Position numbers and translations under genes: made by a program
Notes under the pieces: generated by a model
What the model was told of the DNA's origin: nothing
Seen by the model: only the letters and a program-made list of their open reading frames with translations
Databases searched by the model: none
In this document: positions 1-64,000 of the stretch, in pieces
Layout of the letters: every line of letters begins with the position of its first letter
Numbering within the stretch: position 1 is the stretch's first letter
Source of the DNA: a virus
Virus record (IMG/VR): IMGVR_UViG_3300023174_000104
Coordinates: 32,689-96,688 of that record
DNA: 64,000 bases
Direction: 5' to 3' (one strand)

Positions 1-128
1 CATTCGAACCAGTCGTATCATTTATGACTCGTTACGGGTACATAGAGCTTACTAATACTGCGTCATCTTTCGGTAACGCAGCCGATTATGTTGGTGAAAT
101 AGCCGTGCAAAATCTTACTTTCCAATAA
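1..128 (+). CDS. C-terminal end of a probable tail-fibre/structural protein (partial)
   Basis: An open frame enters from the left edge (third base of the window) and stops with TAA at 126-128, giving about 41 residues ending in VQNLTF-Q. It is followed by a strong rho-independent terminator, so it is the last gene of its transcript. The upstream part lies outside the window, and the role is inferred only from the adjacent tail-fibre locus. Confidence 0.55.
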   Translation, partial: FEPVVSFMTRYGYIELTNTASSFGNAADYVGEIAVQNLTFQ

Positions 129-154
129 AATTTGGTTTGTTTATTTTGTTAAAC

Positions 155-181
155 AAAAAGGGTACTTGGTACCCTTTTTTG
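155..181 (+). terminator. Rho-independent terminator after the partial gene
   Basis: A GGGTAC/GTACCC stem with a TTG loop is flanked by an A-run and followed by six T residues. It closes the transcript of the truncated gene. Confidence 0.85.
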
Positions 182-224
182 TTGGCTATAGTTAAGTAGT
201 AGTGTATTATATTGAATTAACAAA

Positions 225-232
225 CATAAATA
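225..232 (+). promoter_or_regulatory. Late promoter CATAAATA
   Basis: T4-type late box five nucleotides upstream of the ATG at 238, which puts the predicted +1 on the start codon (leaderless). Confidence 0.7.
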
Positions 233-237
233 ATATT

Positions 238-984
238 ATGAACAAATATGAAAAATGGTACGCTGCCATAACAAAACGAGGTCAACATAGACATATTGAT
301 GATTATACTGAAATACATCATATACTTCCTGAATCATTAGGCGGACCAGACACTCCGGAAAACAAAACAACATTAACTGCAAGAGAACATTTCATATGTC
401 ATTGGTTATTAACAAAGATATACAAAGACGGTGAAGCACATTGGAAAATGTTGAATGCTATTCGTATTATGCGAGCCGAAAACAAAAATCAACAACGATA
501 TTTTACTAAAATAACCTCGAGGGTTTATTCTAATCTTAAAAAAGAATACTCACAGTTACAGAGTATTAAATTTTCAGGTTCTGGCAACGGTATGTATGGA
601 AAAAATCATACAAAAGAAACTAAAAAAACAATAGGAGATGCTAATAGAGGTCGTACTCAACCAATGGAGGAAAAAATAAAACAAAAGTTAGCAATTACCG
701 GAAGAAAACGAAATCCTTTTACTGATGAATGGAAAGAAAAAATGTCGTCGGCTAAACAAGGAGAAAAGAATAATATGTTTGGAAAAAACCACACTGATGA
801 AACTAAACAGAAACAGCGTGAGAAAGCAACAGGAAGAAAACAATCACCTGAAACAGTTGCTAAAAAATCAGAAGCTATCAGAGGATTAAAGCGTGAAAAG
901 AAACTATGTCCGCATTGTAATAACGAAGTAGCAGTCAATGGTTATGTAAGATGGCACGGTGACAATTGTAAGCAAAAAGCATAA
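238..984 (+). CDS. HNH homing endonuclease, C-terminal zinc finger
   Basis: The protein has 248 aa from the ATG at 238. An in-frame ATG at 202 was rejected because the late box at 225-232 sits five nt before 238. The N-terminus carries an HNH-type core (TEIHHILPESLGG, then ENKTTL and EHFICHWLL). The middle has NUMOD-like repeats (GMYGKNHTKETKK, NMFGKNHTDETKQ) typical of DNA-binding arms of homing nucleases. The C-terminus is a CPHC...RWHGDNC finger shared with the HNH proteins at 15824 and 29802. It sits alone between two terminators, which suggests a mobile single-gene insertion between structural genes. Confidence 0.88.
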   Translation: MNKYEKWYAAITKRGQHRHIDDYTEIHHILPESLGGPDTPENKTTLTAREHFICHWLLTKIYKDGEAHWKMLNAIRIMRAENKNQQRYFTKITSRVYSNLKKEYSQLQSIKFSGSGNGMYGKNHTKETKKTIGDANRGRTQPMEEKIKQKLAITGRKRNPFTDEWKEKMSSAKQGEKNNMFGKNHTDETKQKQREKATGRKQSPETVAKKSEAIRGLKREKKLCPHCNNEVAVNGYVRWHGDNCKQKA

Positions 985-1018
985 ATACAATATCTCAACG
1001 GGATGGGAAGTTACAATC

Positions 1019-1043
1019 AAGCACTCTTCGGGGTGCTTTTTTG
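1019..1043 (+). terminator. Rho-independent terminator after HNH gene
   Basis: AGCACTC/GGGTGCT stem with a TTCG-type loop followed by six T residues, between the HNH gene and the next late promoter. Confidence 0.8.
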
Positions 1044-1059
1044 TTGGCTATGGTTATTT

Positions 1060-1067
1060 GATAAATA
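1060..1067 (+). promoter_or_regulatory. Late promoter GATAAATA
   Basis: Late box 19 nt before the ATG at 1087, leaving room for an AAAGGG ribosome-binding site, as expected of a normally led structural gene. Confidence 0.75.
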
Positions 1068-1086
1068 GAATAAAGGGTAAGATATT

Positions 1087-2037
1087 ATGAACTTAAGTGG
1101 TTTAACATTAACAGGTGGGTTTAGTTACACTGCACCCCCTCCTCCCGGCACACAGAAAGCTATATTTGGATATGGAACTACCGGTACAGTAACTTCAATA
1201 ACCAATCTAGTATCAAACACGGGTGTTGTAGCGACAGATACCACAGGAGTAGGTACTGTAAGGCGACAACTTGCAGCCACAGGGTATGGTACAACTGGTC
1301 AGGCAATGTTTGGATATGGTATATTATCCGACGGTACAACATTTACGGCAATAACTAATCTTGTAAGTAATACAGGCGTAGTAGCAACTGATACTACAGG
1401 AGTAGGTACTGCTAGATGGCAACTTGCAGCCGCAGTTTACGGTAGTACCGGACAAGCAATATTTGGATATGGTGGAGATGGCACCGGTTATCTTTCTATA
1501 ACTAATTTAGTATCAAATACCGGTGCTGTAGCAACTGATACTACAGGAGTAGGTACTCAAAGATCAGCACTTGCGGCATCAGGATATGGAAATGATAAAG
1601 CTATTTTTGGTTATGGTTTTGCTTCCGGAACAGCACAAGTATCAATGACCAACCTAGTAAGTAATACAGGCGTAGTAGCAACTGATACTACTGGAGTAGG
1701 TACTGCAAGAAGTCTTCTTGCGGCAGCAAGTTACGGTAATGATAAAGCTATATTTGGTTATGGTCAGGAATCCGGCGGGATCCGATCATCAATCACTAAT
1801 AAAGTATCAAACACCGGTGTCGTTGCTACTGATACTACAGGTGTCGGTACTACTAGGGGTAATCTTGCAGCCGCTGGTTATGGAGGGGACAAAGCCATAT
1901 TTGGATATGGGTATGATGGTGCGGCATTAGCCGCAGTAACTAATCTTGTGTCTAATACAGGTGTGGTTGCCACAGATACTGCAAGTGTCGGTACTGCGAG
2001 ACAGGGCCTTGCAGCCGCAGGGTATTCAACTAGTTAA
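1087..2037 (+). CDS. Six-repeat beta-propeller-like tail-associated protein
   Basis: The protein has 316 aa. After about 25 residues (GLTLTGGFSYTAPPPPG) it consists of six tandem repeats of about 45-50 residues, each with KAIFGYG, TNLVSNTGVVATDTTGVGT and R..LAAAGYG. Six kelch-like units suggest a six-bladed propeller used as a receptor-binding or fibre-tip domain; this is an inference from repeat architecture. It resembles in plan, but not in sequence, the repeat protein at 25799. It is preceded by its own late promoter and RBS and lies in the tail-fibre locus, so a virion adhesin role is likely. Confidence 0.7.
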   Translation: MNLSGLTLTGGFSYTAPPPPGTQKAIFGYGTTGTVTSITNLVSNTGVVATDTTGVGTVRRQLAATGYGTTGQAMFGYGILSDGTTFTAITNLVSNTGVVATDTTGVGTARWQLAAAVYGSTGQAIFGYGGDGTGYLSITNLVSNTGAVATDTTGVGTQRSALAASGYGNDKAIFGYGFASGTAQVSMTNLVSNTGVVATDTTGVGTARSLLAAASYGNDKAIFGYGQESGGIRSSITNKVSNTGVVATDTTGVGTTRGNLAAAGYGGDKAIFGYGYDGAALAAVTNLVSNTGVVATDTASVGTARQGLAAAGYSTS

Positions 2038-2085
2038 TAAAAATTTGTAATATAACACTACCTAAACTTATAAAATATTGATAAT

Positions 2086-3030
2086 TTATAAAGTATAGTC
2101 AGTATCAACCGTTATATCCAATATACTTCTACGTTTTTCTTTTAATTTTTTTTGATGCAATCTATTACAATTAGCACATAGTGTTTTTAAATTACTTTTT
2201 TCTTTATTCTTATTATCACCGTCTTTATACACTATATCAAGTTGACATTTATCTTCAGGTATAAAACTACATTTTTCACATTTGTTCTTTTTATGTAATA
2301 GATAACCATGTTTTGGATTGTATGCGGCTTTACTACATGTAACACAGTATTTGTGCCATTTAATAAACCCATGTTTACTTTTACCATTACTTTTTGATAA
2401 TGATACTTTGCAATGTTCACATAAAGGTCTAGTGGGCTGTTTAGTAATCACTATACCTGAAGTTCTTGCTAGTATTTTTTGCTTTTTAATTTTTTCTTTT
2501 TCGTCTATCTTTTTCTGTTTTTGTATAGCTTTATTTCGTATTTTTTCTTTTTTCTTTTCTTCCTGTCGTTGTAATGTTAATAATCTTCTTTCATTTTTCT
2601 TATCTAAAAAAACTTTATCCTTTTCAGTTAATAGTCCATTTTCAATGCGACTATTACGAAGTTTTATAGTATCTTTCATTTTTTCTACAGCTTCTGTAGT
2701 AAGTTTTTGTCCTTTTTTTCGTCCTGGACCTTTGTGACCACCTGGTGCAATATTCCATCCTATATCAATACTAGGTCTTAACTCTGCTTCACGTAGATAG
2801 CAAGTATTTTCTTTATCAGTTAGTATTACTTCTTTGATAATATTTTCCCAACCGTATTTTTTAATAGCATTTACTAAATGTATATTTTTATGCTTATTGG
2901 TTTGTACTTGAGTTATATGAGACCTCATTCGTACATTAAAGTTTTTTGTCACACCAATATAACCATCTGTAGATGGATCTGTGTGTTCTGGTAATCTTAT
3001 CCAGTATAATAGTGCAATATCTTTTTTCAT
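2086..3030 (-). CDS. GIY-YIG endonuclease with degenerate C-terminal HNH-like zinc module
   Basis: The protein has 314 aa from the ATG at 3030; the longer frame from 3078 is unlikely because a late box lies five nt upstream of 3030. The N-terminus has a divergent GIY-YIG core (LLYWIRL...DGYIGVTKN...R...H). A highly charged Lys/Glu coiled linker follows. The C-terminus has CEHC and CVTC pairs and an HNH-like CEKC...LDIVYKDGD...NLKTLCANC segment in which the usual catalytic His-His is replaced by Val-Tyr, so this part may only bind DNA. It is transcribed against the fibre genes, as free-standing homing endonucleases often are. Confidence 0.8.
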   Translation of the reverse strand: MKKDIALLYWIRLPEHTDPSTDGYIGVTKNFNVRMRSHITQVQTNKHKNIHLVNAIKKYGWENIIKEVILTDKENTCYLREAELRPSIDIGWNIAPGGHKGPGRKKGQKLTTEAVEKMKDTIKLRNSRIENGLLTEKDKVFLDKKNERRLLTLQRQEEKKKEKIRNKAIQKQKKIDEKEKIKKQKILARTSGIVITKQPTRPLCEHCKVSLSKSNGKSKHGFIKWHKYCVTCSKAAYNPKHGYLLHKKNKCEKCSFIPEDKCQLDIVYKDGDNKNKEKSNLKTLCANCNRLHQKKLKEKRRSILDITVDTDYTL

Positions 3031-3035
3031 GCATA

Positions 3036-3043
3036 TATTTATA
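3036..3043 (-). promoter_or_regulatory. Late promoter TATAAATA (minus strand)
   Basis: Perfect T4 consensus late box on the minus strand, five nt before the ATG at 3030. Confidence 0.75.
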
Positions 3044-3115
3044 ATAAAAAAGATTTTTTGAGTGCTTTTACTCAACATAAAATGGTGTTTTATGGAATAC
3101 TTCTTTTATTTTTTT

Positions 3116-3123
3116 GATAAATA
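3116..3123 (+). promoter_or_regulatory. Late promoter GATAAATA
   Basis: Late box 27 nt before the fibre gene ATG at 3151, with an AGGAT ribosome-binding site in the leader. Confidence 0.75.
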
Positions 3124-3150
3124 TATTATAACAATTTTTCAGGATATTAC

Positions 3151-6100
3151 ATGGCAGCAGATGAATTTAATTCGTTAGGTGGGTACTCGGTAAATATACC
3201 ACCTATTACCGTAATTGATGAAAACGGTAATGTAGTTACAAACGTATTAGCTCCTGCAGGTAATGTTGCTGTGGCAAGAATTTATGCCGCAAATTACTTT
3301 TATGCCAATGGTGTACCATTCAATGCAGGTGGTAATCCATACGGTCCAAACGATAGTGTTCAGTTTAATAGTAATGGTGCATTTGATGGTAGTGCAAATT
3401 TCACATTTAATAATATTACTCAATTATTAACTGTTCCTAGTATAAATGTCTCTGGTTTAAGTAATTTAGGTAATATAGGAAATATTACCATTACAGGTGG
3501 CACTGCAGGATATCTGTTAACCACTAGTGGCAATGGTGTGTTAAATTGGACACCTCCTAGTACTGGTTCTGCTATTAGTAATGGTACAAGTAATTTAAAT
3601 ATTACTACAGTTAACGGTAATATAGTTGCAGGTATTAATGGTGTAGCAAATGTATTTTCTATAACTAGTGAAGGTGCTATAACGTCCGGTAATGTAATTG
3701 CTGGTAATGTTAAAACTGACAACTTGTTGTATGCTAACGGTGATCCATATGTATTTACGACTAATGCTGCCGGTAGTAACACCCAAGTTCAATTCAATAA
3801 CAATAATGCATTTAGTGCTAGTGCTAATTTTACTTTTGATAATACTACTAATACATTATCAGTAACAAATATAATATCAAATGGTGCTGGTTTATCAAAT
3901 ATTACTGGTGCAAATGTTACTGGTCAAGTTGATTATGCAGCCATAGCTAATAGTGTAGATGTAGCCAATGTAGTAGGTATAGGTAATATAGCTACCATAA
4001 ATTTAGATGGTAACGTTAGTAACATTTTACGTGGTGACGGTACTTGGGGAGCAGAAGCCGGCAATTTAAATGCAAATTTTGCAAATTTTGCTGGCAATGT
4101 AACAGTAAGTTCTCAGCCAAATATCACAAGTCTTGGTACACTTGTTAGTTTAACTGTTGCAGGTAATGCAAATATAACTGGAAATTTAGCAACTCAAGGT
4201 ACTATAGTATCTAATGCTAATATAACCGGTGCTAATTTAATAACTAGTAATGGAATTTATGCGAACACCGCTACTATTACTGCTAATCTTACATCAGGTA
4301 ATGCTAATTTAGGTAACTTGGCTACTGCTAATTACATAAATGTATCACAACAGTTTAATGGTAATGTTGCCAACTTTAGCGGTAATGTAACATCATTAAA
4401 TGCTAATTTAGGTAACTTGGCTACTGCTAATTACATAAATGTATCACAACAGTTTAATGGTAATGTTGCCAACTTTAGCGGTAATATAACAGCATTAAAT
4501 GCTAATTTAGGTAATCTAGTTACTGCTAATTATGTAAACGTTTCAAGTAATACAATAACAAATAATTTAACTGTTAATTTAGCGTTAAGTGGTAATACAG
4601 CCAATTTCACTGGTAACATAACAGCATTAAATGCTAATTTAGGTAATCTAGTTACAGCCAATTATGTAAACGTATCACAACAACTTAATGGTAATACAGC
4701 CAACTTCACCGGCAACATAACAGCATTAAATGCTAATTTAGGTAACTTGGCTACTGCCAATTATGTAAACGTATCAAGTAATACAATAACAAATAATTTA
4801 ACTGTTAATTTAGCGTTAAGTGGTAATACGGCTAACTTTATTGGTAATTTAAATGCAGGTAATTTAAGCACAGCTGGCACTGGCAATATTACAATGTTTG
4901 GCGGAAATATCAATGGTGCTAATGTAATTACTGCTAATATTTTTAGTGGCAATCTATCAGCAACAACTGCCGAAATTTCTGGCAACACAACAACAAATAA
5001 TCTAACCGTTAATTCACACATTTCAGCTAATACTGCTAATTTCAGTGGTAACTTAACAGCATTAAATGCTAATTTGGGTAACTTAGCTACTGCTAATTAC
5101 ATAAACGTATCACAACAGCTTAATGGTAATGTTGCTAATTTCAGTGGTAACTTAACAGCATTAAATGCTAATTTGGGTAACTTAGCTACTGCTAATTATG
5201 TAAATGTATCAAGTAATCTAATTGTTAGTAATTTAACAGTTAATTTAGAGTTAAGTGGTAATACAGCCAACTTCACTGGTAACGTAACATCTTTAAATGC
5301 TAATTTGGGTAATCTAGTTACAGCCAATTATGTAAACGTTTCAAGTAATACAATAACGAATAACTTAACTGTTAATTTAGAGTTAAGTGGTAACACAGCT
5401 AACTTCAGTGGCAACATAACATCATTAAATGCTACCTTAGGTAATCTAGCTACTGCTAATTATGTAAATGTATCACAGCAACTTAATGGTAATGTTGCTA
5501 ATTTCAGTGGCAACGTAACATCATTAAATGCTAACTTAGGTAATCTAGCTACTGTTAATTTTATACAAACCAATGAGATATTTAATGGAAATAGTAATGT
5601 TAGAATAGCTCCAAATGGTAATGTAACAGTTTCTGTTACTGGCACAACAAATGTATATACTTTAAGTAATGTAGGTGCAAACATTGTTGGTTATGTGTCA
5701 GCGAACGGCAACGGAACATTTGGTGCATTATATTCAAATACGTTAACATCTCAGGCTGGCAATATAACAATATATGCCGCACCGGGAAATAACTATGTTG
5801 AACTACGTCCTTCTGGCAATGGTCATGTAGATGTTGCCAATTATAGAATTCAAAATTTAGGGACGCCTGTTACTAGTACAGATGCCGCAACAAAACAATA
5901 TGTTGATGATGTTGCTCAAGGTTTAAACATACATGATGCCTGTCAGGCAGCAACATCAACAACTTTGAATATAATTACTAGTGGTACTGTTGCATATAAT
6001 AATGGTGCTAGTGGAGTAGGTGCAAACTTAGTAACAACTGGATCATTTAATTTAATAGATGGAGTAAATGTACAAACTAGTGGAACACGTATTTTAGTTA

Positions 6101-8544
6101 AAAATGAAGCTAATGCAGTATGGAATGGTATCTATACTTGGGCAAATAGTACAACAATTGTTCGTGCAACTGATTTTAATAGTGTACCAGAAGTAGAAGC
6201 AGGTGATTTTACTTTCATAACCGGTGGCACACTTTATGATAATACGGGTTGGGTACAAACATCTGTTGTAGTTACTATTGGCACTGATCCAATTGAATTT
6301 ACACAATTCAGTGGTGCTGGTACTTATCAAGCAGGTAGTGGTTTAACGTTAACGGGTACAGTATTCAGTGTAAATGTTGATAATGTCACTACTGAAATTG
6401 CAGGAGGTAATGTAGTAGTTAAAGCAAATGCACAACTAACTACTCCTAATATTGGCGCCGCAACTGGTACTAGTATAAATTTAACTGGTAATGTATTAGC
6501 AAATAACATAAACGCCAATACCAAAATAACATCTTTTGATATAGGTGTTTCTAACAATATTGTTACATCTAATGCAACAATAAACCTTGAGTTGTCAGGT
6601 AATACTGCAAATTTTACCGGTAATATAAAATCATTAAATGCTAATCTTGGTAATTTGGCTATAGCTAATTACTTTCAAGGTGATGGTAGCTTACTTACAA
6701 ATGTTTCTGCTACTGGAAGTCTGTCAAACGGTACATCAAATGTTAGTATTCCGTCTGTTAATGGTAATGTAAATATAAGTGTTAATGGTAATGCGAATAT
6801 ATTAACTGTGACCGGTACAGGTGCAAATTTAACAGGAACATTGAATGTTACCGGATTAGTAACTATACCAAATACAGCAGGTGGCGCAACTGATATAGCA
6901 CTAGGTAATCCTACTCAAGGTAATCTAATTAGTAATGCTGTAACTTTAACAAACTCATCATCTGTGTCAAATGCAATAGCTCAATTAAATGTAGTATTAG
7001 GAAAATTAGTTCCTCCTTCTCCCCCAACGTTCCCCGCTAGTCAATCAATTGCTATCAGTACTTTGTCAACATATCGTATGGCAAACTTCACTCAAACTGA
7101 TAATACACCCGGAGCTAATAAATCAGTAGCCGGTGGTACAACAGTAACTAATGTTCGTAGAGCCAGTTCTTATGTCACTGGTAACATCACAGTAGCAGGT
7201 CCAGGAGACACTGGAACAATAACAGCATTTTTAAATGGTGCAGATGCAGGTAATAGAACACTTACAAGTAGTTTAAATGGTAACGGAACTTATAGTAATT
7301 TGGTTATATTTAATAACTATGATTATAATGTTGCTAATGCAAATATTGCAGCCGGCTTTTGGAGCGTATTCTCCTCAAGAGCCGCAGGCACTGTAACCGA
7401 GGGTTGGAATGAAGTTTATATTGCTGATAGTGCGGCAAGTAATACAAATACTGCAAATTGGTATTATGATTCTAGTGCACCGGGAACTCCTTCTTTTAGT
7501 TCATTAACTATATCTCCACCTGTATCACCAAGTTATACATATTCAAGTACAGTTCCTCATTATACCAACACAAACATATTCACGTTAACAGCTAATGTTA
7601 ATAAATTAAGTGGTAATATGTATCCAACAAGTGATACGTTTGTTACAGGTACATCAGGTGGAGCATTTGGTACACCAAGTAGTGTAACATACTCGGCAGC
7701 GGGAGTAACAACTCCATTAGCACAAAACTTATATGTAAGTTCTGGTAATGCTTCTATATCAACTACTGCAACTATTATATCTGGATTTGGTGCAAGTAGT
7801 ACTGGTCCTTCATTATCATCAAACAACAGCTATAACTCTGCTACACAAGCATTTACATCAACTTTGGCTGCAAATGTATTGTACAAAACAGGTACTGTTA
7901 GTTCTGCATCAACGATTGAAGAAGCAAATGTATTTGTTGGATCAACTATTGGTACTGGATCTGGTTTAGCATTTAGAATTATTAATCCAGGTAGTGCTGA
8001 CACTCCGGTATATACTGCAAGTGCAGCCGCTTTTAATAGTCAATCAAGTACATTACAAACATATGATTCAACTGTTGTTGCTAATATATTAAAGCATGAC
8101 CAAACAAATTATAGTACTGGATATTTACCGTTAGGACCTAATTTAAGTTCCGGACGTACTGGTTCACAGTATTTTACTTTTAAAATTATTAGAACATCTG
8201 TTTCTAAATTTGATATTAAGTGGACTGGTACTATTGCAGGATTATGGATAGCATTACCGGGAAGTGTTATTGATAGTACAAGTAGTGCAAATGGATGGAT
8301 TGATATGAGTATAGCATATGCCGGAGCAGGTATACCAGGGGTGAATAGCCCAGGTAATGGTAGTAATGGTTGTGCCTTGGGGGGAGTAGCCCCGTTAAAT
8401 AGTGCCCAAACTAATAAATCAGTAACAGCAACATTTGGTACAGTAAGTAGCTCTAGTACAGCAACTAGTGAAATTTACATACGTATTAAGTTAACAAGTG
8501 GGCAATCAGTGACCGCTCTTTCTTTACAGACTGCGAGTAACTAA
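3151..8544 (+). CDS. Giant repeat-rich tail fibre protein (1797 aa)
   Basis: Asn/Gly/Thr-rich fibre protein built from many copies of a short module (NANLGNLATANY, NVSQQLNGN, NFSGN), which points to an elongated trimeric beta-structure. The N-terminus (SLGGYSVN...VAGNVAVARIYAANYFYANG) resembles the start of the paralogues at 10738 and 16531 and probably attaches to the baseplate. Around residues 900-1070 is a shared module beginning TDAATKQYVDDVAQGLN and ending TQFSGAGTY. The last 500 residues are unique, with Ser/Thr-rich beta sequence, and are the likely receptor-binding tip. The next fibre gene starts two bases after the stop, so they are co-transcribed. Confidence 0.85.
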   Translation: MAADEFNSLGGYSVNIPPITVIDENGNVVTNVLAPAGNVAVARIYAANYFYANGVPFNAGGNPYGPNDSVQFNSNGAFDGSANFTFNNITQLLTVPSINVSGLSNLGNIGNITITGGTAGYLLTTSGNGVLNWTPPSTGSAISNGTSNLNITTVNGNIVAGINGVANVFSITSEGAITSGNVIAGNVKTDNLLYANGDPYVFTTNAAGSNTQVQFNNNNAFSASANFTFDNTTNTLSVTNIISNGAGLSNITGANVTGQVDYAAIANSVDVANVVGIGNIATINLDGNVSNILRGDGTWGAEAGNLNANFANFAGNVTVSSQPNITSLGTLVSLTVAGNANITGNLATQGTIVSNANITGANLITSNGIYANTATITANLTSGNANLGNLATANYINVSQQFNGNVANFSGNVTSLNANLGNLATANYINVSQQFNGNVANFSGNITALNANLGNLVTANYVNVSSNTITNNLTVNLALSGNTANFTGNITALNANLGNLVTANYVNVSQQLNGNTANFTGNITALNANLGNLATANYVNVSSNTITNNLTVNLALSGNTANFIGNLNAGNLSTAGTGNITMFGGNINGANVITANIFSGNLSATTAEISGNTTTNNLTVNSHISANTANFSGNLTALNANLGNLATANYINVSQQLNGNVANFSGNLTALNANLGNLATANYVNVSSNLIVSNLTVNLELSGNTANFTGNVTSLNANLGNLVTANYVNVSSNTITNNLTVNLELSGNTANFSGNITSLNATLGNLATANYVNVSQQLNGNVANFSGNVTSLNANLGNLATVNFIQTNEIFNGNSNVRIAPNGNVTVSVTGTTNVYTLSNVGANIVGYVSANGNGTFGALYSNTLTSQAGNITIYAAPGNNYVELRPSGNGHVDVANYRIQNLGTPVTSTDAATKQYVDDVAQGLNIHDACQAATSTTLNIITSGTVAYNNGASGVGANLVTTGSFNLIDGVNVQTSGTRILVKNEANAVWNGIYTWANSTTIVRATDFNSVPEVEAGDFTFITGGTLYDNTGWVQTSVVVTIGTDPIEFTQFSGAGTYQAGSGLTLTGTVFSVNVDNVTTEIAGGNVVVKANAQLTTPNIGAATGTSINLTGNVLANNINANTKITSFDIGVSNNIVTSNATINLELSGNTANFTGNIKSLNANLGNLAIANYFQGDGSLLTNVSATGSLSNGTSNVSIPSVNGNVNISVNGNANILTVTGTGANLTGTLNVTGLVTIPNTAGGATDIALGNPTQGNLISNAVTLTNSSSVSNAIAQLNVVLGKLVPPSPPTFPASQSIAISTLSTYRMANFTQTDNTPGANKSVAGGTTVTNVRRASSYVTGNITVAGPGDTGTITAFLNGADAGNRTLTSSLNGNGTYSNLVIFNNYDYNVANANIAAGFWSVFSSRAAGTVTEGWNEVYIADSAASNTNTANWYYDSSAPGTPSFSSLTISPPVSPSYTYSSTVPHYTNTNIFTLTANVNKLSGNMYPTSDTFVTGTSGGAFGTPSSVTYSAAGVTTPLAQNLYVSSGNASISTTATIISGFGASSTGPSLSSNNSYNSATQAFTSTLAANVLYKTGTVSSASTIEEANVFVGSTIGTGSGLAFRIINPGSADTPVYTASAAAFNSQSSTLQTYDSTVVANILKHDQTNYSTGYLPLGPNLSSGRTGSQYFTFKIIRTSVSKFDIKWTGTIAGLWIALPGSVIDSTSSANGWIDMSIAYAGAGIPGVNSPGNGSNGCALGGVAPLNSAQTNKSVTATFGTVSSSSTATSEIYIRIKLTSGQSVTALSLQTASN

Positions 8545-8546
8545 TT

Positions 8547-10682
8547 ATGGCAGTATCACAATCACAAATTGTTGACTTATTATATAAACAGGCATTCGGT
8601 GTTACAAAAACCGATACGGCTACTAATAAGAGTCCTAGTAACGAAAATATTCCTAGTCCTCTTTTAATACGTGGTGATACAATTTGGACACAATCAGATC
8701 AAATCCCATCAACCGCAACAGCAACTGCAGGTATTGTTCAGGCATATACTGGCGCAAATGCAATAGAATGTATTGCAGATAATACAACTGTTCCAATTGG
8801 TGGAATATATCCAACATGGCTAACCGAATTAACATATTGGATTCCTTCAGAATTTGGCGCTACCTATACAGTACAAGTTTGGGTTGATAATCCAGGAGTT
8901 GCTAATCCAACTTTAACTGGTACACAGATTTTTGCAGCCGGCTCTGGTGGTACAGGACAATATTATTATAATTATCAATCAGGAGTATTAAACTTTATTG
9001 GTGAAACAATACCGGCGTCGTTGACTTCTGGTAAAGTATTATACATTGTTGGTTATAGATATATAGGCGAAGTTGGTGTAACAAACTTACCTAATAATAC
9101 TACTATAGGTAATTTGAATTTTACCGGTACTACGATAAGTAGTACAACTGCAAATGGCAATATTATTATTGCTCCAAATGGTACTGGAACAGTACAAATT
9201 AGTTCTGCAGTAACATCTAATGGTAATATTACTGCAACCTTTTTTATTGGAAACGGTAGTCAATTAACTGGAGTAGCGGCTAGCAATGCGGCAACTTCAG
9301 GTACAGTAACTGATAATGCACAACCAAACATCACATCAGTTGGCACATTAATTTCATTAAATGTTTCTAGTAATGTTACTGCTAGTAATTTTATAGGTGC
9401 ATTAGCTAATGGAAATAGTAATGTAAATATACCTAATATTAATGGCAATATTAATTTAACCGCAGTAGGCAATACTACTATGGTAGTTACAGGTACTGGT
9501 GTTAATGTAGAAGGTACTTTAACTACTACAGGAAGTCTTACTTTAATTGGTAGCAATGTAACTGGCGCTAATGTTGTTTTTGCTAACACTGTTTCTGCCA
9601 ATTTATTAGCAACAACATCAAATGTTTCAAGTAATAGTATTACAAATAATTTAACTGTTAATTTGGCACTTAGTGGTAATACTGCTAACTTCACTGGTAA
9701 TATAATAACATTAAATGCAAATTTAGGTAATGCAGCCTCTGCTAATTATTTTATTGGAAACGGTAGTTTATTAACAGGAGTAGCAGCCAGTAATGCAGTA
9801 AGTGCGGGTACGGTAACTAATAATTCTCAACCTAATATTACTAGTGTTGGTACATTAATTTCATTAGATATTTCTGGTAATCTTACTGCAGGCAATGCTA
9901 ATTTAGGTAACCTAATAACAGCTAACTTCTTCAGTGGGTCGGGCAATTTATTAAGCAATATTCAGGGAAGTAATGTTACCGGTAATGTAACTAGTGCAGT
10001 TACAGCTAATTTTGCTAACTACGCAGGTAATGTAACTTTAGCGGCCCAATCAAATATTACAAGTGTTGGAACATTAACAAGTTTATCAGTAACTGGTAAC
10101 ATCAGTACCGGGAATGCTAACTTAGGTAACCTTGCAACAGCTAACTTCTTTAGTGGATCCGGTAATAACTTAAGTAATATTCAAGGAAGTAATGTCACTG
10201 GTCAAGTAGGTAACGCATTAGTAGCTAGTACAGTGTATACAAATGCTCAACCAAACATTACAAGTACAGGTACATTAACAGGTTTAACTGTATCAGGACA
10301 TTTAACAGCAAACACATTCCAGATGGGATATGGAATATATGCATTTTATTCTACATCTGTATATTTTGCTACAACAGCTAGTACATCTGCTAATCAATTA
10401 TTATGGGATTATCCTGTGGCAGACTTGTCTGCTATTGATTTTACCATTATTGCAACAGATAATGTAGGTGCTTCTAGACAATCATGTAAGATATCAGCCG
10501 CCATATTAGGTACAACTGTTACATATAACGAATATGGTGGATTGTTTATAAACGGTGGGGTGGGCAGTTTTAGTGTAATATATAATGGAAGTGGGCCAAC
10601 ACCAACTTTAGAGTTGGTAGTAACTCCGGATTCTTCAAATCTAACAGAATATAATATGCTAATTTCTAAGTATTTGGTGTGA
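8547..10682 (+). CDS. Tail fibre protein (711 aa) with distinct N-terminal domain
   Basis: The first 190 residues form a globular domain unlike the other fibres (VSQSQIVDLLYKQAFGVTKT, PSPLLIRGDTIW, YWIPSEFGATYTVQVW, GVLNFIGETIPASL), of a type I recognise from marine T4-like phage structural proteins. The rest is the common GNxxLGN / AQPNITSVGTL fibre module. The last 110 residues are unique and probably form the tip. It sits in one transcript with the preceding fibre and may be a separate fibre segment or baseplate-proximal connector. Confidence 0.8.
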   Translation: MAVSQSQIVDLLYKQAFGVTKTDTATNKSPSNENIPSPLLIRGDTIWTQSDQIPSTATATAGIVQAYTGANAIECIADNTTVPIGGIYPTWLTELTYWIPSEFGATYTVQVWVDNPGVANPTLTGTQIFAAGSGGTGQYYYNYQSGVLNFIGETIPASLTSGKVLYIVGYRYIGEVGVTNLPNNTTIGNLNFTGTTISSTTANGNIIIAPNGTGTVQISSAVTSNGNITATFFIGNGSQLTGVAASNAATSGTVTDNAQPNITSVGTLISLNVSSNVTASNFIGALANGNSNVNIPNINGNINLTAVGNTTMVVTGTGVNVEGTLTTTGSLTLIGSNVTGANVVFANTVSANLLATTSNVSSNSITNNLTVNLALSGNTANFTGNIITLNANLGNAASANYFIGNGSLLTGVAASNAVSAGTVTNNSQPNITSVGTLISLDISGNLTAGNANLGNLITANFFSGSGNLLSNIQGSNVTGNVTSAVTANFANYAGNVTLAAQSNITSVGTLTSLSVTGNISTGNANLGNLATANFFSGSGNNLSNIQGSNVTGQVGNALVASTVYTNAQPNITSTGTLTGLTVSGHLTANTFQMGYGIYAFYSTSVYFATTASTSANQLLWDYPVADLSAIDFTIIATDNVGASRQSCKISAAILGTTVTYNEYGGLFINGGVGSFSVIYNGSGPTPTLELVVTPDSSNLTEYNMLISKYLV

Positions 10683-10708
10683 TATACCAATACATAAATT
10701 ACGAAAAA

Positions 10709-10716
10709 GATAAATA
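10709..10716 (+). promoter_or_regulatory. Late promoter GATAAATA
   Basis: Late box 21 nt before the ATG at 10738 with an AAGGAC RBS between. Confidence 0.75.
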
Positions 10717-10737
10717 TAAATATAAGGACACAACAAA

Positions 10738-13700
10738 ATGGCAATTAAAGCACTAAACTCAGTAGCTGGCTTCTCAGTAGGTGAAGTACCAGCAAATATT
10801 ATATTAGCAAACGGTGACATAACATCTAATAATGGCACGTTTACGGCAAACATTTCGGCAGGAAATGTATTAACCAATAATCTCTTATATGCTAATGGTA
10901 ATCCATGGGATATTGGTGGTATTCCAGGTGGCTCAAATACCCAGATTCAGTTTAATGATGCTGGTGAATTTGGCGGTAGTGCTAACTTTACCTTTAATCA
11001 GTCAACTAATGTATTGACTGTTACTGGTAATATTGCCGGTACGAATGTCAATGCTGGTAACTTGTTAACTGCTAATTATGTAACAGGTACCTTAACAACA
11101 GCCGCACAGCCAAATATTACAAGTGTTGGAACTTTAACTGGTTTAACAGTTAGTGATGGTAACGTTAGTAATACCATAATTGCATATGGTAATGGTACTC
11201 TTGCTGTGTCCGGCAACATTACTGCTAATAACTTTGTTGGTAATATTAGTGGTAACATTTCAGGTAATATTGTCATTCCTGGTTCAAATACAGGTGTTGT
11301 GTTTAATGACAATGGTAATGCTAATACAAGCACCGCATTTACCTTTAACAAGGCAAGTAATTTAGTTACTATTACATCTAATGCTAACGTCGGTAATTTG
11401 ATATCAGGTGGAGTTGTGTCCGCAACTGGTAACGTGTCCGGTGCTAATTTAACAACAGGCGGTGTATTAAGTGTAACAGGTAATGCTAACGTTGGTAACT
11501 TAGGTACAGGTGGTTTGATAGTTGCAAGTGGCAACATTGATGGTGGAAATTTAAATACGGGCGGAGCACTAAGTGTAACAGGTAATGCTAACGTTGGTAA
11601 CTTAGGAACTGCAGGTTTAGTTACTGCAACCGGCAACGTAAGTGGTGGTAATTTAACTACCACTGGTTTAGTATCTGCAACCGGCAACGTAAGTGGTGGT
11701 AATTTAACTACAGGTGGCGTAGTACAAGCAACAGGCAATGTTAATGGTGCCAACTTTAATACACTTGGTACTGCTAATATAGGTGATCTAAAGATTTCAG
11801 GTAATGTTGAAGGTAATTTAATACCCAAAACATCTAACACATATAATTTAGGTAATAGTACATATTACTGGAAAGATTTGTTCTTATCCGGCACTACTAT
11901 TACGCTAGGTGATCAAACAATTTCTTCAAATGCAAATGGTGTTATCTTATCAAATACAACATTCATAAGTACATTAAATGCATCAGGTAATGCTAATGTT
12001 GGTAATTTAGGTACTGCAGGTTCGATTACTGCAACAGGCAATGTAAGTGGTGGTAATTTAACTACTACTGGTGTAGTATCTGCAACTGGTAATGTATCTG
12101 GTGGTAACTTAACAACAGCCGGTGTACTAAGTGTAACAGGTAATGCTAACGTTGGTAATTTAGGTACAGCTGGTCTAATAGTTGCAACTGGTAATATTGA
12201 TGGTGGTAACTTAAATACTGGTGGAATAGTATCCGCATCTGGCAACATAGTTTCTAATGCAAACGTTGTTACAGATTTGATTGTTGGTAGAACAAGTAGT
12301 GTAACAATTACCGCAACTGGTTCTAATCAAAATATTAATTTGACTCCAACAGGTACTGGTACAGTTAACGTTGGTAATTTTATTATATCTAACGTACAAA
12401 CTCCATTATCAGATTTTGATGCCGCAACAAAGAAATACGTAGATGACGTTGCTCAAGGTCTAAACGTACACGATGCAGCATTGGCAGCAACAACTAATAC
12501 ACTTGCTATATTGACTGGCGGTACTATCACATATAATAATGGTACAGCAGGCGTTGGTGCAACATTGACACTATCAGGTTCACCAACTAAGAATTTCACA
12601 AGTGCAAATACTTTTGATGGTAATGTCACCGCAGTGACAACTAGTCGTATTCTTGTTAAGAGCGAAACAAATGCGGCATATAACGGTGTTTACGTTGTTA
12701 CAAGTTCAACTGTTCTAACAAGAGCAAGTGATTACAATACTGTTCCGGAAGTTGAAGCAGGTGACTTCATATTCGTACAAGACGGTACTACATACAATGA
12801 CTCAGGTTGGGTACAGACATCATCAGTAACTACTATTGGTACTGATCCAATATTGTTCACTCAATTCTCAGGCGCCGGTACATATACAGCAGGCACCGGT
12901 TTAGCATTAAATGGTACTGAATTCAGTATTGCTAACACAACTGTTACTGCAGGTGCATATGGTAACGGTGATTATAATGCTACATTTACTGTTAATAGTC
13001 AAGGTCAATTAACAGCGGCTGCTAACGTAGCAATTACTGCTAACGCAGCCAACTTAACAGGTACCACCCTTGCTTCAACAATAGTAACTTCAAGTTTAAC
13101 AAGTGTTGGTACATTAGGCTCATTGGCAGTTACAGCAAATGTAACTGCTGGTAATGTATATGCTAATAGCGGAACAATTGGTGCAAGTTTATTAACTGGT
13201 ACACTAACTACTGCGGCTCAGCCAAATATTACAAGTGTTGGCTCATTAAGTTCATTAACAGTAGCAGGTACAAGTAACTTAGGTCCTGTTGGTAATGTAA
13301 CTATTACAGGTGGATCAAGTGGACAAGTTTTAAGTACAAATGGTTCAGGTGGTTTATCATTTATAACAATAAATTCATCTGGTATATCAAATGGTACAAG
13401 TAATGTAAGTATTCCAGTATCTAATGGCAATGTTAACATGTCTGTTGGCGGAAACGCTAATGTATTGGTTGTTACAGGTACCGGAGTTAACGTAGCAGGT
13501 AATTTAAATGCTACCGGAAATGTTAGTTTAGGTGGAGGTTCGGGTGGTAATTTAAGTGGTGCTAATAATATTAGTGCAAACACATTCACTGGTACACTTA
13601 CAACAAATGCTCAACCAAATATCACAAGTGTTGGTACATTAACAAGTTTAGCAGTAACAGGTAACATTAGTTCAGGTAATGCTAATTTAGGTAATTTAGT

Positions 13701-15807
13701 AACAGCTAATTTCTTTAGCGGTTCTGGTAATAACTTAAGTAATATTCAAGGTGGTAACGTTTCTGGCCAAGTAGGTAACGCACTAGTGGCAGGTACAGTA
13801 TATACAAATGCTCAACCAAATATTACAAGTGTTGGTACATTAGCTAATTTAACAGTAGGTGGTACAAGCAATTTAGGTCCAGTCGGTAATGTAACTATTA
13901 CCGGTGGTTCAAGTGGACAAGTTTTAAGTACAAATGGTTCAGGTGGATTATCATTTATTACTATCGGTACAGCCGGTGTATCAAATGGTAATAGTAATGT
14001 TAGTATTGCAACTGCCGGCGGTAATGTAACAACCAGTGTAGCTGGCAATGCTAACGTATTAGTTGTTACTGGCACAGGAATATTAGTTAACGGTAACGGA
14101 AATGTTACTGGTAATCTAACAGCAGGTAATATCATTGCAGGCGGAGGTTCTGGTGGTAATATTACTGGTGCAAACTTAGTTTCTGCTAACTTCTTCACTG
14201 GTACATTAACAACAGCCGCACAGCCAAATATCACAAGTGTCGGTACATTAACAAGTTTAGCAGTAACTGGCAATATCAGTTCAGGTAATGCTAATTTAGG
14301 TAACTTAGTTACAGCTAACTTCTTTAGTGGTTCTGGTAATAATTTAAGTAATATTCAAGGTGCTAACGTTACTGGCACAGTAGCAAGCGCATCAACTGCA
14401 GTAACAGTAACTGCAAATGCTCAACCTAATATTACAAGTACAGGTACACTAACAAGTTTAGGCGTATCAGGTGCAGTAACAGCAAGCACATTAGTTTCTA
14501 ACGTTGCAACCGGCACTGCTCCATTAACAGTAACAAGTACAACACGTGTTTCTAACTTAAACGTTGCATATGCTAACGTAGCAGATAATATTAATGTAGC
14601 AGCCGGAACAGGAAATAATTTCCTTATATTTGCAAATGCAGCAACAGGTAATGTATCAGAATTAACAAGTACAGGATTAACTGCTAACTTATCTAATAAT
14701 TCTATCACAGCAACTACATTTGTTGGTACATTGGCTGGTTCATTAGCTAATGGTAATAGTAATGTTAACATACCAAATGCAAATGGTAATATTAATCTAA
14801 CTGCTGTAGGAAATACAACATTAGTAGTTACAGGCACTGGCGCAAATATTGAAGGAACATTAAATGTAACCGGTAATGCAGTTGTTGGAAATCTAACAAC
14901 AGGTGGAGCTGGTGGTAACATTTCGGGTGCTAATAACATTAGTGCTAACACATTCACTGGTACATTAACAACAGCCGCACAGCCAAATATTACAAGTGTT
15001 GGTACATTAACAAGTTTGGCGGTAACAGGTAATGTTACTGCTGGTAATGCTAATGTAACTGGTCAATTAATTTCTACTGTTTCAACAGGTACTGCACCGT
15101 TTGTAGTTACATCAACTACAACTGTTGCTAACTTGTCAGTAGCTACCGCAACAACAGCCGGATCTGCAACAACAGCTGGCACAGTAACAACAAATGCTCA
15201 ACCTAACATCACTAGTGTTGGTACATTAACAAGTTTAGCTGTGACAGGTAATGTTACTGCTGGTAATTTAATAGGTGTGTTTGCTAATGGTAATAGTAGC
15301 ATTTCTATTCCATCAGCTAATGGTAATATTAATATTTCAGCAGGTGGAACACCGAATGAATTAGTAATCACTAGTACAGGAGTTAATGTAGCCGGTACAT
15401 TAAATGCTACAGGTAACATTAATGGTGGTAATGTAATTACAACCGGTGTTGCGGTCGCTAATTCGGGCGTCCAGATTAGTAACTCTGCTGTTTATTTTGC
15501 TAATGTTACTACATCTTCAACTACACCAAACCAAACAATTGCAACAATTGCATTAACTAGTTCTTATATAACAGGAGTAGAATATTTAGTTAAAGGGGTA
15601 GATGCTGCCGGTGCTAAATACAGTGTAGCTACAGTTGTATCAGTTACTAATGGAACCATATCAGATTATTCTACTTTTGCAACAGTCAATATAGGAGGAT
15701 CAACTGGGTCATTATCAGTTAACATATCAGGAAGTAATATTGCGTTGCAAGTTACCCCTGCAAGTAGTAACTCAACTGTATGGACTACCCAATTTAGAGT
15801 CATTTAA
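10738..15807 (+). CDS. Giant repeat-rich tail fibre protein (1689 aa)
   Basis: The N-terminus (LNSVAGFSVGEVPANIILANGDI) is shared with the fibre at 16531. Long runs of GNANVGNLGTAG / ATGNVSGGNLTT repeats follow, then one copy of the DAATKKYVDDVAQGLNVHD to TQFSGAGTY module. Repeats of LGPVGNVTITGGSSGQVL and AQPNITSVGTLTSLAVTGN come next, and a short unique C-terminus of about 90 residues ends the protein. It is very likely a trimeric tail fibre. The repeat units are nearly identical at DNA level to those of the neighbouring fibre genes, offering substrate for recombination. Its own late promoter and RBS precede it; an HNH gene starts 17 bp after its stop. Confidence 0.85.
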   Translation: MAIKALNSVAGFSVGEVPANIILANGDITSNNGTFTANISAGNVLTNNLLYANGNPWDIGGIPGGSNTQIQFNDAGEFGGSANFTFNQSTNVLTVTGNIAGTNVNAGNLLTANYVTGTLTTAAQPNITSVGTLTGLTVSDGNVSNTIIAYGNGTLAVSGNITANNFVGNISGNISGNIVIPGSNTGVVFNDNGNANTSTAFTFNKASNLVTITSNANVGNLISGGVVSATGNVSGANLTTGGVLSVTGNANVGNLGTGGLIVASGNIDGGNLNTGGALSVTGNANVGNLGTAGLVTATGNVSGGNLTTTGLVSATGNVSGGNLTTGGVVQATGNVNGANFNTLGTANIGDLKISGNVEGNLIPKTSNTYNLGNSTYYWKDLFLSGTTITLGDQTISSNANGVILSNTTFISTLNASGNANVGNLGTAGSITATGNVSGGNLTTTGVVSATGNVSGGNLTTAGVLSVTGNANVGNLGTAGLIVATGNIDGGNLNTGGIVSASGNIVSNANVVTDLIVGRTSSVTITATGSNQNINLTPTGTGTVNVGNFIISNVQTPLSDFDAATKKYVDDVAQGLNVHDAALAATTNTLAILTGGTITYNNGTAGVGATLTLSGSPTKNFTSANTFDGNVTAVTTSRILVKSETNAAYNGVYVVTSSTVLTRASDYNTVPEVEAGDFIFVQDGTTYNDSGWVQTSSVTTIGTDPILFTQFSGAGTYTAGTGLALNGTEFSIANTTVTAGAYGNGDYNATFTVNSQGQLTAAANVAITANAANLTGTTLASTIVTSSLTSVGTLGSLAVTANVTAGNVYANSGTIGASLLTGTLTTAAQPNITSVGSLSSLTVAGTSNLGPVGNVTITGGSSGQVLSTNGSGGLSFITINSSGISNGTSNVSIPVSNGNVNMSVGGNANVLVVTGTGVNVAGNLNATGNVSLGGGSGGNLSGANNISANTFTGTLTTNAQPNITSVGTLTSLAVTGNISSGNANLGNLVTANFFSGSGNNLSNIQGGNVSGQVGNALVAGTVYTNAQPNITSVGTLANLTVGGTSNLGPVGNVTITGGSSGQVLSTNGSGGLSFITIGTAGVSNGNSNVSIATAGGNVTTSVAGNANVLVVTGTGILVNGNGNVTGNLTAGNIIAGGGSGGNITGANLVSANFFTGTLTTAAQPNITSVGTLTSLAVTGNISSGNANLGNLVTANFFSGSGNNLSNIQGANVTGTVASASTAVTVTANAQPNITSTGTLTSLGVSGAVTASTLVSNVATGTAPLTVTSTTRVSNLNVAYANVADNINVAAGTGNNFLIFANAATGNVSELTSTGLTANLSNNSITATTFVGTLAGSLANGNSNVNIPNANGNINLTAVGNTTLVVTGTGANIEGTLNVTGNAVVGNLTTGGAGGNISGANNISANTFTGTLTTAAQPNITSVGTLTSLAVTGNVTAGNANVTGQLISTVSTGTAPFVVTSTTTVANLSVATATTAGSATTAGTVTTNAQPNITSVGTLTSLAVTGNVTAGNLIGVFANGNSSISIPSANGNINISAGGTPNELVITSTGVNVAGTLNATGNINGGNVITTGVAVANSGVQISNSAVYFANVTTSSTTPNQTIATIALTSSYITGVEYLVKGVDAAGAKYSVATVVSVTNGTISDYSTFATVNIGGSTGSLSVNISGSNIALQVTPASSNSTVWTTQFRVI

Positions 15808-15823
15808 GGATATACACAAAGAG

Positions 15824-16516
15824 ATGCAACATTATAGAAAAATTTGGGAAAGTATTAATGGTCCTATACCAATTGATGAGTTTGGTAGAACATACGAAAT
15901 TCATCATATTGACGGTAACCATAAAAATAATTCCGTTGACAACTTACAGTGTATTTCAATAAAAGAGCACTATGATATTCATTATTCTCAAGGAGATTTA
16001 GGTGCATGTTACCTAATAGGTGTTAGAATGCAAATGACCACATCAGAACTATCAACTTTGTCGTCTTTGGTTCAACAAGAAAAAATAAAGAATAAAACTC
16101 ATGCTTTTTTACGAAAAGATTTTCAAAAAAATATGCAAAATAAACGTGTTGCAGATGGTGTACATCCGTGGCAAAATTCAGAATTGCAAAAAAAGAAAGC
16201 ATTAATGAGGGTTAAAAATGGAACGCATCCTTGGTTGGGATCAGAGTTTGCTAAAAAAAATAATTTAAAAAGAATAAAAGATAACACTCATAATTTTTTA
16301 GGAGATACTAATCCAGGAAAACTGAATTTTGAAGCAGGCACTAGTCATATCAATAATAAAGAATGGCAAAAGGAAAAAGCAAAAAAACAAATTGAGAAGG
16401 GTACACATAACTCACAAGTTAAGTGGGTTTGTTCTAAATGTAATAAAGAAGGTAAAGGCTCAGGTGCTTTTTCTAGATTTCACGGTAATAACTGTAAATC
16501 TCTAGTGGTAGCGTAA
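15824..16516 (+). CDS. HNH homing endonuclease between fibre genes
   Basis: The protein has 230 aa from the ATG at 15824; the longer open frame overlaps the fibre gene and its extra residues are not HNH-like. The core is RTYEIHHIDGNHKNNSVDNLQ with EHYDIHY. The middle carries repeats (THAFLRKDF, VHPWQNSELQKKK, THPWLGSEFAKKN) resembling DNA-contact modules, and the C-terminus is the CSKC...RFHGNNC finger also found at 238 and 29802. Unlike most nucleases here it has no late box directly upstream, so it probably depends on fibre read-through. Confidence 0.85.
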   Translation: MQHYRKIWESINGPIPIDEFGRTYEIHHIDGNHKNNSVDNLQCISIKEHYDIHYSQGDLGACYLIGVRMQMTTSELSTLSSLVQQEKIKNKTHAFLRKDFQKNMQNKRVADGVHPWQNSELQKKKALMRVKNGTHPWLGSEFAKKNNLKRIKDNTHNFLGDTNPGKLNFEAGTSHINNKEWQKEKAKKQIEKGTHNSQVKWVCSKCNKEGKGSGAFSRFHGNNCKSLVVA

Positions 16517-16530
16517 GCAGAAAGTAAAGA

Positions 16531-19500
16531 ATGGCAAAGAAACCCTTCATTTCGGTTGATGGTATCACCGTAGGTGAAGCCAACGCACTAGTGAACGTTA
16601 TTTTATCCAATGGTGATATTACCACAAGTAATATTACTATTGGTAATAACGCTAACTTAGGCAATGTCGGTAATATTATTATTACCGGCGGTTCTTCCGG
16701 CTATGTATTAAGCACAAATGGATCAGGGAATCTTTCTTGGATAGCACAATCCGGTGGAGGTAGCACCAGCAATATTAGTAATGGCAATAGTAATGTAAAT
16801 ATTGCTACAGAAAATGGCAACATCACCATGAGTGCTGTTGGCAATGCTAATATCGTAGTAGTTACCGGTACTGGAGCAAATATTACAGGAACATTAAATG
16901 TAACCGGTAATGCTACTGTTGGTAACATTATTACAGGTGCTGGATCAGGTGGTAATATCACCGGTGCAAATGTAATCTCTGCTAATACAGTTACAGCTAG
17001 CGGTAATATTACTGCTGGTAATGCTAATTTAGGCAATGCAGTAACAGCTAATTTCTTTATTGGTAGTGGTGCTAATTTAACAAGTATAGCCGGAGCCAAT
17101 GTTTCTGGTCAAGTAGGTAATGCATTAGTAGCAAGTACTGTATATACAAATGCACAACCTAATATTACTTCAGTTGGTACATTAACTAGTTTAAGTGTTT
17201 CTGGTACAGGATCATTTGGTGCTAATGTTAATTTAAACAGTTTTAATATAACAAATCTTGCAACTCCAGTAGCAAGCACAGATGCCGCAACAAAACAATA
17301 TGTTGATGATGTTGCTCAAGGCTTGAACGTACATGATAGTGTACAAGCCGCAACGCCAACAACACTAGCATCTATTACCGGTGGAACAATAACATATAAT
17401 AACGGCTCTAGTGGAGTAGGTGCAAATCTAACTACTACTGGATCATTTAATTTAATAGATGGTGTAAATGTACAAACATCAGGTACACGTATTCTAGTCA
17501 AGAACGAAGCAAACGCAGTATTCAATGGTATATATACTTGGAGTAACGCAACGGTAATTACACGTGCGGTTGACTATAATACTGTACCTGAAGTAGAAGC
17601 AGGTGATTTTGTATTCTGCACAGGTGGCACACTATATGATAATACCGGTTGGGTACAAACAAGTACTGTTACTGCAATTGGTACTACTGGTAATAACATT
17701 GAATTCACTCAGTTTTCAGGAGCTGGTACATATCAAGCTGGTACGGGTTTAACATTAACAGGTAGTACCTTTAGTGTAAATGCTAGTCAAACTCAAGTTA
17801 CTAGTGTAGGTACATTGGGTAATTTAACTGTTAGCGGTAATGCAACAGTCGGTAATTTAGTTACTAGTGGTAGTGGTGGTACATTATCTAACATCAATGT
17901 TGTTTCAGCTAATACATTTACTGCAAGTGGAAATATTACTGCTGGTAATGCTAATTTAGGTAACTCAGTAACAGCTAACTTTTTTACTGGTAATCTTTAC
18001 GGAACAGCAAATTTAGCAACATTTGCAACCACTGCAAATGCGGTAGCAGGATCTAATGTATCCGGTCAAGTAGGTAATGCATTAGTAGCGGGGACAGTTT
18101 ATACTGCGGCACAACCAAATATAACAAGTGTTGGTACATTAACTGGTTTAACAAGCACAGGTACAGTTAACTTAACTGGTGCAAGTAATGTTAGTTTAGG
18201 ACCAGTTGGTAATGTAAAAATCACAGGTGGTAGTAATGGACAGTACTTACAGACAGATGGAACCGGAACACTAAACTGGGTAAGTATTAGCTCAAGTGCT
18301 ACATTAGCAAATGGCAATAGTAATGTAAATATACCAGCCGCAAATGGCAATATCAACTTAACAGCAGTTGGTAATACAGTTATGGTAGTTACTGGTACTG
18401 GTGTTAATGTGGCCGGTACATTAAATATATCTGGCAATACAACAGTAAGTAATCTAATATCATCAGGTACCGGAGGTAATATTAGTAATGCTAATGTTAT
18501 CTCAGCAAATACATTTATTGCTAGTGGTAATATCACTGCAACTAATATCAATACAACCGGTAGTGGTGGTAATATTGGTAATGCAAATGTTATCAGTGCA
18601 AATACGTTTATTGCGAGTGGTAATATCACAGCCGGTAATGCAAACTTAGGTAATGCAACTACTGCTAATTATTTCATTGGTAACTTTTATGGTACAGCCA
18701 ACTCAGCTACAACAGCGGGTACTGTAACAACAGCCGCACAACCAAATATTACTTCAGTTGGAACATTAAGTAGTTTATCAGTTACTGGTAACATCAGTTC
18801 AGGTAATGCTAATTTAGGTAACTTAGTAACAGCTAACTTCTTTAGTGGTAATGGTAGTCTATTAACTGGTATTACAGTAAGTGCCGGTAATTCAATTGTA
18901 AATGGTAATAGCAATGTAAGTATTCCAGTCGCAAATGGAAATGTTAATATTAGTGCTGTAGGAAATGCAAACGTTTTAGTTATTACAGGCACTGGGGCAA
19001 ACATTACAGGTACAGCTAACATCAGCGGTAACTTAAGTGTAGGGAACATAGTAACTAGTGGCAGTGGTGGTAATATTACCGGTGGTAATGTTATTTCCGC
19101 TAATACATTTATAGCTAGCGGTAATATAACAGCTAGTAATGCTAATTTAGGTAATGCGGTAACAGCTAACTATTTTATTGGTAACTTATATGGCACAGCT
19201 AATTTAGCTACATTTGCAACTACTGCTAATAGTGTAGCAGGTGGTAATGTTTCTGGTCAAGTGGGTAATGCATTAGTAGCAAGTACTGTATATACAAATG
19301 CACAGCCAAACATAACAAGTGTTGGTACATTAACTAGTTTAAGTGTATCCGGTACAGGATTATTTGGTGCTAATGTTAATTTAAATAGTTTTAACATCAC
19401 TAATTTAGCTACACCGGTTGCAAGCACAGATGCCGCAACAAAACAATATGTTGATGACGTTGCTCAAGGACTAAACATACATGATGCAGTAGCAGCCGCG

Positions 19501-21762
19501 ACACCAACAACACTAGCATCTATTACCGGTGGAACAATAACATATAATAACGGCTCTAGTGGAGTAGGTGCAAACTTGACAACTACTGGCACTTTTAACT
19601 TAATAGACGGTGTAAATGTACAAACATCAGGTACACGTATTTTAGTTAAGAACGAGGCAAATGCAGTATTTAATGGTATATATACTTGGAGTAACGCAAC
19701 CGTTATTACACGTGCAACTGATTATAATACTGTACCTGAAGTAGAAGCAGGTGATTTTGTATTCTGCACAGGTGGTACACTATATGATAATACCGGTTGG
19801 GTACAAACCAGTACTGTTACGGCAATTGGTACTGCTGGTAATAACATTGAATTCACCCAGTTTAGTGGTGCAGGTACATATACAGCAGGTACTGGTTTAA
19901 CATTAACTGGCAGTGTATTCAGTATTTCTAATACAACTGTAACAGCCGGCAGTTATGGCAATGGCGATAGAGTTGCAACGTTTACGGTTAATAGTCAAGG
20001 TCAATTAACAGCAGCAGCTAATACAGCAATAACAGCTAATGCCGCTAACTTAACAGGAACAACTCTTGCTACTGGTATTGTTACTAGTTCATTAACCAGT
20101 GTTGGTAATTTAATTGGATTAACAGTAAGTAATTCTTCTAGTACAGTTAACTTCTCAAATACAGCTAACGTTACTTTGGGTACTGTATCTAACTTACATA
20201 TTAGTGGTGGTACAAACGCATATGTATTAAGTACTGATGGTGCAGGTAATTTAAGTTGGGTAGCTCAAACAGCCGGTGGCGGATCTAATATCAGTAATGG
20301 CAATAGTAATGTAAGTATTGCTACTGCAAATGGCAATATAACATTCAGTGCAGTTGGTAATGCTAATGTAATGACTATTACCGGTACTGGTGCAAACATT
20401 ACTGGATATACTACTATTACAGGTAATCTATCCGCTGGTAATATCACTACAGGTGCTGGCACAGGTGGTAACATCAGTGGTGCTAATGTAATATCTGCTA
20501 ATATAGTAAATGCTACACTTAGTGCTAACTTAGGTAACAGTGTTACTGCTAATTACTTTATTGGTAACTTTTATGGTACTGCTAATAGTGCTACAACAGC
20601 AGGTACAGTAACAACTGCGGCTCAACCAAATATCACTTCAGTTGGTACATTGACTAGTTTAGCAGTAACAGGTAATGCTTCGGCAGGTAACCTGAATACA
20701 GCAGGTGCAGTTGTAGCAAGCACCTTAACTTCAAATGTAGCTACTGGTACTGCTCCAATAACAGTAACTTCAACTACACGTGTTAGTAACTTAAACGTTG
20801 CTTATGCTAACGTGGCTGACAATATTAATGTATCAGCCGGAACAGGAAATAACTTCCTTATCTTTGCAAATGCGGCAACAGGCAATATAGCAGAATTAAC
20901 AAGCACAGGCCTCACTGCTAACTTGTCAAATAACTCTATTACTGCAACAACATTCGTTGGCACATTAAGTGGTGCCGCAACAAGCGCAACAACAGCAGGT
21001 ACAGTAACAACTAATGCACAACCAAATATCACAAGTGTTGGTACATTAACCGGACTAACAAGTACAGGTACTATTAACTTAACTAGTGCAAGCAATGTAT
21101 CACTCGGACCAGTTGGTAACGTAAAAATTACTGGCGGTAGTAATGGTCAATATCTACAAACAGACGGATCAGGTACATTGACTTGGGCTACTGTAAGTTC
21201 TGGTTCTACTAGTAATATCAGTAATGGCAATAGTAATGTAAATATTGCATCAGCTAATGGTAACATTACAATGAGTGCAGTAGGTAATGCTAATATTGTT
21301 ACCGTAACAGGAACTGGCATTAACGTAGCAGGTACATTAAATACAACAGGAAATGTAACATTAAGTGGATCAAATGTTAGTTTGGGTGCAGTAGGTAATG
21401 TAAAAATCACGGGTGGTTCAAACACATATGTATTAAGTACAGATGGTGCAGGTAACTTAAGTTGGGTAGCACCACCAGCCGGTGCAAATGTAACAGTAGA
21501 TAACTTTACAGGTAATGGTGTACAGACAGTATTTACTTTAAGTACCACGCCTACAGGCATAAATCAAACTAGTGTTAACTATAATGGAGCTACCGTATTA
21601 CGTACAGATTACACACTAGCTAACGCTAACATTACATTTAGTAGTGCTCCTGCAAATGGCAGTTATATAGAAGTAACAACAATCAATTTAACCACTAGTG
21701 GTGGAGGTGGTGGAGCATCATCGGCTGCCGCAGTAGGCTATTCATTAATATTCGGAGGATAA
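16531..21762 (+). CDS. Giant repeat-rich tail fibre protein (1743 aa)
   Basis: Paralogue of the fibre at 10738: shared N-terminus (SVDGITVGEANALVNVILSNGDI), LGNVGNIIITGGSSGYVL modules, and two copies of the TDAATKQYVDDVAQGLN to TQFSGAGTY domain. Many GNANLGNxVTANFF and AQPNITSVGTL units follow. The C-terminal part (NVTVDNFTGNGVQTVFTLS...NYNGATVLRTDYTL) resembles a beta-rich domain seen at the ends of phage structural proteins. It starts 14 bp after the HNH gene with only a weak RBS, so the HNH gene may have replaced its original promoter region. Its stop is one base before the next small gene. Confidence 0.85.
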   Translation: MAKKPFISVDGITVGEANALVNVILSNGDITTSNITIGNNANLGNVGNIIITGGSSGYVLSTNGSGNLSWIAQSGGGSTSNISNGNSNVNIATENGNITMSAVGNANIVVVTGTGANITGTLNVTGNATVGNIITGAGSGGNITGANVISANTVTASGNITAGNANLGNAVTANFFIGSGANLTSIAGANVSGQVGNALVASTVYTNAQPNITSVGTLTSLSVSGTGSFGANVNLNSFNITNLATPVASTDAATKQYVDDVAQGLNVHDSVQAATPTTLASITGGTITYNNGSSGVGANLTTTGSFNLIDGVNVQTSGTRILVKNEANAVFNGIYTWSNATVITRAVDYNTVPEVEAGDFVFCTGGTLYDNTGWVQTSTVTAIGTTGNNIEFTQFSGAGTYQAGTGLTLTGSTFSVNASQTQVTSVGTLGNLTVSGNATVGNLVTSGSGGTLSNINVVSANTFTASGNITAGNANLGNSVTANFFTGNLYGTANLATFATTANAVAGSNVSGQVGNALVAGTVYTAAQPNITSVGTLTGLTSTGTVNLTGASNVSLGPVGNVKITGGSNGQYLQTDGTGTLNWVSISSSATLANGNSNVNIPAANGNINLTAVGNTVMVVTGTGVNVAGTLNISGNTTVSNLISSGTGGNISNANVISANTFIASGNITATNINTTGSGGNIGNANVISANTFIASGNITAGNANLGNATTANYFIGNFYGTANSATTAGTVTTAAQPNITSVGTLSSLSVTGNISSGNANLGNLVTANFFSGNGSLLTGITVSAGNSIVNGNSNVSIPVANGNVNISAVGNANVLVITGTGANITGTANISGNLSVGNIVTSGSGGNITGGNVISANTFIASGNITASNANLGNAVTANYFIGNLYGTANLATFATTANSVAGGNVSGQVGNALVASTVYTNAQPNITSVGTLTSLSVSGTGLFGANVNLNSFNITNLATPVASTDAATKQYVDDVAQGLNIHDAVAAATPTTLASITGGTITYNNGSSGVGANLTTTGTFNLIDGVNVQTSGTRILVKNEANAVFNGIYTWSNATVITRATDYNTVPEVEAGDFVFCTGGTLYDNTGWVQTSTVTAIGTAGNNIEFTQFSGAGTYTAGTGLTLTGSVFSISNTTVTAGSYGNGDRVATFTVNSQGQLTAAANTAITANAANLTGTTLATGIVTSSLTSVGNLIGLTVSNSSSTVNFSNTANVTLGTVSNLHISGGTNAYVLSTDGAGNLSWVAQTAGGGSNISNGNSNVSIATANGNITFSAVGNANVMTITGTGANITGYTTITGNLSAGNITTGAGTGGNISGANVISANIVNATLSANLGNSVTANYFIGNFYGTANSATTAGTVTTAAQPNITSVGTLTSLAVTGNASAGNLNTAGAVVASTLTSNVATGTAPITVTSTTRVSNLNVAYANVADNINVSAGTGNNFLIFANAATGNIAELTSTGLTANLSNNSITATTFVGTLSGAATSATTAGTVTTNAQPNITSVGTLTGLTSTGTINLTSASNVSLGPVGNVKITGGSNGQYLQTDGSGTLTWATVSSGSTSNISNGNSNVNIASANGNITMSAVGNANIVTVTGTGINVAGTLNTTGNVTLSGSNVSLGAVGNVKITGGSNTYVLSTDGAGNLSWVAPPAGANVTVDNFTGNGVQTVFTLSTTPTGINQTSVNYNGATVLRTDYTLANANITFSSAPANGSYIEVTTINLTTSGGGGGASSAAAVGYSLIFGG

Positions 21763-21763
21763 C

Positions 21764-22135
21764 ATGGCAGCACCAAACATAATCAGTGCAACAACAATCA
21801 ATGGTAAAACAACGGGTGCGAACCTAACAACTACAAGTGCAACTACAGTATTAAACAATGCTGTTGGTAGTGGTAAGTGTTTAAAAGTAAATACACTCAA
21901 TGTAGCTAATTACGGTGCTAGTACAGCTAATGTGACCGTTGCTTGGTATAATGCAGCCAACGTTGGTGGTACAGCATTTGCGATTGCAGGTAACGTTACA
22001 GTTCCTTCTGGCGGCACAGTAACAGTTATACAAAAGAACACGCAATACTATTTGGAAGAAAATAATAGTTTGGGAGCAACTGCAGGTACTGCAAATACTC
22101 TTATTGTCACTTGTAGCTATGAGGATATAAGTTAA
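21764..22135 (+). CDS. Small tail/fibre-associated beta protein
   Basis: The protein has 123 aa (MAAPNIISATTINGKTTG, then LKVNTLNVANYG, VPSGGTVTVIQKNTQYYLEENNS, CSYEDIS). The pattern matches a small conserved virion protein of T4-like marine phages, probably a beta-sandwich adaptor or decoration protein. It is tightly packed between a fibre gene and the glycine-rich gene, with an AGGA-type RBS inside the preceding gene end. The exact role is not established. Confidence 0.6.
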   Translation: MAAPNIISATTINGKTTGANLTTTSATTVLNNAVGSGKCLKVNTLNVANYGASTANVTVAWYNAANVGGTAFAIAGNVTVPSGGTVTVIQKNTQYYLEENNSLGATAGTANTLIVTCSYEDIS

Positions 22136-22136
22136 A

Positions 22137-23030
22137 ATGGCTCAATTTCCATCTTCTACTAGTGCTAGTGGCCTATGGTCATTAACAGATGTACGTAATA
22201 ATTTAATGGGATCAAACTGGCCATTAATGACTGTTTCATTAGTTGAATATTTAGTAGTAGCCGGCGGCGGCGGCGGAGCCGGTGGCGGCGGCGGAGCCGG
22301 TGGATATAGAACGGCAACTGGTTTTTCAGTATCCCCGGGCGTAGCATTAACTGTTACAGTAGGTGCAGGTGGAAGTGCTGGAGTAAACACTACAGGTAAC
22401 GGAACTTCGGGAAATGATTCAGCATTCAGTTCTATTACGTCCACCGGTGGAGGATATGGTGCAGGTGGTACATCCGGCACTAATCCACAAGGTGGTACAG
22501 GCGGTAGCGGCGGCGGTTCTTGGACTTATGCAGCCGCACTAAAAGCCGGAGGCGCCGGTAATACCCCATCAACCAGCCCGGCTCAGGGATATAATGGTGG
22601 GGCAACATATGCTACTAGCCCGGGAGCTAACGCCGGCGGAGGTGGTGGTTCATCTAGTCTTGGTTTGGGTCCTAATGGCAATGCAGGATCCGGTGGAGAT
22701 TCAGGTAGTGGCAATTACGGTGGTGTCGGTGGTTCGGGTACCACTTCAACTATTTCAGGTTCTTCAGTAACATATGCCGCGGGTGGCGGAGGTTATGTAT
22801 TACTTACTAATGCCGCCGGCGCCGCAAATACAGGTACCGGTGGAGGTGGTTCATCTAGTTCTGGTGGCGGCGCCGGCTTATCAGGGTACGCCGGCGGGTC
22901 TGGTGTCGTCATTGTACGTTATGCAGATAATTATCCAGCCGCAACATCTACCACTGGTTCACCAACAATAACAGTTGCCGGTGGGTACAGGGTATATAAA
23001 TGGACTACTAGTGGGTCAATAACATTTTAA
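22137..23030 (+). CDS. Glycine-rich tail protein (adhesin-like)
   Basis: The protein has 297 aa. After a 45-residue N-terminal region comes LVVAGGGGGAGGGGGAGGY and a long stretch of poly-glycine blocks alternating with Ser/Thr strands, ending VIVRYADNYPAATSTTG...YRVYKWTTSGSITF. This is the glycine-rich domain common in phage tail proteins, where polyglycine II sheets act as host-recognition tips, as in T-even gp38-type adhesins. Codon choice is much more GC-rich than its neighbours because of the Gly/Ala runs. The stop of the previous gene is one base upstream. Confidence 0.75.
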   Translation: MAQFPSSTSASGLWSLTDVRNNLMGSNWPLMTVSLVEYLVVAGGGGGAGGGGGAGGYRTATGFSVSPGVALTVTVGAGGSAGVNTTGNGTSGNDSAFSSITSTGGGYGAGGTSGTNPQGGTGGSGGGSWTYAAALKAGGAGNTPSTSPAQGYNGGATYATSPGANAGGGGGSSSLGLGPNGNAGSGGDSGSGNYGGVGGSGTTSTISGSSVTYAAGGGGYVLLTNAAGAANTGTGGGGSSSSGGGAGLSGYAGGSGVVIVRYADNYPAATSTTGSPTITVAGGYRVYKWTTSGSITF

Positions 23031-23042
23031 ATAGGAAATTAA

Positions 23043-23399
23043 ATGAGTCATTTTGCAAAAATAGATGAAAACAACACAGTAACACAAGTTATTGTAATAG
23101 AACAAGATGTAGTAGATACAGGTCTATTTGGAGAGCCAAGCTCTTGGATTCAAACAAGTTATAACACCAGTGGCGGCGTACACAAATTAGGCGGTACACC
23201 ATTACGTAAAAATTATGCTGGTATAGGATATACATATGATGTAACAAGAGATGCATTTATACCACCTAAACCATTCAATTCATGGACATTAAATGAAGAT
23301 ACATGCTTGTATGAAGCCCCTACAATAATGCCAGATGATGGTAAAATCTATAATTGGGATGAAGAAACAACAAGTTGGGTTGAAGTAGTACAACCGTAA
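23043..23399 (+). CDS. Conserved small tail-locus protein
   Basis: The protein has 118 aa starting MSHFAKIDENNTVTQVIV, with WIQTSYNTSGG, LRKNYAGIGYTYD, FIPPKPFNSW and YNWDEETTSWVEV. This pattern recurs in tail-fibre regions of T4-like marine phages. The repeated Trp/Tyr strands suggest a small beta-rich fibre-tip or assembly protein. It has a good RBS (TAGGAAA) and follows the glycine-rich gene by 12 bp. Confidence 0.65.
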   Translation: MSHFAKIDENNTVTQVIVIEQDVVDTGLFGEPSSWIQTSYNTSGGVHKLGGTPLRKNYAGIGYTYDVTRDAFIPPKPFNSWTLNEDTCLYEAPTIMPDDGKIYNWDEETTSWVEVVQP

Positions 23400-23465
23400 A
23401 GATTAAATTGGATTAAATATATAGATGGGCTACACAAGTAGACCAATATAAAAAGAGAAATATAC

Positions 23466-25799
23466 ATGGCAATTACAAAGTTACAACCGTTCAATTTAGA
23501 CACAACCGCGAACTATACCTTTGCCAATGTAACCGCAAGTAATGTTAATGGTGCTAATTTAGTTAGCGCAAACTATGTTACTGGCACACTAACAACTGCC
23601 GCACAGCCAAATATAACAAGTACAGGAACATTGGTTAATCTAACTGTTTCTGGTAATACTTCTTTCACTGGCGCTAATGTGTCATTAGGTGCAGTTGGTA
23701 ATCTAAAAATTACCGGAGGTACTGCTAACTATGTACTACAAACAGATGGTGCAGGTAACTTATCTTGGGTCGCTGTAAGCTCTGGATCTACTAGTAACAT
23801 TAGTAATGGTAATAGTAACGTTAATATCCCATCAAGTAATGGCAACATCAACTTAACCGCTGTTGGTAATACTACAATGGTTGTTACTGGTACAGGCGTT
23901 AACGTAGCCGGTACATTAAACGTTACGGGAAATGCTACAGTTGGTAATTTAGTTACTTCGGGCTCTGGTGGCACATTATCTAATATCAATGTTATCTCAG
24001 CTAATACATTCACTGCGTCAGGTAATATTACTGCTGGTAATGCAAACCTCGGTAATGCAGTAAGAGCTAATTTCTTTATTGGTAGTGGTGCTAACTTAAC
24101 AAGCTTACCCGGTAGTAATGTTTCTGGACAAGTAGGTAATGCATTAGTAGCGGGAACAGTTTATACTGCGGCACAACCAAATATTACAAGTGTTGGTACA
24201 CTAACTGGTTTAACAAGTACAGGTACAGCTAATTTAATTGGTGCAAGCAATGTATCACTCGGACCAGTTGGTAATGTAAAAATTACAGGTGGTAGTAACG
24301 GTCAATACTTGCAAACAGACGGATCCGGAACACTAACTTGGTCTACCGTAAGTTCTGGATCAACAAGTAATATAAGTAATGGTAATAGTAATGTAAGTAT
24401 TGCATCAGCTAATGGCAATATTACTATGAGTAGTGCAGGCAATGCAAATATAGTAGTAGTAACAGGCACTGGTGTTAACGTAGCCGGTACATTAAACGTT
24501 ACGGGAAATGCCACTGTCGGTAATATTGTAACTTCTGGCTCAGGTGGTAATGTATCTAATGTTAATGTAATCAGTGCTAACACATTTATTGCAAGTGGTA
24601 ATATCTCAGCAAATAATATCAATACCACTGGTTCAGGTGGCAATATTGGTAATGCAAATGTTATTTCTGCTAATACATTCATTGCAAGTGGTAATATCAC
24701 AGCCGGTAATGCTAATTTAGGTAATCTAGTTACCGCTAATTTCTTTACAGGTAATGGTAGTCTATTAACTGGTATTTCAACGTCTAGCATATCAAACGGT
24801 AATAGTAATATTTCTATTCCAACAGCTAATGGTAATATTAACATCTCGGCAGGTGGAACACCAAATGAATTAGTAATTACTAGTACCGGTATTAATGTAG
24901 CCGGTACATTAAATGCTACAGGTAATGCTAATGTAGGTAATTTAGGTGCAACTGGAGTCATAGCAACTACATTAACCGGTTCGTTAACAACAGCCGCACA
25001 ACCAAATATAACTTCAGTTGGTACATTAACTAGTTTAACAGTTACTGGTAATATAACATCCGGCAATGCTAATTTAGGTAACTTAGTAACAGCTAACTTC
25101 TTTAGTGGTAATGGTAGTCTATTAACTGGTATTACAGTAAGCGCAGGTAATACTATTGTAAACGGAAATAGTAACGTAACTGTAACTGCAAACGGAAATG
25201 TCAATACAAGTGTATCCGGTAACGCAAACATTTTAGTAGTAACAGGTACAGGTGCAAATATTACTGGTACATTAAATGTATCTGGCAATACAACAGTCAG
25301 TAATTTAATATCATCAGGTACCGGAGGTAATATTAGTAATGCTAATGTTATAAGTGCAAATACATTTACTGCAAGTGGTAATATCACAGCTGGTAATCTG
25401 ATAACTAGTGGTAGTGGTGGTAATATTACCGGCGGCAATGTTATTTCCGCTAATACATTAATTGCATCTAATGTTAATCTTACCGCATATAAAGAAACTG
25501 TAGTTGCAGGTGGTAATACAGGTGCAGCTACATTAACTCCAAACGTAGCTACCGGAACTATATTTAACTACACTTTGACTGGCAATATTACTATTAATGC
25601 ATTGGGTAACGCCGTGGCTGGATCTAGTGCAGTATTGATATTAACACAAGACGGTACAGGTAACAGACTATTATCTAGTACGATGAAATTTGCTAGTGCA
25701 TCAAAAACATTGTCAACTGCGGCATCTAGTGTTGATATTATATCAGTTTTTTATGATGGTACCACATATTACGCAACATTGAGTAAAGGCTACGCATAA
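23466..25799 (+). CDS. Tail fibre protein (777 aa)
   Basis: Fourth large fibre paralogue. A short N-terminus (MAITKLQPFNLDTTANYTF) leads directly into the same GANL / AQPNITSxGTL / LGPVGNVKITGGSNGQYL / SGSGGNxSNxNVISANTF modules as the 16531 fibre, with long near-identical DNA blocks. The C-terminal 100 residues (KETVVAGGNTGAATLTPN...FYDGTTYYATLSKGYA) are a compact beta-sandwich-like end found in phage structural proteins. The stop overlaps the start of the repeat protein at 25799, so the two are translationally coupled. Confidence 0.82.
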   Translation: MAITKLQPFNLDTTANYTFANVTASNVNGANLVSANYVTGTLTTAAQPNITSTGTLVNLTVSGNTSFTGANVSLGAVGNLKITGGTANYVLQTDGAGNLSWVAVSSGSTSNISNGNSNVNIPSSNGNINLTAVGNTTMVVTGTGVNVAGTLNVTGNATVGNLVTSGSGGTLSNINVISANTFTASGNITAGNANLGNAVRANFFIGSGANLTSLPGSNVSGQVGNALVAGTVYTAAQPNITSVGTLTGLTSTGTANLIGASNVSLGPVGNVKITGGSNGQYLQTDGSGTLTWSTVSSGSTSNISNGNSNVSIASANGNITMSSAGNANIVVVTGTGVNVAGTLNVTGNATVGNIVTSGSGGNVSNVNVISANTFIASGNISANNINTTGSGGNIGNANVISANTFIASGNITAGNANLGNLVTANFFTGNGSLLTGISTSSISNGNSNISIPTANGNINISAGGTPNELVITSTGINVAGTLNATGNANVGNLGATGVIATTLTGSLTTAAQPNITSVGTLTSLTVTGNITSGNANLGNLVTANFFSGNGSLLTGITVSAGNTIVNGNSNVTVTANGNVNTSVSGNANILVVTGTGANITGTLNVSGNTTVSNLISSGTGGNISNANVISANTFTASGNITAGNLITSGSGGNITGGNVISANTLIASNVNLTAYKETVVAGGNTGAATLTPNVATGTIFNYTLTGNITINALGNAVAGSSAVLILTQDGTGNRLLSSTMKFASASKTLSTAASSVDIISVFYDGTTYYATLSKGYA

Positions 25800-26782
25800 T
25801 GTTTAGTGCGGCAGTTGGTGGGTTTACATTTGGTGTACCCTCTCCGGCCCCCTCGCCCGCCCCTACTGCAACTGCAGGATGGAATGCAGGTGGCGGTTCT
25901 TCAGGGCAGATTTCTACCATAGATAGAATAACATTTGCAACTGATACAGCAACAGCTACTGCTAGAGGACCACTAGCAACTAATCAAAGTAATGCAGGTG
26001 GAGTAGGTACAACAACTGATGGATGGTTTGGAGGCGGATATTCCAATTCCCCGGCCCCTGGTACAAAAGTTTCAACCGTGCAACGTATTACATATGCCAC
26101 CGATACTACTACTGCTAGTACTAGAGGTTCTTTATCAATATCTAGCTTTGGTTTAGCATCATCAAGTGATAATACAACATATGGATGGTTTGGTGGAGGA
26201 TATACCCCATCAGCTCCCTATTATCTTTCTATTGTAAATAGAATAACATATGCATCTGACACCAATACGTCAAGTGTACGCGGCCCTTTAAGTATTATAG
26301 TATATTTACAAGCAGCAACAGGTGATCAAAATTATGGATGGTTCACCGGCGGAACAACGACCGGCGGGCCTAGTTCTACAACTTATATAGATCGTATTAC
26401 ATATGCCACCGATACTGCTACGGCCACAAATCGTGGAGCATTGTCATTAGCAACAAGAATGCATATGGCAGTAACTGACGGCACAACCTATGGATGGTTT
26501 GCAGGTGGTAGTCCAGGTATCAGTCTATCAACAGTACAGCGTATCACATTTGCAAATGATACTGCAACAGCAAGTAGTCGTGGTCCGTTAAACGCTACAA
26601 GATACTTAGCCTCAGGTACTTGTGACAATACATACGGATGGTTTGGTGGTGGATTTGTACCAGCTGGTACTTCTTCAACGACAACACGCATAACATATGC
26701 AACAGATACTGCTACATCAACAGATAGAGGTAACTTGTCTCAAGCTAGAACACGTGTAGCCGGCACCTCAGGTGTACAATAA
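25799..26782 (+). CDS. Six-repeat beta-propeller-like fibre-tip protein
   Basis: The protein has 327 aa. A Pro-rich linker (PSPAPSPAPTAT) precedes six repeats of about 50 residues with RITYATDTATAT, RG.L and YGWFGGG. The last repeat lacks the YGWFGGG strand, and a matching strand (AGWNAGGG) lies before the first repeat. That is the velcro closure typical of beta-propellers. It is a probable receptor-binding domain at the end of the preceding fibre, with which it is translationally coupled. Kelch-like propeller is an inference from repeat spacing. Confidence 0.7.
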   Translation: MFSAAVGGFTFGVPSPAPSPAPTATAGWNAGGGSSGQISTIDRITFATDTATATARGPLATNQSNAGGVGTTTDGWFGGGYSNSPAPGTKVSTVQRITYATDTTTASTRGSLSISSFGLASSSDNTTYGWFGGGYTPSAPYYLSIVNRITYASDTNTSSVRGPLSIIVYLQAATGDQNYGWFTGGTTTGGPSSTTYIDRITYATDTATATNRGALSLATRMHMAVTDGTTYGWFAGGSPGISLSTVQRITFANDTATASSRGPLNATRYLASGTCDNTYGWFGGGFVPAGTSSTTTRITYATDTATSTDRGNLSQARTRVAGTSGVQ

Positions 26783-26793
26783 AAGGAATAATA

Positions 26794-26925
26794 ATGAGTA
26801 TAACAATAACAGGTGGAATATCATTAGGTGAAGGTTTAGGAATAACTGCCTCATTGCTATATACTTCTATAACATATGGTCATAATGTTGGTTATAAGAT
26901 TGAACAAGAAACTTTTAACAAATAA
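26794..26925 (+). CDS. Small hypothetical protein (43 aa)
   Basis: Short frame starting MSITITGGISLGEGLGIT, with an AAAAGGAATA RBS five to ten bases upstream and 11 bp after the propeller gene stop. The ITITGGI...LG opening recalls small tail-locus proteins. No function can be assigned. Confidence 0.5.
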   Translation: MSITITGGISLGEGLGITASLLYTSITYGHNVGYKIEQETFNK

Positions 26926-26994
26926 GTGCTACTAACATTCATAAAGCACTAGGTTTATAAACCAATCTTTTCAATTTAGATAAGTAGTTATCTA

Positions 26995-27432
26995 ATGAAT
27001 ACATTTCAATCATCTTACGACAATAGATTACAATCTTGGTATAACTTACGCAACCAAATCAAAAACTACGATTTAGGTCAACAATGCATAGAAATAGATA
27101 AATGGTGGCAAAAAGCCCCATTAGTTAACCACTATCTTCATCCAATTGATTTACCCACTTGGCCCGGTCCTTGGGAACTTTTGGTAGAAAACACCTATTG
27201 TACTCTTGCAAGAGGTCTAGGAATGTGCTATACTCTACTATTAATGGATATTACTAATATAGAATTCGTACTAGCTACTGATATTCAAGGAAATGACACA
27301 TCATTAGTCTTAGTAGATAACGCAAAATATGTGCTTAATTACTGGCCAAATACGGTGATAAGTAATAATCTAAAAGATTTTAAAATAGTAAGCAAGTTAG
27401 ATATAACAACAATTAATAATAAAATAGGGTAA
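26995..27432 (+). CDS. Hypothetical protein upstream of nrdA
   Basis: The protein has 145 aa, Trp- and Asn-rich (WWQKAPLVNHYLHPIDLPTWPGPWELL, LARGLGMCYTLLLMDI). It ends three bases before nrdA, so it shares the nrdA transcript. No SD is obvious; a GATAAGTAGTTATC hairpin sits immediately before the start. I do not recognise a named family; it may be a phage-conserved protein of dNTP or tail regions. Confidence 0.6.
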   Translation: MNTFQSSYDNRLQSWYNLRNQIKNYDLGQQCIEIDKWWQKAPLVNHYLHPIDLPTWPGPWELLVENTYCTLARGLGMCYTLLLMDITNIEFVLATDIQGNDTSLVLVDNAKYVLNYWPNTVISNNLKDFKIVSKLDITTINNKIG

Positions 27433-27435
27433 AAC

Positions 27436-29757
27436 ATGAAAATATACGTCACCAAAAGAGATGGGACAAAAGAGCCATTAATGTTAGAAAAATGGCAAGC
27501 ACAAGTAGCAAAAATATGTGTAGGGATAGCAGATGTTAGCCCTTCAATGGTAGAGATTAAATCACAACTACACTTCTATGATGGAATTTCAACTAAAGAA
27601 ATTGATGGAATTACATTACGTGCAGTAGTTGATTTGATTGATGTAGAAAACAATCCAGATATAGGACATACAAACTATCAATATGTAGCCGGTAAACAAC
27701 GTCTATCTATGCTTAGGAAAGATGTATATGGATCATACGAAGTTCCTCACCTCTACGAAATTGTAAAAACTAATGTAGCTACAGGATTATATACTAGCGA
27801 ACTACTAGAGTGGTATACTGAAGAAGATTGGAACAAGATGAATGACATACTTGACCATTCTAAAGACGAACAATATAGTTATGCCGCCATTGAGCAATTG
27901 ATTGAAAAATACTTAGTAAAGAATAGAAGCACAAAGGAAATATATGAAACTCCACAAATTAGATACATGGTTGCAGCCGCTACTGTCTTCCACAAAGAAG
28001 AGCCTAACAGTGCTAGAATGCGTTACATTAAAGAGTATTACAACGCTGCCAGCGATGGTCTTTTTACTCTTGCTACTCCTGTTCTCGCTGGTCTTGGGAC
28101 TCCTACTAAACAGTTTAGTAGTTGCGTACTTATCCGCAGTGATGATGACTTGGACAGTATTTTTGCTTCTGGAGAAATGATGGCTAAATATGCTAGCAAA
28201 CGTGCTGGCATTGGCTTAGAGATTGGCAGATTACGCCCATTAGGATCACCTATTCGTGGTGGTGAGATTATGCACACAGGCATGATACCTTTTTTAAAGA
28301 AATGGTTTGGCGACTTAAGAAGTTGCAGTCAAGGAGGTATTCGCAATGCTAGTGCTACAGTTTTTTATCCAATTTGGCATCATCAGTTTGATGATCTTAT
28401 TGTCCTTAAGAACAATCAAGGGACAGACGAAACACGTGTTAGGTTCATGGACTATGGGGTTGTTCTTAGTGCTTTCTTCTGGAGAAGATTTAAAAACAAA
28501 GAACAAATAACCTTCTTTGATCCTAATGAAGTTCCTGATCTTTATCAAGCATTCTATAGTAATACAGAATTGTTTGAAGAACTATATGTTAAATATGAAA
28601 AACGTAAAGACTTAAGAAAGAAAACAATGAATGCAGAAGATGTATTCAAAGGTGGAATTCTTAAAGAACGAACAGATACAGGACGTATCTATCTAGTGTT
28701 CGTTGACAATGTTATGAATCAAGGACCTTTTGATCCTGAATATCATACAATTTACCAGAGTAACTTATGCTGTGAAATTCTTTTACCTACTAAATCCTTT
28801 AAACGTTTGGATGACAGCGATGGTCGTATCGCTCTTTGCACATTGGGCAGTATCAATTGGGGTGCGTTCCGTAACCCAGAAGATATGCGCCGTGCTTGTC
28901 GCATATTGCATCGTAGCCTCAATAACATTCTTGACTATCAAGACTTTTTATCCATTCAATCTAAATTATCAAACGATGAAATCAGACCTCTTGGAATTGG
29001 AATCACTAATCTTGCCTACTGGCACGCCAAGCGAAGTTTCAAGTACGGAGAAAAAGACTCCTTGGCTGAAGTCAAGACGTGGATGGAACATCTATCCTTC
29101 TACTTAACTGAAGCAAGTGTGGAACTAGCACAAGAACGTGGACGCTGTGAACATAGTGATAAAACACGTTATGGTCAAGGTATCTTCCCCTGGGAATTAC
29201 GTGCTAAAGGTGTTAACGAATTAGCTAACTTTGAACCAGAACTTAATTGGGAAGCACTACGTGCTATGATGCGTAGTTATGGTGTCCGTAATGCTACACA
29301 AATGGCTGTAGCTCCTGTAGAATCTAGTTCTGTAGTTATTAACTCAACAAATGGTATTGAAATGCCAATGAGTTTAATCTCTGTAAAAGAAAGTAAAGCA
29401 GGAAGTTTTGTACAAGTTGTTCCAGAATATCATAGATTGAAAAATAAATATCAATTGATGTGGGAACAAAAAGATTGTGATGGTTACTTAAAGACAGCGG
29501 CAGTTATCGCAGCCTATGTAGATCAAAGTATAAGTACTAATACTTTCTATAACCCTGCACATTTCCCTGAACGTAAAGTTCCAACAACATTGATTGCTAA
29601 GAACTTAATGAACTTTTGGTATTGGGGCGGAAAAACCCTATACTATTCACTCATAAATAAAGCAGGTAGTAAAAGTCAAGACGAGACTGTATTGGATTTA
29701 CCAAGTGGATTTAACGACATTGATGATGAATCTGATTGTGAGTCATGTAAGCTTTAA
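27436..29757 (+). CDS. nrdA: Ribonucleoside-diphosphate reductase alpha subunit, class Ia
   Basis: Full length at 773 aa. Reduces NDPs to dNDPs with NrdB. An N-terminal ATP-cone (IYVTKRDGTKEP) is followed by the SSCVL cysteine near residue 230. The active-site N443-L-C445-C-E447 matches E. coli N437/C439/E441, and CTLGSIN supplies the second redox cysteine. The C-terminal CESCKL tail is the pair re-reduced by glutaredoxin. RBS GGGTAAAAC is well placed. The locus nrdA - HNH - nrdB - glutaredoxin mirrors T-even phages. No truncation or intron is seen. Confidence 0.97.
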   Translation: MKIYVTKRDGTKEPLMLEKWQAQVAKICVGIADVSPSMVEIKSQLHFYDGISTKEIDGITLRAVVDLIDVENNPDIGHTNYQYVAGKQRLSMLRKDVYGSYEVPHLYEIVKTNVATGLYTSELLEWYTEEDWNKMNDILDHSKDEQYSYAAIEQLIEKYLVKNRSTKEIYETPQIRYMVAAATVFHKEEPNSARMRYIKEYYNAASDGLFTLATPVLAGLGTPTKQFSSCVLIRSDDDLDSIFASGEMMAKYASKRAGIGLEIGRLRPLGSPIRGGEIMHTGMIPFLKKWFGDLRSCSQGGIRNASATVFYPIWHHQFDDLIVLKNNQGTDETRVRFMDYGVVLSAFFWRRFKNKEQITFFDPNEVPDLYQAFYSNTELFEELYVKYEKRKDLRKKTMNAEDVFKGGILKERTDTGRIYLVFVDNVMNQGPFDPEYHTIYQSNLCCEILLPTKSFKRLDDSDGRIALCTLGSINWGAFRNPEDMRRACRILHRSLNNILDYQDFLSIQSKLSNDEIRPLGIGITNLAYWHAKRSFKYGEKDSLAEVKTWMEHLSFYLTEASVELAQERGRCEHSDKTRYGQGIFPWELRAKGVNELANFEPELNWEALRAMMRSYGVRNATQMAVAPVESSSVVINSTNGIEMPMSLISVKESKAGSFVQVVPEYHRLKNKYQLMWEQKDCDGYLKTAAVIAAYVDQSISTNTFYNPAHFPERKVPTTLIAKNLMNFWYWGGKTLYYSLINKAGSKSQDETVLDLPSGFNDIDDESDCESCKL

Positions 29758-29788
29758 TTAACTACTAATATTATTAGTCTTTGATTAA

Positions 29789-29796
29789 GATAAATA
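29789..29796 (+). promoter_or_regulatory. Late promoter GATAAATA
   Basis: Late box five nt before the HNH start at 29802, within the nrdA-nrdB gap; it would give a leaderless late mRNA. Confidence 0.75.
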
Positions 29797-29801
29797 ATAA
29801 T

Positions 29802-30566
29802 ATGAATTATAAAAAACACTACGATATGTTAATTGAACGGAGTAACAACCGAATACTTGAAGGCTATGTTGAAAAACATCACATAGTTCCCAAGTGTTTA
29901 GGCGGGACTGATGAAAAAAGCAACATATCAATATTAACACCTGAAGAACATTTTTTAGCACATCAGTTATTAATTAAAATGTATCCTGGTAATAGGGATT
30001 TAATATATGCTACTCAATTAATGACAGCTCACCAAACATCTGCTAGAGTGAACAATAAACTGTTTGGTTGGTTAAGAAAACAATGTGCGTTAGCAATGTC
30101 AACTCAGACTAAAAATTGGATATCAAAAAACGGTCATCCGCGAGGTATGTTAGGTAAAAAACATGATGTTAACAACATTGATGCTATAACAGCTGGCATA
30201 AAAAAGACAGCATTGGAAAAAAGGATTGAAGTACACACATATAACTTAGATGGATCTTTTTATAAAACATATAACTCGTTGATTGAATGTGCCAAAGATT
30301 TAGAAACAAATCCCTCAAATGTTAAGTACACCGCAGATGGTAACTTTGGGCATTGTAAGAATAAACAAATACGATATGACTATGTTGAATCTATGGCTGC
30401 GTATACTAAACCTTCTCCTCTAAGAGGAAAACAAAAATCAGAAGAACACATACTAAACTTGAAGAAAGCAAGAGAACAAAGATATACTTGTGTACACTGT
30501 GGATTTATTTCAGGCAAATCTACAATAACAAGATTTCACAACAACAACTGTAAAACAAAATTATGA
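29802..30566 (+). CDS. HNH homing endonuclease between nrdA and nrdB (mobE-like position)
   Basis: The protein has 254 aa from the ATG at 29802, chosen over 29781 because of the late box five nt upstream. The core is EKHHIVPKCLGGTDEKSN...EEHFLAHQLL; the N-terminal 90 residues are closely paralogous to the HNH protein at 39611. The middle has an IENR/NUMOD1-like segment (VHTYNLDGSFYKTYNS...CAKDL). The C-terminal CVHCGF...RFHNNNC finger is shared with 238 and 15824. Its stop overlaps the nrdB start by four bases. T4 mobE, also HNH, occupies the same nrdA-nrdB interval, so this is an analogous homing site. Confidence 0.9.
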   Translation: MNYKKHYDMLIERSNNRILEGYVEKHHIVPKCLGGTDEKSNISILTPEEHFLAHQLLIKMYPGNRDLIYATQLMTAHQTSARVNNKLFGWLRKQCALAMSTQTKNWISKNGHPRGMLGKKHDVNNIDAITAGIKKTALEKRIEVHTYNLDGSFYKTYNSLIECAKDLETNPSNVKYTADGNFGHCKNKQIRYDYVESMAAYTKPSPLRGKQKSEEHILNLKKAREQRYTCVHCGFISGKSTITRFHNNNCKTKL

Positions 30567-31663
30567 GTAAACAACAATACAACCTACACACTAAGACAGA
30601 TTATTTGAATAGAAAAATGTTTTTGGACCCGGAAGGTCCCGTAACCATTCAAAGGTTTGAAGAAGTAAAATATAAGAAGATTGCAGACTTTGAAACAACT
30701 GCACGTGGATTCTTTTGGGTTCCAGAAGAAGTATCATTAACAAAAGATGCTAATGATTTCAAAGAAGCAAGTGATGCAGTAAGACACATCTTTACTAGTA
30801 ACCTATTGCGCCAAACTGCATTAGACAGTTTGCAAGGTCGTGCACCAAGTCAAGTGTTTACTCCGGTAGTATCCTTGCCTGAATTAGAAGCATTGATTTA
30901 CAATTGGTCATTCTTTGAAACAAACATTCATAGCCGTTCATATAGTCATATCATTCGTAACATTTACAATGTGCCTAAAGAAGTATTCAATACTATCCAT
31001 GATACAAAAGAGATAGTTGATATGGCAAGTAGTGTTGGAAGATACTATGACGAACTACATAAAGTAAATTGCCGCAAAGAGTTAGGTGAAGATGTAAATG
31101 AAAAAGAACACATCAAAGCAATTTATATGGCACTACATGCTAGCTACGCATTGGAAGCATTTAGATTTATGGTATCATTCGCTACAAGTTTAGCAATGGT
31201 TGAGAACAAAATCTTTATTGGTAATGGTAACATTATCAGTTTAATTCTACAAGATGAATTGTTACATAAAGGCTGGACTGCCTACCTTATCAATCAAGTA
31301 GTAAAAGAAGATAGTCGTTTCGCACAAGTTAAATCAGAATGTGAAAGTGAAGTCTATCAGCTTTACATGGATGTTATACGTGAAGAAAAAGATTGGGCAG
31401 ACTATTTGTTTAAGATGGGTCCGGTTATTGGATTAAATGCCGCAGTGTTAAAAGACTTTGTTGATTATACTGCTATGGGTGCATTAAAAGATATCGGGAT
31501 TAGATATAATAATCCTGCGCCAAAGAGTACTCCTATTCCCTGGTTTACTAAACATAGTGATACTAGCAAGAAACAATCTGCACTTCAAGAAACTGAAAGT
31601 ACAAACTACGTTATAGGAATCATGTCAGAATCACTAGAGTATGATGACTTACCAAATATTTAA
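30563..31663 (+). CDS. nrdB: Ribonucleoside-diphosphate reductase beta subunit, class Ia
   Basis: The protein has 366 aa and provides the diiron-tyrosyl radical for NrdA. Metal ligands are visible: D88 in TALDSLQGR, E119 and H123 in ETNIHSRSY, the Glu of ALEAFRF, and Glu/His in LQDELLHKGW. The radical tyrosine is Y127. The E119 to H123 spacing is one residue longer than in E. coli (E115/H118). The acidic C-terminus (ESLEYDDLPNI) is the NrdA-docking tail. The start overlaps the HNH stop, so translation may be coupled to, or masked by, the inserted gene. Confidence 0.96.
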   Translation: MSKQQYNLHTKTDYLNRKMFLDPEGPVTIQRFEEVKYKKIADFETTARGFFWVPEEVSLTKDANDFKEASDAVRHIFTSNLLRQTALDSLQGRAPSQVFTPVVSLPELEALIYNWSFFETNIHSRSYSHIIRNIYNVPKEVFNTIHDTKEIVDMASSVGRYYDELHKVNCRKELGEDVNEKEHIKAIYMALHASYALEAFRFMVSFATSLAMVENKIFIGNGNIISLILQDELLHKGWTAYLINQVVKEDSRFAQVKSECESEVYQLYMDVIREEKDWADYLFKMGPVIGLNAAVLKDFVDYTAMGALKDIGIRYNNPAPKSTPIPWFTKHSDTSKKQSALQETESTNYVIGIMSESLEYDDLPNI

Positions 31664-31674
31664 AAGGAAATAAT

Positions 31675-31905
31675 ATGACAGCAATTATATGGTCAAAGTA
31701 CCATTGCCCTTACTGCGATCAAGCAAAGGCATTAATGACTCAAAAAGGTATCCAATTTGAAGAACGTAAAATTGGAGATGGATATACAAAAGAAGAATTG
31801 TTAGAAGCAATCCCAACAGCGAGAACAGTACCCCAAATTATTTTAGATGGGGTACTAATTGGTGGATTCACCGAACTTAAACAAAAATTAACAGAAAGTA
31901 TCTAA
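31675..31905 (+). CDS. Glutaredoxin
   Basis: The protein has 76 aa with the CPYC dithiol active site at residues 12-15 (KYHCPYCDQAK), the cis-proline segment TVPQI and the GG...L glutathione-binding end (IGGFTEL). It is the natural electron donor for the class Ia reductase encoded just upstream. RBS AAAAGGAAATA; the stop overlaps the next ATG (TAATG). Confidence 0.95.
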   Translation: MTAIIWSKYHCPYCDQAKALMTQKGIQFEERKIGDGYTKEELLEAIPTARTVPQIILDGVLIGGFTELKQKLTESI

Positions 31906-32210
31906 TGCAACTAGTATTAAAACAAAATAATGTGTATACATTTAAGCTCAGTTCCGGGGAGGAATTAATTGCTAAAGTAATTCAATCTGGTAGTGAGTTT
32001 ATTCAGATTGAAGAACCAGTATCCATTGCACCCTCACAACAGGGTATGCAAATGATTCCTAGCGTATTTACTGCAGATCCAAAGGGTGAATTTAGACTAA
32101 ATAGTAATAGTATTGTAATGTATGCAGAAACGGATGACAATATTAAAGACAAGTACCTAGAAGCAACAACTGGAATTAAGGTACCTAGTAAAAAAATCGT
32201 ATTGGGATAA
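31905..32210 (+). CDS. Conserved phage protein, possible Sm-like barrel
   Basis: The protein has 101 aa (YTFKLSSGEELIAKVIQ...FIQIEEPVSIAP...IVMYAETDDNIKDKYLEATTGI). The opening LSSGEELIAKV followed by a beta-hairpin and a late Tyr/Ala strand is reminiscent of Lsm/Hfq-fold proteins found in T4-like marine phages. RNA binding is only a guess. It is coupled to glutaredoxin by a one-base overlap and to the PAAR gene by a one-base gap. Confidence 0.6.
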   Translation: MQLVLKQNNVYTFKLSSGEELIAKVIQSGSEFIQIEEPVSIAPSQQGMQMIPSVFTADPKGEFRLNSNSIVMYAETDDNIKDKYLEATTGIKVPSKKIVLG

Positions 32211-32211
32211 A

Positions 32212-32496
32212 ATGGCAAAACTAAGTCGTGTGGGTGATACAAATCAAGAAGGCGGTGCGATTCTGCGCGGCGCCGATACTGTATTTGCTAATGGAATTAA
32301 AGTAGGACTACATGTTAGTCAGATTACACCACACTCACCTTGGAGTAAGCGTAGCCATCCCCCGCATAAAGCAGCCACAACTACAGAGGGTAGTCCAACT
32401 GTGTTTTGTGAGGGCGTACCAGTACTCAGAGTAGGGTCAGGAAACAGTTGCGGTCATAGTATCGTACAAGGTAGTCCCGACGTTTATGTGCCATGA
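32212..32496 (+). CDS. PAAR-domain tail-spike tip protein
   Basis: The protein has 94 aa with the repeated beta-prism pattern of PAAR proteins (VGDTNQEGGAILRGADTVFANG, GSPTVFCEGVPVLRVG, CGHSIVQGSPDVYV) and His/Cys positions (H26-region, H45, H48, C89-region) that can hold the tip metal ion. In contractile tails the PAAR cone caps the central spike (T4 gp5.4 role). Overlaps the next gene by four bases. Confidence 0.88.
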   Translation: MAKLSRVGDTNQEGGAILRGADTVFANGIKVGLHVSQITPHSPWSKRSHPPHKAATTTEGSPTVFCEGVPVLRVGSGNSCGHSIVQGSPDVYVP

Positions 32497-33758
32497 GTGA
32501 TACAGGAAAACAAAGTCCACTAGGTGTTAATACATTAAGCTCATTATTGCAAAATATTGGGTTTAATATTAATCCCATTATGGTAAACTTTGTTGGATCT
32601 AGTACTAGTACATCATCTGCTACTCAGTTGGGTAATATTGTTAACAATACTTGTTTACGATTACTTACATATGCTATTAATGATGCTTATAGTAGAGGTG
32701 CACCTCATGTTACTGTTGTTGCAGGAAACTTTACTGTTGGATCCAGTTACACCATTACATATGTAGGTACTACTGACTTTGTAGCTATTGGCGCATCTAG
32801 TAATACAGTGGGAGTAACATTTACCGCATCTGGAATAGGGTCTGGTACAGGCACAGCAACTACCACTACGTCATACACGGTTAATAGCACGACATACAAT
32901 AATTTAATATCAATAGGATCTACAAGTATTCCTGCATTAGGTAATAGTCCTCCGTCAACATTTAATTGGACTGGCTATCCAAATTGGGCAAGTAACTACA
33001 ATTATACTAATGAAGTAACACGTTGGGGTTATGTAAGATTGTTTGCATTGCAAGGTTATAACGAATTTAATTACAATAGTGGACTATCAGCAGATAACGG
33101 AGCATATAAAGACTTCTTATCAGGATTTATGTCATCTTATAGTTTTATTGAATATAGCAATGAATCTATATTAGCTATAAATAACTCACAAGAATTTTTA
33201 GATGGTACATATAGTAATATGGACGATTTAATAACGGCTGATATTACTGGAGTAAGTGTAGCAACTACTGTATTTGGACAAGATTTAATTACTAGTGGTA
33301 AAGCAATAAATTTACAATCTATAGCGACCTTTGGTTTGCCCAGTACACTGTTATCAACATTACAAAAAAATAATGCTATCACCAAATCAGTAAGTCTTGC
33401 ATTAATTGCTAGTGGAATAACTGTAACAGAATTAGAACAGATATTGGGTAATATATCAGTAGTAACTAAAGAACAAGAACGTAAGATATACGGAGCATTT
33501 GGTATTATATTAGGACAAGATTTAAAAGATGTACTAGTATCATTAAATTGTAAAACAGCAGGTTTAGAGTCATTGGCTGACTTATTGAATCCAATAAAGT
33601 TATTTCCTAATAGTTATTCAACATTAACAGTTCCAATATATAACGCTACTGGCGGTACTGCAAATAGTAAAATATATTATCCCGTATATGTTAATGAAGG
33701 ATTAAACAGTCAATTAATATCACCTACATCAGTACAACAAACTGGAGCAGTAAATTAA
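32493..33758 (+). CDS. Virion structural (baseplate/tail) protein
   Basis: The protein has 421 aa, overlapping the PAAR gene. The flanks (TLSSLLQNIGFNINPIM, GYNEFNYNSGL, EQERKIYGAFGIILGQDLKDVL) look like a phage structural protein. Residues about 75-124 are an inserted module (VVAGNFTVGSSYTITYVG...FTASGIGSGTGTATT) of a kind I recognise as an inserted beta domain scattered through phage structural proteins. Gene order PAAR - this - 33759 suggests a baseplate or tail role. A more exact name cannot be supported. Confidence 0.6.
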   Translation: MSDTGKQSPLGVNTLSSLLQNIGFNINPIMVNFVGSSTSTSSATQLGNIVNNTCLRLLTYAINDAYSRGAPHVTVVAGNFTVGSSYTITYVGTTDFVAIGASSNTVGVTFTASGIGSGTGTATTTTSYTVNSTTYNNLISIGSTSIPALGNSPPSTFNWTGYPNWASNYNYTNEVTRWGYVRLFALQGYNEFNYNSGLSADNGAYKDFLSGFMSSYSFIEYSNESILAINNSQEFLDGTYSNMDDLITADITGVSVATTVFGQDLITSGKAINLQSIATFGLPSTLLSTLQKNNAITKSVSLALIASGITVTELEQILGNISVVTKEQERKIYGAFGIILGQDLKDVLVSLNCKTAGLESLADLLNPIKLFPNSYSTLTVPIYNATGGTANSKIYYPVYVNEGLNSQLISPTSVQQTGAVN

Positions 33759-35285
33759 ATGGCTGGCTTTTTTAAAAATATCAGTTTGACCTCATCTGAG
33801 CGCAAAAATATAGATGGTCCAACTAGCAATGCATATGCAACTAATACATCAAGTGTTACACAATCTATCACAGAACAGATAACACCTGAAAATACACAAT
33901 CTGATATATTAAATATACAAGCTATACCTCAAGGGTTTGGTGCATATTTAGATGGTATATTACCTCCCGATATTGCTACAGCAGCCGGCACATTTAGTGC
34001 GGCAATGCAACAAATTAAAAACATTTCTAGTGTACCAATTGAAAAATTTGCACAAGTGGTTAGTAGTTTAGAAACAACTAAAAATTTAAATGTTAATGGC
34101 ACTAGTGTTCCAACTGATGTATCATTAGCGGCACAAGGATCAGCATTAATTTCATTGGGTAATGGTCCTTACGGTACATATACTATGAGTAATTTCTTAG
34201 GATGTATGAGTGGATTGCCTTATGTTGGTATAGATATTGATGGATTGATACAGAATTTACAAACAAGCACATTACTTAACATTTATAAACAATTATACTT
34301 AGCAGTAACATGGGAACAGGCAACTGCTACGTATAATGGTACATCTTTTACATACACTAATAGAGGTGGCGGATATACAACTGCGCCTGCAGTAACTGTA
34401 GATGGTAATACTGCAACTGCTATAATAGGCACTGATCCATCAAATATAACTACTTATGGTAGAATTACATCTATAACTTACTCTGGTGCAGCCGGTGCAG
34501 TTGTAATAGCTCCTCCTCCCGGTGGTGGATGGCCAACAATGAATTCAGTTGTACAGAGTTATATTGATGCAGCCAACATAGAAATATTATCAATTAAAAA
34601 TAATAACCCAACAACATCACAGCAATTAATTACTAATTGGGAATTGACTGGGACATTATTATCAGTAGAACAACGTGCAATTGCTACAGGTATGGCAATT
34701 GGTGTACCTAACAGTTCACCAAATAATTTAAGAGAACCAACAATAGCGGCATTTCCCTTAACACAATATGCTTTTGTAGATAGTATTCCAAGATATGCAA
34801 TGTTTACTCAACCCCATATGTATTCACAAACATTAGAAGCTATTTCTAATTATAATACAGTTGGTGGAAGAAGTCTTGTAGCAATGTTGCGTGAAGCACG
34901 TAATCAAGCTAGGTTGCAAGAAGCCGGCATCCCATTAGATAACAATATAGATAACAAATTAACTAAACAACAAGAAACAGAGTTAATTGCTAACGGAACA
35001 TTAGGTGGTAGTGTTCCATCAACATTAGCAACTGAAATTGGATCACCTGAACCGTTTGGATATTATAATCCAGTTGACGACCGTTATTATAGTAATGGTG
35101 TAGCAATAGATACTGGTGAAGCAGTTGAGCCGGGTAGTTTTGCAGGCTCAAGATATCGTAATGTAGTGCCACCTCAACTGTCAGTAATTTATGCATCTGA
35201 CATTTTATTACCATCAACTTATTCTGTACAAGAAGCAATAGACGAAGTAATTCGTTGTAATTGCGATTGTTGGGATAACATCTAA
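33759..35285 (+). CDS. Virion structural (baseplate/tail) protein
   Basis: The protein has 508 aa starting directly after the previous stop. It is alpha/beta mixed, with an inserted glycine-rich beta module at about 190-258 (FTYTNRGGGYTTAPAVTVDG...APPPGGGW), resembling GxGYxxxPxVxV modules of phage structural proteins. The C-terminus (LLPSTYSVQEAIDEVIRCNCDCWDNI) carries three closely spaced cysteines. It pairs with the preceding gene and is probably a tail or baseplate component. Confidence 0.6.
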   Translation: MAGFFKNISLTSSERKNIDGPTSNAYATNTSSVTQSITEQITPENTQSDILNIQAIPQGFGAYLDGILPPDIATAAGTFSAAMQQIKNISSVPIEKFAQVVSSLETTKNLNVNGTSVPTDVSLAAQGSALISLGNGPYGTYTMSNFLGCMSGLPYVGIDIDGLIQNLQTSTLLNIYKQLYLAVTWEQATATYNGTSFTYTNRGGGYTTAPAVTVDGNTATAIIGTDPSNITTYGRITSITYSGAAGAVVIAPPPGGGWPTMNSVVQSYIDAANIEILSIKNNNPTTSQQLITNWELTGTLLSVEQRAIATGMAIGVPNSSPNNLREPTIAAFPLTQYAFVDSIPRYAMFTQPHMYSQTLEAISNYNTVGGRSLVAMLREARNQARLQEAGIPLDNNIDNKLTKQQETELIANGTLGGSVPSTLATEIGSPEPFGYYNPVDDRYYSNGVAIDTGEAVEPGSFAGSRYRNVVPPQLSVIYASDILLPSTYSVQEAIDEVIRCNCDCWDNI

Positions 35286-35310
35286 AATTCTCATAGCTTA
35301 AGGATATATT

Positions 35311-35907
35311 ATGAATTTAAGCCAACCTATTAAAATTTTAATATCTTTATTATTTGTAACATTAGTTCTACTATTAGGACCTAATAAGCCAGTAGAAACA
35401 ACATATGTAGAAGAACCTAAAATAGCAAAAATAGTAGATACAAAACAATTAAAATGTTTAGCTAAAAATATATTCTATGAGGCTAGTAGTGAACCATTTA
35501 ATGGTCAAGCCGCAGTAGCACGTGTTGTAATGAATAGAATAGCATATGGTTTTGGAAATGACCCCTGTGCAGTTATATATCAAACACATATGATAGATAA
35601 ACTAGTAGATGATGAAATACAAAAAGTAAAACTATGTCAGTTTAGTTGGGTATGTGAAGGTAAAGCTGAACCCAATCAGAATAATCCAAAATATAAACAA
35701 GCTGAACTTATTGCATATAATGTATTAGCATATGACGCATATACAGATGTAGTACCCAATACTACATTGTTTTTTCATAATCTAAGTGTAGATCCGTTAT
35801 GGCCTTATAAACAGGTGGCAAAGATCGGTAATCATATATTCTATAGTAAACAGAAAAAGTCAAAGAATACCCAAAAAACTGTTGTAGCAGATGAAAGTAA
35901 TATATAA
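35311..35907 (+). CDS. SleB-like cell wall hydrolase with N-terminal membrane anchor
   Basis: The protein has 198 aa. Residues 7-24 form a hydrophobic segment (signal anchor). The catalytic domain matches the Hydrolase_2/SleB family: CLAKNIFYEASSEPFNGQAA with the catalytic Glu in YEAS, then VARVVMNRI, CAVIYQ, QFSWVCEGK and TLFFHNL..DPLW. Such enzymes cleave peptidoglycan glycan strands. It could serve as an entry or lysis enzyme; the anchor and late-region position favour cell lysis or spanin-like wall access. RBS TAAGGATAT. Confidence 0.88.
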   Translation: MNLSQPIKILISLLFVTLVLLLGPNKPVETTYVEEPKIAKIVDTKQLKCLAKNIFYEASSEPFNGQAAVARVVMNRIAYGFGNDPCAVIYQTHMIDKLVDDEIQKVKLCQFSWVCEGKAEPNQNNPKYKQAELIAYNVLAYDAYTDVVPNTTLFFHNLSVDPLWPYKQVAKIGNHIFYSKQKKSKNTQKTVVADESNI

Positions 35908-35913
35908 TATATT

Positions 35914-36390
35914 ATGAACGATAAACCAAATTCTGCAAATGGTGTCAGTAGTTATGATTCTACTGGTACTGGTTCATTGATTCATTTTATCAATCGCAAT
36001 GTGACACCCTATGCAACAGAAAGTTCAGGACCCAAATTTGATTTAGTCCCCGTTGAAAAGCATAAAGACATTATGCTTAACGTTGCAAGGTTGCATGCCA
36101 AACAAGAATATGATAGAATCATGGAACTAGTAACTGTATTACAGAAACAAGCAGAACAGATTAAACATAGACTTGATTTAACTGATATGGTTCATGCCGC
36201 TAAATATGATTTTCAGTTAGCAAATGGTAATATCTATTGGTTGTTATATGACCACAGAAAACAATTTACTAGATTAAGTATTCATGGTCCTAATGATTGG
36301 TCTAGTAGAGCACCAGAAGAATATGAATACTTAGCAAGAGTTAAATGGTTAGGAGATCACACATGGATAGAGGTAGAAGATGATAAGTAG
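35914..36390 (+). CDS. DUF2452-like protein
   Basis: The protein has 158 aa. A central coiled helix (IMELVTVLQKQAEQIKHRLDLTDMVHAAKYDFQ) is followed by NGNIYWLLYDHRKQFTRLSIHGPNDW and a C-terminal YLARVKWLGDHTWIEV. The order helix, YHLY-type strand, GPxxW, LxDHTW matches DUF2452 as I know it. The function of that family is unknown. Overlaps the next gene by 11 bp. Confidence 0.65.
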   Translation: MNDKPNSANGVSSYDSTGTGSLIHFINRNVTPYATESSGPKFDLVPVEKHKDIMLNVARLHAKQEYDRIMELVTVLQKQAEQIKHRLDLTDMVHAAKYDFQLANGNIYWLLYDHRKQFTRLSIHGPNDWSSRAPEEYEYLARVKWLGDHTWIEVEDDK

Positions 36391-36946
36391 TAGTCCAGAT
36401 AGAAATACCTTCCAGAAAGAAGGTTATCTTAAACGTTGTGAAGAACAAGGTAAATTGCCTAATGCCGCCTATATTCAAATGTATACAACTTGGCAACAAC
36501 AAAAACTTGAACTTGAAGAAACTGATGAGTGGAAAATAGATAACATGGAATATGACCTTCGTTCTACTCAATGGATTGTTGATAAAGTAAAAGGTGATGA
36601 TGTGTATGCACAACATCTTTATGCCGCTATGTGTAATAATGACTTTACTAAAAATGATGTATGGCCTATATTAACTGAAAAACGTTGGAGTGCTAGCTGG
36701 AGACATGCCGGTGGTATCATTGCTGATATGCAAGAGAAGGGTGATTACATTGATTGGTATTGTAGTGGTATTAGAGATGCTAAAGAATTAGATGATACTG
36801 AATTTCAAGCACTTACTAAAGAACAGCAAGAAGGATATATTCAGAGTAAAAAGTTTGTCTCTGAGAGTGTTGTAACTGATGAGATACGAGAAGATTTGTT
36901 AAAATTAGGCTGGATAGTAATAGATGATCCTAATGACAACTTTTAA
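36380..36946 (+). CDS. Hypothetical phage protein
   Basis: The protein has 188 aa, acidic and Trp-rich, mostly helical (SASWRHAGGIIADMQEKGDYIDWYCSGI, KEQQEGYIQSKKFVSESVVTDEIREDLLKLGWIVID). No named family is recognised. It ends just before the iscU promoter and may be co-transcribed with 35914. Confidence 0.6.
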   Translation: MISSSPDRNTFQKEGYLKRCEEQGKLPNAAYIQMYTTWQQQKLELEETDEWKIDNMEYDLRSTQWIVDKVKGDDVYAQHLYAAMCNNDFTKNDVWPILTEKRWSASWRHAGGIIADMQEKGDYIDWYCSGIRDAKELDDTEFQALTKEQQEGYIQSKKFVSESVVTDEIREDLLKLGWIVIDDPNDNF

Positions 36947-36950
36947 ACAT

Positions 36951-36958
36951 ACTAAATA
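36951..36958 (+). promoter_or_regulatory. Late-type promoter ACTAAATA before iscU
   Basis: The ACTAAATA variant recurs before several other genes here. It lies 17 nt upstream of the iscU ATG with a TAGGAGAA RBS between. Confidence 0.5.
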
Positions 36959-36975
36959 CACTATAGGAGAACTCT

Positions 36976-37362
36976 ATGGCTTACAGTAAGGAAGTATTAG
37001 ATCATTACAACAATCCCCGTAATGTGGGTTCATACAAAAAAACTGATGAAGATGTTGGGATAGGACTTGTAGGAGCCCCTGCGTGTGGGGATGTCCTTCA
37101 GTTAAGTATTAAAGTAGATAAACTAACAGGAATAATAACAGATGCAAAATTTAAAACATATGGGTGCGGGTCGGCAATTGCTTCTTCAAGTCTTATCACA
37201 GACTGGGTCAGGGGTAAAACATTGGATGAAGCGTCATCCATTAAAAACTCCCATATTGCCGACGAACTCAGCCTCCCACCAGTCAAAATCCACTGCAGTA
37301 TCCTCGCCGAAGACGCCATCAAAGCCGCAGTAGAAGATTATAGAAAGAAATATAATGGCTAA
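36976..37362 (+). CDS. iscU: Fe-S cluster scaffold protein IscU
   Basis: The protein has 128 aa, the full length of bacterial IscU and very similar to it throughout (DHYNNPRNVGSY, GLVGAPACGDV, KTYGCGSAIASSSL, AEDAIKAAVEDY). Cluster-ligand cysteines C37, C64 and C107 and Asp39 are present. The LPPVK motif recognised by the chaperone HscA is intact at 100-104. It should accept clusters built by host IscS and deliver them with host HscA/HscB. No iscS, iscA or hscAB is visible nearby, so the phage seems to supply only the scaffold. Overlaps the next gene by 8 bp. Strong RBS TAGGAGAA. Confidence 0.96.
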   Translation: MAYSKEVLDHYNNPRNVGSYKKTDEDVGIGLVGAPACGDVLQLSIKVDKLTGIITDAKFKTYGCGSAIASSSLITDWVRGKTLDEASSIKNSHIADELSLPPVKIHCSILAEDAIKAAVEDYRKKYNG

Positions 37363-37657
37363 CGAATTAGCAAAATTTTTAAACTCACAACGCAGACACC
37401 GTGATGAATCTGCTGTTAAGAAACAAGTTAAGATTGCTAAATTAAATGGACTTACTCATAAAGATAAAGCAATAAAAGAACCGCATCGTTTAGCTAAACA
37501 TCATGCTATGGATTGCGGCATCCCGAGTTGCCCTCTATGCAGTAACCCACGCAGGACGCATAAAAACACATTAACTGCACAAGAAAAAAGAATGTATCAA
37601 GATACCGAAAAAACTACTGATAAACACAGTAATGGATTAAAACCTAAAGAAGAATAA
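37355..37657 (+). CDS. Small Cys/His-rich conserved phage protein
   Basis: The protein has 100 aa, strongly basic. A central HHAMDCGIPSCPLCSNPRRTHKN has a possible zinc site (H, C, C, C, H). The start lies inside the iscU end, so the two are co-translated. Family recognised only as a conserved phage protein; nucleic-acid or metal binding is inferred. Confidence 0.65.
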   Translation: MANELAKFLNSQRRHRDESAVKKQVKIAKLNGLTHKDKAIKEPHRLAKHHAMDCGIPSCPLCSNPRRTHKNTLTAQEKRMYQDTEKTTDKHSNGLKPKEE

Positions 37658-37670
37658 TTTACCCTTTTTG

Positions 37671-37700
37671 TTGTATAAATATTACTGAGTATGTTATACT
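37671..37700 (+). promoter_or_regulatory. Early sigma70-type promoter for ahpC
   Basis: TTGTAT, 18 nt, TATACT, ending 27 nt before the ahpC ATG. The -35 is weak; the -10 is good. Confidence 0.5.
37674..37681 (+). promoter_or_regulatory. Late promoter TATAAATA overlapping the ahpC early promoter
   Basis: Perfect late consensus overlapping the -35 region of the early promoter, so ahpC-ahpD could be transcribed both early and late. Confidence 0.5.
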
Positions 37701-37727
37701 CACAGAGACTACACACAAGGAGAAATT

Positions 37728-38267
37728 ATGAAAACAGTCGGTGATAAATTAGAATCGTTTGTTGTTACTGGTGTTAAACCGGGACAACCGGAAGATGCAT
37801 TCTTCCCAATTACAGAAGAAAGCTTTGCAGGTAAATGGAAGATTATCGTTTACTATCCAAAAGACTTTACATTTGTATGCCCAACAGAAATCGTAGCATA
37901 TGACAAATTACGTGTTGACTTTGAAGACCGTGATGCTGTTCTACTAACAGGTAGCACAGACAATGAGTTCTGCAAGTTGGCATGGCAAAAAGCACATCCA
38001 GATTTAGCAAAGATTAGTCATAGTCAATTTGCTGATACAGCCCGTGATGAGCGTAGTTTGATTAATCAATTAGGAGTATTCTATGCTCCAGCTGGTGCGG
38101 CATTACGTGCAACGTTCATTGTTGATCCACAAAATGTTATCCAACATATCACAGTTAATAACTTAGATGTTGGTCGTAGCCCAGAAGAAACATTGCGTGT
38201 TTTAGATGCATTGCAAACTGGTGAACTATGCCCATGTAATCGTGCTATCGGTGGAGACACACTATAA
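37728..38267 (+). CDS. ahpC: Peroxiredoxin AhpC, three-cysteine AhpD-dependent type
   Basis: The protein has 179 aa. Reduces hydroperoxides through peroxidatic Cys51 in FTFVCPTE with YYPKDF before it. The C-terminal CPC pair (Cys168, Cys170) corresponds to the Cys174/Cys176 arrangement of mycobacterial AhpC, which is reduced by AhpD instead of AhpF. The next gene is indeed ahpD, sharing one base with the stop (TAATG). Excellent RBS AAGGAGAAA. A phage-encoded peroxiredoxin with its own reductase is unusual. Confidence 0.95.
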   Translation: MKTVGDKLESFVVTGVKPGQPEDAFFPITEESFAGKWKIIVYYPKDFTFVCPTEIVAYDKLRVDFEDRDAVLLTGSTDNEFCKLAWQKAHPDLAKISHSQFADTARDERSLINQLGVFYAPAGAALRATFIVDPQNVIQHITVNNLDVGRSPEETLRVLDALQTGELCPCNRAIGGDTL

Positions 38268-38812
38268 TGCAACCGCCACCAATCACAATTAATGGTGATT
38301 GGGTGCAATCTGTAAAAGATAGTATCCCAGATCACTCTAAAGATATCAAATTAAACATTGATGCGGTTATCAATCGTTCAGGATTAGATCCAGTTGATAC
38401 ACATGCTATTGCATATGTATCAGCATTAGCCGCAGGAAATGGTGGTTTAGCATTTGAGATTGAACATAACAGTCCATTATTCAGTAATGAACTAGAACGT
38501 GAAGCGGCAAAAACTGCGGCTTCATTGATGGCTCAAAACAATATTTGGTATCCATTTACTGAGATGGCTAATGATGAATCTATGAAGGGTTTACCTGCAG
38601 GATTGCGTATGAATGCCTATGCTACTCATGGTGGTGTATCTAAGAAGAAATTTGAAATGTATTCATTAGCCGCAAGTATTATTGGCAAATGTCATTTCTG
38701 TGTGAAAGCACATTATGATACATTGAAGAAAGAAGGCATGACTACTCAGGAACTTATGGCTATTGGTCGTATTGCTGCCGTAGTTAATGCTATAGGAAAA
38801 GTATCACTCTAA
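38267..38812 (+). CDS. ahpD: Alkylhydroperoxidase AhpD
   Basis: The protein has 181 aa. The active site is K-C142-H-F-C145-VKAH149 with Glu130 twelve residues before the first cysteine, the same E/C/C/H layout as mycobacterial AhpD (E118, C130, C133, H137). AhpD is a trimeric thiol reductase for AhpC, itself reduced via lipoylated SucB/Lpd in mycobacteria; the host partner here is unknown. It is translationally coupled to ahpC. The length is close to the family's usual 175-180 aa. Confidence 0.94.
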   Translation: MQPPPITINGDWVQSVKDSIPDHSKDIKLNIDAVINRSGLDPVDTHAIAYVSALAAGNGGLAFEIEHNSPLFSNELEREAAKTAASLMAQNNIWYPFTEMANDESMKGLPAGLRMNAYATHGGVSKKKFEMYSLAASIIGKCHFCVKAHYDTLKKEGMTTQELMAIGRIAAVVNAIGKVSL

Positions 38813-38829
38813 AATGGGTAAACAAAAGG

Positions 38830-38858
38830 TTGACTAATATTCAAAATAATGCTATACT
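38830..38858 (+). promoter_or_regulatory. Early promoter TTGACT-17-TATACT
   Basis: Good sigma70 match just downstream of ahpD, opening the tRNA/early region. Confidence 0.65.
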
Positions 38859-38919
38859 TCAGCATGAATTGAAAAAAGGTGTAAAAAACATACGTTGTTT
38901 ACACTAATTGACAACCAGG

Positions 38920-38927
38920 ACTAAATA
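38920..38927 (+). promoter_or_regulatory. Late-type box ACTAAATA
   Basis: Seven nt upstream of the small ORF start at 38935. Confidence 0.35.
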
Positions 38928-38934
38928 AAAGACT

Positions 38935-39072
38935 ATGATGAATAAAACTTGTAACATGTTGAAGCATACCGGACAATGGCAGTCAATAGCCACTGTATCC
39001 TTTGCACCAGCATATCCAACAAGTATTCGTGGCTATAATGATTCACAGGAACATGGCCCGGGGACTAGGTAA
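38935..39072 (+). CDS. Small hypothetical ORF (45 aa)
   Basis: MMNKTCNMLKHTGQWQS opening, ending DSQEHGPGTR. No clear RBS. A promoter lies upstream and a terminator downstream, so it is at least transcribed. It may alternatively be part of a structured RNA. Confidence 0.3.
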   Translation: MMNKTCNMLKHTGQWQSIATVSFAPAYPTSIRGYNDSQEHGPGTR

Positions 39073-39102
39073 CAAGTTACATCATAACTACATTTATCAA
39101 GA

Positions 39103-39136
39103 CCCTGGGAATCGCAAGACTCTCAGGGTTTTTTGT
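39103..39136 (+). terminator. Rho-independent terminator
   Basis: ACCCTGGGA / CTCTCAGGGT imperfect stem followed by a T-run, ending the 38830 promoter transcript. Confidence 0.7.
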
Positions 39137-39149
39137 TTACACAGAGGAT

Positions 39150-39178
39150 TTGACAATAAATGGATGAACAGATAGAAT
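39150..39178 (+). promoter_or_regulatory. Early promoter TTGACA-17-TAGAAT
   Basis: Belongs to the recurring TTTGACAATAAATGG family. It lies across the start of the small ORF at 39160, so it probably serves the downstream tRNA region. Confidence 0.7.
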
Positions 39179-39327
39179 ACACAACTTCTAAAGATAAGAC
39201 AGATTGGTTTAGCAATTATGTTTTGACTAAGGAACAAGTAGTACAGTTGATACAAAATAAGATTGACCGTGCTAAAGTCTATCATGAGGCTATTAAGAAA
39301 GTTAACCAACTAACTTATACCGATTGA
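39160..39327 (+). CDS. Small hypothetical protein (55 aa)
   Basis: MDEQIEYTTSKDKTDWFSNY..LTKEQVVQLIQNKIDRAKVYHEAIKKVNQ: a charged helical protein with natural composition. Its ATG lies upstream of the +1 expected from the promoter at 39150, so it needs read-through from upstream or an internal start. Confidence 0.4.
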   Translation: MDEQIEYTTSKDKTDWFSNYVLTKEQVVQLIQNKIDRAKVYHEAIKKVNQLTYTD

Positions 39328-39475
39328 TAGATAGCGTGAATAGGCAACGAGAGCCGTAATACAGCGCAAAATGTATAGAATGGGCGGACAGTATACATAA
39401 AATCTATGGTGATAACATAGAAAGTAAGACTACTGGTTAGGGTATCAACCCTATCATGTCGTGTAGCAATACACG
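39328..39475 (+). ncRNA. Structured non-coding spacer before the interrupted tRNA-Arg
   Basis: No ORF. It contains several short hairpins (CTATG/CATAG around 39406-39421, TAGGGT/ACCCTA, GTGTA/TACAC). It looks like structured transcribed spacer rather than protein-coding DNA. Function unknown. Confidence 0.35.
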
Positions 39476-39538
39476 GCATTCTAAAACACACTAAGTTGAT
39501 ATGGGCTGAGATGCCGCAAATAGTGTGTTTTAGAATGC
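39476..39538 (+). repeat. 18-bp perfect inverted repeat abutting tRNA-Arg
   Basis: Left arm 39476-39493 and right arm 39521-39538 are perfect complements with a 27-nt loop. The right arm ends at the first bases of the tRNA-Arg 5' half. Confidence 0.85.
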
Positions 39539-39597
39539 GACCGTAACTCAGATGGATAGAGCACCAGGCTACGAACTTACGTTATTTGTTCGCAAAT

Positions 39598-39605
39598 GAT
39601 AAATA
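39598..39605 (+). promoter_or_regulatory. Late promoter GATAAATA
   Basis: Five nt before the HNH start at 39611, inside the interrupted tRNA. Confidence 0.75.
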
Positions 39606-39610
39606 AGTGT

Positions 39611-40324
39611 ATGAATTATGAAAATCATTACAATACACTCATTGCCCGAGCAAAAAACAGAATACTGAATCAAGATTATGAAACTCATCATATTGTTCCT
39701 AGATGTATCGGTGGTACTGATGAATTTAGCAATCTCGTCAGATTAACTCCGGAAGAACATTATACCGCCCATTTACTATTAGTAAAAATACATAATCATC
39801 CAAAGTTGATTTATGCCGCCCAAATGATGACGGTTGGTAACAAATATACTCGGCGTAATAACAAAATGTACGGTTGGTTAAAACGCCAATACATTGAATT
39901 ATGTCGTCAACGGACTGGTAAAAATAATGGAAGTTTTGGTAAGAGCTGGTATAATAATCCAGTGACTATGGAAAATGGAAAATTTGCTAATGACGCTATA
40001 CCTGAGGGATGGATTAAAGGTCGTAAAATTAAGAAAGAATTAAAACCAAGAAAAACTACTAAATGTGTAGATTGTAGTAAAGATACCAACTCATATAAAG
40101 CTAACTGGTGTAAAAATTGTAGGCATACAGGACCAGTAAGACAAGAAAAACAAAAAATGTATTTTTCTGATGAAGAAAAGATAAATGCGTTAAAACTGTT
40201 TGATGGTAAAATACGTCCGGCTTTATTTCACTTGGGACTCAATGATAGTGGTACTCATTACAGATACATGAAAAAATTAAAAGCGTCTTTATACCCTCTG
40301 GCTACGAACCAGTTGAAAGGTTAA
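39611..40324 (+). CDS. HNH homing endonuclease inserted in tRNA-Arg
   Basis: The protein has 237 aa from the ATG at 39611. The core is YETHHIVPRCIGGTDEFSN...EEHYTAHLLL. The first 90 residues are close to the HNH between nrdA and nrdB, indicating a common mobile origin. A zinc cluster (CVDC...CKNC) replaces the usual RFHxxNC finger, and the last 50 residues (FSDEEKINALKLFDGK...) look like a DNA-binding tail. The final codons run into the tRNA 3' anticodon arm, so the gene end and tRNA are shared sequence. Confidence 0.87.
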   Translation: MNYENHYNTLIARAKNRILNQDYETHHIVPRCIGGTDEFSNLVRLTPEEHYTAHLLLVKIHNHPKLIYAAQMMTVGNKYTRRNNKMYGWLKRQYIELCRQRTGKNNGSFGKSWYNNPVTMENGKFANDAIPEGWIKGRKIKKELKPRKTTKCVDCSKDTNSYKANWCKNCRHTGPVRQEKQKMYFSDEEKINALKLFDGKIRPALFHLGLNDSGTHYRYMKKLKASLYPLATNQLKG

Positions 40325-40366
40325 TTGGATACATAGAGGTTCAACTCCTCTAGGACGCACCAAAAT

Positions 40367-40395
40367 TTGACAATAATTAAATTGTCTGTTACAAT
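40367..40395 (+). promoter_or_regulatory. Early promoter TTGACA-17-TACAAT
   Basis: Consensus promoter 5 bp after the interrupted tRNA-Arg, driving the tRNA-Lys to tRNA-Arg cluster. Confidence 0.85.
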
Positions 40396-40498
40396 ACATT
40401 TTTAACAAAGGAAACGACATGAAGCATAGTAAGCGATAGTGTCATCATAGGCTTCCATAGGTCTATGATTGGCACGTAAAATCAAACATACGACTTAT

Positions 40499-40572
40499 GG
40501 GAGTGAAACTTTAAGGTGAAGTAACCGGCTTTTAACCGGTAAAATTCGGATCGTTCCCGAACACTCCTACCA
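40499..40572 (+). tRNA. tRNA-Lys(TTT)
   Basis: CCGG-CTTTTAA-CCGG anticodon arm, TTCGG/CCGAA T-stem, 7-bp acceptor with one G-T pair, encoded CCA. Confidence 0.9.
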
Positions 40573-40651
40573 TATAAAAACACATTACCGAGGACCGAAC
40601 TCTTTACTATGGGCTCCGACCATAAAGAGAGGTAGTGTGTTTCTATATGGT
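40569..40651 (+). repeat. Imperfect inverted repeat bridging tRNA-Lys and tRNA-Ser
   Basis: Arms of about 20 nt (40569-40589 and 40631-40651) pair with two mismatches. The left arm includes the tRNA-Lys CCA; the right arm ends 9 nt before tRNA-Ser. Arms share the AAACACA / TGTGTTT core with the repeat at 39476. Confidence 0.7.
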
Positions 40652-40660
40652 ATAATAAAA

Positions 40661-40752
40661 GGAAACGTGGCAGAGCCCGGTTTATTGCACCTGACTTGAA
40701 ATCAGACGGATTAGAAATAGTCCCGTGAGTTCGAATCTCACCGTTTCCACCA
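40661..40752 (+). tRNA. tRNA-Ser(TGA)
   Basis: Class II tRNA with long variable arm; GGAAACG/CGTTTCC acceptor, CTGA-CTTGAAA-TCAG anticodon arm, encoded CCA. Confidence 0.92.
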
Positions 40753-40754
40753 AT

Positions 40755-40831
40755 GGTGCTTGTCGTCAAGCGGTTAAGACCTCGGATTGTGATTCCGATA
40801 TGCGTGGGTTCAAATCCCATCAAGCACCCCA
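40755..40831 (+). tRNA. tRNA-His(GTG)
   Basis: CGGA-TTGTGAT-TCCG anticodon arm; the G-1:C73 pair typical of tRNA-His is encoded; CCA encoded. Confidence 0.92.
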
Positions 40832-40834
40832 AAC

Positions 40835-40910
40835 GGTTGAATAGCATAGCGGCCAATGCACCACCTTCATACGGTGTTTATCGTCGGTTCGAGTCCGACT
40901 TCAACTACCA
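40835..40910 (+). tRNA. tRNA-Met(CAT), elongator
   Basis: CACC-TTCATAC-GGTG anticodon arm gives CAT. The acceptor is fully paired (one G-T), unlike the initiator at 51410. Could in principle be a second Ile2, but the loop differs from the one at 45382. Confidence 0.8.
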
Positions 40911-40918
40911 ATCATTAT

Positions 40919-40992
40919 TCCCGGTTAGCTCAAAAGTAGAGCACACGACTGATAATCGTGCGACAGAGGAGCGTTACCTCTACTGGGAACCA
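40919..40992 (+). tRNA. tRNA-Ile(GAT)
   Basis: CACGA-CTGATAA-TCGTG anticodon arm; TCCCGGT/ACTGGGA acceptor; CCA encoded. T-loop sequence (AGCGTTA) is atypical. Confidence 0.85.
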
Positions 40993-41076
40993 AGTTGTGT
41001 TGCAACTAATTTCAGGGAGTGTACGTTAGCCTGAATTAAAATGAAAAAAATCGGCGCCATATTTTAGGAGACTCAC

Positions 41077-41166
41077 ATGAGTTGGAATCAATCATTAGAA
41101 AAACATAAACAAGAAATTGAAGCATGGACACATTTATGTAATGTGTACAAGGAGTCTCTTTATTAA
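41077..41166 (+). CDS. Tiny ORF between tRNAs (29 aa)
   Basis: MSWNQSLEKHKQEIEAWTHL..: helical and charged, behind a strong TTAGGAGACTCAC RBS, which is why it is listed. Nothing else supports it. Confidence 0.4.
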   Translation: MSWNQSLEKHKQEIEAWTHLCNVYKESLY

Positions 41167-41175
41167 AGATAAAAT

Positions 41176-41250
41176 ACCCTCTTTGCCAAGCGGTAAGGCC
41201 TCGGATTTTGATTCCGACATTCGGTGGTTCGAATCCATCAGGGGGTGCCA
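41176..41250 (+). tRNA. tRNA-Gln(TTG)
   Basis: CGGA-TTTTGAT-TCCG anticodon arm with Gln-typical GCCAAGCGGTAAGGC D-arm; discriminator G; CCA encoded. Confidence 0.93.
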
Positions 41251-41411
41251 GTTATGGGATAGACGATAGGTTTGAGTCCCTGTCAATCTAATCACAGTGG
41301 GGTTAACTGTGATGACACTATAGTATGATTGATAGGTGTATAAACTTGCCTATACGAGACAATCTAATGAGGCTTATTAACAATAAGATAGTTAGGCTCC
41401 CGCCTTTATAA
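41251..41411 (+). ncRNA. Structured intergenic spacer between tRNA-Gln and tRNA-Phe
   Basis: No ORF. It contains a TCACAGT/ACTGTGA hairpin and a possible T-arm remnant (GGTTTGAGTCC), suggesting a decayed tRNA or structured spacer. Confidence 0.3.
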
Positions 41412-41487
41412 ACCAAGATAGCTCATCAGGTAGAGCACTAGTTTGAAGCACTAGGTGTGGTTGGTTCAAGTCCAACTCTTGGTACCA
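41412..41487 (+). tRNA. tRNA-Phe(GAA)
   Basis: CTAGT-TTGAAGC-ACTAG anticodon arm, ACCAAGA/TCTTGGT acceptor, CCA encoded. Confidence 0.9.
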
Positions 41488-41489
41488 AT

Positions 41490-41564
41490 GGGTCCTTAGT
41501 TCAATGGATAGAATACGATGCTTCGAACTTCGGGATGTGGGTTCAATTCCTACAGGACCCTCCA
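41490..41564 (+). tRNA. tRNA-Arg(TCG)
   Basis: Anticodon loop CTTCGAA, GGGTCCT/AGGACCC acceptor, CCA encoded. One T-T mismatch in the anticodon stem. Confidence 0.85.
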
Positions 41565-41612
41565 GTACATGATTAAATACAATTAGTGACTAAAAGCGAA
41601 AAGGAGTAAATT

Positions 41613-42173
41613 ATGGCTGTTCTAGCACTAGATATCAGTGGAGTTCCCCGGCAGTGGATCTCAAATGATGACGCAATTACCTATCAAGCAAAAGATGCCA
41701 TCGCATGGAGTATGGGCAATATTGTGGCTAGATATCGTGGTGGTATACAAAATGACGGTACATTAAGTTACTTAGAAGCTAGTAGCATTATCGCTATCAA
41801 AGGTCATGGATTCAATCCATACAAACATTCATGTGTAGCACTAACTAATAAAACATTGTTTGGTCGTGATAGACATGTATGCGCTTATTGTGGAAATCAT
41901 TTTCCAAACTTTCATGTATTAAGTCGTGATCATATTCATCCAAAAAGTAAAGGTGGTGAAAACACCTGGATGAATGTGGTTACAGCATGTCGTGATTGCA
42001 ATAGTAAAAAAGGTCATAAGACATTGAAAGAAGCAAAGATGGAACTATTATATACTCCATATGTACCAAACCACTACGAAAATATGATATTACAACATAG
42101 AACAATTCTTGCCGATCAAATGGAATATTTGTTAGCAGGAGTTCCAAAACATAGCAGAATTTTATTATCATAG
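41613..42173 (+). CDS. HNH endonuclease (conserved phage type)
   Basis: The protein has 186 aa with CAYCGNHFPNFHVLSRDHIHPKSKGG...NVVTACRDCNSKKG, a complete treble-clef HNH with both CxxC pairs and the D-H catalytic dyad. It lacks the DNA-contact repeats of the homing types here and has a normal strong RBS (AAAAGGAGTAAATT), so it may be a resident nuclease rather than a recent insertion. Flanked by tRNAs on both sides. Confidence 0.88.
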   Translation: MAVLALDISGVPRQWISNDDAITYQAKDAIAWSMGNIVARYRGGIQNDGTLSYLEASSIIAIKGHGFNPYKHSCVALTNKTLFGRDRHVCAYCGNHFPNFHVLSRDHIHPKSKGGENTWMNVVTACRDCNSKKGHKTLKEAKMELLYTPYVPNHYENMILQHRTILADQMEYLLAGVPKHSRILLS

Positions 42174-42200
42174 TGTATAATACTGTTAAATAAACATATT

Positions 42201-42276
42201 GCCCCCTTAGCTCATCTGGTAGAGCAACTGATTTGTAATCAGTAGGTGGTCTGTTCGAGTCGGACAGGGGGCACCA
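42201..42276 (+). tRNA. tRNA-Thr(TGT)
   Basis: CTGA-TTTGTAA-TCAG anticodon arm, GCCCCC acceptor, CCA encoded. Confidence 0.92.
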
Positions 42277-42283
42277 AAATTAT

Positions 42284-42364
42284 TCCACGGGAGCCGCCGG
42301 GTGTGGCAGCAGACTGTTAATCTGTGCGAAAGCTAGCTAGGTTCGAGTCCTAGCCGTGGAGCCA
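42284..42364 (+). tRNA. tRNA-Asn(GTT)
   Basis: CAGA-CTGTTAA-TCTG anticodon arm, TCCACGG/CCGTGGA acceptor, discriminator G, CCA encoded. D-arm/D-loop is longer than usual. Confidence 0.88.
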
Positions 42365-42366
42365 AA

Positions 42367-42374
42367 CATAAATA
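42367..42374 (+). promoter_or_regulatory. Late promoter CATAAATA
   Basis: Two bases after the CCA of tRNA-Asn and five before the HNH pseudogene ATG. Confidence 0.7.
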
Positions 42375-42379
42375 ACTAT

Positions 42380-42998
42380 ATGTATGAATGTATAGAGTGT
42401 AATAAATTGTTTGCTAGTATTATGGCCTTAACCGGGCATAAACGAATGCATGGCCAATCTAATGGTAAATCTAAAAAAATAGTATGTTCTTGTTTGATAA
42501 CTCGTAAAGTAATGCCTTATCAAAATTTAGAACAATATCAAAAAACATTAATTGGATGCAAACAATGTAATAAAATATTTCATCCTACTACGGAAAGAAA
42601 AACTTTTTGTAGTCAATCATGTTTGTTCTGCAACATATAATAATAAAATTTACGTAAAAAGACAGAAAAAAGAAAAACCACCAAAAACACCTAGAGCTAA
42701 AAAAATATACTCAGAGGCAGAGATTAGAGCAAGAAATGTATCATCGGTGCAGGCATATAGACAACGAAAATATAGTGCTACCCCAATAGATGTTGACCGT
42801 AAACTAATACAAATCATTTACGAAAATTGTCCTGTAGGCTATGAAGTAGACCATATTATAGCAATTAGTGAAGGTGGTCCGCATCATCAAGACAATCTAC
42901 AATACCTTCCTGCTATAGTAAACAGGAAGAAAAACCGCTATCAAAATTATGATAAAGACTCAGTTTTGCGATGGCAAGATATTATTGTCAAAGGTTGA
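42380..42998 (+). pseudogene. Frameshifted HNH endonuclease
   Basis: Two overlapping frames read as one zinc-finger/HNH protein. The first has CIECNKLFASIMALTGHKRMH and CKQCNKIF...FCSQSC; the second continues CSATYNNK, then a basic linker and GYEVDHIIAISEGGPHHQDNLQYLP. The frames meet at a TGTTTGTT tandem duplication near 42621-42628; removing four bases restores SQSC-SATYNN. The simplest reading is an inactivated gene, though slippage or an assembly error cannot be excluded. The stop TGA lies inside the -35 of the next promoter. Confidence 0.8.
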
Positions 42999-43023
42999 CA
43001 ATAAATCAAATCTCTGCTACAAT
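42995..43023 (+). promoter_or_regulatory. Early promoter TTGACA-17-TACAAT
   Basis: TTGACAATAAAT-family promoter 21 nt before tRNA-Arg(TCT). Its -35 contains the HNH pseudogene stop. Confidence 0.88.
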
Positions 43024-43044
43024 AAAGGAAAGTTAGAAATTTAG

Positions 43045-43119
43045 CTGGCGTTAGTATAATGGATAATACAGTAGCCTTCTAAGCTATCAATAGAGGTTCG
43101 ATTCCTCTACGCCGGACCA
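43045..43119 (+). tRNA. tRNA-Arg(TCT)
   Basis: TAGC-CTTCTAA-GCTA anticodon arm, CTGGCGT/ACGCCGG acceptor, CCA encoded. The last 13 bases overlap the convergent J-domain gene. Confidence 0.9.
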
Positions 43120-43703
43120 TCAAAATTTTCTAGTAGTAATCGCCATTCATCATTACTAAAGTGATAATCTTCTAATACTTCTAACATTCTAGCAAAAACT
43201 ATTAAACCTCTTTTATGGTGAATTAATTCAGTATGTAGTCCTAATATTTTTTTATCAATTACAGACTTTAATACATTCTCACCTTCTTTTTTTAATTTAA
43301 TTTTTTTAGAAATAATGTTCATTTTATTTATTAGATTGTTACATTCTACAATGGCATTATTTGTTAGTTGTTGTAATGCACGAATTTCAATTCGCATTTT
43401 TAATATTAAATCATCAATCTCCGGATTGATATGTTGAACAAATTGTGAAATCATAATAGCTAGTCTAGCCATTACCTCACTATCAAGATTAATATCATCA
43501 TATTGATCGCCGGTACTATCATAGTGTTCACGTTTAATTGGATCACTTAATACTTCATATGCCAATTTCATTCGTTTAAACTTTTCTACATCTCCTCCCT
43601 TATCAGGATGATGTAATTGTGCTAAGATTCTGTATTTTTGTTTGATTTCTTCAGATGTGCAATTTTTTGGTAATTCTAAATCATCATATAGGGAGGTTGT
43701 CAT
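43107..43703 (-). CDS. J-domain (DnaJ-like) protein
   Basis: The protein has 198 aa from the ATG at 43703, chosen because a late box lies five nt upstream (the open frame extends to 43721). The N-terminal J-domain is SLYDDLELPKNCTSEEIKQKY..LAQLHHPDKGGD with the HPD triad at 32-34 and a Gly-Gly stretch. A C-terminal helical region of about 120 residues has no Cys-rich or substrate-binding DnaJ domain. It should stimulate host DnaK. Its 3' end is encoded inside tRNA-Arg. Confidence 0.88.
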   Translation of the reverse strand: MTTSLYDDLELPKNCTSEEIKQKYRILAQLHHPDKGGDVEKFKRMKLAYEVLSDPIKREHYDSTGDQYDDINLDSEVMARLAIMISQFVQHINPEIDDLILKMRIEIRALQQLTNNAIVECNNLINKMNIISKKIKLKKEGENVLKSVIDKKILGLHTELIHHKRGLIVFARMLEVLEDYHFSNDEWRLLLENFDGPA

Positions 43704-43708
43704 AACAA

Positions 43709-43716
43709 TATTTATC
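43709..43716 (-). promoter_or_regulatory. Late promoter GATAAATA (minus)
   Basis: Five nt upstream of the J-domain gene ATG. Confidence 0.75.
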
Positions 43717-43758
43717 ATCATGCATTTTATGTAGTATTAAGTACTACAATGATAAAAT

Positions 43759-43787
43759 TTGACAATAAATCCTCAATCTGCTATACT
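43759..43787 (+). promoter_or_regulatory. Early promoter TTGACA-17-TATACT
   Basis: First of two tandem promoters leading into the non-coding region before tRNA-Glu. Confidence 0.85.
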
Positions 43788-43839
43788 CTAGTTATAGATT
43801 GATTGAACAAGTTCTTGGGAAACAGAGAAACGAAAGAAT

Positions 43840-43868
43840 TTGACAATAAATGGTAGTTATGATACAAT
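43840..43868 (+). promoter_or_regulatory. Early promoter TTGACA-17-TACAAT
   Basis: Second tandem promoter, 53 nt after the first; consensus spacing and the ATAAATGG spacer start. Confidence 0.87.
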
Positions 43869-43907
43869 CATAGCATGAGTTGAGAAAAGTCATCGTACTA
43901 CTCAACA

Positions 43908-43920
43908 AAGTTCTTTAAAA
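43908..43920 (+). promoter_or_regulatory. boxA-like antitermination site
   Basis: AGTTCTTTAAAA resembles the rrn leader boxA (TGCTCTTTAACA) and lies about 40 nt after a promoter in a tRNA transcript. Inference only. Confidence 0.4.
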
Positions 43921-44304
43921 TTTAGAATTCATATAGCCCTGTTTAAGTTACAGGGACTATATGTAAACATATTAAGGGTTACCTGATCCGTTAGGTACTC
44001 TATGGAAGCATAACCAGTTGACGGACTGGCTTCGCATAGAGTACAAGAAGCGTACCGACAATAGCAATATTGTTTAACGTGACGGGCAGTTAGGCAGTAA
44101 TGACGAATGACATTGCATCAGTAGACGGTACTGATTATTTGTTTAATAGTTCCCATAGTGTGTTTTCATATAGTGTGTTATTAGTTTTGCTGATGTAAGC
44201 CATTGAGTAAACGTCAACTCTAAGTAACTATGTATATAAACGGTACGTCCAGCTGGCAATTCCGTTGAGCATAGCAAATAGTGCGTCAGCAAAACTAATA
44301 ACAT
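43921..44304 (+). ncRNA. Non-coding structured region before tRNA-Glu
   Basis: No ORF over about 380 nt. Hairpins are prominent: ATATAG(C)CCTGT/ACAGG..CTATAT at 43931-43962, and a 50-nt hairpin at 43995-44044 with three stacked stems (GTACTCTATG/CATAGAGTAC, GAAGC/GCTTC, CCAGT/ACTGG). The 18-bp inverted repeat at 44176-44303 follows. It is transcribed from two strong early promoters. Confidence 0.5.
44176..44303 (+). repeat. 18-bp perfect inverted repeat abutting tRNA-Glu
   Basis: Arms 44176-44193 and 44286-44303 are perfect complements (TGTTATTAG...). The right arm ends one base before tRNA-Glu, the same arrangement as at 39476. Confidence 0.85.
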
Positions 44305-44379
44305 GTCGCATTAGACTTCTGGTGAGGTCATCACCCTTTCAAGGTGACTAGACGGGATCGTAACCCGTATGCGACTCCA
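44305..44379 (+). tRNA. tRNA-Glu(TTC)
   Basis: TCACC-CTTTCAA-GGTGA anticodon arm, GTCGCAT/ATGCGAC acceptor, CCA encoded. Confidence 0.92.
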
Positions 44380-44857
44380 ATTTTTTGTAGTTAGGTGAGA
44401 GGCGTGGGCAATTGTTGGAGATCAACTAACAGCTACATTTTTAATTTCGCATAGTTTAATACTAGAACAAAATGACACTAGGGTACCTTAGTGTAGATAT
44501 CGGCGGAGTACTGTTCCGATTGCGTCAAGAATCCCGTTACTATTTTCGTTAAAATAGCGTTTGATTAATGATAGAGATCCGGTGGCAGAAAACCGTTAGC
44601 GTGAGGATTAAAAATACCCTTGCAGGCTCTGATAGGCAGAATCTCACTGCACACAGACTTTGAATAAATGAGATGGACAGAGTAACCGCTCAATTAAGGG
44701 CTTGTGTGGAAACAAGTAGCTTATACTAATACATAACATAGATGTATACAACAACCCTAATATTGTACACATCTATGTTATACTAATTTTTGAGTTACAT
44801 CGCCCTGATACTTCTCTCAGTAATGAGACACTAGGTCTTGCAACCGTAACTCATCTT
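44380..44857 (+). ncRNA. Structured non-coding region between tRNA-Glu and tRNA-Tyr
   Basis: No ORF in 478 nt. It has small hairpins, a motif at 44676-44721 shared with 51350-51396, an inverted repeat at 44733-44781 (ATAACATAGATGT arms), and a TGAGTTAC/GTAACTCA pair before tRNA-Tyr. Possible small RNA or tRNA-processing spacer. Confidence 0.45.
44676..44721 (+). repeat. Copy 1 of a shared RNA motif
   Basis: GACAGAGTA, then CTCA, GGGCT, a CTTGT/ACAAG hairpin around GTGG, then AGTAGCT. Copy 2 at 51350-51396 has a compensatory CTCA/TGAG hairpin. Confidence 0.6.
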
Positions 44858-44943
44858 GGAGATGTAGGAAAATTGGTAACCCCAGGAGACTGTAAATCTT
44901 CCGCCTTATGGCACTACTGGTTCAACTCCAGTTGTCTCCACCA
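44858..44943 (+). tRNA. tRNA-Tyr(GTA)
   Basis: GGAGA-CTGTAAA-TCTTC anticodon arm, long class II variable arm, CCA encoded. Confidence 0.92.
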
Positions 44944-44950
44944 AGAATAT

Positions 44951-45027
44951 GCACCGTTAGATCAGTTGGTTAGATCGCATGCCTGTCACGCATGAGGCCA
45001 GGGGTTCAAGTCCCCTACGGTGCGCCA
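44951..45027 (+). tRNA. tRNA-Asp(GTC)
   Basis: ATGC-CTGTCAC-GCAT anticodon arm, GCACCGT/ACGGTGC acceptor, discriminator G, CCA encoded. Confidence 0.93.
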
Positions 45028-45033
45028 AAATAT

Positions 45034-45062
45034 TTGACTACAATCATTGTATGATATATAAT
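45034..45062 (+). promoter_or_regulatory. Early promoter TTGACT-17-TATAAT
   Basis: Located 13 nt before tRNA-Leu(TAA). Confidence 0.8.
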
Positions 45063-45075
45063 AGTAACAAGATTT

Positions 45076-45373
45076 GCGACTGTGGTGAAATAGGTAGACA
45101 CAAGAGACTTGAGAGTAAAATTTGAGTGCCTTGAGGGAAATCTCAGGAGTAGAACCCGTCAAATTCGGTGAAGGCTGTAAAATGCTAATACCGAGCCAAG
45201 CTTAGTGAGAAATCACTTTGAAGGTGTAGAGACTAGACGGCGGGCATCTAAGGTAGTAATACTATGATGAAGGTATAGTCCAGACCATCAAACTGTATAG
45301 GTAGTGAAAACTATAGTGGTAAGAAAATCTCTCGCTTAACAGCATCCCGGTTCGATTCCGGGCAGTCGCACCA
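45076..45373 (+). tRNA. tRNA-Leu(TAA) interrupted by a group I intron
   Basis: Exons 45076-45110 and 45324-45373 assemble a normal class II tRNA-Leu: GCGACTG/CAGTCGC acceptor, GTG..CAC D-stem, AGAGA-CTTAAAA-TCTCT anticodon arm, CCCGG/CCGGG T-stem, CCA. The intron separates U34 from A35, the site used by the cyanobacterial and plastid tRNA-Leu(UAA) group I intron. Anticodon inferred from the joined exons. Confidence 0.85.
45111..45323 (+). other. Group I intron in tRNA-Leu(UAA)
   Basis: 213 nt, starting after U and ending in G as group I introns do. It shows a CTTGAG/CTCAG stem near the 5' end, AGTGA-GAAA-TCACT tetraloop hairpin, the catalytic-core segment AGAGACTAGACGG (45227-45239), and TATAGTCCAGACC (45274-45286). 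GACTA and TAGTC form P7. No ORF inside. Confidence 0.83.
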
Positions 45374-45381
45374 AAGAATGA

Positions 45382-45460
45382 TGCCTCTATAGCACAATTG
45401 GTTAGTTGCAAGCGACTCATAATCGCTAGGTTCCTGGTTCGAGTCCAGGTGGAGGCACCA
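45382..45460 (+). tRNA. tRNA-Ile2(CAT), lysidine type
   Basis: AGCGA-CTCATAA-TCGCT anticodon arm and following segment match E. coli tRNA-Ile2 rather than elongator Met. It would need host TilS to read AUA. Confidence 0.75.
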
Positions 45461-45465
45461 ATTAA

Positions 45466-45553
45466 GGATAGTTGCCCGAGTGGTTAAGGGAGCGGTTTGC
45501 TAAACCGTCGCTGTGAAAACGGCGCATAGGTTCGAATCCTATACTATCCGCCA
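45466..45553 (+). tRNA. tRNA-Ser(GCT)
   Basis: CGGT-TTGCTAA-ACCG anticodon arm, long variable arm, GGATAGT/ACTATCC acceptor, CCA encoded. 3' end overlaps the convergent small gene by 10 bp. Confidence 0.92.
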
Positions 45554-45735
45554 GATTTCTTTTTTGTTCGGTCTATGATTTCATGGCGAAACATAGGATT
45601 TTCAATCATCATCCGAGCAAGCATACCAGTTAGATAACCCCGTTCATATAATAATTGTTCGTGGCTATCTTTGTAATTATGGTTGTTTTGACGCAACAAC
45701 TTTTCAACAATATCAATACAGTCTTGGATATCCAT
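45544..45735 (-). CDS. Small hypothetical protein (63 aa)
   Basis: MDIQDCIDIVEKLLRQ..., ending IIDRTKKKSGG; two amphipathic helices (LLYERGYLTGMLARMMIENP). A late box lies four nt before the start. Convergent with, and overlapping, tRNA-Ser. No known family. Confidence 0.6.
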   Translation of the reverse strand: MDIQDCIDIVEKLLRQNNHNYKDSHEQLLYERGYLTGMLARMMIENPMFRHEIIDRTKKKSGG

Positions 45736-45739
45736 ACTG

Positions 45740-45747
45740 TATTTATA
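45740..45747 (-). promoter_or_regulatory. Late promoter TATAAATA (minus)
   Basis: Four nt before the ATG at 45735. Confidence 0.65.
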
Positions 45748-46033
45748 AAAGAACGTGCCGGGTGTCGCTGGCTACTCTGACCCAGAGGACGAGAAGTGGC
45801 GTGACAGCTACGGGTGGTTCTGAAACGTAATAGTTTCACACAGAGGACATGGAAACATGTGCGTGTATGTGCGGTCTAACCTAACCGGCGCTAGCAATGC
45901 GATAACGGTCCCTGTCGGGAAGCGGGTGGAAGGTATGTGTGATGCATAGAATCGCTAACCTTAGTTGAGTTAGATTCCGGATTAATCTATGTTGATGTAC
46001 TATAATTACCGCCGGGGGATGCCAGAGCAATAT
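45748..46033 (+). ncRNA. GC-richer non-coding spacer before tRNA-Cys
   Basis: No ORF on either strand. Noticeably richer in G and C than its surroundings, with several short self-complementary stretches (GTTTCA-type and CTAACCTTAG). Structured RNA is plausible but unproven. Confidence 0.35.
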
Positions 46034-46110
46034 GTAGGTGTGTCGCTGAATGGTCAGGCCGCGGATTGCAAATCCGTTTTATGCAGGTTCGATCCCTGTC
46101 ACCTACTCCA
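46034..46110 (+). tRNA. tRNA-Cys(GCA)
   Basis: CGGAT-TGCA-ATCCG region anticodon arm, GTAGGTG/CACCTAC acceptor, CCA encoded. Confidence 0.9.
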
Positions 46111-46121
46111 AAGATATATTT

Positions 46122-46376
46122 TTATTCGGCAGCAGGCGCCTTAGGCCATTTCTTTAATGGGCATTCCTGATTTGGCATCCAAGTTTTTACCTTCATAAAA
46201 CAGCCGCACATTTTACAAGTGTCAGTAGGTTTGTAAAGTTTTTCACAACTGTGACACGTATTATAACGGTATTCTTGAACTTCTATGCTTACTTTGTTTG
46301 AAAGCATACTTGCAGCCGCATTTTCGGCTGCATCACGAACTTGTTCCATTTTTTCTTTGAGTTTGTTTATAATCAT
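46122..46376 (-). CDS. Small zinc-ribbon protein
   Basis: The protein has 84 aa. An N-terminal helix (KEKMEQVRDAAENAAASML) is followed by CHSCEKLYKPTDTCKMCGCFMKVKTWMPNQECPLKKW, a Cys4-type zinc ribbon common in T4-like marine phages. The start overlaps the PP-loop gene stop (ATGA), making it the third gene of the protease operon; a late box also lies nine nt upstream. Function unknown; nucleic-acid or protein binding likely. Confidence 0.75.
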   Translation of the reverse strand: MIINKLKEKMEQVRDAAENAAASMLSNKVSIEVQEYRYNTCHSCEKLYKPTDTCKMCGCFMKVKTWMPNQECPLKKWPKAPAAE

Positions 46377-47275
46377 AGTAAAATATATTTATACTTAAAA
46401 AATTTAGCTTCATATTTATTTCTGTACAACAAATCAAAATTTCTATTACTCAATTGACTTTCTAATCTTGAGATTTTATCTTGAGCAGTGGGCTGTCTAG
46501 GAGGATTAGTGTCATAAAGATTTTTCAATTTTTCAAACCCATTAAGTTTAGATTTGATTTCTGTGTATCCAGTAAGTTTATCAAGTTGTCCTATCACAGG
46601 AAATCCATAATATTGAAAAGCCTTTACTTTTTCTCCGTAACTTCCAGGTGTATGAAATTTTTGTAGTTCCGGTAACATCACGTCAAAAGCGTATGCTACT
46701 TCACGTGTTTCTAGAAAAAAGAATGGTACTATGTTTTTATTAGATTTGATGCCGTAGTGATATAGGCTCCAATTGTTTCTATCCGGAATTCCTAGATTCC
46801 CATGATTTTTTTGATACATAATATATTGACCAGCAAATATAACAGTACCGGTCTCAGTCATGTCTGCCATTTTCATAAATGTAGTGACTTGTGGACTACC
46901 GCAATAATATTCATTTGCATAATAATCATGTTCATTTTCTAAAAAAGAAATTACATCTAGATCATGGTAATTAATGGTTAAATCATGTTGTGCTGAGAAT
47001 TCTCTAAGAGTGCATAAATCATGCTCATTTAATGTCTGATTATAAACTGCTGAAAAAGTCTCATAAGGGACTCCTGACTTATGCCATGCATATAACATAG
47101 CCTGACTATCAACCCCACCGCTTAAATATAATGTATATGGTGCTGGATAGTTTTTTGTTATGTATTCTATTGTATGAAACGCAGCCTCAAGAGGAGGTAG
47201 TTTTTTATTATCGTTATCTCTAAATTTAAAATAATAATCATCTCCTACTTTATTAGGATTAGCCCATTTTAGCAT
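46373..47275 (-). CDS. PP-loop ATP pyrophosphatase (asparagine-synthetase-like)
   Basis: The protein has 300 aa from the ATG at 47275, which has a TAGGA RBS and begins after the protease stop; the frame could extend to 47305. The PP-loop motif is YLSGGVDSQAMLYAW near residue 50, followed by the Rossmann-like pattern of N-type ATP-PPases (FSAVYNQTLNEHDLCTLREFSAQHDL, GSPQVTTFMKMADM). No glutaminase domain is present. Such domains adenylate a carboxyl or carbonyl for amidation or thiolation; the substrate here is unknown. It lies between a subtilisin and a zinc ribbon. Confidence 0.8.
   Translation of the reverse strand: MLKWANPNKVGDDYYFKFRDNDNKKLPPLEAAFHTIEYITKNYPAPYTLYLSGGVDSQAMLYAWHKSGVPYETFSAVYNQTLNEHDLCTLREFSAQHDLTINYHDLDVISFLENEHDYYANEYYCGSPQVTTFMKMADMTETGTVIFAGQYIMYQKNHGNLGIPDRNNWSLYHYGIKSNKNIVPFFFLETREVAYAFDVMLPELQKFHTPGSYGEKVKAFQYYGFPVIGQLDKLTGYTEIKSKLNGFEKLKNLYDTNPPRQPTAQDKISRLESQLSNRNFDLLYRNKYEAKFFKYKYILL
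46386..46393 (-). promoter_or_regulatory. Possible late promoter TATAAATA (minus)
   Basis: Lies in the last codons of the PP-loop gene, nine nt before the zinc-ribbon ATG; may be internal promoter or coincidence. Confidence 0.4.
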
Positions 47276-47286
47276 ATTTGATCCTA

Positions 47287-48963
47287 TCAAGCACCACAGT
47301 AGCAAGCGTTAGAATCTTTACCCGTGCCATCACTACAACAGTATATATTGCAAAGATTACCACAGACTTGAAAACCACCATTTTGTATACAAGGTTGGGG
47401 TAGACTTTGACAGTTAAATAATAATGTTATATGTAGAAGATCATCTGAAGGCACTGTTTCGGGCTGAAAATTTTGAGGTAATACGTAAATAATAAGTGTT
47501 ATGATTTCTGTTGAATCATCTGTGTTTGTTCTCATAAAACTAGATGTATATATTTTATAAGCCTCTCCTTCTGAAGGGCCCTGTGATTCAACCGGATCCC
47601 CGTATACTCTACCATCTGGTACAATCATAAAGTTTTCTGGTAAAGGAACTATCCATTCTATAGATTTGGTAAATATAGGTTCATATACTCGTAAACGAAT
47701 TTTTTCATTGATATCAGTATTTCCTACTCTAAAAGACATTCTGTGTTCATCTGATGATTGAACTAAGGGATAACTATCTCTATCTGTCATAGTTGCAATC
47801 ATATTAACACTATTTTGATATTTAGGGTCAGTTAAATCTAAAAGATCGGGCTTACTGAAAAGTACAGTGTTAGAACCAATAACCGCTGTGCTAAAAAAAT
47901 CATTTTGAAAAACTTCATGTCGTCTGCCATTTTCATATGAGCGTGACGCTAAGTTACATGCTAAAATTGCACTTCCGGTGGCTGCCGCAATAGATGTTCC
48001 GGCAACATAACCATATGTACCGTTTAGTCCAGCCGCCCATATTTCTTCGCCTGGTGCCCAACCATCTAATTCACCGTGATTAGTTTGTCCACCTGTTACT
48101 GATATTGTACTGCCACCGGTATAGTTGCTAAAGTCGCATGGTTTTAAATCTTTGTTATATGCACCGACAGTTATTACATCTATCATACCTGCAGGAGTTA
48201 CATCTTCTATAGATGTACCATTATTTCCTGCGGCCGCAATGATGAACACACCTTCATCTTCTAACACACGTAGTTTATTTTCTACCCATGCATTTTTTGG
48301 AATAGACCAACTTGCATTTAATACACTATATGTACCGTCAACATGGTCGTTTATGATAGCCTCTAATGCATCTAAGAATTCATGTTCGGTGGTAGCATGA
48401 TTAGGGTCAAATATTTTTACAATTTTTAGTTTTGCTTCAGTAATACCGCAGGTTTTGCCAACAATTACGCTAGCAATCGCAGTACCGTGACCTTTGTTAT
48501 CACTAAAATCACCGGGGGTCACACTATAGATATTTGTAATATTAGCGTCAATAAACTCAGGGTGTGAGGCTTCTATACCACTATCCATGACATACACACT
48601 TATAGATTGACCTAATCTTTTAATAATTGCGGTAGGTGACGTAAACTCCGGTTGATTACGAGAATAGTTTTTCCACCAGTCTTTGGTATCGTTAACATCA
48701 ATATTAATTGATTCTTTATTAGGATCCCTATGTGTTCCAAAATAAGGATTAAGAGGAATTACATCTAGTGGACGTATAGCTAAGTGATTTTCTTCAGTAA
48801 CACGATCAATTATGGCTGATTCTGGAGGCATTTGATCAGCTTCAACTAAAAAGATTTTATCAAAATTATCCCACTCCTTTAAAACTGTGCATCCGTGCTG
48901 TTGTAGGTATGCACTTATATCAGCATCTAATGTATCTGCTTTAAAATCAATTAAAAATTTCAT
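47287..48963 (-). CDS. Subtilisin-like (S8) protease with Cys-rich tail
   Basis: The protein has 558 aa. The N-terminal 75 residues resemble an I9-type propeptide. Triad: Asp127 (VMDSGI), His159 (KGHGTAIAS), Ser324 (AGTSIAAATG), with oxyanion Asn247 (AAAGNNG). A beta-rich domain follows (about 380-515). The last 42 residues hold eight cysteines (FNCQ, CIQNGGFQVCGNLCNIYCC, ACYC), a disulfide-knot-like tail that suggests an extracellular or virion location. There is no signal peptide. Late promoter with a 28-nt leader and AGGGG RBS. First gene of an operon with a PP-loop enzyme and a zinc ribbon. Confidence 0.92.
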   Translation of the reverse strand: MKFLIDFKADTLDADISAYLQQHGCTVLKEWDNFDKIFLVEADQMPPESAIIDRVTEENHLAIRPLDVIPLNPYFGTHRDPNKESINIDVNDTKDWWKNYSRNQPEFTSPTAIIKRLGQSISVYVMDSGIEASHPEFIDANITNIYSVTPGDFSDNKGHGTAIASVIVGKTCGITEAKLKIVKIFDPNHATTEHEFLDALEAIINDHVDGTYSVLNASWSIPKNAWVENKLRVLEDEGVFIIAAAGNNGTSIEDVTPAGMIDVITVGAYNKDLKPCDFSNYTGGSTISVTGGQTNHGELDGWAPGEEIWAAGLNGTYGYVAGTSIAAATGSAILACNLASRSYENGRRHEVFQNDFFSTAVIGSNTVLFSKPDLLDLTDPKYQNSVNMIATMTDRDSYPLVQSSDEHRMSFRVGNTDINEKIRLRVYEPIFTKSIEWIVPLPENFMIVPDGRVYGDPVESQGPSEGEAYKIYTSSFMRTNTDDSTEIITLIIYVLPQNFQPETVPSDDLLHITLLFNCQSLPQPCIQNGGFQVCGNLCNIYCCSDGTGKDSNACYCGA

Positions 48964-48991
48964 ATTTCGGAACCCCTGTTAGTTATAGCAG

Positions 48992-48999
48992 TATTTATC
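48992..48999 (-). promoter_or_regulatory. Late promoter GATAAATA (minus)
   Basis: Drives the protease operon; leader of 28 nt includes an SD. Confidence 0.72.
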
Positions 49000-49057
49000 T
49001 TTTTTATCATGGTTCATTAAATTTAATGTTTTTGGTCAATACAATACTCAATTATTG

Positions 49058-49087
49058 TTGACATATTGCTATATTTGCTGTTATACT
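49058..49087 (+). promoter_or_regulatory. Early promoter TTGACA-18-TATACT
   Basis: Upstream of the 2OG oxygenase gene at 49142. Confidence 0.75.
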
Positions 49088-49141
49088 AAAGACTTCGTAA
49101 AAACCAAGTTTTTACAAAAAACAATTTAAATTAAAATAAAC

Positions 49142-49780
49142 ATGAAACAAATAGATGCATTAGCGGTTCCTTTCTACGAATTCCGGTGTGATGAAAAATT
49201 GATTGATGAAATCCTACCCTTAATTAAAAATCTTGATTACAAAAAGAATACAGATTCTGCTGAACTCTCAACTCAGTATTTTTATCATAAAGAACTGTTT
49301 AAATGGTTTGATGAATGTTTGGAAGAAGTACGGCAACTATATTTTGATTCAACTTTAAAAATGGTAATTACTACCTGCTGGTCAACTAAAACTATGCCTT
49401 TTAAAAGGCATATAACTCATAATCATCAACAAACGCTAATAGGTGGTATTTTATACCTTGATGACTTTCAAAGCGGAGAGACTGTTTTTACTACACCTAA
49501 TCCATGGTTGAGATATCAAAATGAACATATTATGAATGTTTCTACCCAACAGTTGAGTCAATCAAAACTTACAACAAAGATTGTACCTGAGAAAGGTAAA
49601 CTTGTTTTATATCCTCCACATATATTTCATGGTACTATGCCAAACAAAGATAAAAAAATAAGACATACATTGGCATTTGATGCATTCTTTTCTGGTAAAA
49701 TTTATGAAAATTCTAATTGGCCGTATGTTGAAATAAATTCTAGTAGCCTGCAAGAAATAGTTGAAAATAAAGATTCTTAA
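49142..49780 (+). CDS. 2-oxoglutarate/Fe(II)-dependent oxygenase
   Basis: The protein has 212 aa. RHITHNHQQTLIGGILYLDDFQSGETVF carries the first His ligand region, followed by KGKLVLYPPHIFHGTMPN (distal His) and IRHTLAFDAFF (2OG-binding Arg). The layout fits the 2OG-FeII_Oxy_5-type oxygenases frequent in T4-like phages. The first metal carboxylate is not obvious. Substrate unknown; protein or nucleotide hydroxylation are possibilities. Confidence 0.82.
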   Translation: MKQIDALAVPFYEFRCDEKLIDEILPLIKNLDYKKNTDSAELSTQYFYHKELFKWFDECLEEVRQLYFDSTLKMVITTCWSTKTMPFKRHITHNHQQTLIGGILYLDDFQSGETVFTTPNPWLRYQNEHIMNVSTQQLSQSKLTTKIVPEKGKLVLYPPHIFHGTMPNKDKKIRHTLAFDAFFSGKIYENSNWPYVEINSSSLQEIVENKDS

Positions 49781-49798
49781 TTAAGCTTCACCAAATTA

Positions 49799-49963
49799 TT
49801 ATAGTGATTGAATGAACTGTTTTGCAGGTTCAACACTACTGAAAAACTTCATTGTCATTGTGAAGTTTACAAGATCATGTACCATAATATAAAAGGATTC
49901 GTCTTCCATCATTGAAAGATGGATATGTAATCCGGTTTTTGTAACAGTATCGTATATGTACAT
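49799..49963 (-). CDS. Small hypothetical protein (54 aa)
   Basis: MYIYDTVTKTGLHIHLSMMEDE...MKFFSSVEPAKQFIQSL. Supported by a CATAAATA late box exactly five nt upstream, the same geometry as nine other genes, and by fitting neatly between its neighbours. The composition (short strands, a final helix) looks like a folded domain. No family recognised. Confidence 0.65.
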   Translation of the reverse strand: MYIYDTVTKTGLHIHLSMMEDESFYIMVHDLVNFTMTMKFFSSVEPAKQFIQSL

Positions 49964-49968
49964 AAATA

Positions 49969-49976
49969 TATTTATG
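49969..49976 (-). promoter_or_regulatory. Late promoter CATAAATA (minus), touching tRNA-Gly
   Basis: Five nt before the ATG at 49963. The outer base of the box is the first base pair of the tRNA-Gly gene. Confidence 0.68.
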
Positions 49977-50050
49977 CGGGATTAACTCAGGGGTAGAGTG
50001 TCAGCCTTCCAAGCTGTTCGTCAGCGGTTCGAATCCGCTATCCCGCTCCA
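49976..50050 (+). tRNA. tRNA-Gly(TCC)
   Basis: CAGC-CTTCCAA-GCTG anticodon arm, GCGGGAT/ATCCCGC acceptor, CCA encoded. Confidence 0.93.
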
Positions 50051-50052
50051 AC

Positions 50053-50682
50053 TTATTTTAAAATGATTCTATCACTATATATGAATCTATCATTAAACAT
50101 AGAAGCACAAATATGTTTATATTCCTCATAATTTGAAATTATGTCTTTATACTCAATATTGGATGCTTGTATCCCCTGCAGGCTTACATTAAAGTAATCA
50201 AGTAAATTTTCATACCAATAGTATTGATAAGGTATATTATTCTGCTCTAAATAGATTTGTATTTTGCAAAAGTTAGATATATCATTTATGATAGATTCTA
50301 CAGTTGACATACTAAGTTCATATTGTAATTTTTTTATTTTATCAAATGCGTTGTTATTTCTATTATGCCATATCCCACTGCTTATACTAACTTGTAAACT
50401 ACAGCATTGGTCTAAATAGTTTTTACGATTGATTAAATAGATTTTATCAAATGATTCAAGCCTAAGTTTTGAAATATCTTCTTCTAATTTAATATTGTGA
50501 CCTAATATTTTCAAAATAAATTGCTCACTTCTATGAATTAAATTAGTATTAAATTCTATAGAATTTGTACTATTGTATGTATAAAATTCATATAAGCATT
50601 TTAATTTAGGATATTGCCTACGTATAATTTCAACTAATAGAGTTGATCTGGTTCTAGCAGATCCTATCACAAGAATTTTCAT
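50053..50682 (-). CDS. Sulfotransferase-like protein
   Basis: The protein has 209 aa. ILVIGSARTRSTLLVEIIRR at the N-terminus is the 5' PAPS-binding P-loop of sulfotransferases; DKIYLINRKNYLDQCCS fits the 3'-phosphate region. Similar small sulfotransferase-like genes occur in marine T4-like phages. Acceptor unknown. Its start overlaps the HNH stop upstream, forming a two-gene unit. Confidence 0.72.
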   Translation of the reverse strand: MKILVIGSARTRSTLLVEIIRRQYPKLKCLYEFYTYNSTNSIEFNTNLIHRSEQFILKILGHNIKLEEDISKLRLESFDKIYLINRKNYLDQCCSLQVSISSGIWHNRNNNAFDKIKKLQYELSMSTVESIINDISNFCKIQIYLEQNNIPYQYYWYENLLDYFNVSLQGIQASNIEYKDIISNYEEYKHICASMFNDRFIYSDRIILK

Positions 50683-50957
50683 ATTGATCCAAGTCTACTT
50701 AAAATGTTCATTGCTCTGGTTCTTAATCTTTCAGTAAATTCTGATTCAGTTAATACACCTTTAGCAAGATTACATTTTCTACAAGTTACTTGAAGATTGT
50801 TGTATGTAGTTTGTCCGCCCTTACTTTCAGGAATAACATGATCCATGTGTATTTCTTTATCGGACAAGTCTTCATCACAATATACACAATGCAAACCATC
50901 TCTATCCATAACTCTACGGCGTAGGTTAAGAGGAATGTGTTGTTTCTTTTGTAACAT
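50679..50957 (-). CDS. HNH endonuclease (compact)
   Basis: The protein has 92 aa: RRVMDRDGLHCVYCDEDL...IHMDHVIPESKGGQTTYNNLQVTCRKCNLAKG, a complete minimal HNH with two CxxC pairs. Late-type box ACTAAATA five nt upstream. The gene end overlaps the sulfotransferase start. Confidence 0.9.
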   Translation of the reverse strand: MLQKKQHIPLNLRRRVMDRDGLHCVYCDEDLSDKEIHMDHVIPESKGGQTTYNNLQVTCRKCNLAKGVLTESEFTERLRTRAMNILSRLGSI

Positions 50958-50962
50958 AAGTT

Positions 50963-50970
50963 TATTTAGT
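50963..50970 (-). promoter_or_regulatory. Late-type promoter ACTAAATA (minus)
   Basis: Five nt before the HNH ATG at 50957. Confidence 0.6.
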
Positions 50971-50983
50971 TACCCAAATATAG

Positions 50984-51012
50984 TAGACAGATAAATAGTT
51001 TTCTGTTAAACT
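50984..51012 (+). promoter_or_regulatory. Early promoter TAGACA-17-TAAACT, with GATAAATA late box at 50990-50997
   Basis: Early and late elements overlap upstream of the tRNA-Leu(TAG) cluster. Confidence 0.5.
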
Positions 51013-51017
51013 ATAGT

Positions 51018-51029
51018 TTGTTCTTTAAA
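51018..51029 (+). promoter_or_regulatory. boxA-like site before tRNA-Leu(TAG)
   Basis: TTGTTCTTTAAA directly precedes the tRNA; the same GTTCTTTAAA core as at 43908. Confidence 0.4.
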
Positions 51030-51114
51030 GCGGACGTGGCGTAATTGGCAGCCGCACCAGATTTAGGTTCTGGCGTCGTAAGATGTGTGAGTTCGAGTCT
51101 CACCGTCCGCACCA
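51030..51114 (+). tRNA. tRNA-Leu(TAG)
   Basis: CCAGA-TTTAGGT-TCTGG anticodon arm, long variable arm, GCGGACG/CGTCCGC acceptor, CCA encoded. Confidence 0.93.
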
Positions 51115-51119
51115 AATTG

Positions 51120-51193
51120 GGGGGATTGATGTAATGGGAGCCTGGGACCTTTGCAAGGTCTTCGTAACAGTTCGATTCTGTTATCCTCCACCA
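51120..51193 (+). tRNA. tRNA-Ala(TGC)
   Basis: GGACC-TTTGCAA-GGTCT anticodon arm, GGGGGAT/ATCCTCC acceptor with one G-T pair, CCA encoded. Confidence 0.85.
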
Positions 51194-51409
51194 AGAAACC
51201 CGTTTACACTTTTACGTTATAAAGTGGGTGGGGCAGTCACCAAAGAAAGTGCTAGGTATGTAGTGCATTGACCATCCGTACTCTGTGGTGGAGTGGCGGG
51301 AACGCATTAGGTGAGGAACGCTAACCTTTTCCAAAAGTAAAAATACGTAGACAGAGTAGTTCCACTCAGTTTAGGGCTCATGTGGTGTGAGTAGCTAGAC
51401 ACTAATTAC
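51194..51409 (+). ncRNA. Structured non-coding spacer before tRNA-fMet
   Basis: No ORF. A TACTCTGT/ACAGAGTA pair (51279-51358) encloses the region, with GGAGTGG/CCACTC beside it. Includes copy 2 of the motif found at 44676. Confidence 0.45.
51350..51396 (+). repeat. Copy 2 of the shared RNA motif
   Basis: GACAGAGTA, CTCA, GGGCT, a CTCA/TGAG hairpin around GTGG, AGTAGCT; hairpin covaries with copy 1 at 44676. Confidence 0.6.
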
Positions 51410-51484
51410 CGCGGGGTGGAGAAGTAGTAACTCATCAGGCTCATAACCTGAAGATCGGCGGTGCGAATCCGTCCCCCGCATCCA
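51410..51484 (+). tRNA. Initiator tRNA-fMet(CAT)
   Basis: Begins CGCGGGG with the unpaired C1:A72 hallmark of bacterial initiator tRNA, TCAGG-CTCATAA-CCTGA anticodon arm and initiator-like D-arm. Only two of the three conserved G-C pairs of the anticodon stem are kept (29:41 is A-T). Confidence 0.88.
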
Positions 51485-51498
51485 AATAGGAATATTAT

Positions 51499-51648
51499 AT
51501 GCCAATGTATGAAACAACAGTTCGCACACCAGAAGGTGATAAGAAAGATAAAGTCTATGCACCTAATGTACAAGAAGCTAAAAAGCTTTTTGAACAACGC
51601 CATGGTCCTAGAAATGTTCCATACATACCGCATGTAATACCAAGTTAA
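51499..51648 (+). CDS. Small hypothetical protein (49 aa)
   Basis: MPMYETTVRTPEGDKKDKVYAPN..EAKKLFEQRHG...; AGGAATATT RBS; sits neatly between tRNA-fMet and tRNA-Pro. The YxTTVRTPxG opening recalls small single-domain beta-beta-alpha phage proteins. Confidence 0.65.
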   Translation: MPMYETTVRTPEGDKKDKVYAPNVQEAKKLFEQRHGPRNVPYIPHVIPS

Positions 51649-51654
51649 TTTTAC

Positions 51655-51731
51655 CTCGGTGTAGTATAGCCTGGTTAGTACTCGTGGTTTGGGACCATGA
51701 AACGGGAGTTCGAATCTCTCCACCGAGACCA
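51655..51731 (+). tRNA. tRNA-Pro(TGG)
   Basis: CGTGG-TTTGGGA-CCATG anticodon arm, CTCGGTG/CACCGAG acceptor, CCA encoded. Confidence 0.92.
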
Positions 51732-51752
51732 AGTTTTTAAAAAGGAAATAGT

Positions 51753-51917
51753 ATGACATGTAGAGGATATGATGCGAAAGCAGTGAAAGTTTCAAAGACA
51801 GTTAAACGTGCCGCGGCATTGATTAGTGATGCACATAAACGTGGAAGTTTTATTCGTAGTTATGTTGAGATTGAAAGAAGCAATTCTCGTACCGCATCTC
51901 GTAAGGATAGCAAATAA
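51753..51917 (+). CDS. Small basic conserved phage protein (54 aa)
   Basis: MTCRGYDAKAVKVSKTVKRAAALISDAHKRGSFIRSY...; strongly basic helical protein, AAAAAGGAAATA RBS. A nucleic-acid-binding role is plausible from charge only. Confidence 0.7.
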   Translation: MTCRGYDAKAVKVSKTVKRAAALISDAHKRGSFIRSYVEIERSNSRTASRKDSK

Positions 51918-51944
51918 CTAGTATAGAGATTAATTTCATATAAT

Positions 51945-52643
51945 ATGAAATACTTATTGGGTCCTTCTAATCTACAAACTGAGTTTGAATTTGAAATTTT
52001 TAAAAAATTTGGAAAATTGACTATTGTTGATAATATCATTTTTCCTAAAATTGATAAAATAGGATTATTCCTGTCAGGTGGATTAGATTCAGCGGCATTA
52101 TTATGTTTAATTCTTACCGAGTTAAAAAACATCAATAAGTTAAATGAACTCCCCGTAGTATGCTTTACTGTTGCTAAAGAAAATATACCAACACATTATG
52201 CTACGGATGTTTTAAACTATGCCCAAAATAAGTTTAATGTTAGTCTCACTCATATAAACGACATACCTAATACTCCTCAAGCTGATAAGATAGGGATATT
52301 GGGTAGTACTACAATGAAGTTTGCACGTGAGTATTCTTCAAACATGATAATATATCTAGGTCAAAATAAAATGGCTCCTAGTGATATTAGACCATTCAGT
52401 CAACAATTAAATGTTGATTATGGAAATAAAAAAACTGTTAATAAGATTACATCACCTTTCTTATTTCTGCATAAACCACAGATAGTTGATTTAATATATC
52501 AATTGGGATGTGAAGAAGTAATACCTTTAACAAAATCATGTTCAGCACAACCAATTGAAAATTGCGGAATATGTTATGCATGTGCTGAAAGAAAATGGGG
52601 TTTTGATGCATTAGGAAAAATTGATACTGGAATTGTTAGTTAA
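51945..52643 (+). CDS. QueC-like PP-loop enzyme (7-cyano-7-deazaguanine synthase-like)
   Basis: The protein has 232 aa. PP-loop LFLSGGLDSAALLCLIL near residue 45, and the C-terminal zinc site SCSAQPIENCGICYACAERKWGF of QueC-type enzymes (four Cys). QueC turns CDG into preQ0 for queuosine or for phage 7-deazaguanine DNA modification. The central region diverges from bacterial QueC and no folE, queD, queE, gat or dpd partners lie in this window, so the substrate is uncertain. Convergent 3' overlap of 8 bp with the next gene. Confidence 0.75.
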   Translation: MKYLLGPSNLQTEFEFEIFKKFGKLTIVDNIIFPKIDKIGLFLSGGLDSAALLCLILTELKNINKLNELPVVCFTVAKENIPTHYATDVLNYAQNKFNVSLTHINDIPNTPQADKIGILGSTTMKFAREYSSNMIIYLGQNKMAPSDIRPFSQQLNVDYGNKKTVNKITSPFLFLHKPQIVDLIYQLGCEEVIPLTKSCSAQPIENCGICYACAERKWGFDALGKIDTGIVS

Positions 52644-53079
52644 CAACATGTTTGCAATATGCATTTGTTCCAGTTTCACTTTTTTCCCAATCTGATGCTA
52701 ATTCAAATCCAGCAGAGTTATAAGTTTTCCAACTAGTATTTTTTGGGTAACTCCAAATATAATTTGCACCCTCACTTATTCCCTGTTGAATTGTTGCAAT
52801 CAGTATTTGTTTACCTATTTGATTACCACGATATTCTGGAAATACCCATAATCCTCTAGAGCGATATGAATTGTCTTGGCACATATGACCACTGTTTACA
52901 CCTATTATATTGTTATCTATTCTATACGCAAAAAAGGTAGAAATAGAATCCATATTTTGTAAACTGTATCCCCCTTTGAAATTCATTGCACTATTACTGT
53001 CAATGCTACTAGTTCTATTGGGCCACAAGAAGTTGCGCCAAATAGGTAGTATTTCTTCAAAGGATATATGTGTAATCAT
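52636..53079 (-). CDS. GNAT-family acetyltransferase-like protein
   Basis: The protein has 147 aa from the ATG at 53079 (late box eight nt upstream; the frame extends further). FFAYRIDNNIIGVNSGH, then SRGLWVFPEYRGNQIGKQILIATIQQG is the acetyl-CoA-binding motif A of GNAT enzymes (R-G-x-x-x-G), followed by NTSWKTYNSAGFELAS. Substrate unknown. Confidence 0.78.
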   Translation of the reverse strand: MITHISFEEILPIWRNFLWPNRTSSIDSNSAMNFKGGYSLQNMDSISTFFAYRIDNNIIGVNSGHMCQDNSYRSRGLWVFPEYRGNQIGKQILIATIQQGISEGANYIWSYPKNTSWKTYNSAGFELASDWEKSETGTNAYCKHVVN

Positions 53080-53087
53080 AACTTTGT

Positions 53088-53095
53088 TATTTATG
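53088..53095 (-). promoter_or_regulatory. Late promoter CATAAATA (minus)
   Basis: Eight nt before the GNAT start at 53079. Confidence 0.6.
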
Positions 53096-53107
53096 AAACC
53101 CGACGTG

Positions 53108-53115
53108 TATAAATA
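53108..53115 (+). promoter_or_regulatory. Late promoter TATAAATA (plus)
   Basis: Divergent from the minus-strand box; would serve the gene at 53198. Confidence 0.5.
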
Positions 53116-53142
53116 AAATATAATACAGTCACCCAAATTAAC

Positions 53143-53171
53143 TTGTGTAAAAATACATTATTTGATATAAT
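53143..53171 (+). promoter_or_regulatory. Early promoter TTGTGT-17-TATAAT
   Basis: Same TTGTGT -35 as the promoter at 60261; drives 53198, tRNA-Val and rpoZ. Confidence 0.7.
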
Positions 53172-53197
53172 AATTAAATTGAAAAAAGGAAATATAA

Positions 53198-53377
53198 ATG
53201 AGCAAAGGTAGCTTACCAAGACCTTATAGCGTTGATTTAAAAACGTTTAATAACAATTGGGATAATATTTTTCGTAAACCAGATCCAAAAACTATTGAGG
53301 ATCAACAAATAGAAGATGAGGCGTTTGATAGTATTGCTAATCAAACAGAAGTTAAAGATAGTAACCAGGGTGGTTAA
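53198..53377 (+). CDS. Small conserved phage protein (59 aa)
   Basis: MSKGSLPRPYSVDLKTFNNNWDNIFRKPDPKTIEDQQIEDEAFD...; AAAAAAGGAAATAT RBS. The SLPRPYSV...W..IF opening is conserved in phages; function unknown. Confidence 0.72.
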   Translation: MSKGSLPRPYSVDLKTFNNNWDNIFRKPDPKTIEDQQIEDEAFDSIANQTEVKDSNQGG

Positions 53378-53387
53378 ATAGAATTAT

Positions 53388-53462
53388 GCATCGTTAACTC
53401 AGTGGTAGAGTAGCGCCTTTACACGGCGAATGTCGGGAGTTCGACCCTCTCACGATGCACCA
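53388..53462 (+). tRNA. tRNA-Val(TAC)
   Basis: CGCC-TTTACAC-GGCG anticodon arm, GCATCGT/ACGATGC acceptor, CCA encoded. Confidence 0.93.
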
Positions 53463-53476
53463 AACAAAGGAAAAAT

Positions 53477-53698
53477 ATGTCACAAAGCAGAGCAAGATAT
53501 ACAAGTGAAGATGCCGTCAATATGGTCGGTAATCGTTTTGATTTAGTTCTTATAGCCTCACAGCGTGTAAGAGAATTAAAGCGAGGACATCGTTCACTAC
53601 TTACTACTAAATCAGGACCAATGGTTACTGCTTTAGAAGAAATTGAAAAGGGATTAGTAGGACGAGAATATCTTAAACGTATTAGAAAGAATTTGTAA
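53477..53698 (+). CDS. rpoZ: RNA polymerase omega subunit homologue
   Basis: The protein has 73 aa against about 90 in bacteria. [34 protein letters not shown] followed by [12 protein letters not shown] matches the conserved omega core ([23 protein letters not shown] and TxxALxEIxxG). It probably binds the beta' C-terminal region of host RNA polymerase, replacing or competing with host omega. It sits between tRNA-Val and tRNA-Trp on one early transcript, RBS AAAGGAAAAAT. Confidence 0.9.
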
Positions 53699-53703
53699 AC
53701 AAT

Positions 53704-53780
53704 ATCTCCGTAGCTCAATTAGGCAGAGCAGTGAGCTCCAAACTCAAAGGTTGGCCGTTCAATTCGGTCCGGGGATGCCA
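53704..53780 (+). tRNA. tRNA-Trp(CCA)
   Basis: TGAG-CTCCAAA-CTCA anticodon arm, ATCTCCG/CGGGGAT acceptor, discriminator G, CCA encoded. Confidence 0.92.
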
Positions 53781-53783
53781 AGT

Positions 53784-53812
53784 AAAGGTGTAAGAAAACT
53801 TACACCTTTAAC
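53784..53812 (+). terminator. Terminator-like hairpin after tRNA-Trp
   Basis: Perfect AAAGGTGTAAG / CTTACACCTTT stem with AAAA loop; short T tract only. Confidence 0.65.
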
Positions 53813-53815
53813 CAT

Positions 53816-53844
53816 TTGACAATTAATCCGTTTTGTTGTATAAT
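53816..53844 (+). promoter_or_regulatory. Early promoter TTGACA-17-TATAAT
   Basis: Perfect -35 and -10 hexamers, 20 nt before the gene at 53865 with TAAGGAAC RBS. Confidence 0.92.
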
Positions 53845-53864
53845 AACTCATTAAGGAACCAATC

Positions 53865-54062
53865 ATGTGGGAAGTAAAAGATAGTGATGGTAATGTCAGG
53901 GGCAAAAACAAAGACCTGACTATCGCAATGGAGATGGCAAAACTTGTTGATGAGTTTGTGACAATCACAGATGGCACAACAGAGATTGTAGGTCACTTCG
54001 GTGTTGATGAAGTGACTGATCCCAGTTATAATGGTTGGATATCTAGAGGAAAAGGAATATAA
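53865..54062 (+). CDS. Small hypothetical protein (65 aa)
   Basis: MWEVKDSDGNVRGKNKDLTIAMEMAKLVDEFVTITDGTTEIVGHFG...: beta-alpha-beta pattern with good RBS, one base before the phosphoesterase gene. Function unknown. Confidence 0.7.
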   Translation: MWEVKDSDGNVRGKNKDLTIAMEMAKLVDEFVTITDGTTEIVGHFGVDEVTDPSYNGWISRGKGI

Positions 54063-54063
54063 A

Positions 54064-54645
54064 ATGCCAGCAGTATTTTTAGTTAGTGATACCCACTTCG
54101 GACACACCGGAGTGTGTCACTTTACAAACAAAGATGGTTCAAAAATGCGACCATGGACTGATCCAGACGAGATGGATGAAGAAATGGTTAAGCGTTGGAA
54201 CGAAACTGTACGACCAAACGATAAAGTATATCACTTAGGTGATGTTGTCATTAACCGTAAAGCATTGAAAATCATGTCTAGGTTAAACGGTGACAAAGTG
54301 TTGATTCGCGGTAACCATGATATTTTTCGTGATGATGAGTATAGAGAATATTTCCGTGAATTACGTGCGTATCATGTAATGAATGGTATGATCTTAAGTC
54401 ATATACCTATTCATACTGAATCGTTAGGACGTTTCGGAACTAACATTCATGGCCACTTACATGCGAATAGAGTAATGATGGAACCAATCGGTAAATATGG
54501 TATCCCTGTTATTGATACTCGCTATCATTGCGTATGTGTTGAGCATACTGATTACAGACCTATATTGTTTGAGGATGTTATTAAACGCATTAACGCAGAA
54601 GGTGGTAGTGTAGGATTCAAAAACGGGAACGGACCTGTAATGTAA
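54064..54645 (+). CDS. Metallophosphoesterase
   Basis: The protein has 193 aa from the ATG at 54064 (AAAGGAATATAA RBS; the frame extends to 54031). All calcineurin-like motifs are present: SDTHFGH (Asp9, His11), HLGDVV, RGNHD, LSHIPIH and HGHLH. Such phage enzymes act on nucleotides or nucleic acids as phosphodiesterases; the substrate is not determinable here. Confidence 0.93.
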   Translation: MPAVFLVSDTHFGHTGVCHFTNKDGSKMRPWTDPDEMDEEMVKRWNETVRPNDKVYHLGDVVINRKALKIMSRLNGDKVLIRGNHDIFRDDEYREYFRELRAYHVMNGMILSHIPIHTESLGRFGTNIHGHLHANRVMMEPIGKYGIPVIDTRYHCVCVEHTDYRPILFEDVIKRINAEGGSVGFKNGNGPVM

Positions 54646-54673
54646 AAATAGACCCTTCGGGGTCTATTTTTTT
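54644..54673. terminator. Bidirectional rho-independent terminator
   Basis: AAAAATAGACCC-TTCG-GGGTCTATTTTTTT between two convergent genes; works in both directions. Confidence 0.92.
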
Positions 54674-54678
54674 GGCTA

Positions 54679-55902
54679 TCATCTGACTATTTGATTGTTA
54701 GAATAATCTTGCAGATACATACGACCTCTAGGTATTCTATTCTTTACGGCATATTTTTCTAGTTCTTGCATAGCTTGTTCTTGTGTTTTATTTACTGCTG
54801 TAGCGACTTGTCGTCCTGCATTATATATTCTCCAATCACTTATACGTGGACCTGCAGGCTCAGTAGGCTGAGTTGTTGCTTGAGTTGGTTCCGGTTGTAC
54901 TGGTTGATTTACAAATTCATCATCATCAGGTGGTAGATTTTTTCCTGGTGCACCGGGTGTTGATTTATAACTTTCAGGGAATTTTGCAATTATTTGTTTA
55001 ATTGATTCTCTAATATCATATCCATCGGGCGGACTAATTTCTTTACTACCTTGTTTTATTTCACTTGCCTTTTCAGCCATAGCTCTAACAATATTTTTCA
55101 TTAGCCCAGGAAATCTTTTAGAAAATTCAGTATCAGCGCCAGTTCTATTATATCTTTGATCCTGTGTACTGTTTACAAGTTGACTAGTTGGTGCATGTAA
55201 TTGCCATTTGCCGTTCTTGCTATCAATATTTTGTTTATCAACGATACTAATGATAGGACCATCGGGTGCATAGTTATTAAACCAATTCAATCCACTAGAA
55301 CCACCTGTACAGAAATTACTCATGTGTCCGGTTTGATTATTAAAGGTATAGCAAGCGCCATAGTTTAATGGCATAATAACATGAAATCTATCATTATCTA
55401 GTAATACAATTTCTTTTCTAGTGCGTTTATGTTTTTCTAAGGCTTCAGCATCTTTAATTCTTCTTAGAGTATCACGATATTCATCTCTCTCCATTGCTTG
55501 TTGTAATGCACGTAGACTAGTAAATTTATTAAAATCTTGGTCCGGTTTCTTTAATAAACCACGGGTATTTAATGCCTGCCACGCACCTAATGCGTCGCCA
55601 CCCTCACCATTTAAATCTTCATAATCTATAGCATGGTTTATATATAGTTTTAACAACCAATTATCAAACTTGCCACCTTTACTTAAATCACCATATTGGT
55701 TATTGGCTAGAGTTTGATTAACTAATTTACTCCAAGATTGAACATAATCAGCCACAGTAGGTCTTGGACCCATATCTGCTATTTCATTTTTTGGATATGT
55801 TCTATCATGTCTAATAGCAATAGCTAACATTTTTGCTAGCTTTGGGTCCTTCATTATATTGGTACCAATATCAGCTTCTGATAAAAAGTGTGTTGCTCTC
55901 AT
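54679..55902 (-). CDS. Conserved phage protein with CxxW-type core
   Basis: The protein has 407 aa. The central part LLDNDRFHVIMPLNYGACYTFN...FCTGGSSGLNWFNNYAPDGPIISIVDK resembles the WCT...W..Y..GPI family of uncharacterised phage proteins. A Pro/Thr/Gln-rich linker (EPTQATTQPTEPAGP) separates a C-terminal domain of about 55 residues (WRIYNAGRQVATAVNKT...YLQDYSNNQIV). Translationally coupled to the gene upstream (TAATG). Function unknown. Confidence 0.62.
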   Translation of the reverse strand: MRATHFLSEADIGTNIMKDPKLAKMLAIAIRHDRTYPKNEIADMGPRPTVADYVQSWSKLVNQTLANNQYGDLSKGGKFDNWLLKLYINHAIDYEDLNGEGGDALGAWQALNTRGLLKKPDQDFNKFTSLRALQQAMERDEYRDTLRRIKDAEALEKHKRTRKEIVLLDNDRFHVIMPLNYGACYTFNNQTGHMSNFCTGGSSGLNWFNNYAPDGPIISIVDKQNIDSKNGKWQLHAPTSQLVNSTQDQRYNRTGADTEFSKRFPGLMKNIVRAMAEKASEIKQGSKEISPPDGYDIRESIKQIIAKFPESYKSTPGAPGKNLPPDDDEFVNQPVQPEPTQATTQPTEPAGPRISDWRIYNAGRQVATAVNKTQEQAMQELEKYAVKNRIPRGRMYLQDYSNNQIVR

Positions 55903-56792
55903 TATACTAAACTCCTTTTTAGATAAGCGAGAACAGCACTTAATTTCTCTCTATCACCATTGGATATATCTGCTAATACTCTAGTAACACCGTCATTCTT
56001 TTCTGCCATTAGATTACTATCACGATATCTATATCCGGTACTTACATTACCTGTCTGATCTGGATAGTAATATCTTGCTGTTAATACTAAACTATTGTTT
56101 ACTGCACTGACAAGTAAGTCAGACATTTGACCATTATCTAAACTTTGAATTGCTTGGTCAATTAATTTTACACGTTCAATTTTACTTTCTACTTTATGGT
56201 GAGCGTCATTTTTTGCCATATTAGCAATAACACCATTAATATCAGCTCTGGAAGCAACTAGTATTTTTCTAAAAAGTGGTTTAAATCGTTGAGTTAATTT
56301 AGTAGTAGTAGCAAAGTTGCTTGTGTCTGGTTTTTCGCTAGCACGACTAGTACGTAATTGACTAGAGTATTCACTATCCACAGTATAAAATTTTCTAGCA
56401 TCACCAATAATATTTTTCAAAAAACTATTAGCATTAGCAACATTATACTCAGTAGTAGAGTATACCATATTACCTTCTTGTGGATCAGGTTTACCATTAC
56501 TAGCAACTATCTGATATTGACCACTACTTTTTCTATAACCCGATTGCACAAACTTTACTGCCCCAAACCCTTTATTGCCTGCTATTAGCAACCATGTTCC
56601 CGGTTTATCTTTAAGATCAGTCCATTTAGGTCTAGCTACAGTATCAATTTCAACATCATGTCCTAATGCTTCTTTAGAATGTAATTGTTTTAATATTTCC
56701 TGTGCTCCCGGCCCAGTAAATTGAGCCATTGTAGTACTGGCTTCTGAAACCATGCTTTCGCATAATTGTGAAAAATACTTATAATTATCCAT
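55902..56792 (-). CDS. Hypothetical phage protein (296 aa)
   Basis: MDNYKYFSQLCESMVSEAS opening is typical of phage proteins whose first residues are a short amphipathic helix. Beta-rich middle (GTWLLIAGNKGFGAVKFVQ), helical C-terminus (LKRSLV). AATAAATA late box five nt upstream. First gene of a two-gene operon with 54679. No family recognised. Confidence 0.62.
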   Translation of the reverse strand: MDNYKYFSQLCESMVSEASTTMAQFTGPGAQEILKQLHSKEALGHDVEIDTVARPKWTDLKDKPGTWLLIAGNKGFGAVKFVQSGYRKSSGQYQIVASNGKPDPQEGNMVYSTTEYNVANANSFLKNIIGDARKFYTVDSEYSSQLRTSRASEKPDTSNFATTTKLTQRFKPLFRKILVASRADINGVIANMAKNDAHHKVESKIERVKLIDQAIQSLDNGQMSDLLVSAVNNSLVLTARYYYPDQTGNVSTGYRYRDSNLMAEKNDGVTRVLADISNGDREKLSAVLAYLKRSLV

Positions 56793-56797
56793 ATATG

Positions 56798-56805
56798 TAT
56801 TTATT
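56798..56805 (-). promoter_or_regulatory. Late promoter AATAAATA (minus)
   Basis: Five nt before the ATG at 56792. Confidence 0.7.
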
Positions 56806-56814
56806 CTTTATTAT

Positions 56815-57399
56815 TTATTTGGTTCCAATAATCATATAGCGTTTATATCCGTATGATTCATATTGTATGTTTTTGACGCCAGAATATAACAAATTACTCA
56901 TTTTAAACCGTTCAACTAATTCATCTAAACTATCGGTTGTTTGTTTAATAAACCATGGAAAAGCTGGATCTTTCATATTAGTAGTTTGAATACATACTAA
57001 ACTACCTTTTGGAACTGAATTATACCAATTATTACTATCCATTTGGTCTATACTACAGTTAATGAAAATACTATTAGTATGTATGCTGTAATCATACTCA
57101 TTTACATCTTGTACATAATTATATACTTTAGGAGATTCATATTTCCACATATCACATATTTTATCAGCATTTCTTATTGCTTCTGGATTTATATCATAAC
57201 CATATACAACGCTATAGAATGTAGGTTTACGTGTAAGTAACATGAATGACAATAAATTATCCCAACATCCTAATATATGTAATGCTGGGTTATGTAAAGA
57301 TTCACGGTATATAGCTGTTTCTAGTTCCTCACATAACCATAATTTACTTTTAACTAATCCATGGTAAAAAGATTCATGTGTATCAAATGTATTTTCCAT
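56815..57399 (-). CDS. Class I SAM-dependent methyltransferase-like protein
   Basis: The protein has 194 aa. ALHILGCWDNLLSFMLL followed by VVYGYDINPEAIRNADKI has the order of motifs I and II of Rossmann methyltransferases (the acidic D-x-N after strand beta2); NSIFINCSIDQMDSNNW could be motif IV. The glycine-rich loop is degenerate, so the enzyme may be divergent or inactive. ACTAAATA box five nt upstream. Confidence 0.6.
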   Translation of the reverse strand: MENTFDTHESFYHGLVKSKLWLCEELETAIYRESLHNPALHILGCWDNLLSFMLLTRKPTFYSVVYGYDINPEAIRNADKICDMWKYESPKVYNYVQDVNEYDYSIHTNSIFINCSIDQMDSNNWYNSVPKGSLVCIQTTNMKDPAFPWFIKQTTDSLDELVERFKMSNLLYSGVKNIQYESYGYKRYMIIGTK

Positions 57400-57404
57400 A
57401 TTAA

Positions 57405-57412
57405 TATTTAGT
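57405..57412 (-). promoter_or_regulatory. Late-type promoter ACTAAATA (minus)
   Basis: Five nt before the ATG at 57399. Confidence 0.6.
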
Positions 57413-57455
57413 GACTTATAAAATGTCGCTAAATAATAGCATATTTTAAATTTGT

Positions 57456-57463
57456 GCTAAATA
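57456..57463 (+). promoter_or_regulatory. Late-type box GCTAAATA (plus)
   Basis: 25 nt before the gene at 57489, with a GAGG RBS in the leader. Confidence 0.45.
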
Positions 57464-57488
57464 CGATTAACACTACGCCGAGGTTAAA

Positions 57489-57986
57489 ATGTTACACTTT
57501 ATTAAAGACATCACACACAAACTTTTAGAATTTATTAAAGACGATCCAGTAAGACCTGAAATTTCTACTGATTTCAGAGTTAGTAATGGACGATTAGTTG
57601 CCGCATTAACAGACGAATCCCAAGATAATCCAGACGCAATGGTATGTGTTAGTTTCCATGATTTTATTCCAGAAAATGTAAAAGATTTAGATAATACAAC
57701 TCAAGTACCGACCACAGCCGTATTTTATACAATATGGAGTTATAAAGCTGGTAAAGGTGCTGAATTATTATATCAAGCAGTTAAGGGTATTCAAGAACAA
57801 TATCCTAGTGTTACTAGATTTGTAACATTAAGTCCTAAAACTAATATGGCAAGAAGATTTCATTTACGTAATGGTGCTATTGTTTTTAGAGAGAATATAG
57901 AAACTATTAATTATGAATATACACTAGCATTAAATACAGATAACTCGGAGAATAATGATGAGCAAAGAGAATCTATTAATAGTTAA
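57489..57986 (+). CDS. GNAT-like acetyltransferase
   Basis: The protein has 165 aa. AVFYTIWSYKAGKGAELLYQAVKGIQEQYPSVTRFVTLSPKTNMARRFHLRNGA fits the GNAT fold: motif A with K-A-G-K-G-x-x-L-L, then the N-x-x-A-x-x-F-H-x-x-x-G-A end. Substrate unknown. Overlaps the next gene by about 30 bp. Confidence 0.68.
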   Translation: MLHFIKDITHKLLEFIKDDPVRPEISTDFRVSNGRLVAALTDESQDNPDAMVCVSFHDFIPENVKDLDNTTQVPTTAVFYTIWSYKAGKGAELLYQAVKGIQEQYPSVTRFVTLSPKTNMARRFHLRNGAIVFRENIETINYEYTLALNTDNSENNDEQRESINS

Positions 57987-58251
57987 AGAATTAGAAGATG
58001 AAGATCCCGAAATGTGGCAATATGAACATAGTGCTATTATTGCATCAGAATTTATTAATGATGTATTATTGGATCAATTAGATAAATTTGAACTTGATAA
58101 TGATGACGATGAATATATATATGGTGTCGCCAGTCATGGATTATTTGTTTCATTAATAGCACGTTTAGGAGAAATGGGTTATACTGAAAAAGAATTACGT
58201 AAAGAAATTAAAACGTGGCTTAATACTAGTGTCGGACAAGTAATACATTAG
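57958..58251 (+). CDS. Small acidic hypothetical protein
   Basis: The protein has 97 aa from the second of two adjacent ATGs, which has a better distance to the CGGAG RBS. Acidic N-half (LEDEDPEMWQYE, FELDNDDDEY) and a helical C-half (LFVSLIARLGEMGYTEKELRKEI). Function unknown; coupled to the acetyltransferase by overlap. Confidence 0.65.
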   Translation: MSKENLLIVKELEDEDPEMWQYEHSAIIASEFINDVLLDQLDKFELDNDDDEYIYGVASHGLFVSLIARLGEMGYTEKELRKEIKTWLNTSVGQVIH

Positions 58252-58286
58252 TATTACATTTTTAAGAAACAAAAGTACTCATTTTT

Positions 58287-58355
58287 GCCCCTCAGGGGCT
58301 TCAAAATCGCTAGAATATTCAGGAATAGACTCTGATACACTTCTAGCGGTTTTTA
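58287..58355 (+). terminator. Double hairpin terminator
   Basis: A GCCCC-TCA-GGGGC hairpin (58287-58299) is followed by an ATCGCTAGAA/TTCTAGCGGT stem ending in a T-run (58303-58355). Confidence 0.75.
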
Positions 58356-58362
58356 CCAATAT

Positions 58363-58391
58363 TTGACAATAAATGGGTTTTACTGTACAAT
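58363..58391 (+). promoter_or_regulatory. Early promoter TTGACA-17-TACAAT
   Basis: The -10 hexamer ends six nt before the ATG at 58398, so the predicted +1 is the start codon. Confidence 0.88.
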
Positions 58392-58397
58392 TCATCT

Positions 58398-58736
58398 ATG
58401 AACTCAAAAATCGCCCGTAAACGTAGAACAGACCGCAATCAAGTGATATACTATATCCGTGATACAGTAACACTTGAGTACTATATTGGTTTAACTGCAC
58501 TTTGCTTTAATGGCAATGTTCGTAAGACATTGACCCGTCGTATGCAAAAACATATGCAACGTGCCCTTGCAGAAAACAAAAACTGGGGTCTAAGCCGTGC
58601 ATTGCGTGAACGAGGTGCCGAACGTTTTGTGTTTGGTACCCTAGAAGTTGTGCGTGGTAAGCGTCCTGCTCATGCACGTGAGACAGAATTAATCAATACA
58701 ATGCAACCAGCATTGAACACATTTGGAGTAAAATGA
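58398..58736 (+). CDS. GIY-YIG domain protein
   Basis: The protein has 112 aa. VIYYIRDTVTLEYYIGLT carries the GIY-YIG signature, followed by the Arg of TLTRRMQKHMQRA and the Glu of RETELINTM that complete the active site. A compact stand-alone nuclease, perhaps for host DNA degradation or homing. Predicted leaderless from the early promoter. Stop overlaps the next ATG (ATGA). Confidence 0.85.
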   Translation: MNSKIARKRRTDRNQVIYYIRDTVTLEYYIGLTALCFNGNVRKTLTRRMQKHMQRALAENKNWGLSRALRERGAERFVFGTLEVVRGKRPAHARETELINTMQPALNTFGVK

Positions 58737-58960
58737 AATTAAACGACATATTGCAATGGATTGGTGCAATATTTATTATTATTGGACATGTATGTAACTC
58801 TATTGGTCCTAGTGTTTATCCCTATAATATTGTAGCATTCACATTAGGTACAATTATGTTTTTGACATGGACAATACGTGTAAAGAATAATCCGCAATTG
58901 GTAGTAAATGTGGTAGCAATAGTCACCTGTTTAATAGGTTTAGTTAATGCATGGAGATAA
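58733..58960 (+). CDS. Small membrane protein (75 aa)
   Basis: Two to three hydrophobic segments (WIGAIFIIIGHVCNSI, IVAFTLGTIMFLTWTI, VVNVVAIVTCLIGLV). Inner-membrane protein of unknown role, coupled to the GIY-YIG gene. Confidence 0.75.
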   Translation: MKLNDILQWIGAIFIIIGHVCNSIGPSVYPYNIVAFTLGTIMFLTWTIRVKNNPQLVVNVVAIVTCLIGLVNAWR

Positions 58961-58961
58961 T

Positions 58962-59270
58962 ATGAACAAATTAGTTAGAGATGGAATGGTTGCTGTATTG
59001 TATAGTCCTGACTATGGTGCAGGCTGGTATACATGGAATAGCGACCATCCTGAATTATTATTTGATCCTGGAATCGTTCAGTTGGTAGAAGAAAACAAAT
59101 GGGATGAATTGAAAACATATGTTACATTAAAGTATCCTAAGTTATATACCGGTGGAATGGACAATTTGAAAGTAGCATTGATACCTGAAGGTGCAATGTT
59201 CAGAGTAAATGAATATGACGGTGACGAATCTATTGAATTGAAAGATGATATAGATTGGTTTACGGCATAA
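58962..59270 (+). CDS. Conserved phage protein (102 aa)
   Basis: Start chosen at 58962 for its GGAG RBS. MNKLVRDGMVAVLYSPDYGAGWYTWN...PELLFDP, then EGAMFRVNEYDGDESIELKDDIDW. A pattern conserved in many marine phages, function unknown. Confidence 0.8.
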   Translation: MNKLVRDGMVAVLYSPDYGAGWYTWNSDHPELLFDPGIVQLVEENKWDELKTYVTLKYPKLYTGGMDNLKVALIPEGAMFRVNEYDGDESIELKDDIDWFTA

Positions 59271-59293
59271 GTAAATATTAGAGAGGCTGATTT

Positions 59294-59530
59294 ATGAATA
59301 AAAAGATTAAAGACCTTGTTAAACAGGCTGGCTTTGTTACTTGGGCTAACGAACCACATAGTCCGGGCCCAGGTAACATTGATTGGTCTAGTTCATATGA
59401 TAAAGAACTAGAAAAGTTTTATGAATTGATTGTACGTGAATGTGCCAAAGAAGTTAATGATGTATACAAACAGGGTGGCGGCACCTATGCTGAAACTATT
59501 TTAAAGAAAATGAATATTAAAATAAAATGA
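59294..59530 (+). CDS. Small conserved phage protein (78 aa)
   Basis: MNKKIKDLVKQAGFVTW...KELEKFYELIVRECAKEV...: helical, recurrent in phages near early small-gene clusters. RBS GAGAGG. Function unknown. Confidence 0.75.
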   Translation: MNKKIKDLVKQAGFVTWANEPHSPGPGNIDWSSSYDKELEKFYELIVRECAKEVNDVYKQGGGTYAETILKKMNIKIK

Positions 59531-59549
59531 TATTTTATGCATCCTAAAT

Positions 59550-59747
59550 ATGAAAAATAAAGAACAAATTATAACCGAAATGTGTTACACATATCGTCAT
59601 GACTATGGATTAGATAAAGATCCTAATAGTCCATCATGGTGTGCAGGAATGACACCAGAAGAACGTAAAGGATTATATAATACTATGCTTCAAATTTATG
59701 AGAATAATATTGAACCATTACTTAAACAGCAAGGAGCACAGAAATGA
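59550..59747 (+). CDS. Small conserved phage protein (65 aa)
   Basis: MKNKEQIITEMCYTYRHDYGLDKDPNSPSWCAGMTPEERKGLYNTMLQIYENNI...: conserved small helical phage protein. No obvious SD. Overlaps the next start (ATGA). Confidence 0.72.
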   Translation: MKNKEQIITEMCYTYRHDYGLDKDPNSPSWCAGMTPEERKGLYNTMLQIYENNIEPLLKQQGAQK

Positions 59748-59908
59748 CAAATGATAACCGTGTAGAAATTGAATTAGATTTAAATGAACATGAGATATAT
59801 TTGTTGGCTATGGAAGCACATAAGCGAGATATCACACTAAATAAGATGATAGAGAATATTTTGCAAGAAGTTATTGATAAACACAAAGTCAACGGAACAC
59901 TTGGGTAA
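59744..59908 (+). CDS. Small ribbon-helix-helix-like protein (54 aa)
   Basis: VEIELDLNEHEIYLLAMEAHKRDITLNKMIENILQEVI: one beta strand then two helices, as in CopG/Arc-type DNA-binding proteins. Coupled by overlap with the previous gene, GGAG RBS inside it. Possible small regulator. Confidence 0.65.
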   Translation: MTNDNRVEIELDLNEHEIYLLAMEAHKRDITLNKMIENILQEVIDKHKVNGTLG

Positions 59909-59935
59909 AACGTTATATTAGTATAGGAGATAGTT

Positions 59936-60250
59936 ATGAAAAAAATTCTAGTAGCATTATCACTTTTAGCCTTAACAGGCACAGCAATGGCTCAACATTA
60001 TCATGGTCACGGATTTCGTCATCATGGGCATCACTATAATCATCATCGTGGTTCAAATTTTGGTTGGTGGGTAGCACCAGTTGTAGTCGGTGCTATTGGA
60101 TATGAACTTGGTCGTCAGCAAGTCATTGTACAGCAACCGCCGATTGTAATTCAACAACAAACTGTACCTCCTAGTATAACCTGTACTGATTGGAAAGAAA
60201 TTCAAGGATCTGATGGTAAAATATATAGAGAACGTACTTGTACTCAGTGA
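59936..60250 (+). CDS. Exported His-rich small protein
   Basis: The protein has 104 aa. Signal peptide MKKILVALSLLALTGTAMAQ with an AMA cleavage site, then a His-rich segment (HYHGHGFRHHGHHYNHH) that may bind metal, a hydrophobic WWVAPVVVGAIGYELG region, and a C-terminal domain with two cysteines (CTDW...CTQ). Predicted periplasmic or outer-membrane associated. RBS TAGGAGATAG. Confidence 0.8.
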   Translation: MKKILVALSLLALTGTAMAQHYHGHGFRHHGHHYNHHRGSNFGWWVAPVVVGAIGYELGRQQVIVQQPPIVIQQQTVPPSITCTDWKEIQGSDGKIYRERTCTQ

Positions 60251-60260
60251 CCATAACAGC

Positions 60261-60289
60261 TTGTGTGATATTGTTCAATATGCTACAAT
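60261..60289 (+). promoter_or_regulatory. Early promoter TTGTGT-17-TACAAT
   Basis: The -10 ends six nt before the ATG at 60296, predicting a leaderless mRNA. Confidence 0.72.
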
Positions 60290-60295
60290 TTGTAG

Positions 60296-60583
60296 ATGAA
60301 CAATATTTTTTATGGAATTTTTAATTGGATCAAAGATGATTATCACACTCATCCTTTTAGGTTTGTCATTGAGTTGCTTGCTTGGGGTATTTCAATTGGG
60401 TGTTCGATTGCCATGGCTGTCACAGTCCCCAATCCTCCCTTACTTACTCTTTACCCTATATGGATCTTCGGTTGTGGTCTCTATGCTTGGGCTAGTTTTA
60501 CTAGGAAATCTTTTGGGATGTTGGCTAACTACATGCTACTTGTAACAATTGATAGTGTTGGATTAATAAGGATGTTAATGTGA
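60296..60583 (+). CDS. Small membrane protein (95 aa)
   Basis: MNNIFYGIFNWIKDDYHTHPFRFVIELLAWGISIGCSIAMAVTVPNPPLL...: two to three membrane helices with a PNPP loop; conserved in T4-like phages. Stop overlaps the GTG start of the next gene. Confidence 0.75.
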   Translation: MNNIFYGIFNWIKDDYHTHPFRFVIELLAWGISIGCSIAMAVTVPNPPLLTLYPIWIFGCGLYAWASFTRKSFGMLANYMLLVTIDSVGLIRMLM

Positions 60584-60915
60584 TAAACAAAATAGAAAAA
60601 TACTTTTTCTTTACCGGAAATGCTACACGCAGTGAATATTGGGGTGTTAATATTATCTCATATTTGCTATTAGTACCTATATTAATAGTAGGTATAATAT
60701 TTACTTTTGGTGGACTACTAGGATCAGTAGTAGGTGGATTATTGATTTTAGTCGGGGTAGTAGCATTGTCATGGGCTGTACTTGCAACTACAGCAAGACG
60801 GTGCCGAGATGCGGGTATCAATCCCTGGTTCGCAGGAACCATATTGATACCATGGCTAGCTATTATACCTTTTATTGTTTTTGGATGTTTAAAATCAAAT
60901 CTATCTGATAAATAA
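60580..60915 (+). CDS. DUF805-like membrane protein
   Basis: The protein has 111 aa, starting with GTG inside the preceding gene end (GTGATAAAC). FTGNATRSEYWGVNII, two hydrophobic helices, then TTARRCRDAGINPWF and WLAIIPFIVFGCL follow the DUF805 plan (G-x-x-x-R-x-x-Y-W, RRxxDxGxxxW). Role unknown. Confidence 0.8.
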   Translation: MINKIEKYFFFTGNATRSEYWGVNIISYLLLVPILIVGIIFTFGGLLGSVVGGLLILVGVVALSWAVLATTARRCRDAGINPWFAGTILIPWLAIIPFIVFGCLKSNLSDK

Positions 60916-60918
60916 TAG

Positions 60919-62016
60919 ATGCGTATTGATGAAGTGATTGACAAACAAGACCAAAAAATCTTAAAAGCTGAATGGAACATGCTTCAACAAAGCGATCCAT
61001 TAGGCAACAAATATATGGATGCTAGAGGTCCTGCAAAATATAACCCAAGTAGGTTAGCCTCTATTGCAGGAATAAATAATCCACAGAACTATCCATCTAC
61101 TACAAACAGTAAGCCTGAAGTTAAAGCAATGGTAGCAGATAAGGCAAATAGTAGCTTAAAACTATTATTTTATATTATGGCTTGGGGAGGCATGGTTAAT
61201 CGTGCTAACAATCCTAAACTGTTATATAGGAAATTAAAAACAGATAAAGAAGCTAGACGCACAGTCAATGATGCATTAAATGAAATTCGTTTTGGAAATA
61301 TATCAAATGCTCAAGCCTTTGATTTAATGCAAAGTTTACGTAAACAAGGTATATTGCCTGGATTAGGTGTAAGTTTTTTCACAAAGGTATTATACTTTTT
61401 ACGTCCGGGTAAAAACGCATTCATATTGGATCAATTCACCGCCAAAGGAATGAATTACCTACATAGTAAAGATCCACAAAATTATCCACAGATTGATATG
61501 GATAATGATTTCCCTGCTAATAATTTAACTGGCGCAGATTATGATGCATACAATAAAGGATTACGCCAACTATCAATAGACTTGAAAAAGACTGTGGGTA
61601 ATCTTAGTGATGAAGATGCAGAGTTTTTATTGTTCAATCCATTTGGTGGGCAATTTAGACCGGTAGCTGATAAGTATCATGCTAGTCGTACCGATTTGAA
61701 GAAGAAAGATCCGGGTCGTTTTAAATATATTCAACGTGCTATGCAAGCTAAACAAGAAAAAGAATTAGCGCAACAGCAACAGCAACAACAAAGTCAACTT
61801 TCACAAAGTAGTGGGCAAGCACAAGATTTGTGGAATAAACATATGACCGCTAATAGTGCTGTAGCCGCAAAATTCCGTAGTTTAAGCCCAGATACAAAAC
61901 AAGATTTCCAAACAGAATTCATTGATGATGTAGCAGAAGCATTACGCAATGGGTCCGATGCTAATTTAGCAATACAACAACTATTAAAGAACTACCAGGG
62001 TATTTCCGAAAGTTGA
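60919..62016 (+). CDS. Possible OGG-like DNA glycosylase
   Basis: The protein has 365 aa, helical. YIMAWGGMVNRANNP...LPGLGVSFFTKVLYFLRPGKNAFILDQFTAKGM recalls the HhH-type OGG-like glycosylases (G-x-G-x-S-F-x-T-K then ILD). The C-terminal third has a poly-Gln stretch (QQQQQQQSQLSQ) and looks like a separate helical domain. Family assignment is tentative. The stop TGA overlaps the -35 of the next promoter. Confidence 0.5.
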   Translation: MRIDEVIDKQDQKILKAEWNMLQQSDPLGNKYMDARGPAKYNPSRLASIAGINNPQNYPSTTNSKPEVKAMVADKANSSLKLLFYIMAWGGMVNRANNPKLLYRKLKTDKEARRTVNDALNEIRFGNISNAQAFDLMQSLRKQGILPGLGVSFFTKVLYFLRPGKNAFILDQFTAKGMNYLHSKDPQNYPQIDMDNDFPANNLTGADYDAYNKGLRQLSIDLKKTVGNLSDEDAEFLLFNPFGGQFRPVADKYHASRTDLKKKDPGRFKYIQRAMQAKQEKELAQQQQQQQSQLSQSSGQAQDLWNKHMTANSAVAAKFRSLSPDTKQDFQTEFIDDVAEALRNGSDANLAIQQLLKNYQGISES

Positions 62017-62042
62017 CATAAATACGTTTCCTATGCTATAAT
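62013..62042 (+). promoter_or_regulatory. Early promoter TTGACA-18-TATAAT
   Basis: Perfect hexamers; contains the stop of the previous gene; -10 ends seven nt before the ATG at 62050. Confidence 0.85.
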
Positions 62043-62049
62043 ATGCATT

Positions 62050-62208
62050 ATGAAACGAAAAATCTTATCATTCACTATTGAACAGCCCAAACATCGGGCT
62101 CATAGAGTGTTGTTTTCTTGCAACACTCCGTTCAAACCTAAGGTTGTGCAATCCAAAAAAGGTGAGTACATTCGTAAATTCAAGCATCCAAATCGCACCG
62201 AAATTTGA
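62050..62208 (+). CDS. Small basic protein (52 aa)
   Basis: MKRKILSFTIEQPKHRAHRVLFSCNTPFKPKVVQSKKGEYIRKFKHPN...: basic, single-domain. No SD, near-leaderless start. Stop TGA overlaps the next promoter's -35. Confidence 0.65.
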   Translation: MKRKILSFTIEQPKHRAHRVLFSCNTPFKPKVVQSKKGEYIRKFKHPNRTEI

Positions 62209-62233
62209 CAATAAATGATTTTGGTGCTACAAT
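62205..62233 (+). promoter_or_regulatory. Early promoter TTGACA-17-TACAAT
   Basis: TTGACAATAAAT family, for the membrane protein at 62266. Confidence 0.9.
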
Positions 62234-62265
62234 ACTTGTATTGAATCATTAAAAGGAAACAAAAA

Positions 62266-62490
62266 ATGACACTTAAACAAAAAGCATTACTTCAAACAGT
62301 GGGAATCATTACTACAACTACAGCAGGATCATTCCTGTTAACATATCTAGTTTCTGTGATTAGCAAAGATATGTTGGTATACATTGTTAGTTTTGGATTG
62401 TTCGGATTATTGTTCTATGCTATTTATGGGCTTATTTTAAGCAGGCTTGAGTCTAATGAAACTTTGGATAAATTGTCATCCAAAATTTGA
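62266..62490 (+). CDS. Small membrane protein (74 aa)
   Basis: Two transmembrane helices (TVGIITTTTAGSFLLTYLVSV, VYIVSFGLFGLLFYAIYGLIL). RBS AAAAGGAAAC. Unknown role. Confidence 0.75.
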   Translation: MTLKQKALLQTVGIITTTTAGSFLLTYLVSVISKDMLVYIVSFGLFGLLFYAIYGLILSRLESNETLDKLSSKI

Positions 62491-62515
62491 CAATAAATGG
62501 TTTTAGTGCTATAAT
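62487..62515 (+). promoter_or_regulatory. Early promoter TTGACA-17-TATAAT
   Basis: Perfect hexamers; -35 contains the stop of the preceding gene. Confidence 0.92.
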
Positions 62516-62544
62516 AGAGTCTTATTCAGTCAAAAGGAGTTCTT

Positions 62545-62820
62545 ATGAACATTAAACAAGTTAATACAGCTATCATGCAAGGTGACTTCACTAATGAAGA
62601 ATTGAATAGCATCGGTGATGCAATTCGTTTTGCCCGTGCCCAACTAGTGGTGCGTAACAAATCGGTATTGACGATCGGATCCAATGTTAAATTCACTAGT
62701 TCAACTCGTGGTACAATCTCCGGTGTTGTAAAGAAAATCAATCGTAAATTTATTATTGTGGATCAACCGGGTCAGTTCCGTAGTTGGAAAGTGCCCGCTA
62801 GCATGTTGGAGGTTTTATGA
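62545..62820 (+). CDS. Conserved phage protein, SH3-like C-terminal domain
   Basis: The protein has 91 aa: MNIKQVNTAIMQGDFTNEELNSIGDAIRFARAQL then a small barrel (IGSNVKFTSSTRGTISGVVKKINRKFIIVDQ, WKVPASML) resembling KOW/SH3 folds. Very widespread in marine phages. RBS AAAAGGAGTTC. Overlaps the next start. Confidence 0.82.
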   Translation: MNIKQVNTAIMQGDFTNEELNSIGDAIRFARAQLVVRNKSVLTIGSNVKFTSSTRGTISGVVKKINRKFIIVDQPGQFRSWKVPASMLEVL

Positions 62821-62990
62821 ATTATTTTATTGGAATTGTGATTGTTGTTGCCCTTGTTGCGCTTGGGCCACTATTGACTATTTGGTCATTGAATGTGTTG
62901 TTCCCGTTGTTAGCTATTAAGTACTCATTAGAGTCCTGGTTAGCTGTAGTAATTTTAGGTGGATTGTTTAATATTAGGAATACAAAATGA
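62817..62990 (+). CDS. Small membrane protein (57 aa)
   Basis: Two hydrophobic helices (IGIVIVVALVALGPLLTIW and WLAVVILGGLF). Overlapping ATGA junctions on both sides show translational coupling. Confidence 0.75.
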   Translation: MNYFIGIVIVVALVALGPLLTIWSLNVLFPLLAIKYSLESWLAVVILGGLFNIRNTK

Positions 62991-63148
62991 GTGAATTAGA
63001 AATTGATATTGTTGAAATGTTAGTTCAAGGTACCCATCCTGCAACTATCGCCGCTGTACTTGATGTACCTGTAACATGGGTATATGAAATGTCCGATTCC
63101 TTACAGGCTAAGGAAGTGTTTAGCCCGTTTAGAACGGTAAACTCCTAA
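62987..63148 (+). CDS. Small HTH-like protein (53 aa)
   Basis: MSELEIDIVEMLVQGTHPATIAAVLDVPVTWVYEM: helix-turn-helix pattern (GxxPxxIAxxLxVPxxWV) like small DNA-binding regulators. Coupled to the previous gene by ATGA. Confidence 0.7.
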   Translation: MSELEIDIVEMLVQGTHPATIAAVLDVPVTWVYEMSDSLQAKEVFSPFRTVNS

Positions 63149-63150
63149 AT

Positions 63151-63179
63151 TTGACAATAAATGGATAGTGTGATACAAT
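63151..63179 (+). promoter_or_regulatory. Early promoter TTGACA-17-TACAAT
   Basis: TTGACAATAAATGG family, two bases after the preceding stop. Confidence 0.9.
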
Positions 63180-63212
63180 AGAATCTTAGACAGTTAAATA
63201 AAGGACTAACAA

Positions 63213-63629
63213 ATGGCTTACATGAATCAGGAACGCAAACAGAAAATTGCTCAAGCTCTCAAGCCAATCTTGGCTAAGTACAAAGTTAAAGGTTCACTAA
63301 GTGTCCGGAATCACATGACCATTGTGTTGACCCTCAAATCTGGTATTATTGATTTTATTGGCAACAGCAATCGTGTTTGTGGTAACGACCACTATCAAGT
63401 GGCTCGTGGTTTCAAACCCAACACAAACAGTTACGATCAGGTAAATCAATATTGGTTTCAGGATCATTATGATGGCGTTGCTAAGGAATTCTTGACCGAG
63501 GCATTTCAGGCATTAAAAGCCGCTGATTGGTATGATGAATCGGATGCAATGACAGATTATTTTAATACAGCATATTATGTTGATGTTAACATCGGCAATT
63601 GGAACAAACCTTACGTTTTGGAGAAATAA
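63213..63629 (+). CDS. LPD29-like conserved protein
   Basis: The protein has 138 aa: MAYMNQERKQKIAQALKPILAKYKVKGSLSVRNHMTIVLTLKSG, then DHYDGVAKEFLTEAFQAL and DYFNTAYYVDVNIGNWNKPYVL. It matches the LPD29-type domain common in phages and large polyvalent mobile-element proteins. Function unknown. RBS AAAGGAC. Confidence 0.8.
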   Translation: MAYMNQERKQKIAQALKPILAKYKVKGSLSVRNHMTIVLTLKSGIIDFIGNSNRVCGNDHYQVARGFKPNTNSYDQVNQYWFQDHYDGVAKEFLTEAFQALKAADWYDESDAMTDYFNTAYYVDVNIGNWNKPYVLEK

Positions 63630-63630
63630 A

Positions 63631-63786
63631 ATGAACAGTTATTGGGTAATGGTAAAATATAAAGATGAACCGGGCGCAGGATTTTCCCGGGCATATATTA
63701 ACGCAGACAATCCTTTCCAAGCAATTGCAATGGCAAGGTCAATGTATGGCAGGTTACTGATTAGTGAATCAGCTAACCCGGCTTAA
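63631..63786 (+). CDS. Small hypothetical protein (51 aa)
   Basis: MNSYWVMVKYKDEPGAGFSRAYINADNPFQAIAMARSMYG...: beta-beta-alpha layout; GGAG RBS within the end of the previous gene. Same operon. Confidence 0.72.
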   Translation: MNSYWVMVKYKDEPGAGFSRAYINADNPFQAIAMARSMYGRLLISESANPA

Positions 63787-63809
63787 TCAAATAATGGGTA
63801 ACACAATAT

Positions 63810-63838
63810 TTGACAATAATGTCCAGTTGTGTTATCAT
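63810..63838 (+). promoter_or_regulatory. Early promoter TTGACA-17-TATCAT
   Basis: Good -35, slightly weak -10, for the gene at 63903. Confidence 0.75.
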
Positions 63839-63902
63839 TATAACAGTGCTGAGTGATATCAGTACATTTTTTAAACTTAGCTTTTTATTTAAAGGAAACA
63901 CA

Positions 63903-64000
63903 ATGGCTAATTCTAATCAAACTTTCAAAGTCGCTGGTATTACTATTCACAATGGTAACGCTAAAGTTCGTTTCACAGATGACATGGTCCGTCGTATTAA
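63903..64000 (+). CDS. Conserved phage protein (N-terminus only)
   Basis: Starts MANSNQTFKVAGITIHNGNAKVRFTDDM and runs off the window. AAAGGAAACACA RBS. The opening is that of a small conserved phage protein of unknown function. Confidence 0.7.
   Translation, partial: MANSNQTFKVAGITIHNGNAKVRFTDDMVRRI

What the first reader, a model, noticed from the sequence alone, without database searches (positions are those of the whole stretch)
45076..45373. tRNA-Leu(UAA) group I intron at the U34/A35 site in a phage
The exons join into a perfect tRNA-Leu(UAA), and the 213-nt insert has group I core motifs, P7 pairing and a GAAA tetraloop. The insertion site is the same as that of the ancient cyanobacterial/plastid tRNA-Leu(UAA) intron. 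The phage copy may be a vector or relic in the history of this intron.
Basis: partly seen in the sequence, partly recalled or inferred. Interest (0 to 1): 0.8.

Follow-up and report, generated by a model that had tools for sequence, protein, structure and literature searches.

The report
Mobile self-splicing intron in phage tRNA-Leu
A virus of bacteria carries, inside a leucine tRNA gene, a ribozyme intron at the same spot as the famous cyanobacterial and chloroplast intron; many other phages and bacteria carry relatives, some with a DNA-cutting gene, so it looks like a family that still moves around rather than a fossil.

Summary
Window 45076-45373 is a tRNA-Leu(UAA) gene split between U34 and A35 by a complete 213-nt group I intron (45111-45323; Rfam RF00028, 57.5 bits). 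Across 42 relatives the helices P2-P9, including P7, covary strongly. The contig carries phage portal and baseplate genes.

It is not a one-off. The same-site intron occurs in about 100 viral contigs, in Agrobacterium phage Atu_ph07 and in huge phages, and in chromosomes of SAR11, other alphaproteobacteria, Bacilli, Treponema, Chloroflexota and cyanobacteria.

It is mobile. Two phages with the same tRNA array have the empty site. Near-copies (96%) sit in phages whose tRNA exons match only 84-85% and whose flanks are unrelated. Relatives carry HNH endonuclease genes in the P1 or P6 loop; this HNH family is otherwise mostly free-standing in phage tRNA arrays.

The link to the ancient intron is only partly supported. 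Classical cyanobacterial introns form a separate clade. A second cyanobacterial type, in the same trpA-linked tRNA gene, groups with three viral contigs and other bacteria. Phage vectoring is plausible but not shown; a relic is unlikely. A 2014 review stated that all phage introns known then lay in protein-coding genes.

The parts
45076..45110 (+). tRNA-Leu(UAA) 5' exon, ends ...GACUU at U34
   Evidence: ARAGORN with introns; exact junction
45111..45323 (+). group I intron, 213 nt, no ORF, ends in the terminal G
   Evidence: Rfam RF00028 57.5 bits; alignment and covariation
45324..45373 (+). tRNA-Leu(UAA) 3' exon with A35A36, variable arm, T arm and encoded CCA
   Evidence: ARAGORN; sequence printed
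45124..45127 (+). internal guide sequence GAGU; pairs with exon ACUU, G.U wobble at the 5' splice site (P1)
   Evidence: sequence; GAG invariant in 42 introns
45121..45123 (+). UUU that can pair with the first AAA of the 3' exon (P10), inferred
   Evidence: sequence
45130..45147 (+). P2 hairpin
   Evidence: covariation in all 7 pairs (coordinates)
45155..45160 (+). P3 5' strand CCCGUC (pairs with 45239-45244)
   Evidence: all 6 pairs covary, 99.6% paired
45165..45194 (+). P4 (45165-45170/45189-45194) and P5 (45174-45175/45184-45185)
45195..45225 (+). P6 (45195-45197/45223-45225) and P6a; this is the loop where some relatives carry an HNH gene
45231..45235 (+). P7 5' strand GACUA (guanosine-binding helix), pairs with 45276-45280 UAGUC
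   Evidence: 100% paired, two pairs covary
45239..45244 (+). P3 3' strand GGCGGG
45245..45269 (+). P8 hairpin CAUC/GAUG
   Evidence: 100% paired, 3 of 4 pairs covary
45276..45280 (+). P7 3' strand UAGUC
45284..45320 (+). P9 region with the GAAA-tetraloop hairpin 45301-45314 (loop 45306-45309)
40499..53780 (+). tRNA array: 24 tRNAs found by ARAGORN plus the split tRNA-Leu(UAA), which is the only tRNA-Leu(UAA) found in the 96.7-kb record
41613..42173 (+). free-standing HNH endonuclease (HNH_5) in the array, not of the intron-HEG family
   Evidence: Pfam; no blastp hit to intron HEGs
42552..42998 (+). second, weaker free-standing HNH-like gene in the array
   Evidence: Pfam HNH, just below its cut-off; no blastp hit to intron HEGs

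Best explanation
It is a complete, ORF-less group I ribozyme intron in the only tRNA-Leu(UAA) gene found in this phage record. After transcription the exon ACUU pairs with the guide GAGU, external guanosine bound in P7 attacks after U34, the freed U34 attacks after the terminal G, and the exons join to a normal tRNA-Leu(UAA) (mechanism inferred from homology; not assayed). At the DNA level it belongs to a mobile family found at this site. HNH homing endonucleases, borne inside some family members (P1 or P6 loop) and related to free-standing HNH enzymes of phage tRNA arrays, would cut intronless tRNA-Leu genes, and recombination would copy the intron in (cutting inferred; presence/absence and horizontal movement shown). 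The window copy either lost its endonuclease gene or relies on one acting in trans. Phages and bacterial chromosomes share one pool of these introns.
For: Covariance-model hit and exact tRNA reconstruction. Pairing supported by covariation in all ten helices tested. Phage context: portal, baseplate wedge, tail lysozyme and SbcCD in the same record. Empty sites: L283 and L249 have the same order Arg-Glu-Tyr-Asp-Leu(UAA)-Met-Ser-Cys without the intron, aligning straight across the junction at 79-82%. Movement: introns of L007 and L072 are 96% identical to the window's while tRNA exons are 84-85% and flanks share almost nothing. HNH ORFs in most of the 37 long introns, 27 in one family, in P1-loop, P6-loop and antisense positions; P6 ORFs end at the conserved core. 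Nine of eleven inspected database homologues of this HNH lie in or abut phage tRNA genes. True phages by terminase include HEG-bearing carriers.
Against: No splicing or cleavage assay. The window copy has no ORF, and its own two array HNH genes are not of the intron-HEG family, so its source of endonuclease is unknown. Most carriers are metagenomic contigs. The record shows no PHROG terminase, although it is a fragment with other virion genes.
Confidence: 0.87

Rival explanations
1. The intron came in passively: phages captured whole host tRNA-Leu(UAA) genes that already held the intron, and it is inherited with the gene.
For: SAR11 chromosome L185 and pelagiphage contig L023 match in intron (92.7%) and exons (95.3%) alike. 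A SAR11 phage is known to carry its own tRNA-Leu and to integrate at tRNA-Leu (PMC6811365).
Against: For the window lineage, intron identity (96%) far exceeds exon identity (84-85%) in L007 and L072, flanks are unrelated, and the same tRNA array exists without the intron.
Confidence: 0.2
2. It is a vector or relic directly tied to the ancient cyanobacterial/plastid intron.
For: Same site and homologous core. Six cyanobacterial introns, in the same trpA-linked tRNA gene that elsewhere holds the classical type, group with viral contigs L047, L095 and L115 and with other bacteria (99/92). One cyanobacterial clade is rejected (p-AU 0.0015).
Against: Classical cyanobacterial introns form one clade apart (100/100), and the window copy sits in a phage-only set. 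Phage matches to the second cyanobacterial type are only about 70%. Deep nodes are weak.
Confidence: 0.2
3. Degenerate remnant that no longer splices; the tRNA gene is dead.
For: No ORF; no splicing data.
Against: All core helices intact and under covariation; exons form a full cloverleaf with CCA; it is the only tRNA-Leu(UAA) found in the record.
Confidence: 0.05
4. Binning or assembly artefact: a bacterial tRNA gene mistaken for phage.
For: Metagenomic contig without a detectable terminase.
Against: 25 tRNAs in a phage-type array with virion genes in the record; independent contigs have the same array; isolated phage Atu_ph07 has the same kind of split gene.
Confidence: 0.02

Closest known systems
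[quoted passage not shown] Kuhsel 1990, Xu 1990)
   Same: Same gene, same U34/A35 site, alignable core, GAG guide, terminal G.
   Different: Separate clade; different P9 stem sequence; carried by phages; family members with HNH genes. None is known to me in the classical type.
Alphaproteobacterial tRNA introns (tRNA-Arg(CCU) type and the tRNA-Leu(UAA) introns found here)
   Same: Same small tRNA-intron architecture; Leu copies at the same site, several with a GAGTGCC guide region like the window's.
   Different: Chromosomal; form their own clade with tRNA-Arg introns (95/99).
Phage group I introns in protein genes (T4 td/nrd, Twort, Bastille; here the Pelagibacter phage HTVC120P capsid gene)
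   Same: Group I ribozymes in phages, often with HNH or GIY-YIG endonucleases; the HTVC120P stretch is 75% identical to the window intron over 167 nt.
   Different: Those interrupt protein genes; Hausner 2014 (PMC3984707) states that all phage introns seen to that date did so despite many phage tRNA genes.
Cyanobacterial tRNA-fMet intron with an anticodon-region endonuclease (Bonocora & Shub 2001; title from the reference list)
   Same: tRNA-gene group I intron with its own homing endonuclease.
   Different: Other tRNA, host-borne; here the endonucleases are HNH proteins at tRNA-Leu(UAA).
Free-standing HNH endonucleases of phage tRNA arrays (phrog_10822 relatives: S-CRM01, Michonne, Dorin, Smoothie)
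   Same: Same protein family as 27 of the intron HEGs.
   Different: Free-standing between intronless tRNA genes.

Membership tests
Group I intron | Covariance-model match above curated cut-off | tested here: met
   RF00028 57.5 bits vs 50
Group I intron | P3-P8 core with P7 pseudoknot supported by covariation | tested here: met
Group I intron | U.G at the 5' splice site and terminal G | tested here: met
Group I intron | Guanosine-initiated self-splicing | not testable with these tools
   needs RNA
Subgroup IC3 | Match to a subgroup-specific model | not tested
   Only the general model is in Rfam; assignment inferred from alignment with cyanobacterial tRNA-Leu introns
tRNA-Leu(UAA) U34/A35 intron family | Insertion between U34 and A35 with intact exons | tested here: met
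Classical cyanobacterial (Anabaena-type) clade | Groups inside the supported clade | tested here: not met
   44 classical introns 100/100; window elsewhere
Mobile (homing) group I intron | Intron/empty-site polymorphism and horizontal spread uncoupled from the host gene | tested here: met
Mobile (homing) group I intron | Endonuclease encoded in this copy | tested here: not met
   213-nt copy without ORF; present in relatives
Mobile (homing) group I intron | Endonuclease cuts the empty site | not testable with these tools
   needs a cleavage assay

The most novel reading that the evidence does not exclude
Phage tRNA arrays are a standing reservoir of actively homing tRNA-Leu(UAA) introns, armed by tRNA-array HNH endonucleases, which have repeatedly seeded chromosomal tRNA-Leu(UAA) genes across bacterial phyla, including one of the two cyanobacterial types and perhaps, in deep time, the ancestor of the cyanobacterial/plastid intron.
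Probability: 0.3. Interest if true: 0.88.

Novelty: new variant of a known kind. Interest (0 to 1): 0.75.

Why it matters
The tRNA-Leu(UAA) intron is a textbook case of an ancient intron that passed into plastids, yet its patchy and polyphyletic spread in cyanobacteria has had no carrier or mobility enzyme. A widespread phage family at exactly this site, with homing-endonuclease genes in several members, supplies candidates for both and makes the question testable with a short DNA cleavage assay. It also contradicts the 2014 review statement that phage introns sit only in protein genes despite many phage tRNA genes (PMC3984707), and suggests why they were missed: default tRNA finding skips the split gene, and Rfam's cut-off misses the copies in Atu_ph07 and the huge phages.

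Tried and rejected
Megablast of 13 kb of the window and tblastn of one window protein against phage records found no relative, so the host was not identified. The HNH gene touching tRNA-Leu in cyanophage S-CRM01 looked like an intron HEG but the tRNA is intact and there is no group I hit. The window's own array HNH genes were tested as the intron's trans endonuclease: no sequence relation to the intron HEGs. SAR11-type viral contigs were suspected to be host fragments; they encode T7-like replication and head genes. A PDB profile search with the HEG alignment found nothing convincing. My first hand-drawn P7 and P9 pairing was one column off and was corrected. Automatic removal of HEG inserts failed, so trees use only introns under 340 nt. 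The tree with other tRNA introns joined long branches and gives no trustworthy root. Two older papers by Rudi and colleagues are not held.

Full report
Observation. The window is bases 32,689-96,688 of a 96,688-bp linear IMG/VR record. cmscan against all Rfam places one group I intron at 45101-45300 (57.5 bits, cut-off 50), and a search of the whole record with RF00028 finds this one only. Plain ARAGORN lists 24 tRNAs and skips this gene; with introns allowed it returns tRNA-Leu(UAA) 45076-45373 with a 213-nt intron in the anticodon loop. The junctions are GACUU|GAGAG and GGUAAG|AAAAUC, so the intron is 45111-45323. The rest of the record encodes baseplate wedge, tail lysozyme, portal, endolysin and SbcCD proteins, so it is a phage, though no terminase was detected. 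No other tRNA-Leu(UAA) was found in the record.

Structure. Aligning 42 introns from viral contigs and bacteria gives 50-odd invariant columns. RNAalifold recovers most of the group I helices without help. A 47-pair structure with P7 as a pseudoknot has 96.9% standard pairs, 33 pairs with double changes and a covariation score of 0.590 against 0.180 in shuffles and at most 0.112 when slid. In the window: guide GAGU 45124-45127, P3 45155-45160/45239-45244, P7 45231-45235/45276-45280, P8 45245-45248/45266-45269 and a GAAA-capped hairpin 45301-45314. Splicing itself is inferred.

Distribution. The same pattern over 84,980 bacterial and archaeal species genomes gave 107 hits in all, mostly cyanobacteria, then Bacilli and scattered phyla. 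These are lower bounds, because alphaproteobacterial genomes hold further tRNA-Leu introns with a different 3' stem. Named carriers are Agrobacterium phage Atu_ph07, where the record annotates no tRNA at that place, and huge phages LR756501 and LR756511. Terminase supports about a dozen carriers as phages, among them endonuclease-bearing ones. Pelagiphage-type contigs carry T7-like genes and one an integrase. Chromosomal neighbours show that SAR11, Bacilli, Treponema, Chloroflexota and cyanobacterial copies are host genes.

Mobility. A spliced-exon pattern found at least 120 intronless relatives. L283 and L249 have the window's tRNA order exactly and align straight across the junction at 79-82% identity. 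Conversely, L007 and L072 have introns 96% identical to the window's while their tRNA exons are 84-85% identical and their flanks unrelated. So the intron has moved between phages, separately from the tRNA gene.

Endonucleases. Of 37 introns over 400 nt, most encode an HNH protein; 27 form one family and three another. PHROGs calls the main family HNH endonuclease (phrog_10822). The gene sits in the P1 loop in some, in the P6 loop in others with its stop at the conserved core, and antisense in two, which points to repeated acquisition. Free-standing members are widespread in phages. Of eleven loci opened, nine lie in or against tRNA genes: S-CRM01, Michonne, LR745208, LCK69, Atu_ph07, Dorin, ECML-1, avDM4, Smoothie; Dulem virus 42 and DSL-LC03 do not. 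This fits the known route in which a free-standing endonuclease enters an intron (reviewed in PMC3984707). The window intron has no ORF; its two array HNH genes are of other types.

Relation to the ancient intron. In a maximum-likelihood tree of 119 introns, 44 classical cyanobacterial introns form one clade (100/100). Six others (Myxacorys, Phormidesmis, Phormidium tanganyikae and two more lineages) fall in a second clade (99/92) with viral contigs L047, L095 and L115 and Chloracidobacterium, Chloroflexota and Treponema. L095 has a phage portal. Both cyanobacterial types sit in a tRNA gene near trpA, so one chromosomal gene has received two intron types. Cyanobacterial monophyly is rejected (p-AU 0.0015), and so is phage monophyly (0.001). 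The window intron lies in a phage-only set of eight (98/91). Only 202 columns are available, several branches are long, and adding other tRNA introns leaves deep nodes weak, so direction of transfer and root are open. T7-like cyanophages use the first half of cyanobacterial tRNA-Leu as attachment site (PMC8776855), a possible point of contact.

Novelty. [quoted passage not shown] My searches of the open-access library found no later report of a phage tRNA group I intron, but subscription papers and preprints were not searched. I rate it a new variant of a known kind.

Noticed in passing
window 202-984, 2086-3078 (-), 29781-30566: Three further homing-endonuclease genes (phrog_655 / phrog_314); the last sits exactly between the two ribonucleotide reductase subunit genes.
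   Followed up: no
L361, L363, L366-L369, L374-L378: About 11 of 289 sampled alphaproteobacterial genomes carry tRNA-Leu(UAA) introns at the same site, most grouping with tRNA-Arg(CCU) introns of the class.
   Followed up: partly
L157, L185 (SAR11 single cells) and L013, L023, L106, L108: SAR11 chromosomal tRNA-Leu(UAA) intron shared with T7-like pelagiphages (L185 vs L023: intron 92.7%, exons 95.3%), suggesting host-phage exchange of the whole gene.
   Followed up: partly
L004 1464-1655: Pelagibacter phage HTVC120P: two 'capsid protein' CDS flank a gap 75% identical to the window intron; probably an unannotated group I intron in the capsid gene.
   Followed up: no
L006 1053-2131: crAss-like Kolpuevirus: dnaB helicase split in two around a GIY endonuclease, with part of the gap similar to this intron.
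   Followed up: no
L133: A 'Tatlockia' MAG carries a classical cyanobacterial tRNA-Leu intron with cyanobacterial-type exons; probably contamination.
   Followed up: no
L122, L068: Viral contigs with possible introns in other tRNAs (Thr, Ser) beside the tRNA-Leu(UAA) one; ARAGORN calls only.
   Followed up: no
L381 941-1332: Dulem virus 42: sub-threshold match to permuted tmRNA (37.4 bits, cut-off 47) next to the HNH gene.
   Followed up: no
L383 1954-2444: 485-kb phage LR745208 has five consecutive tRNA-Leu genes with different anticodons abutting the HNH gene.
   Followed up: no
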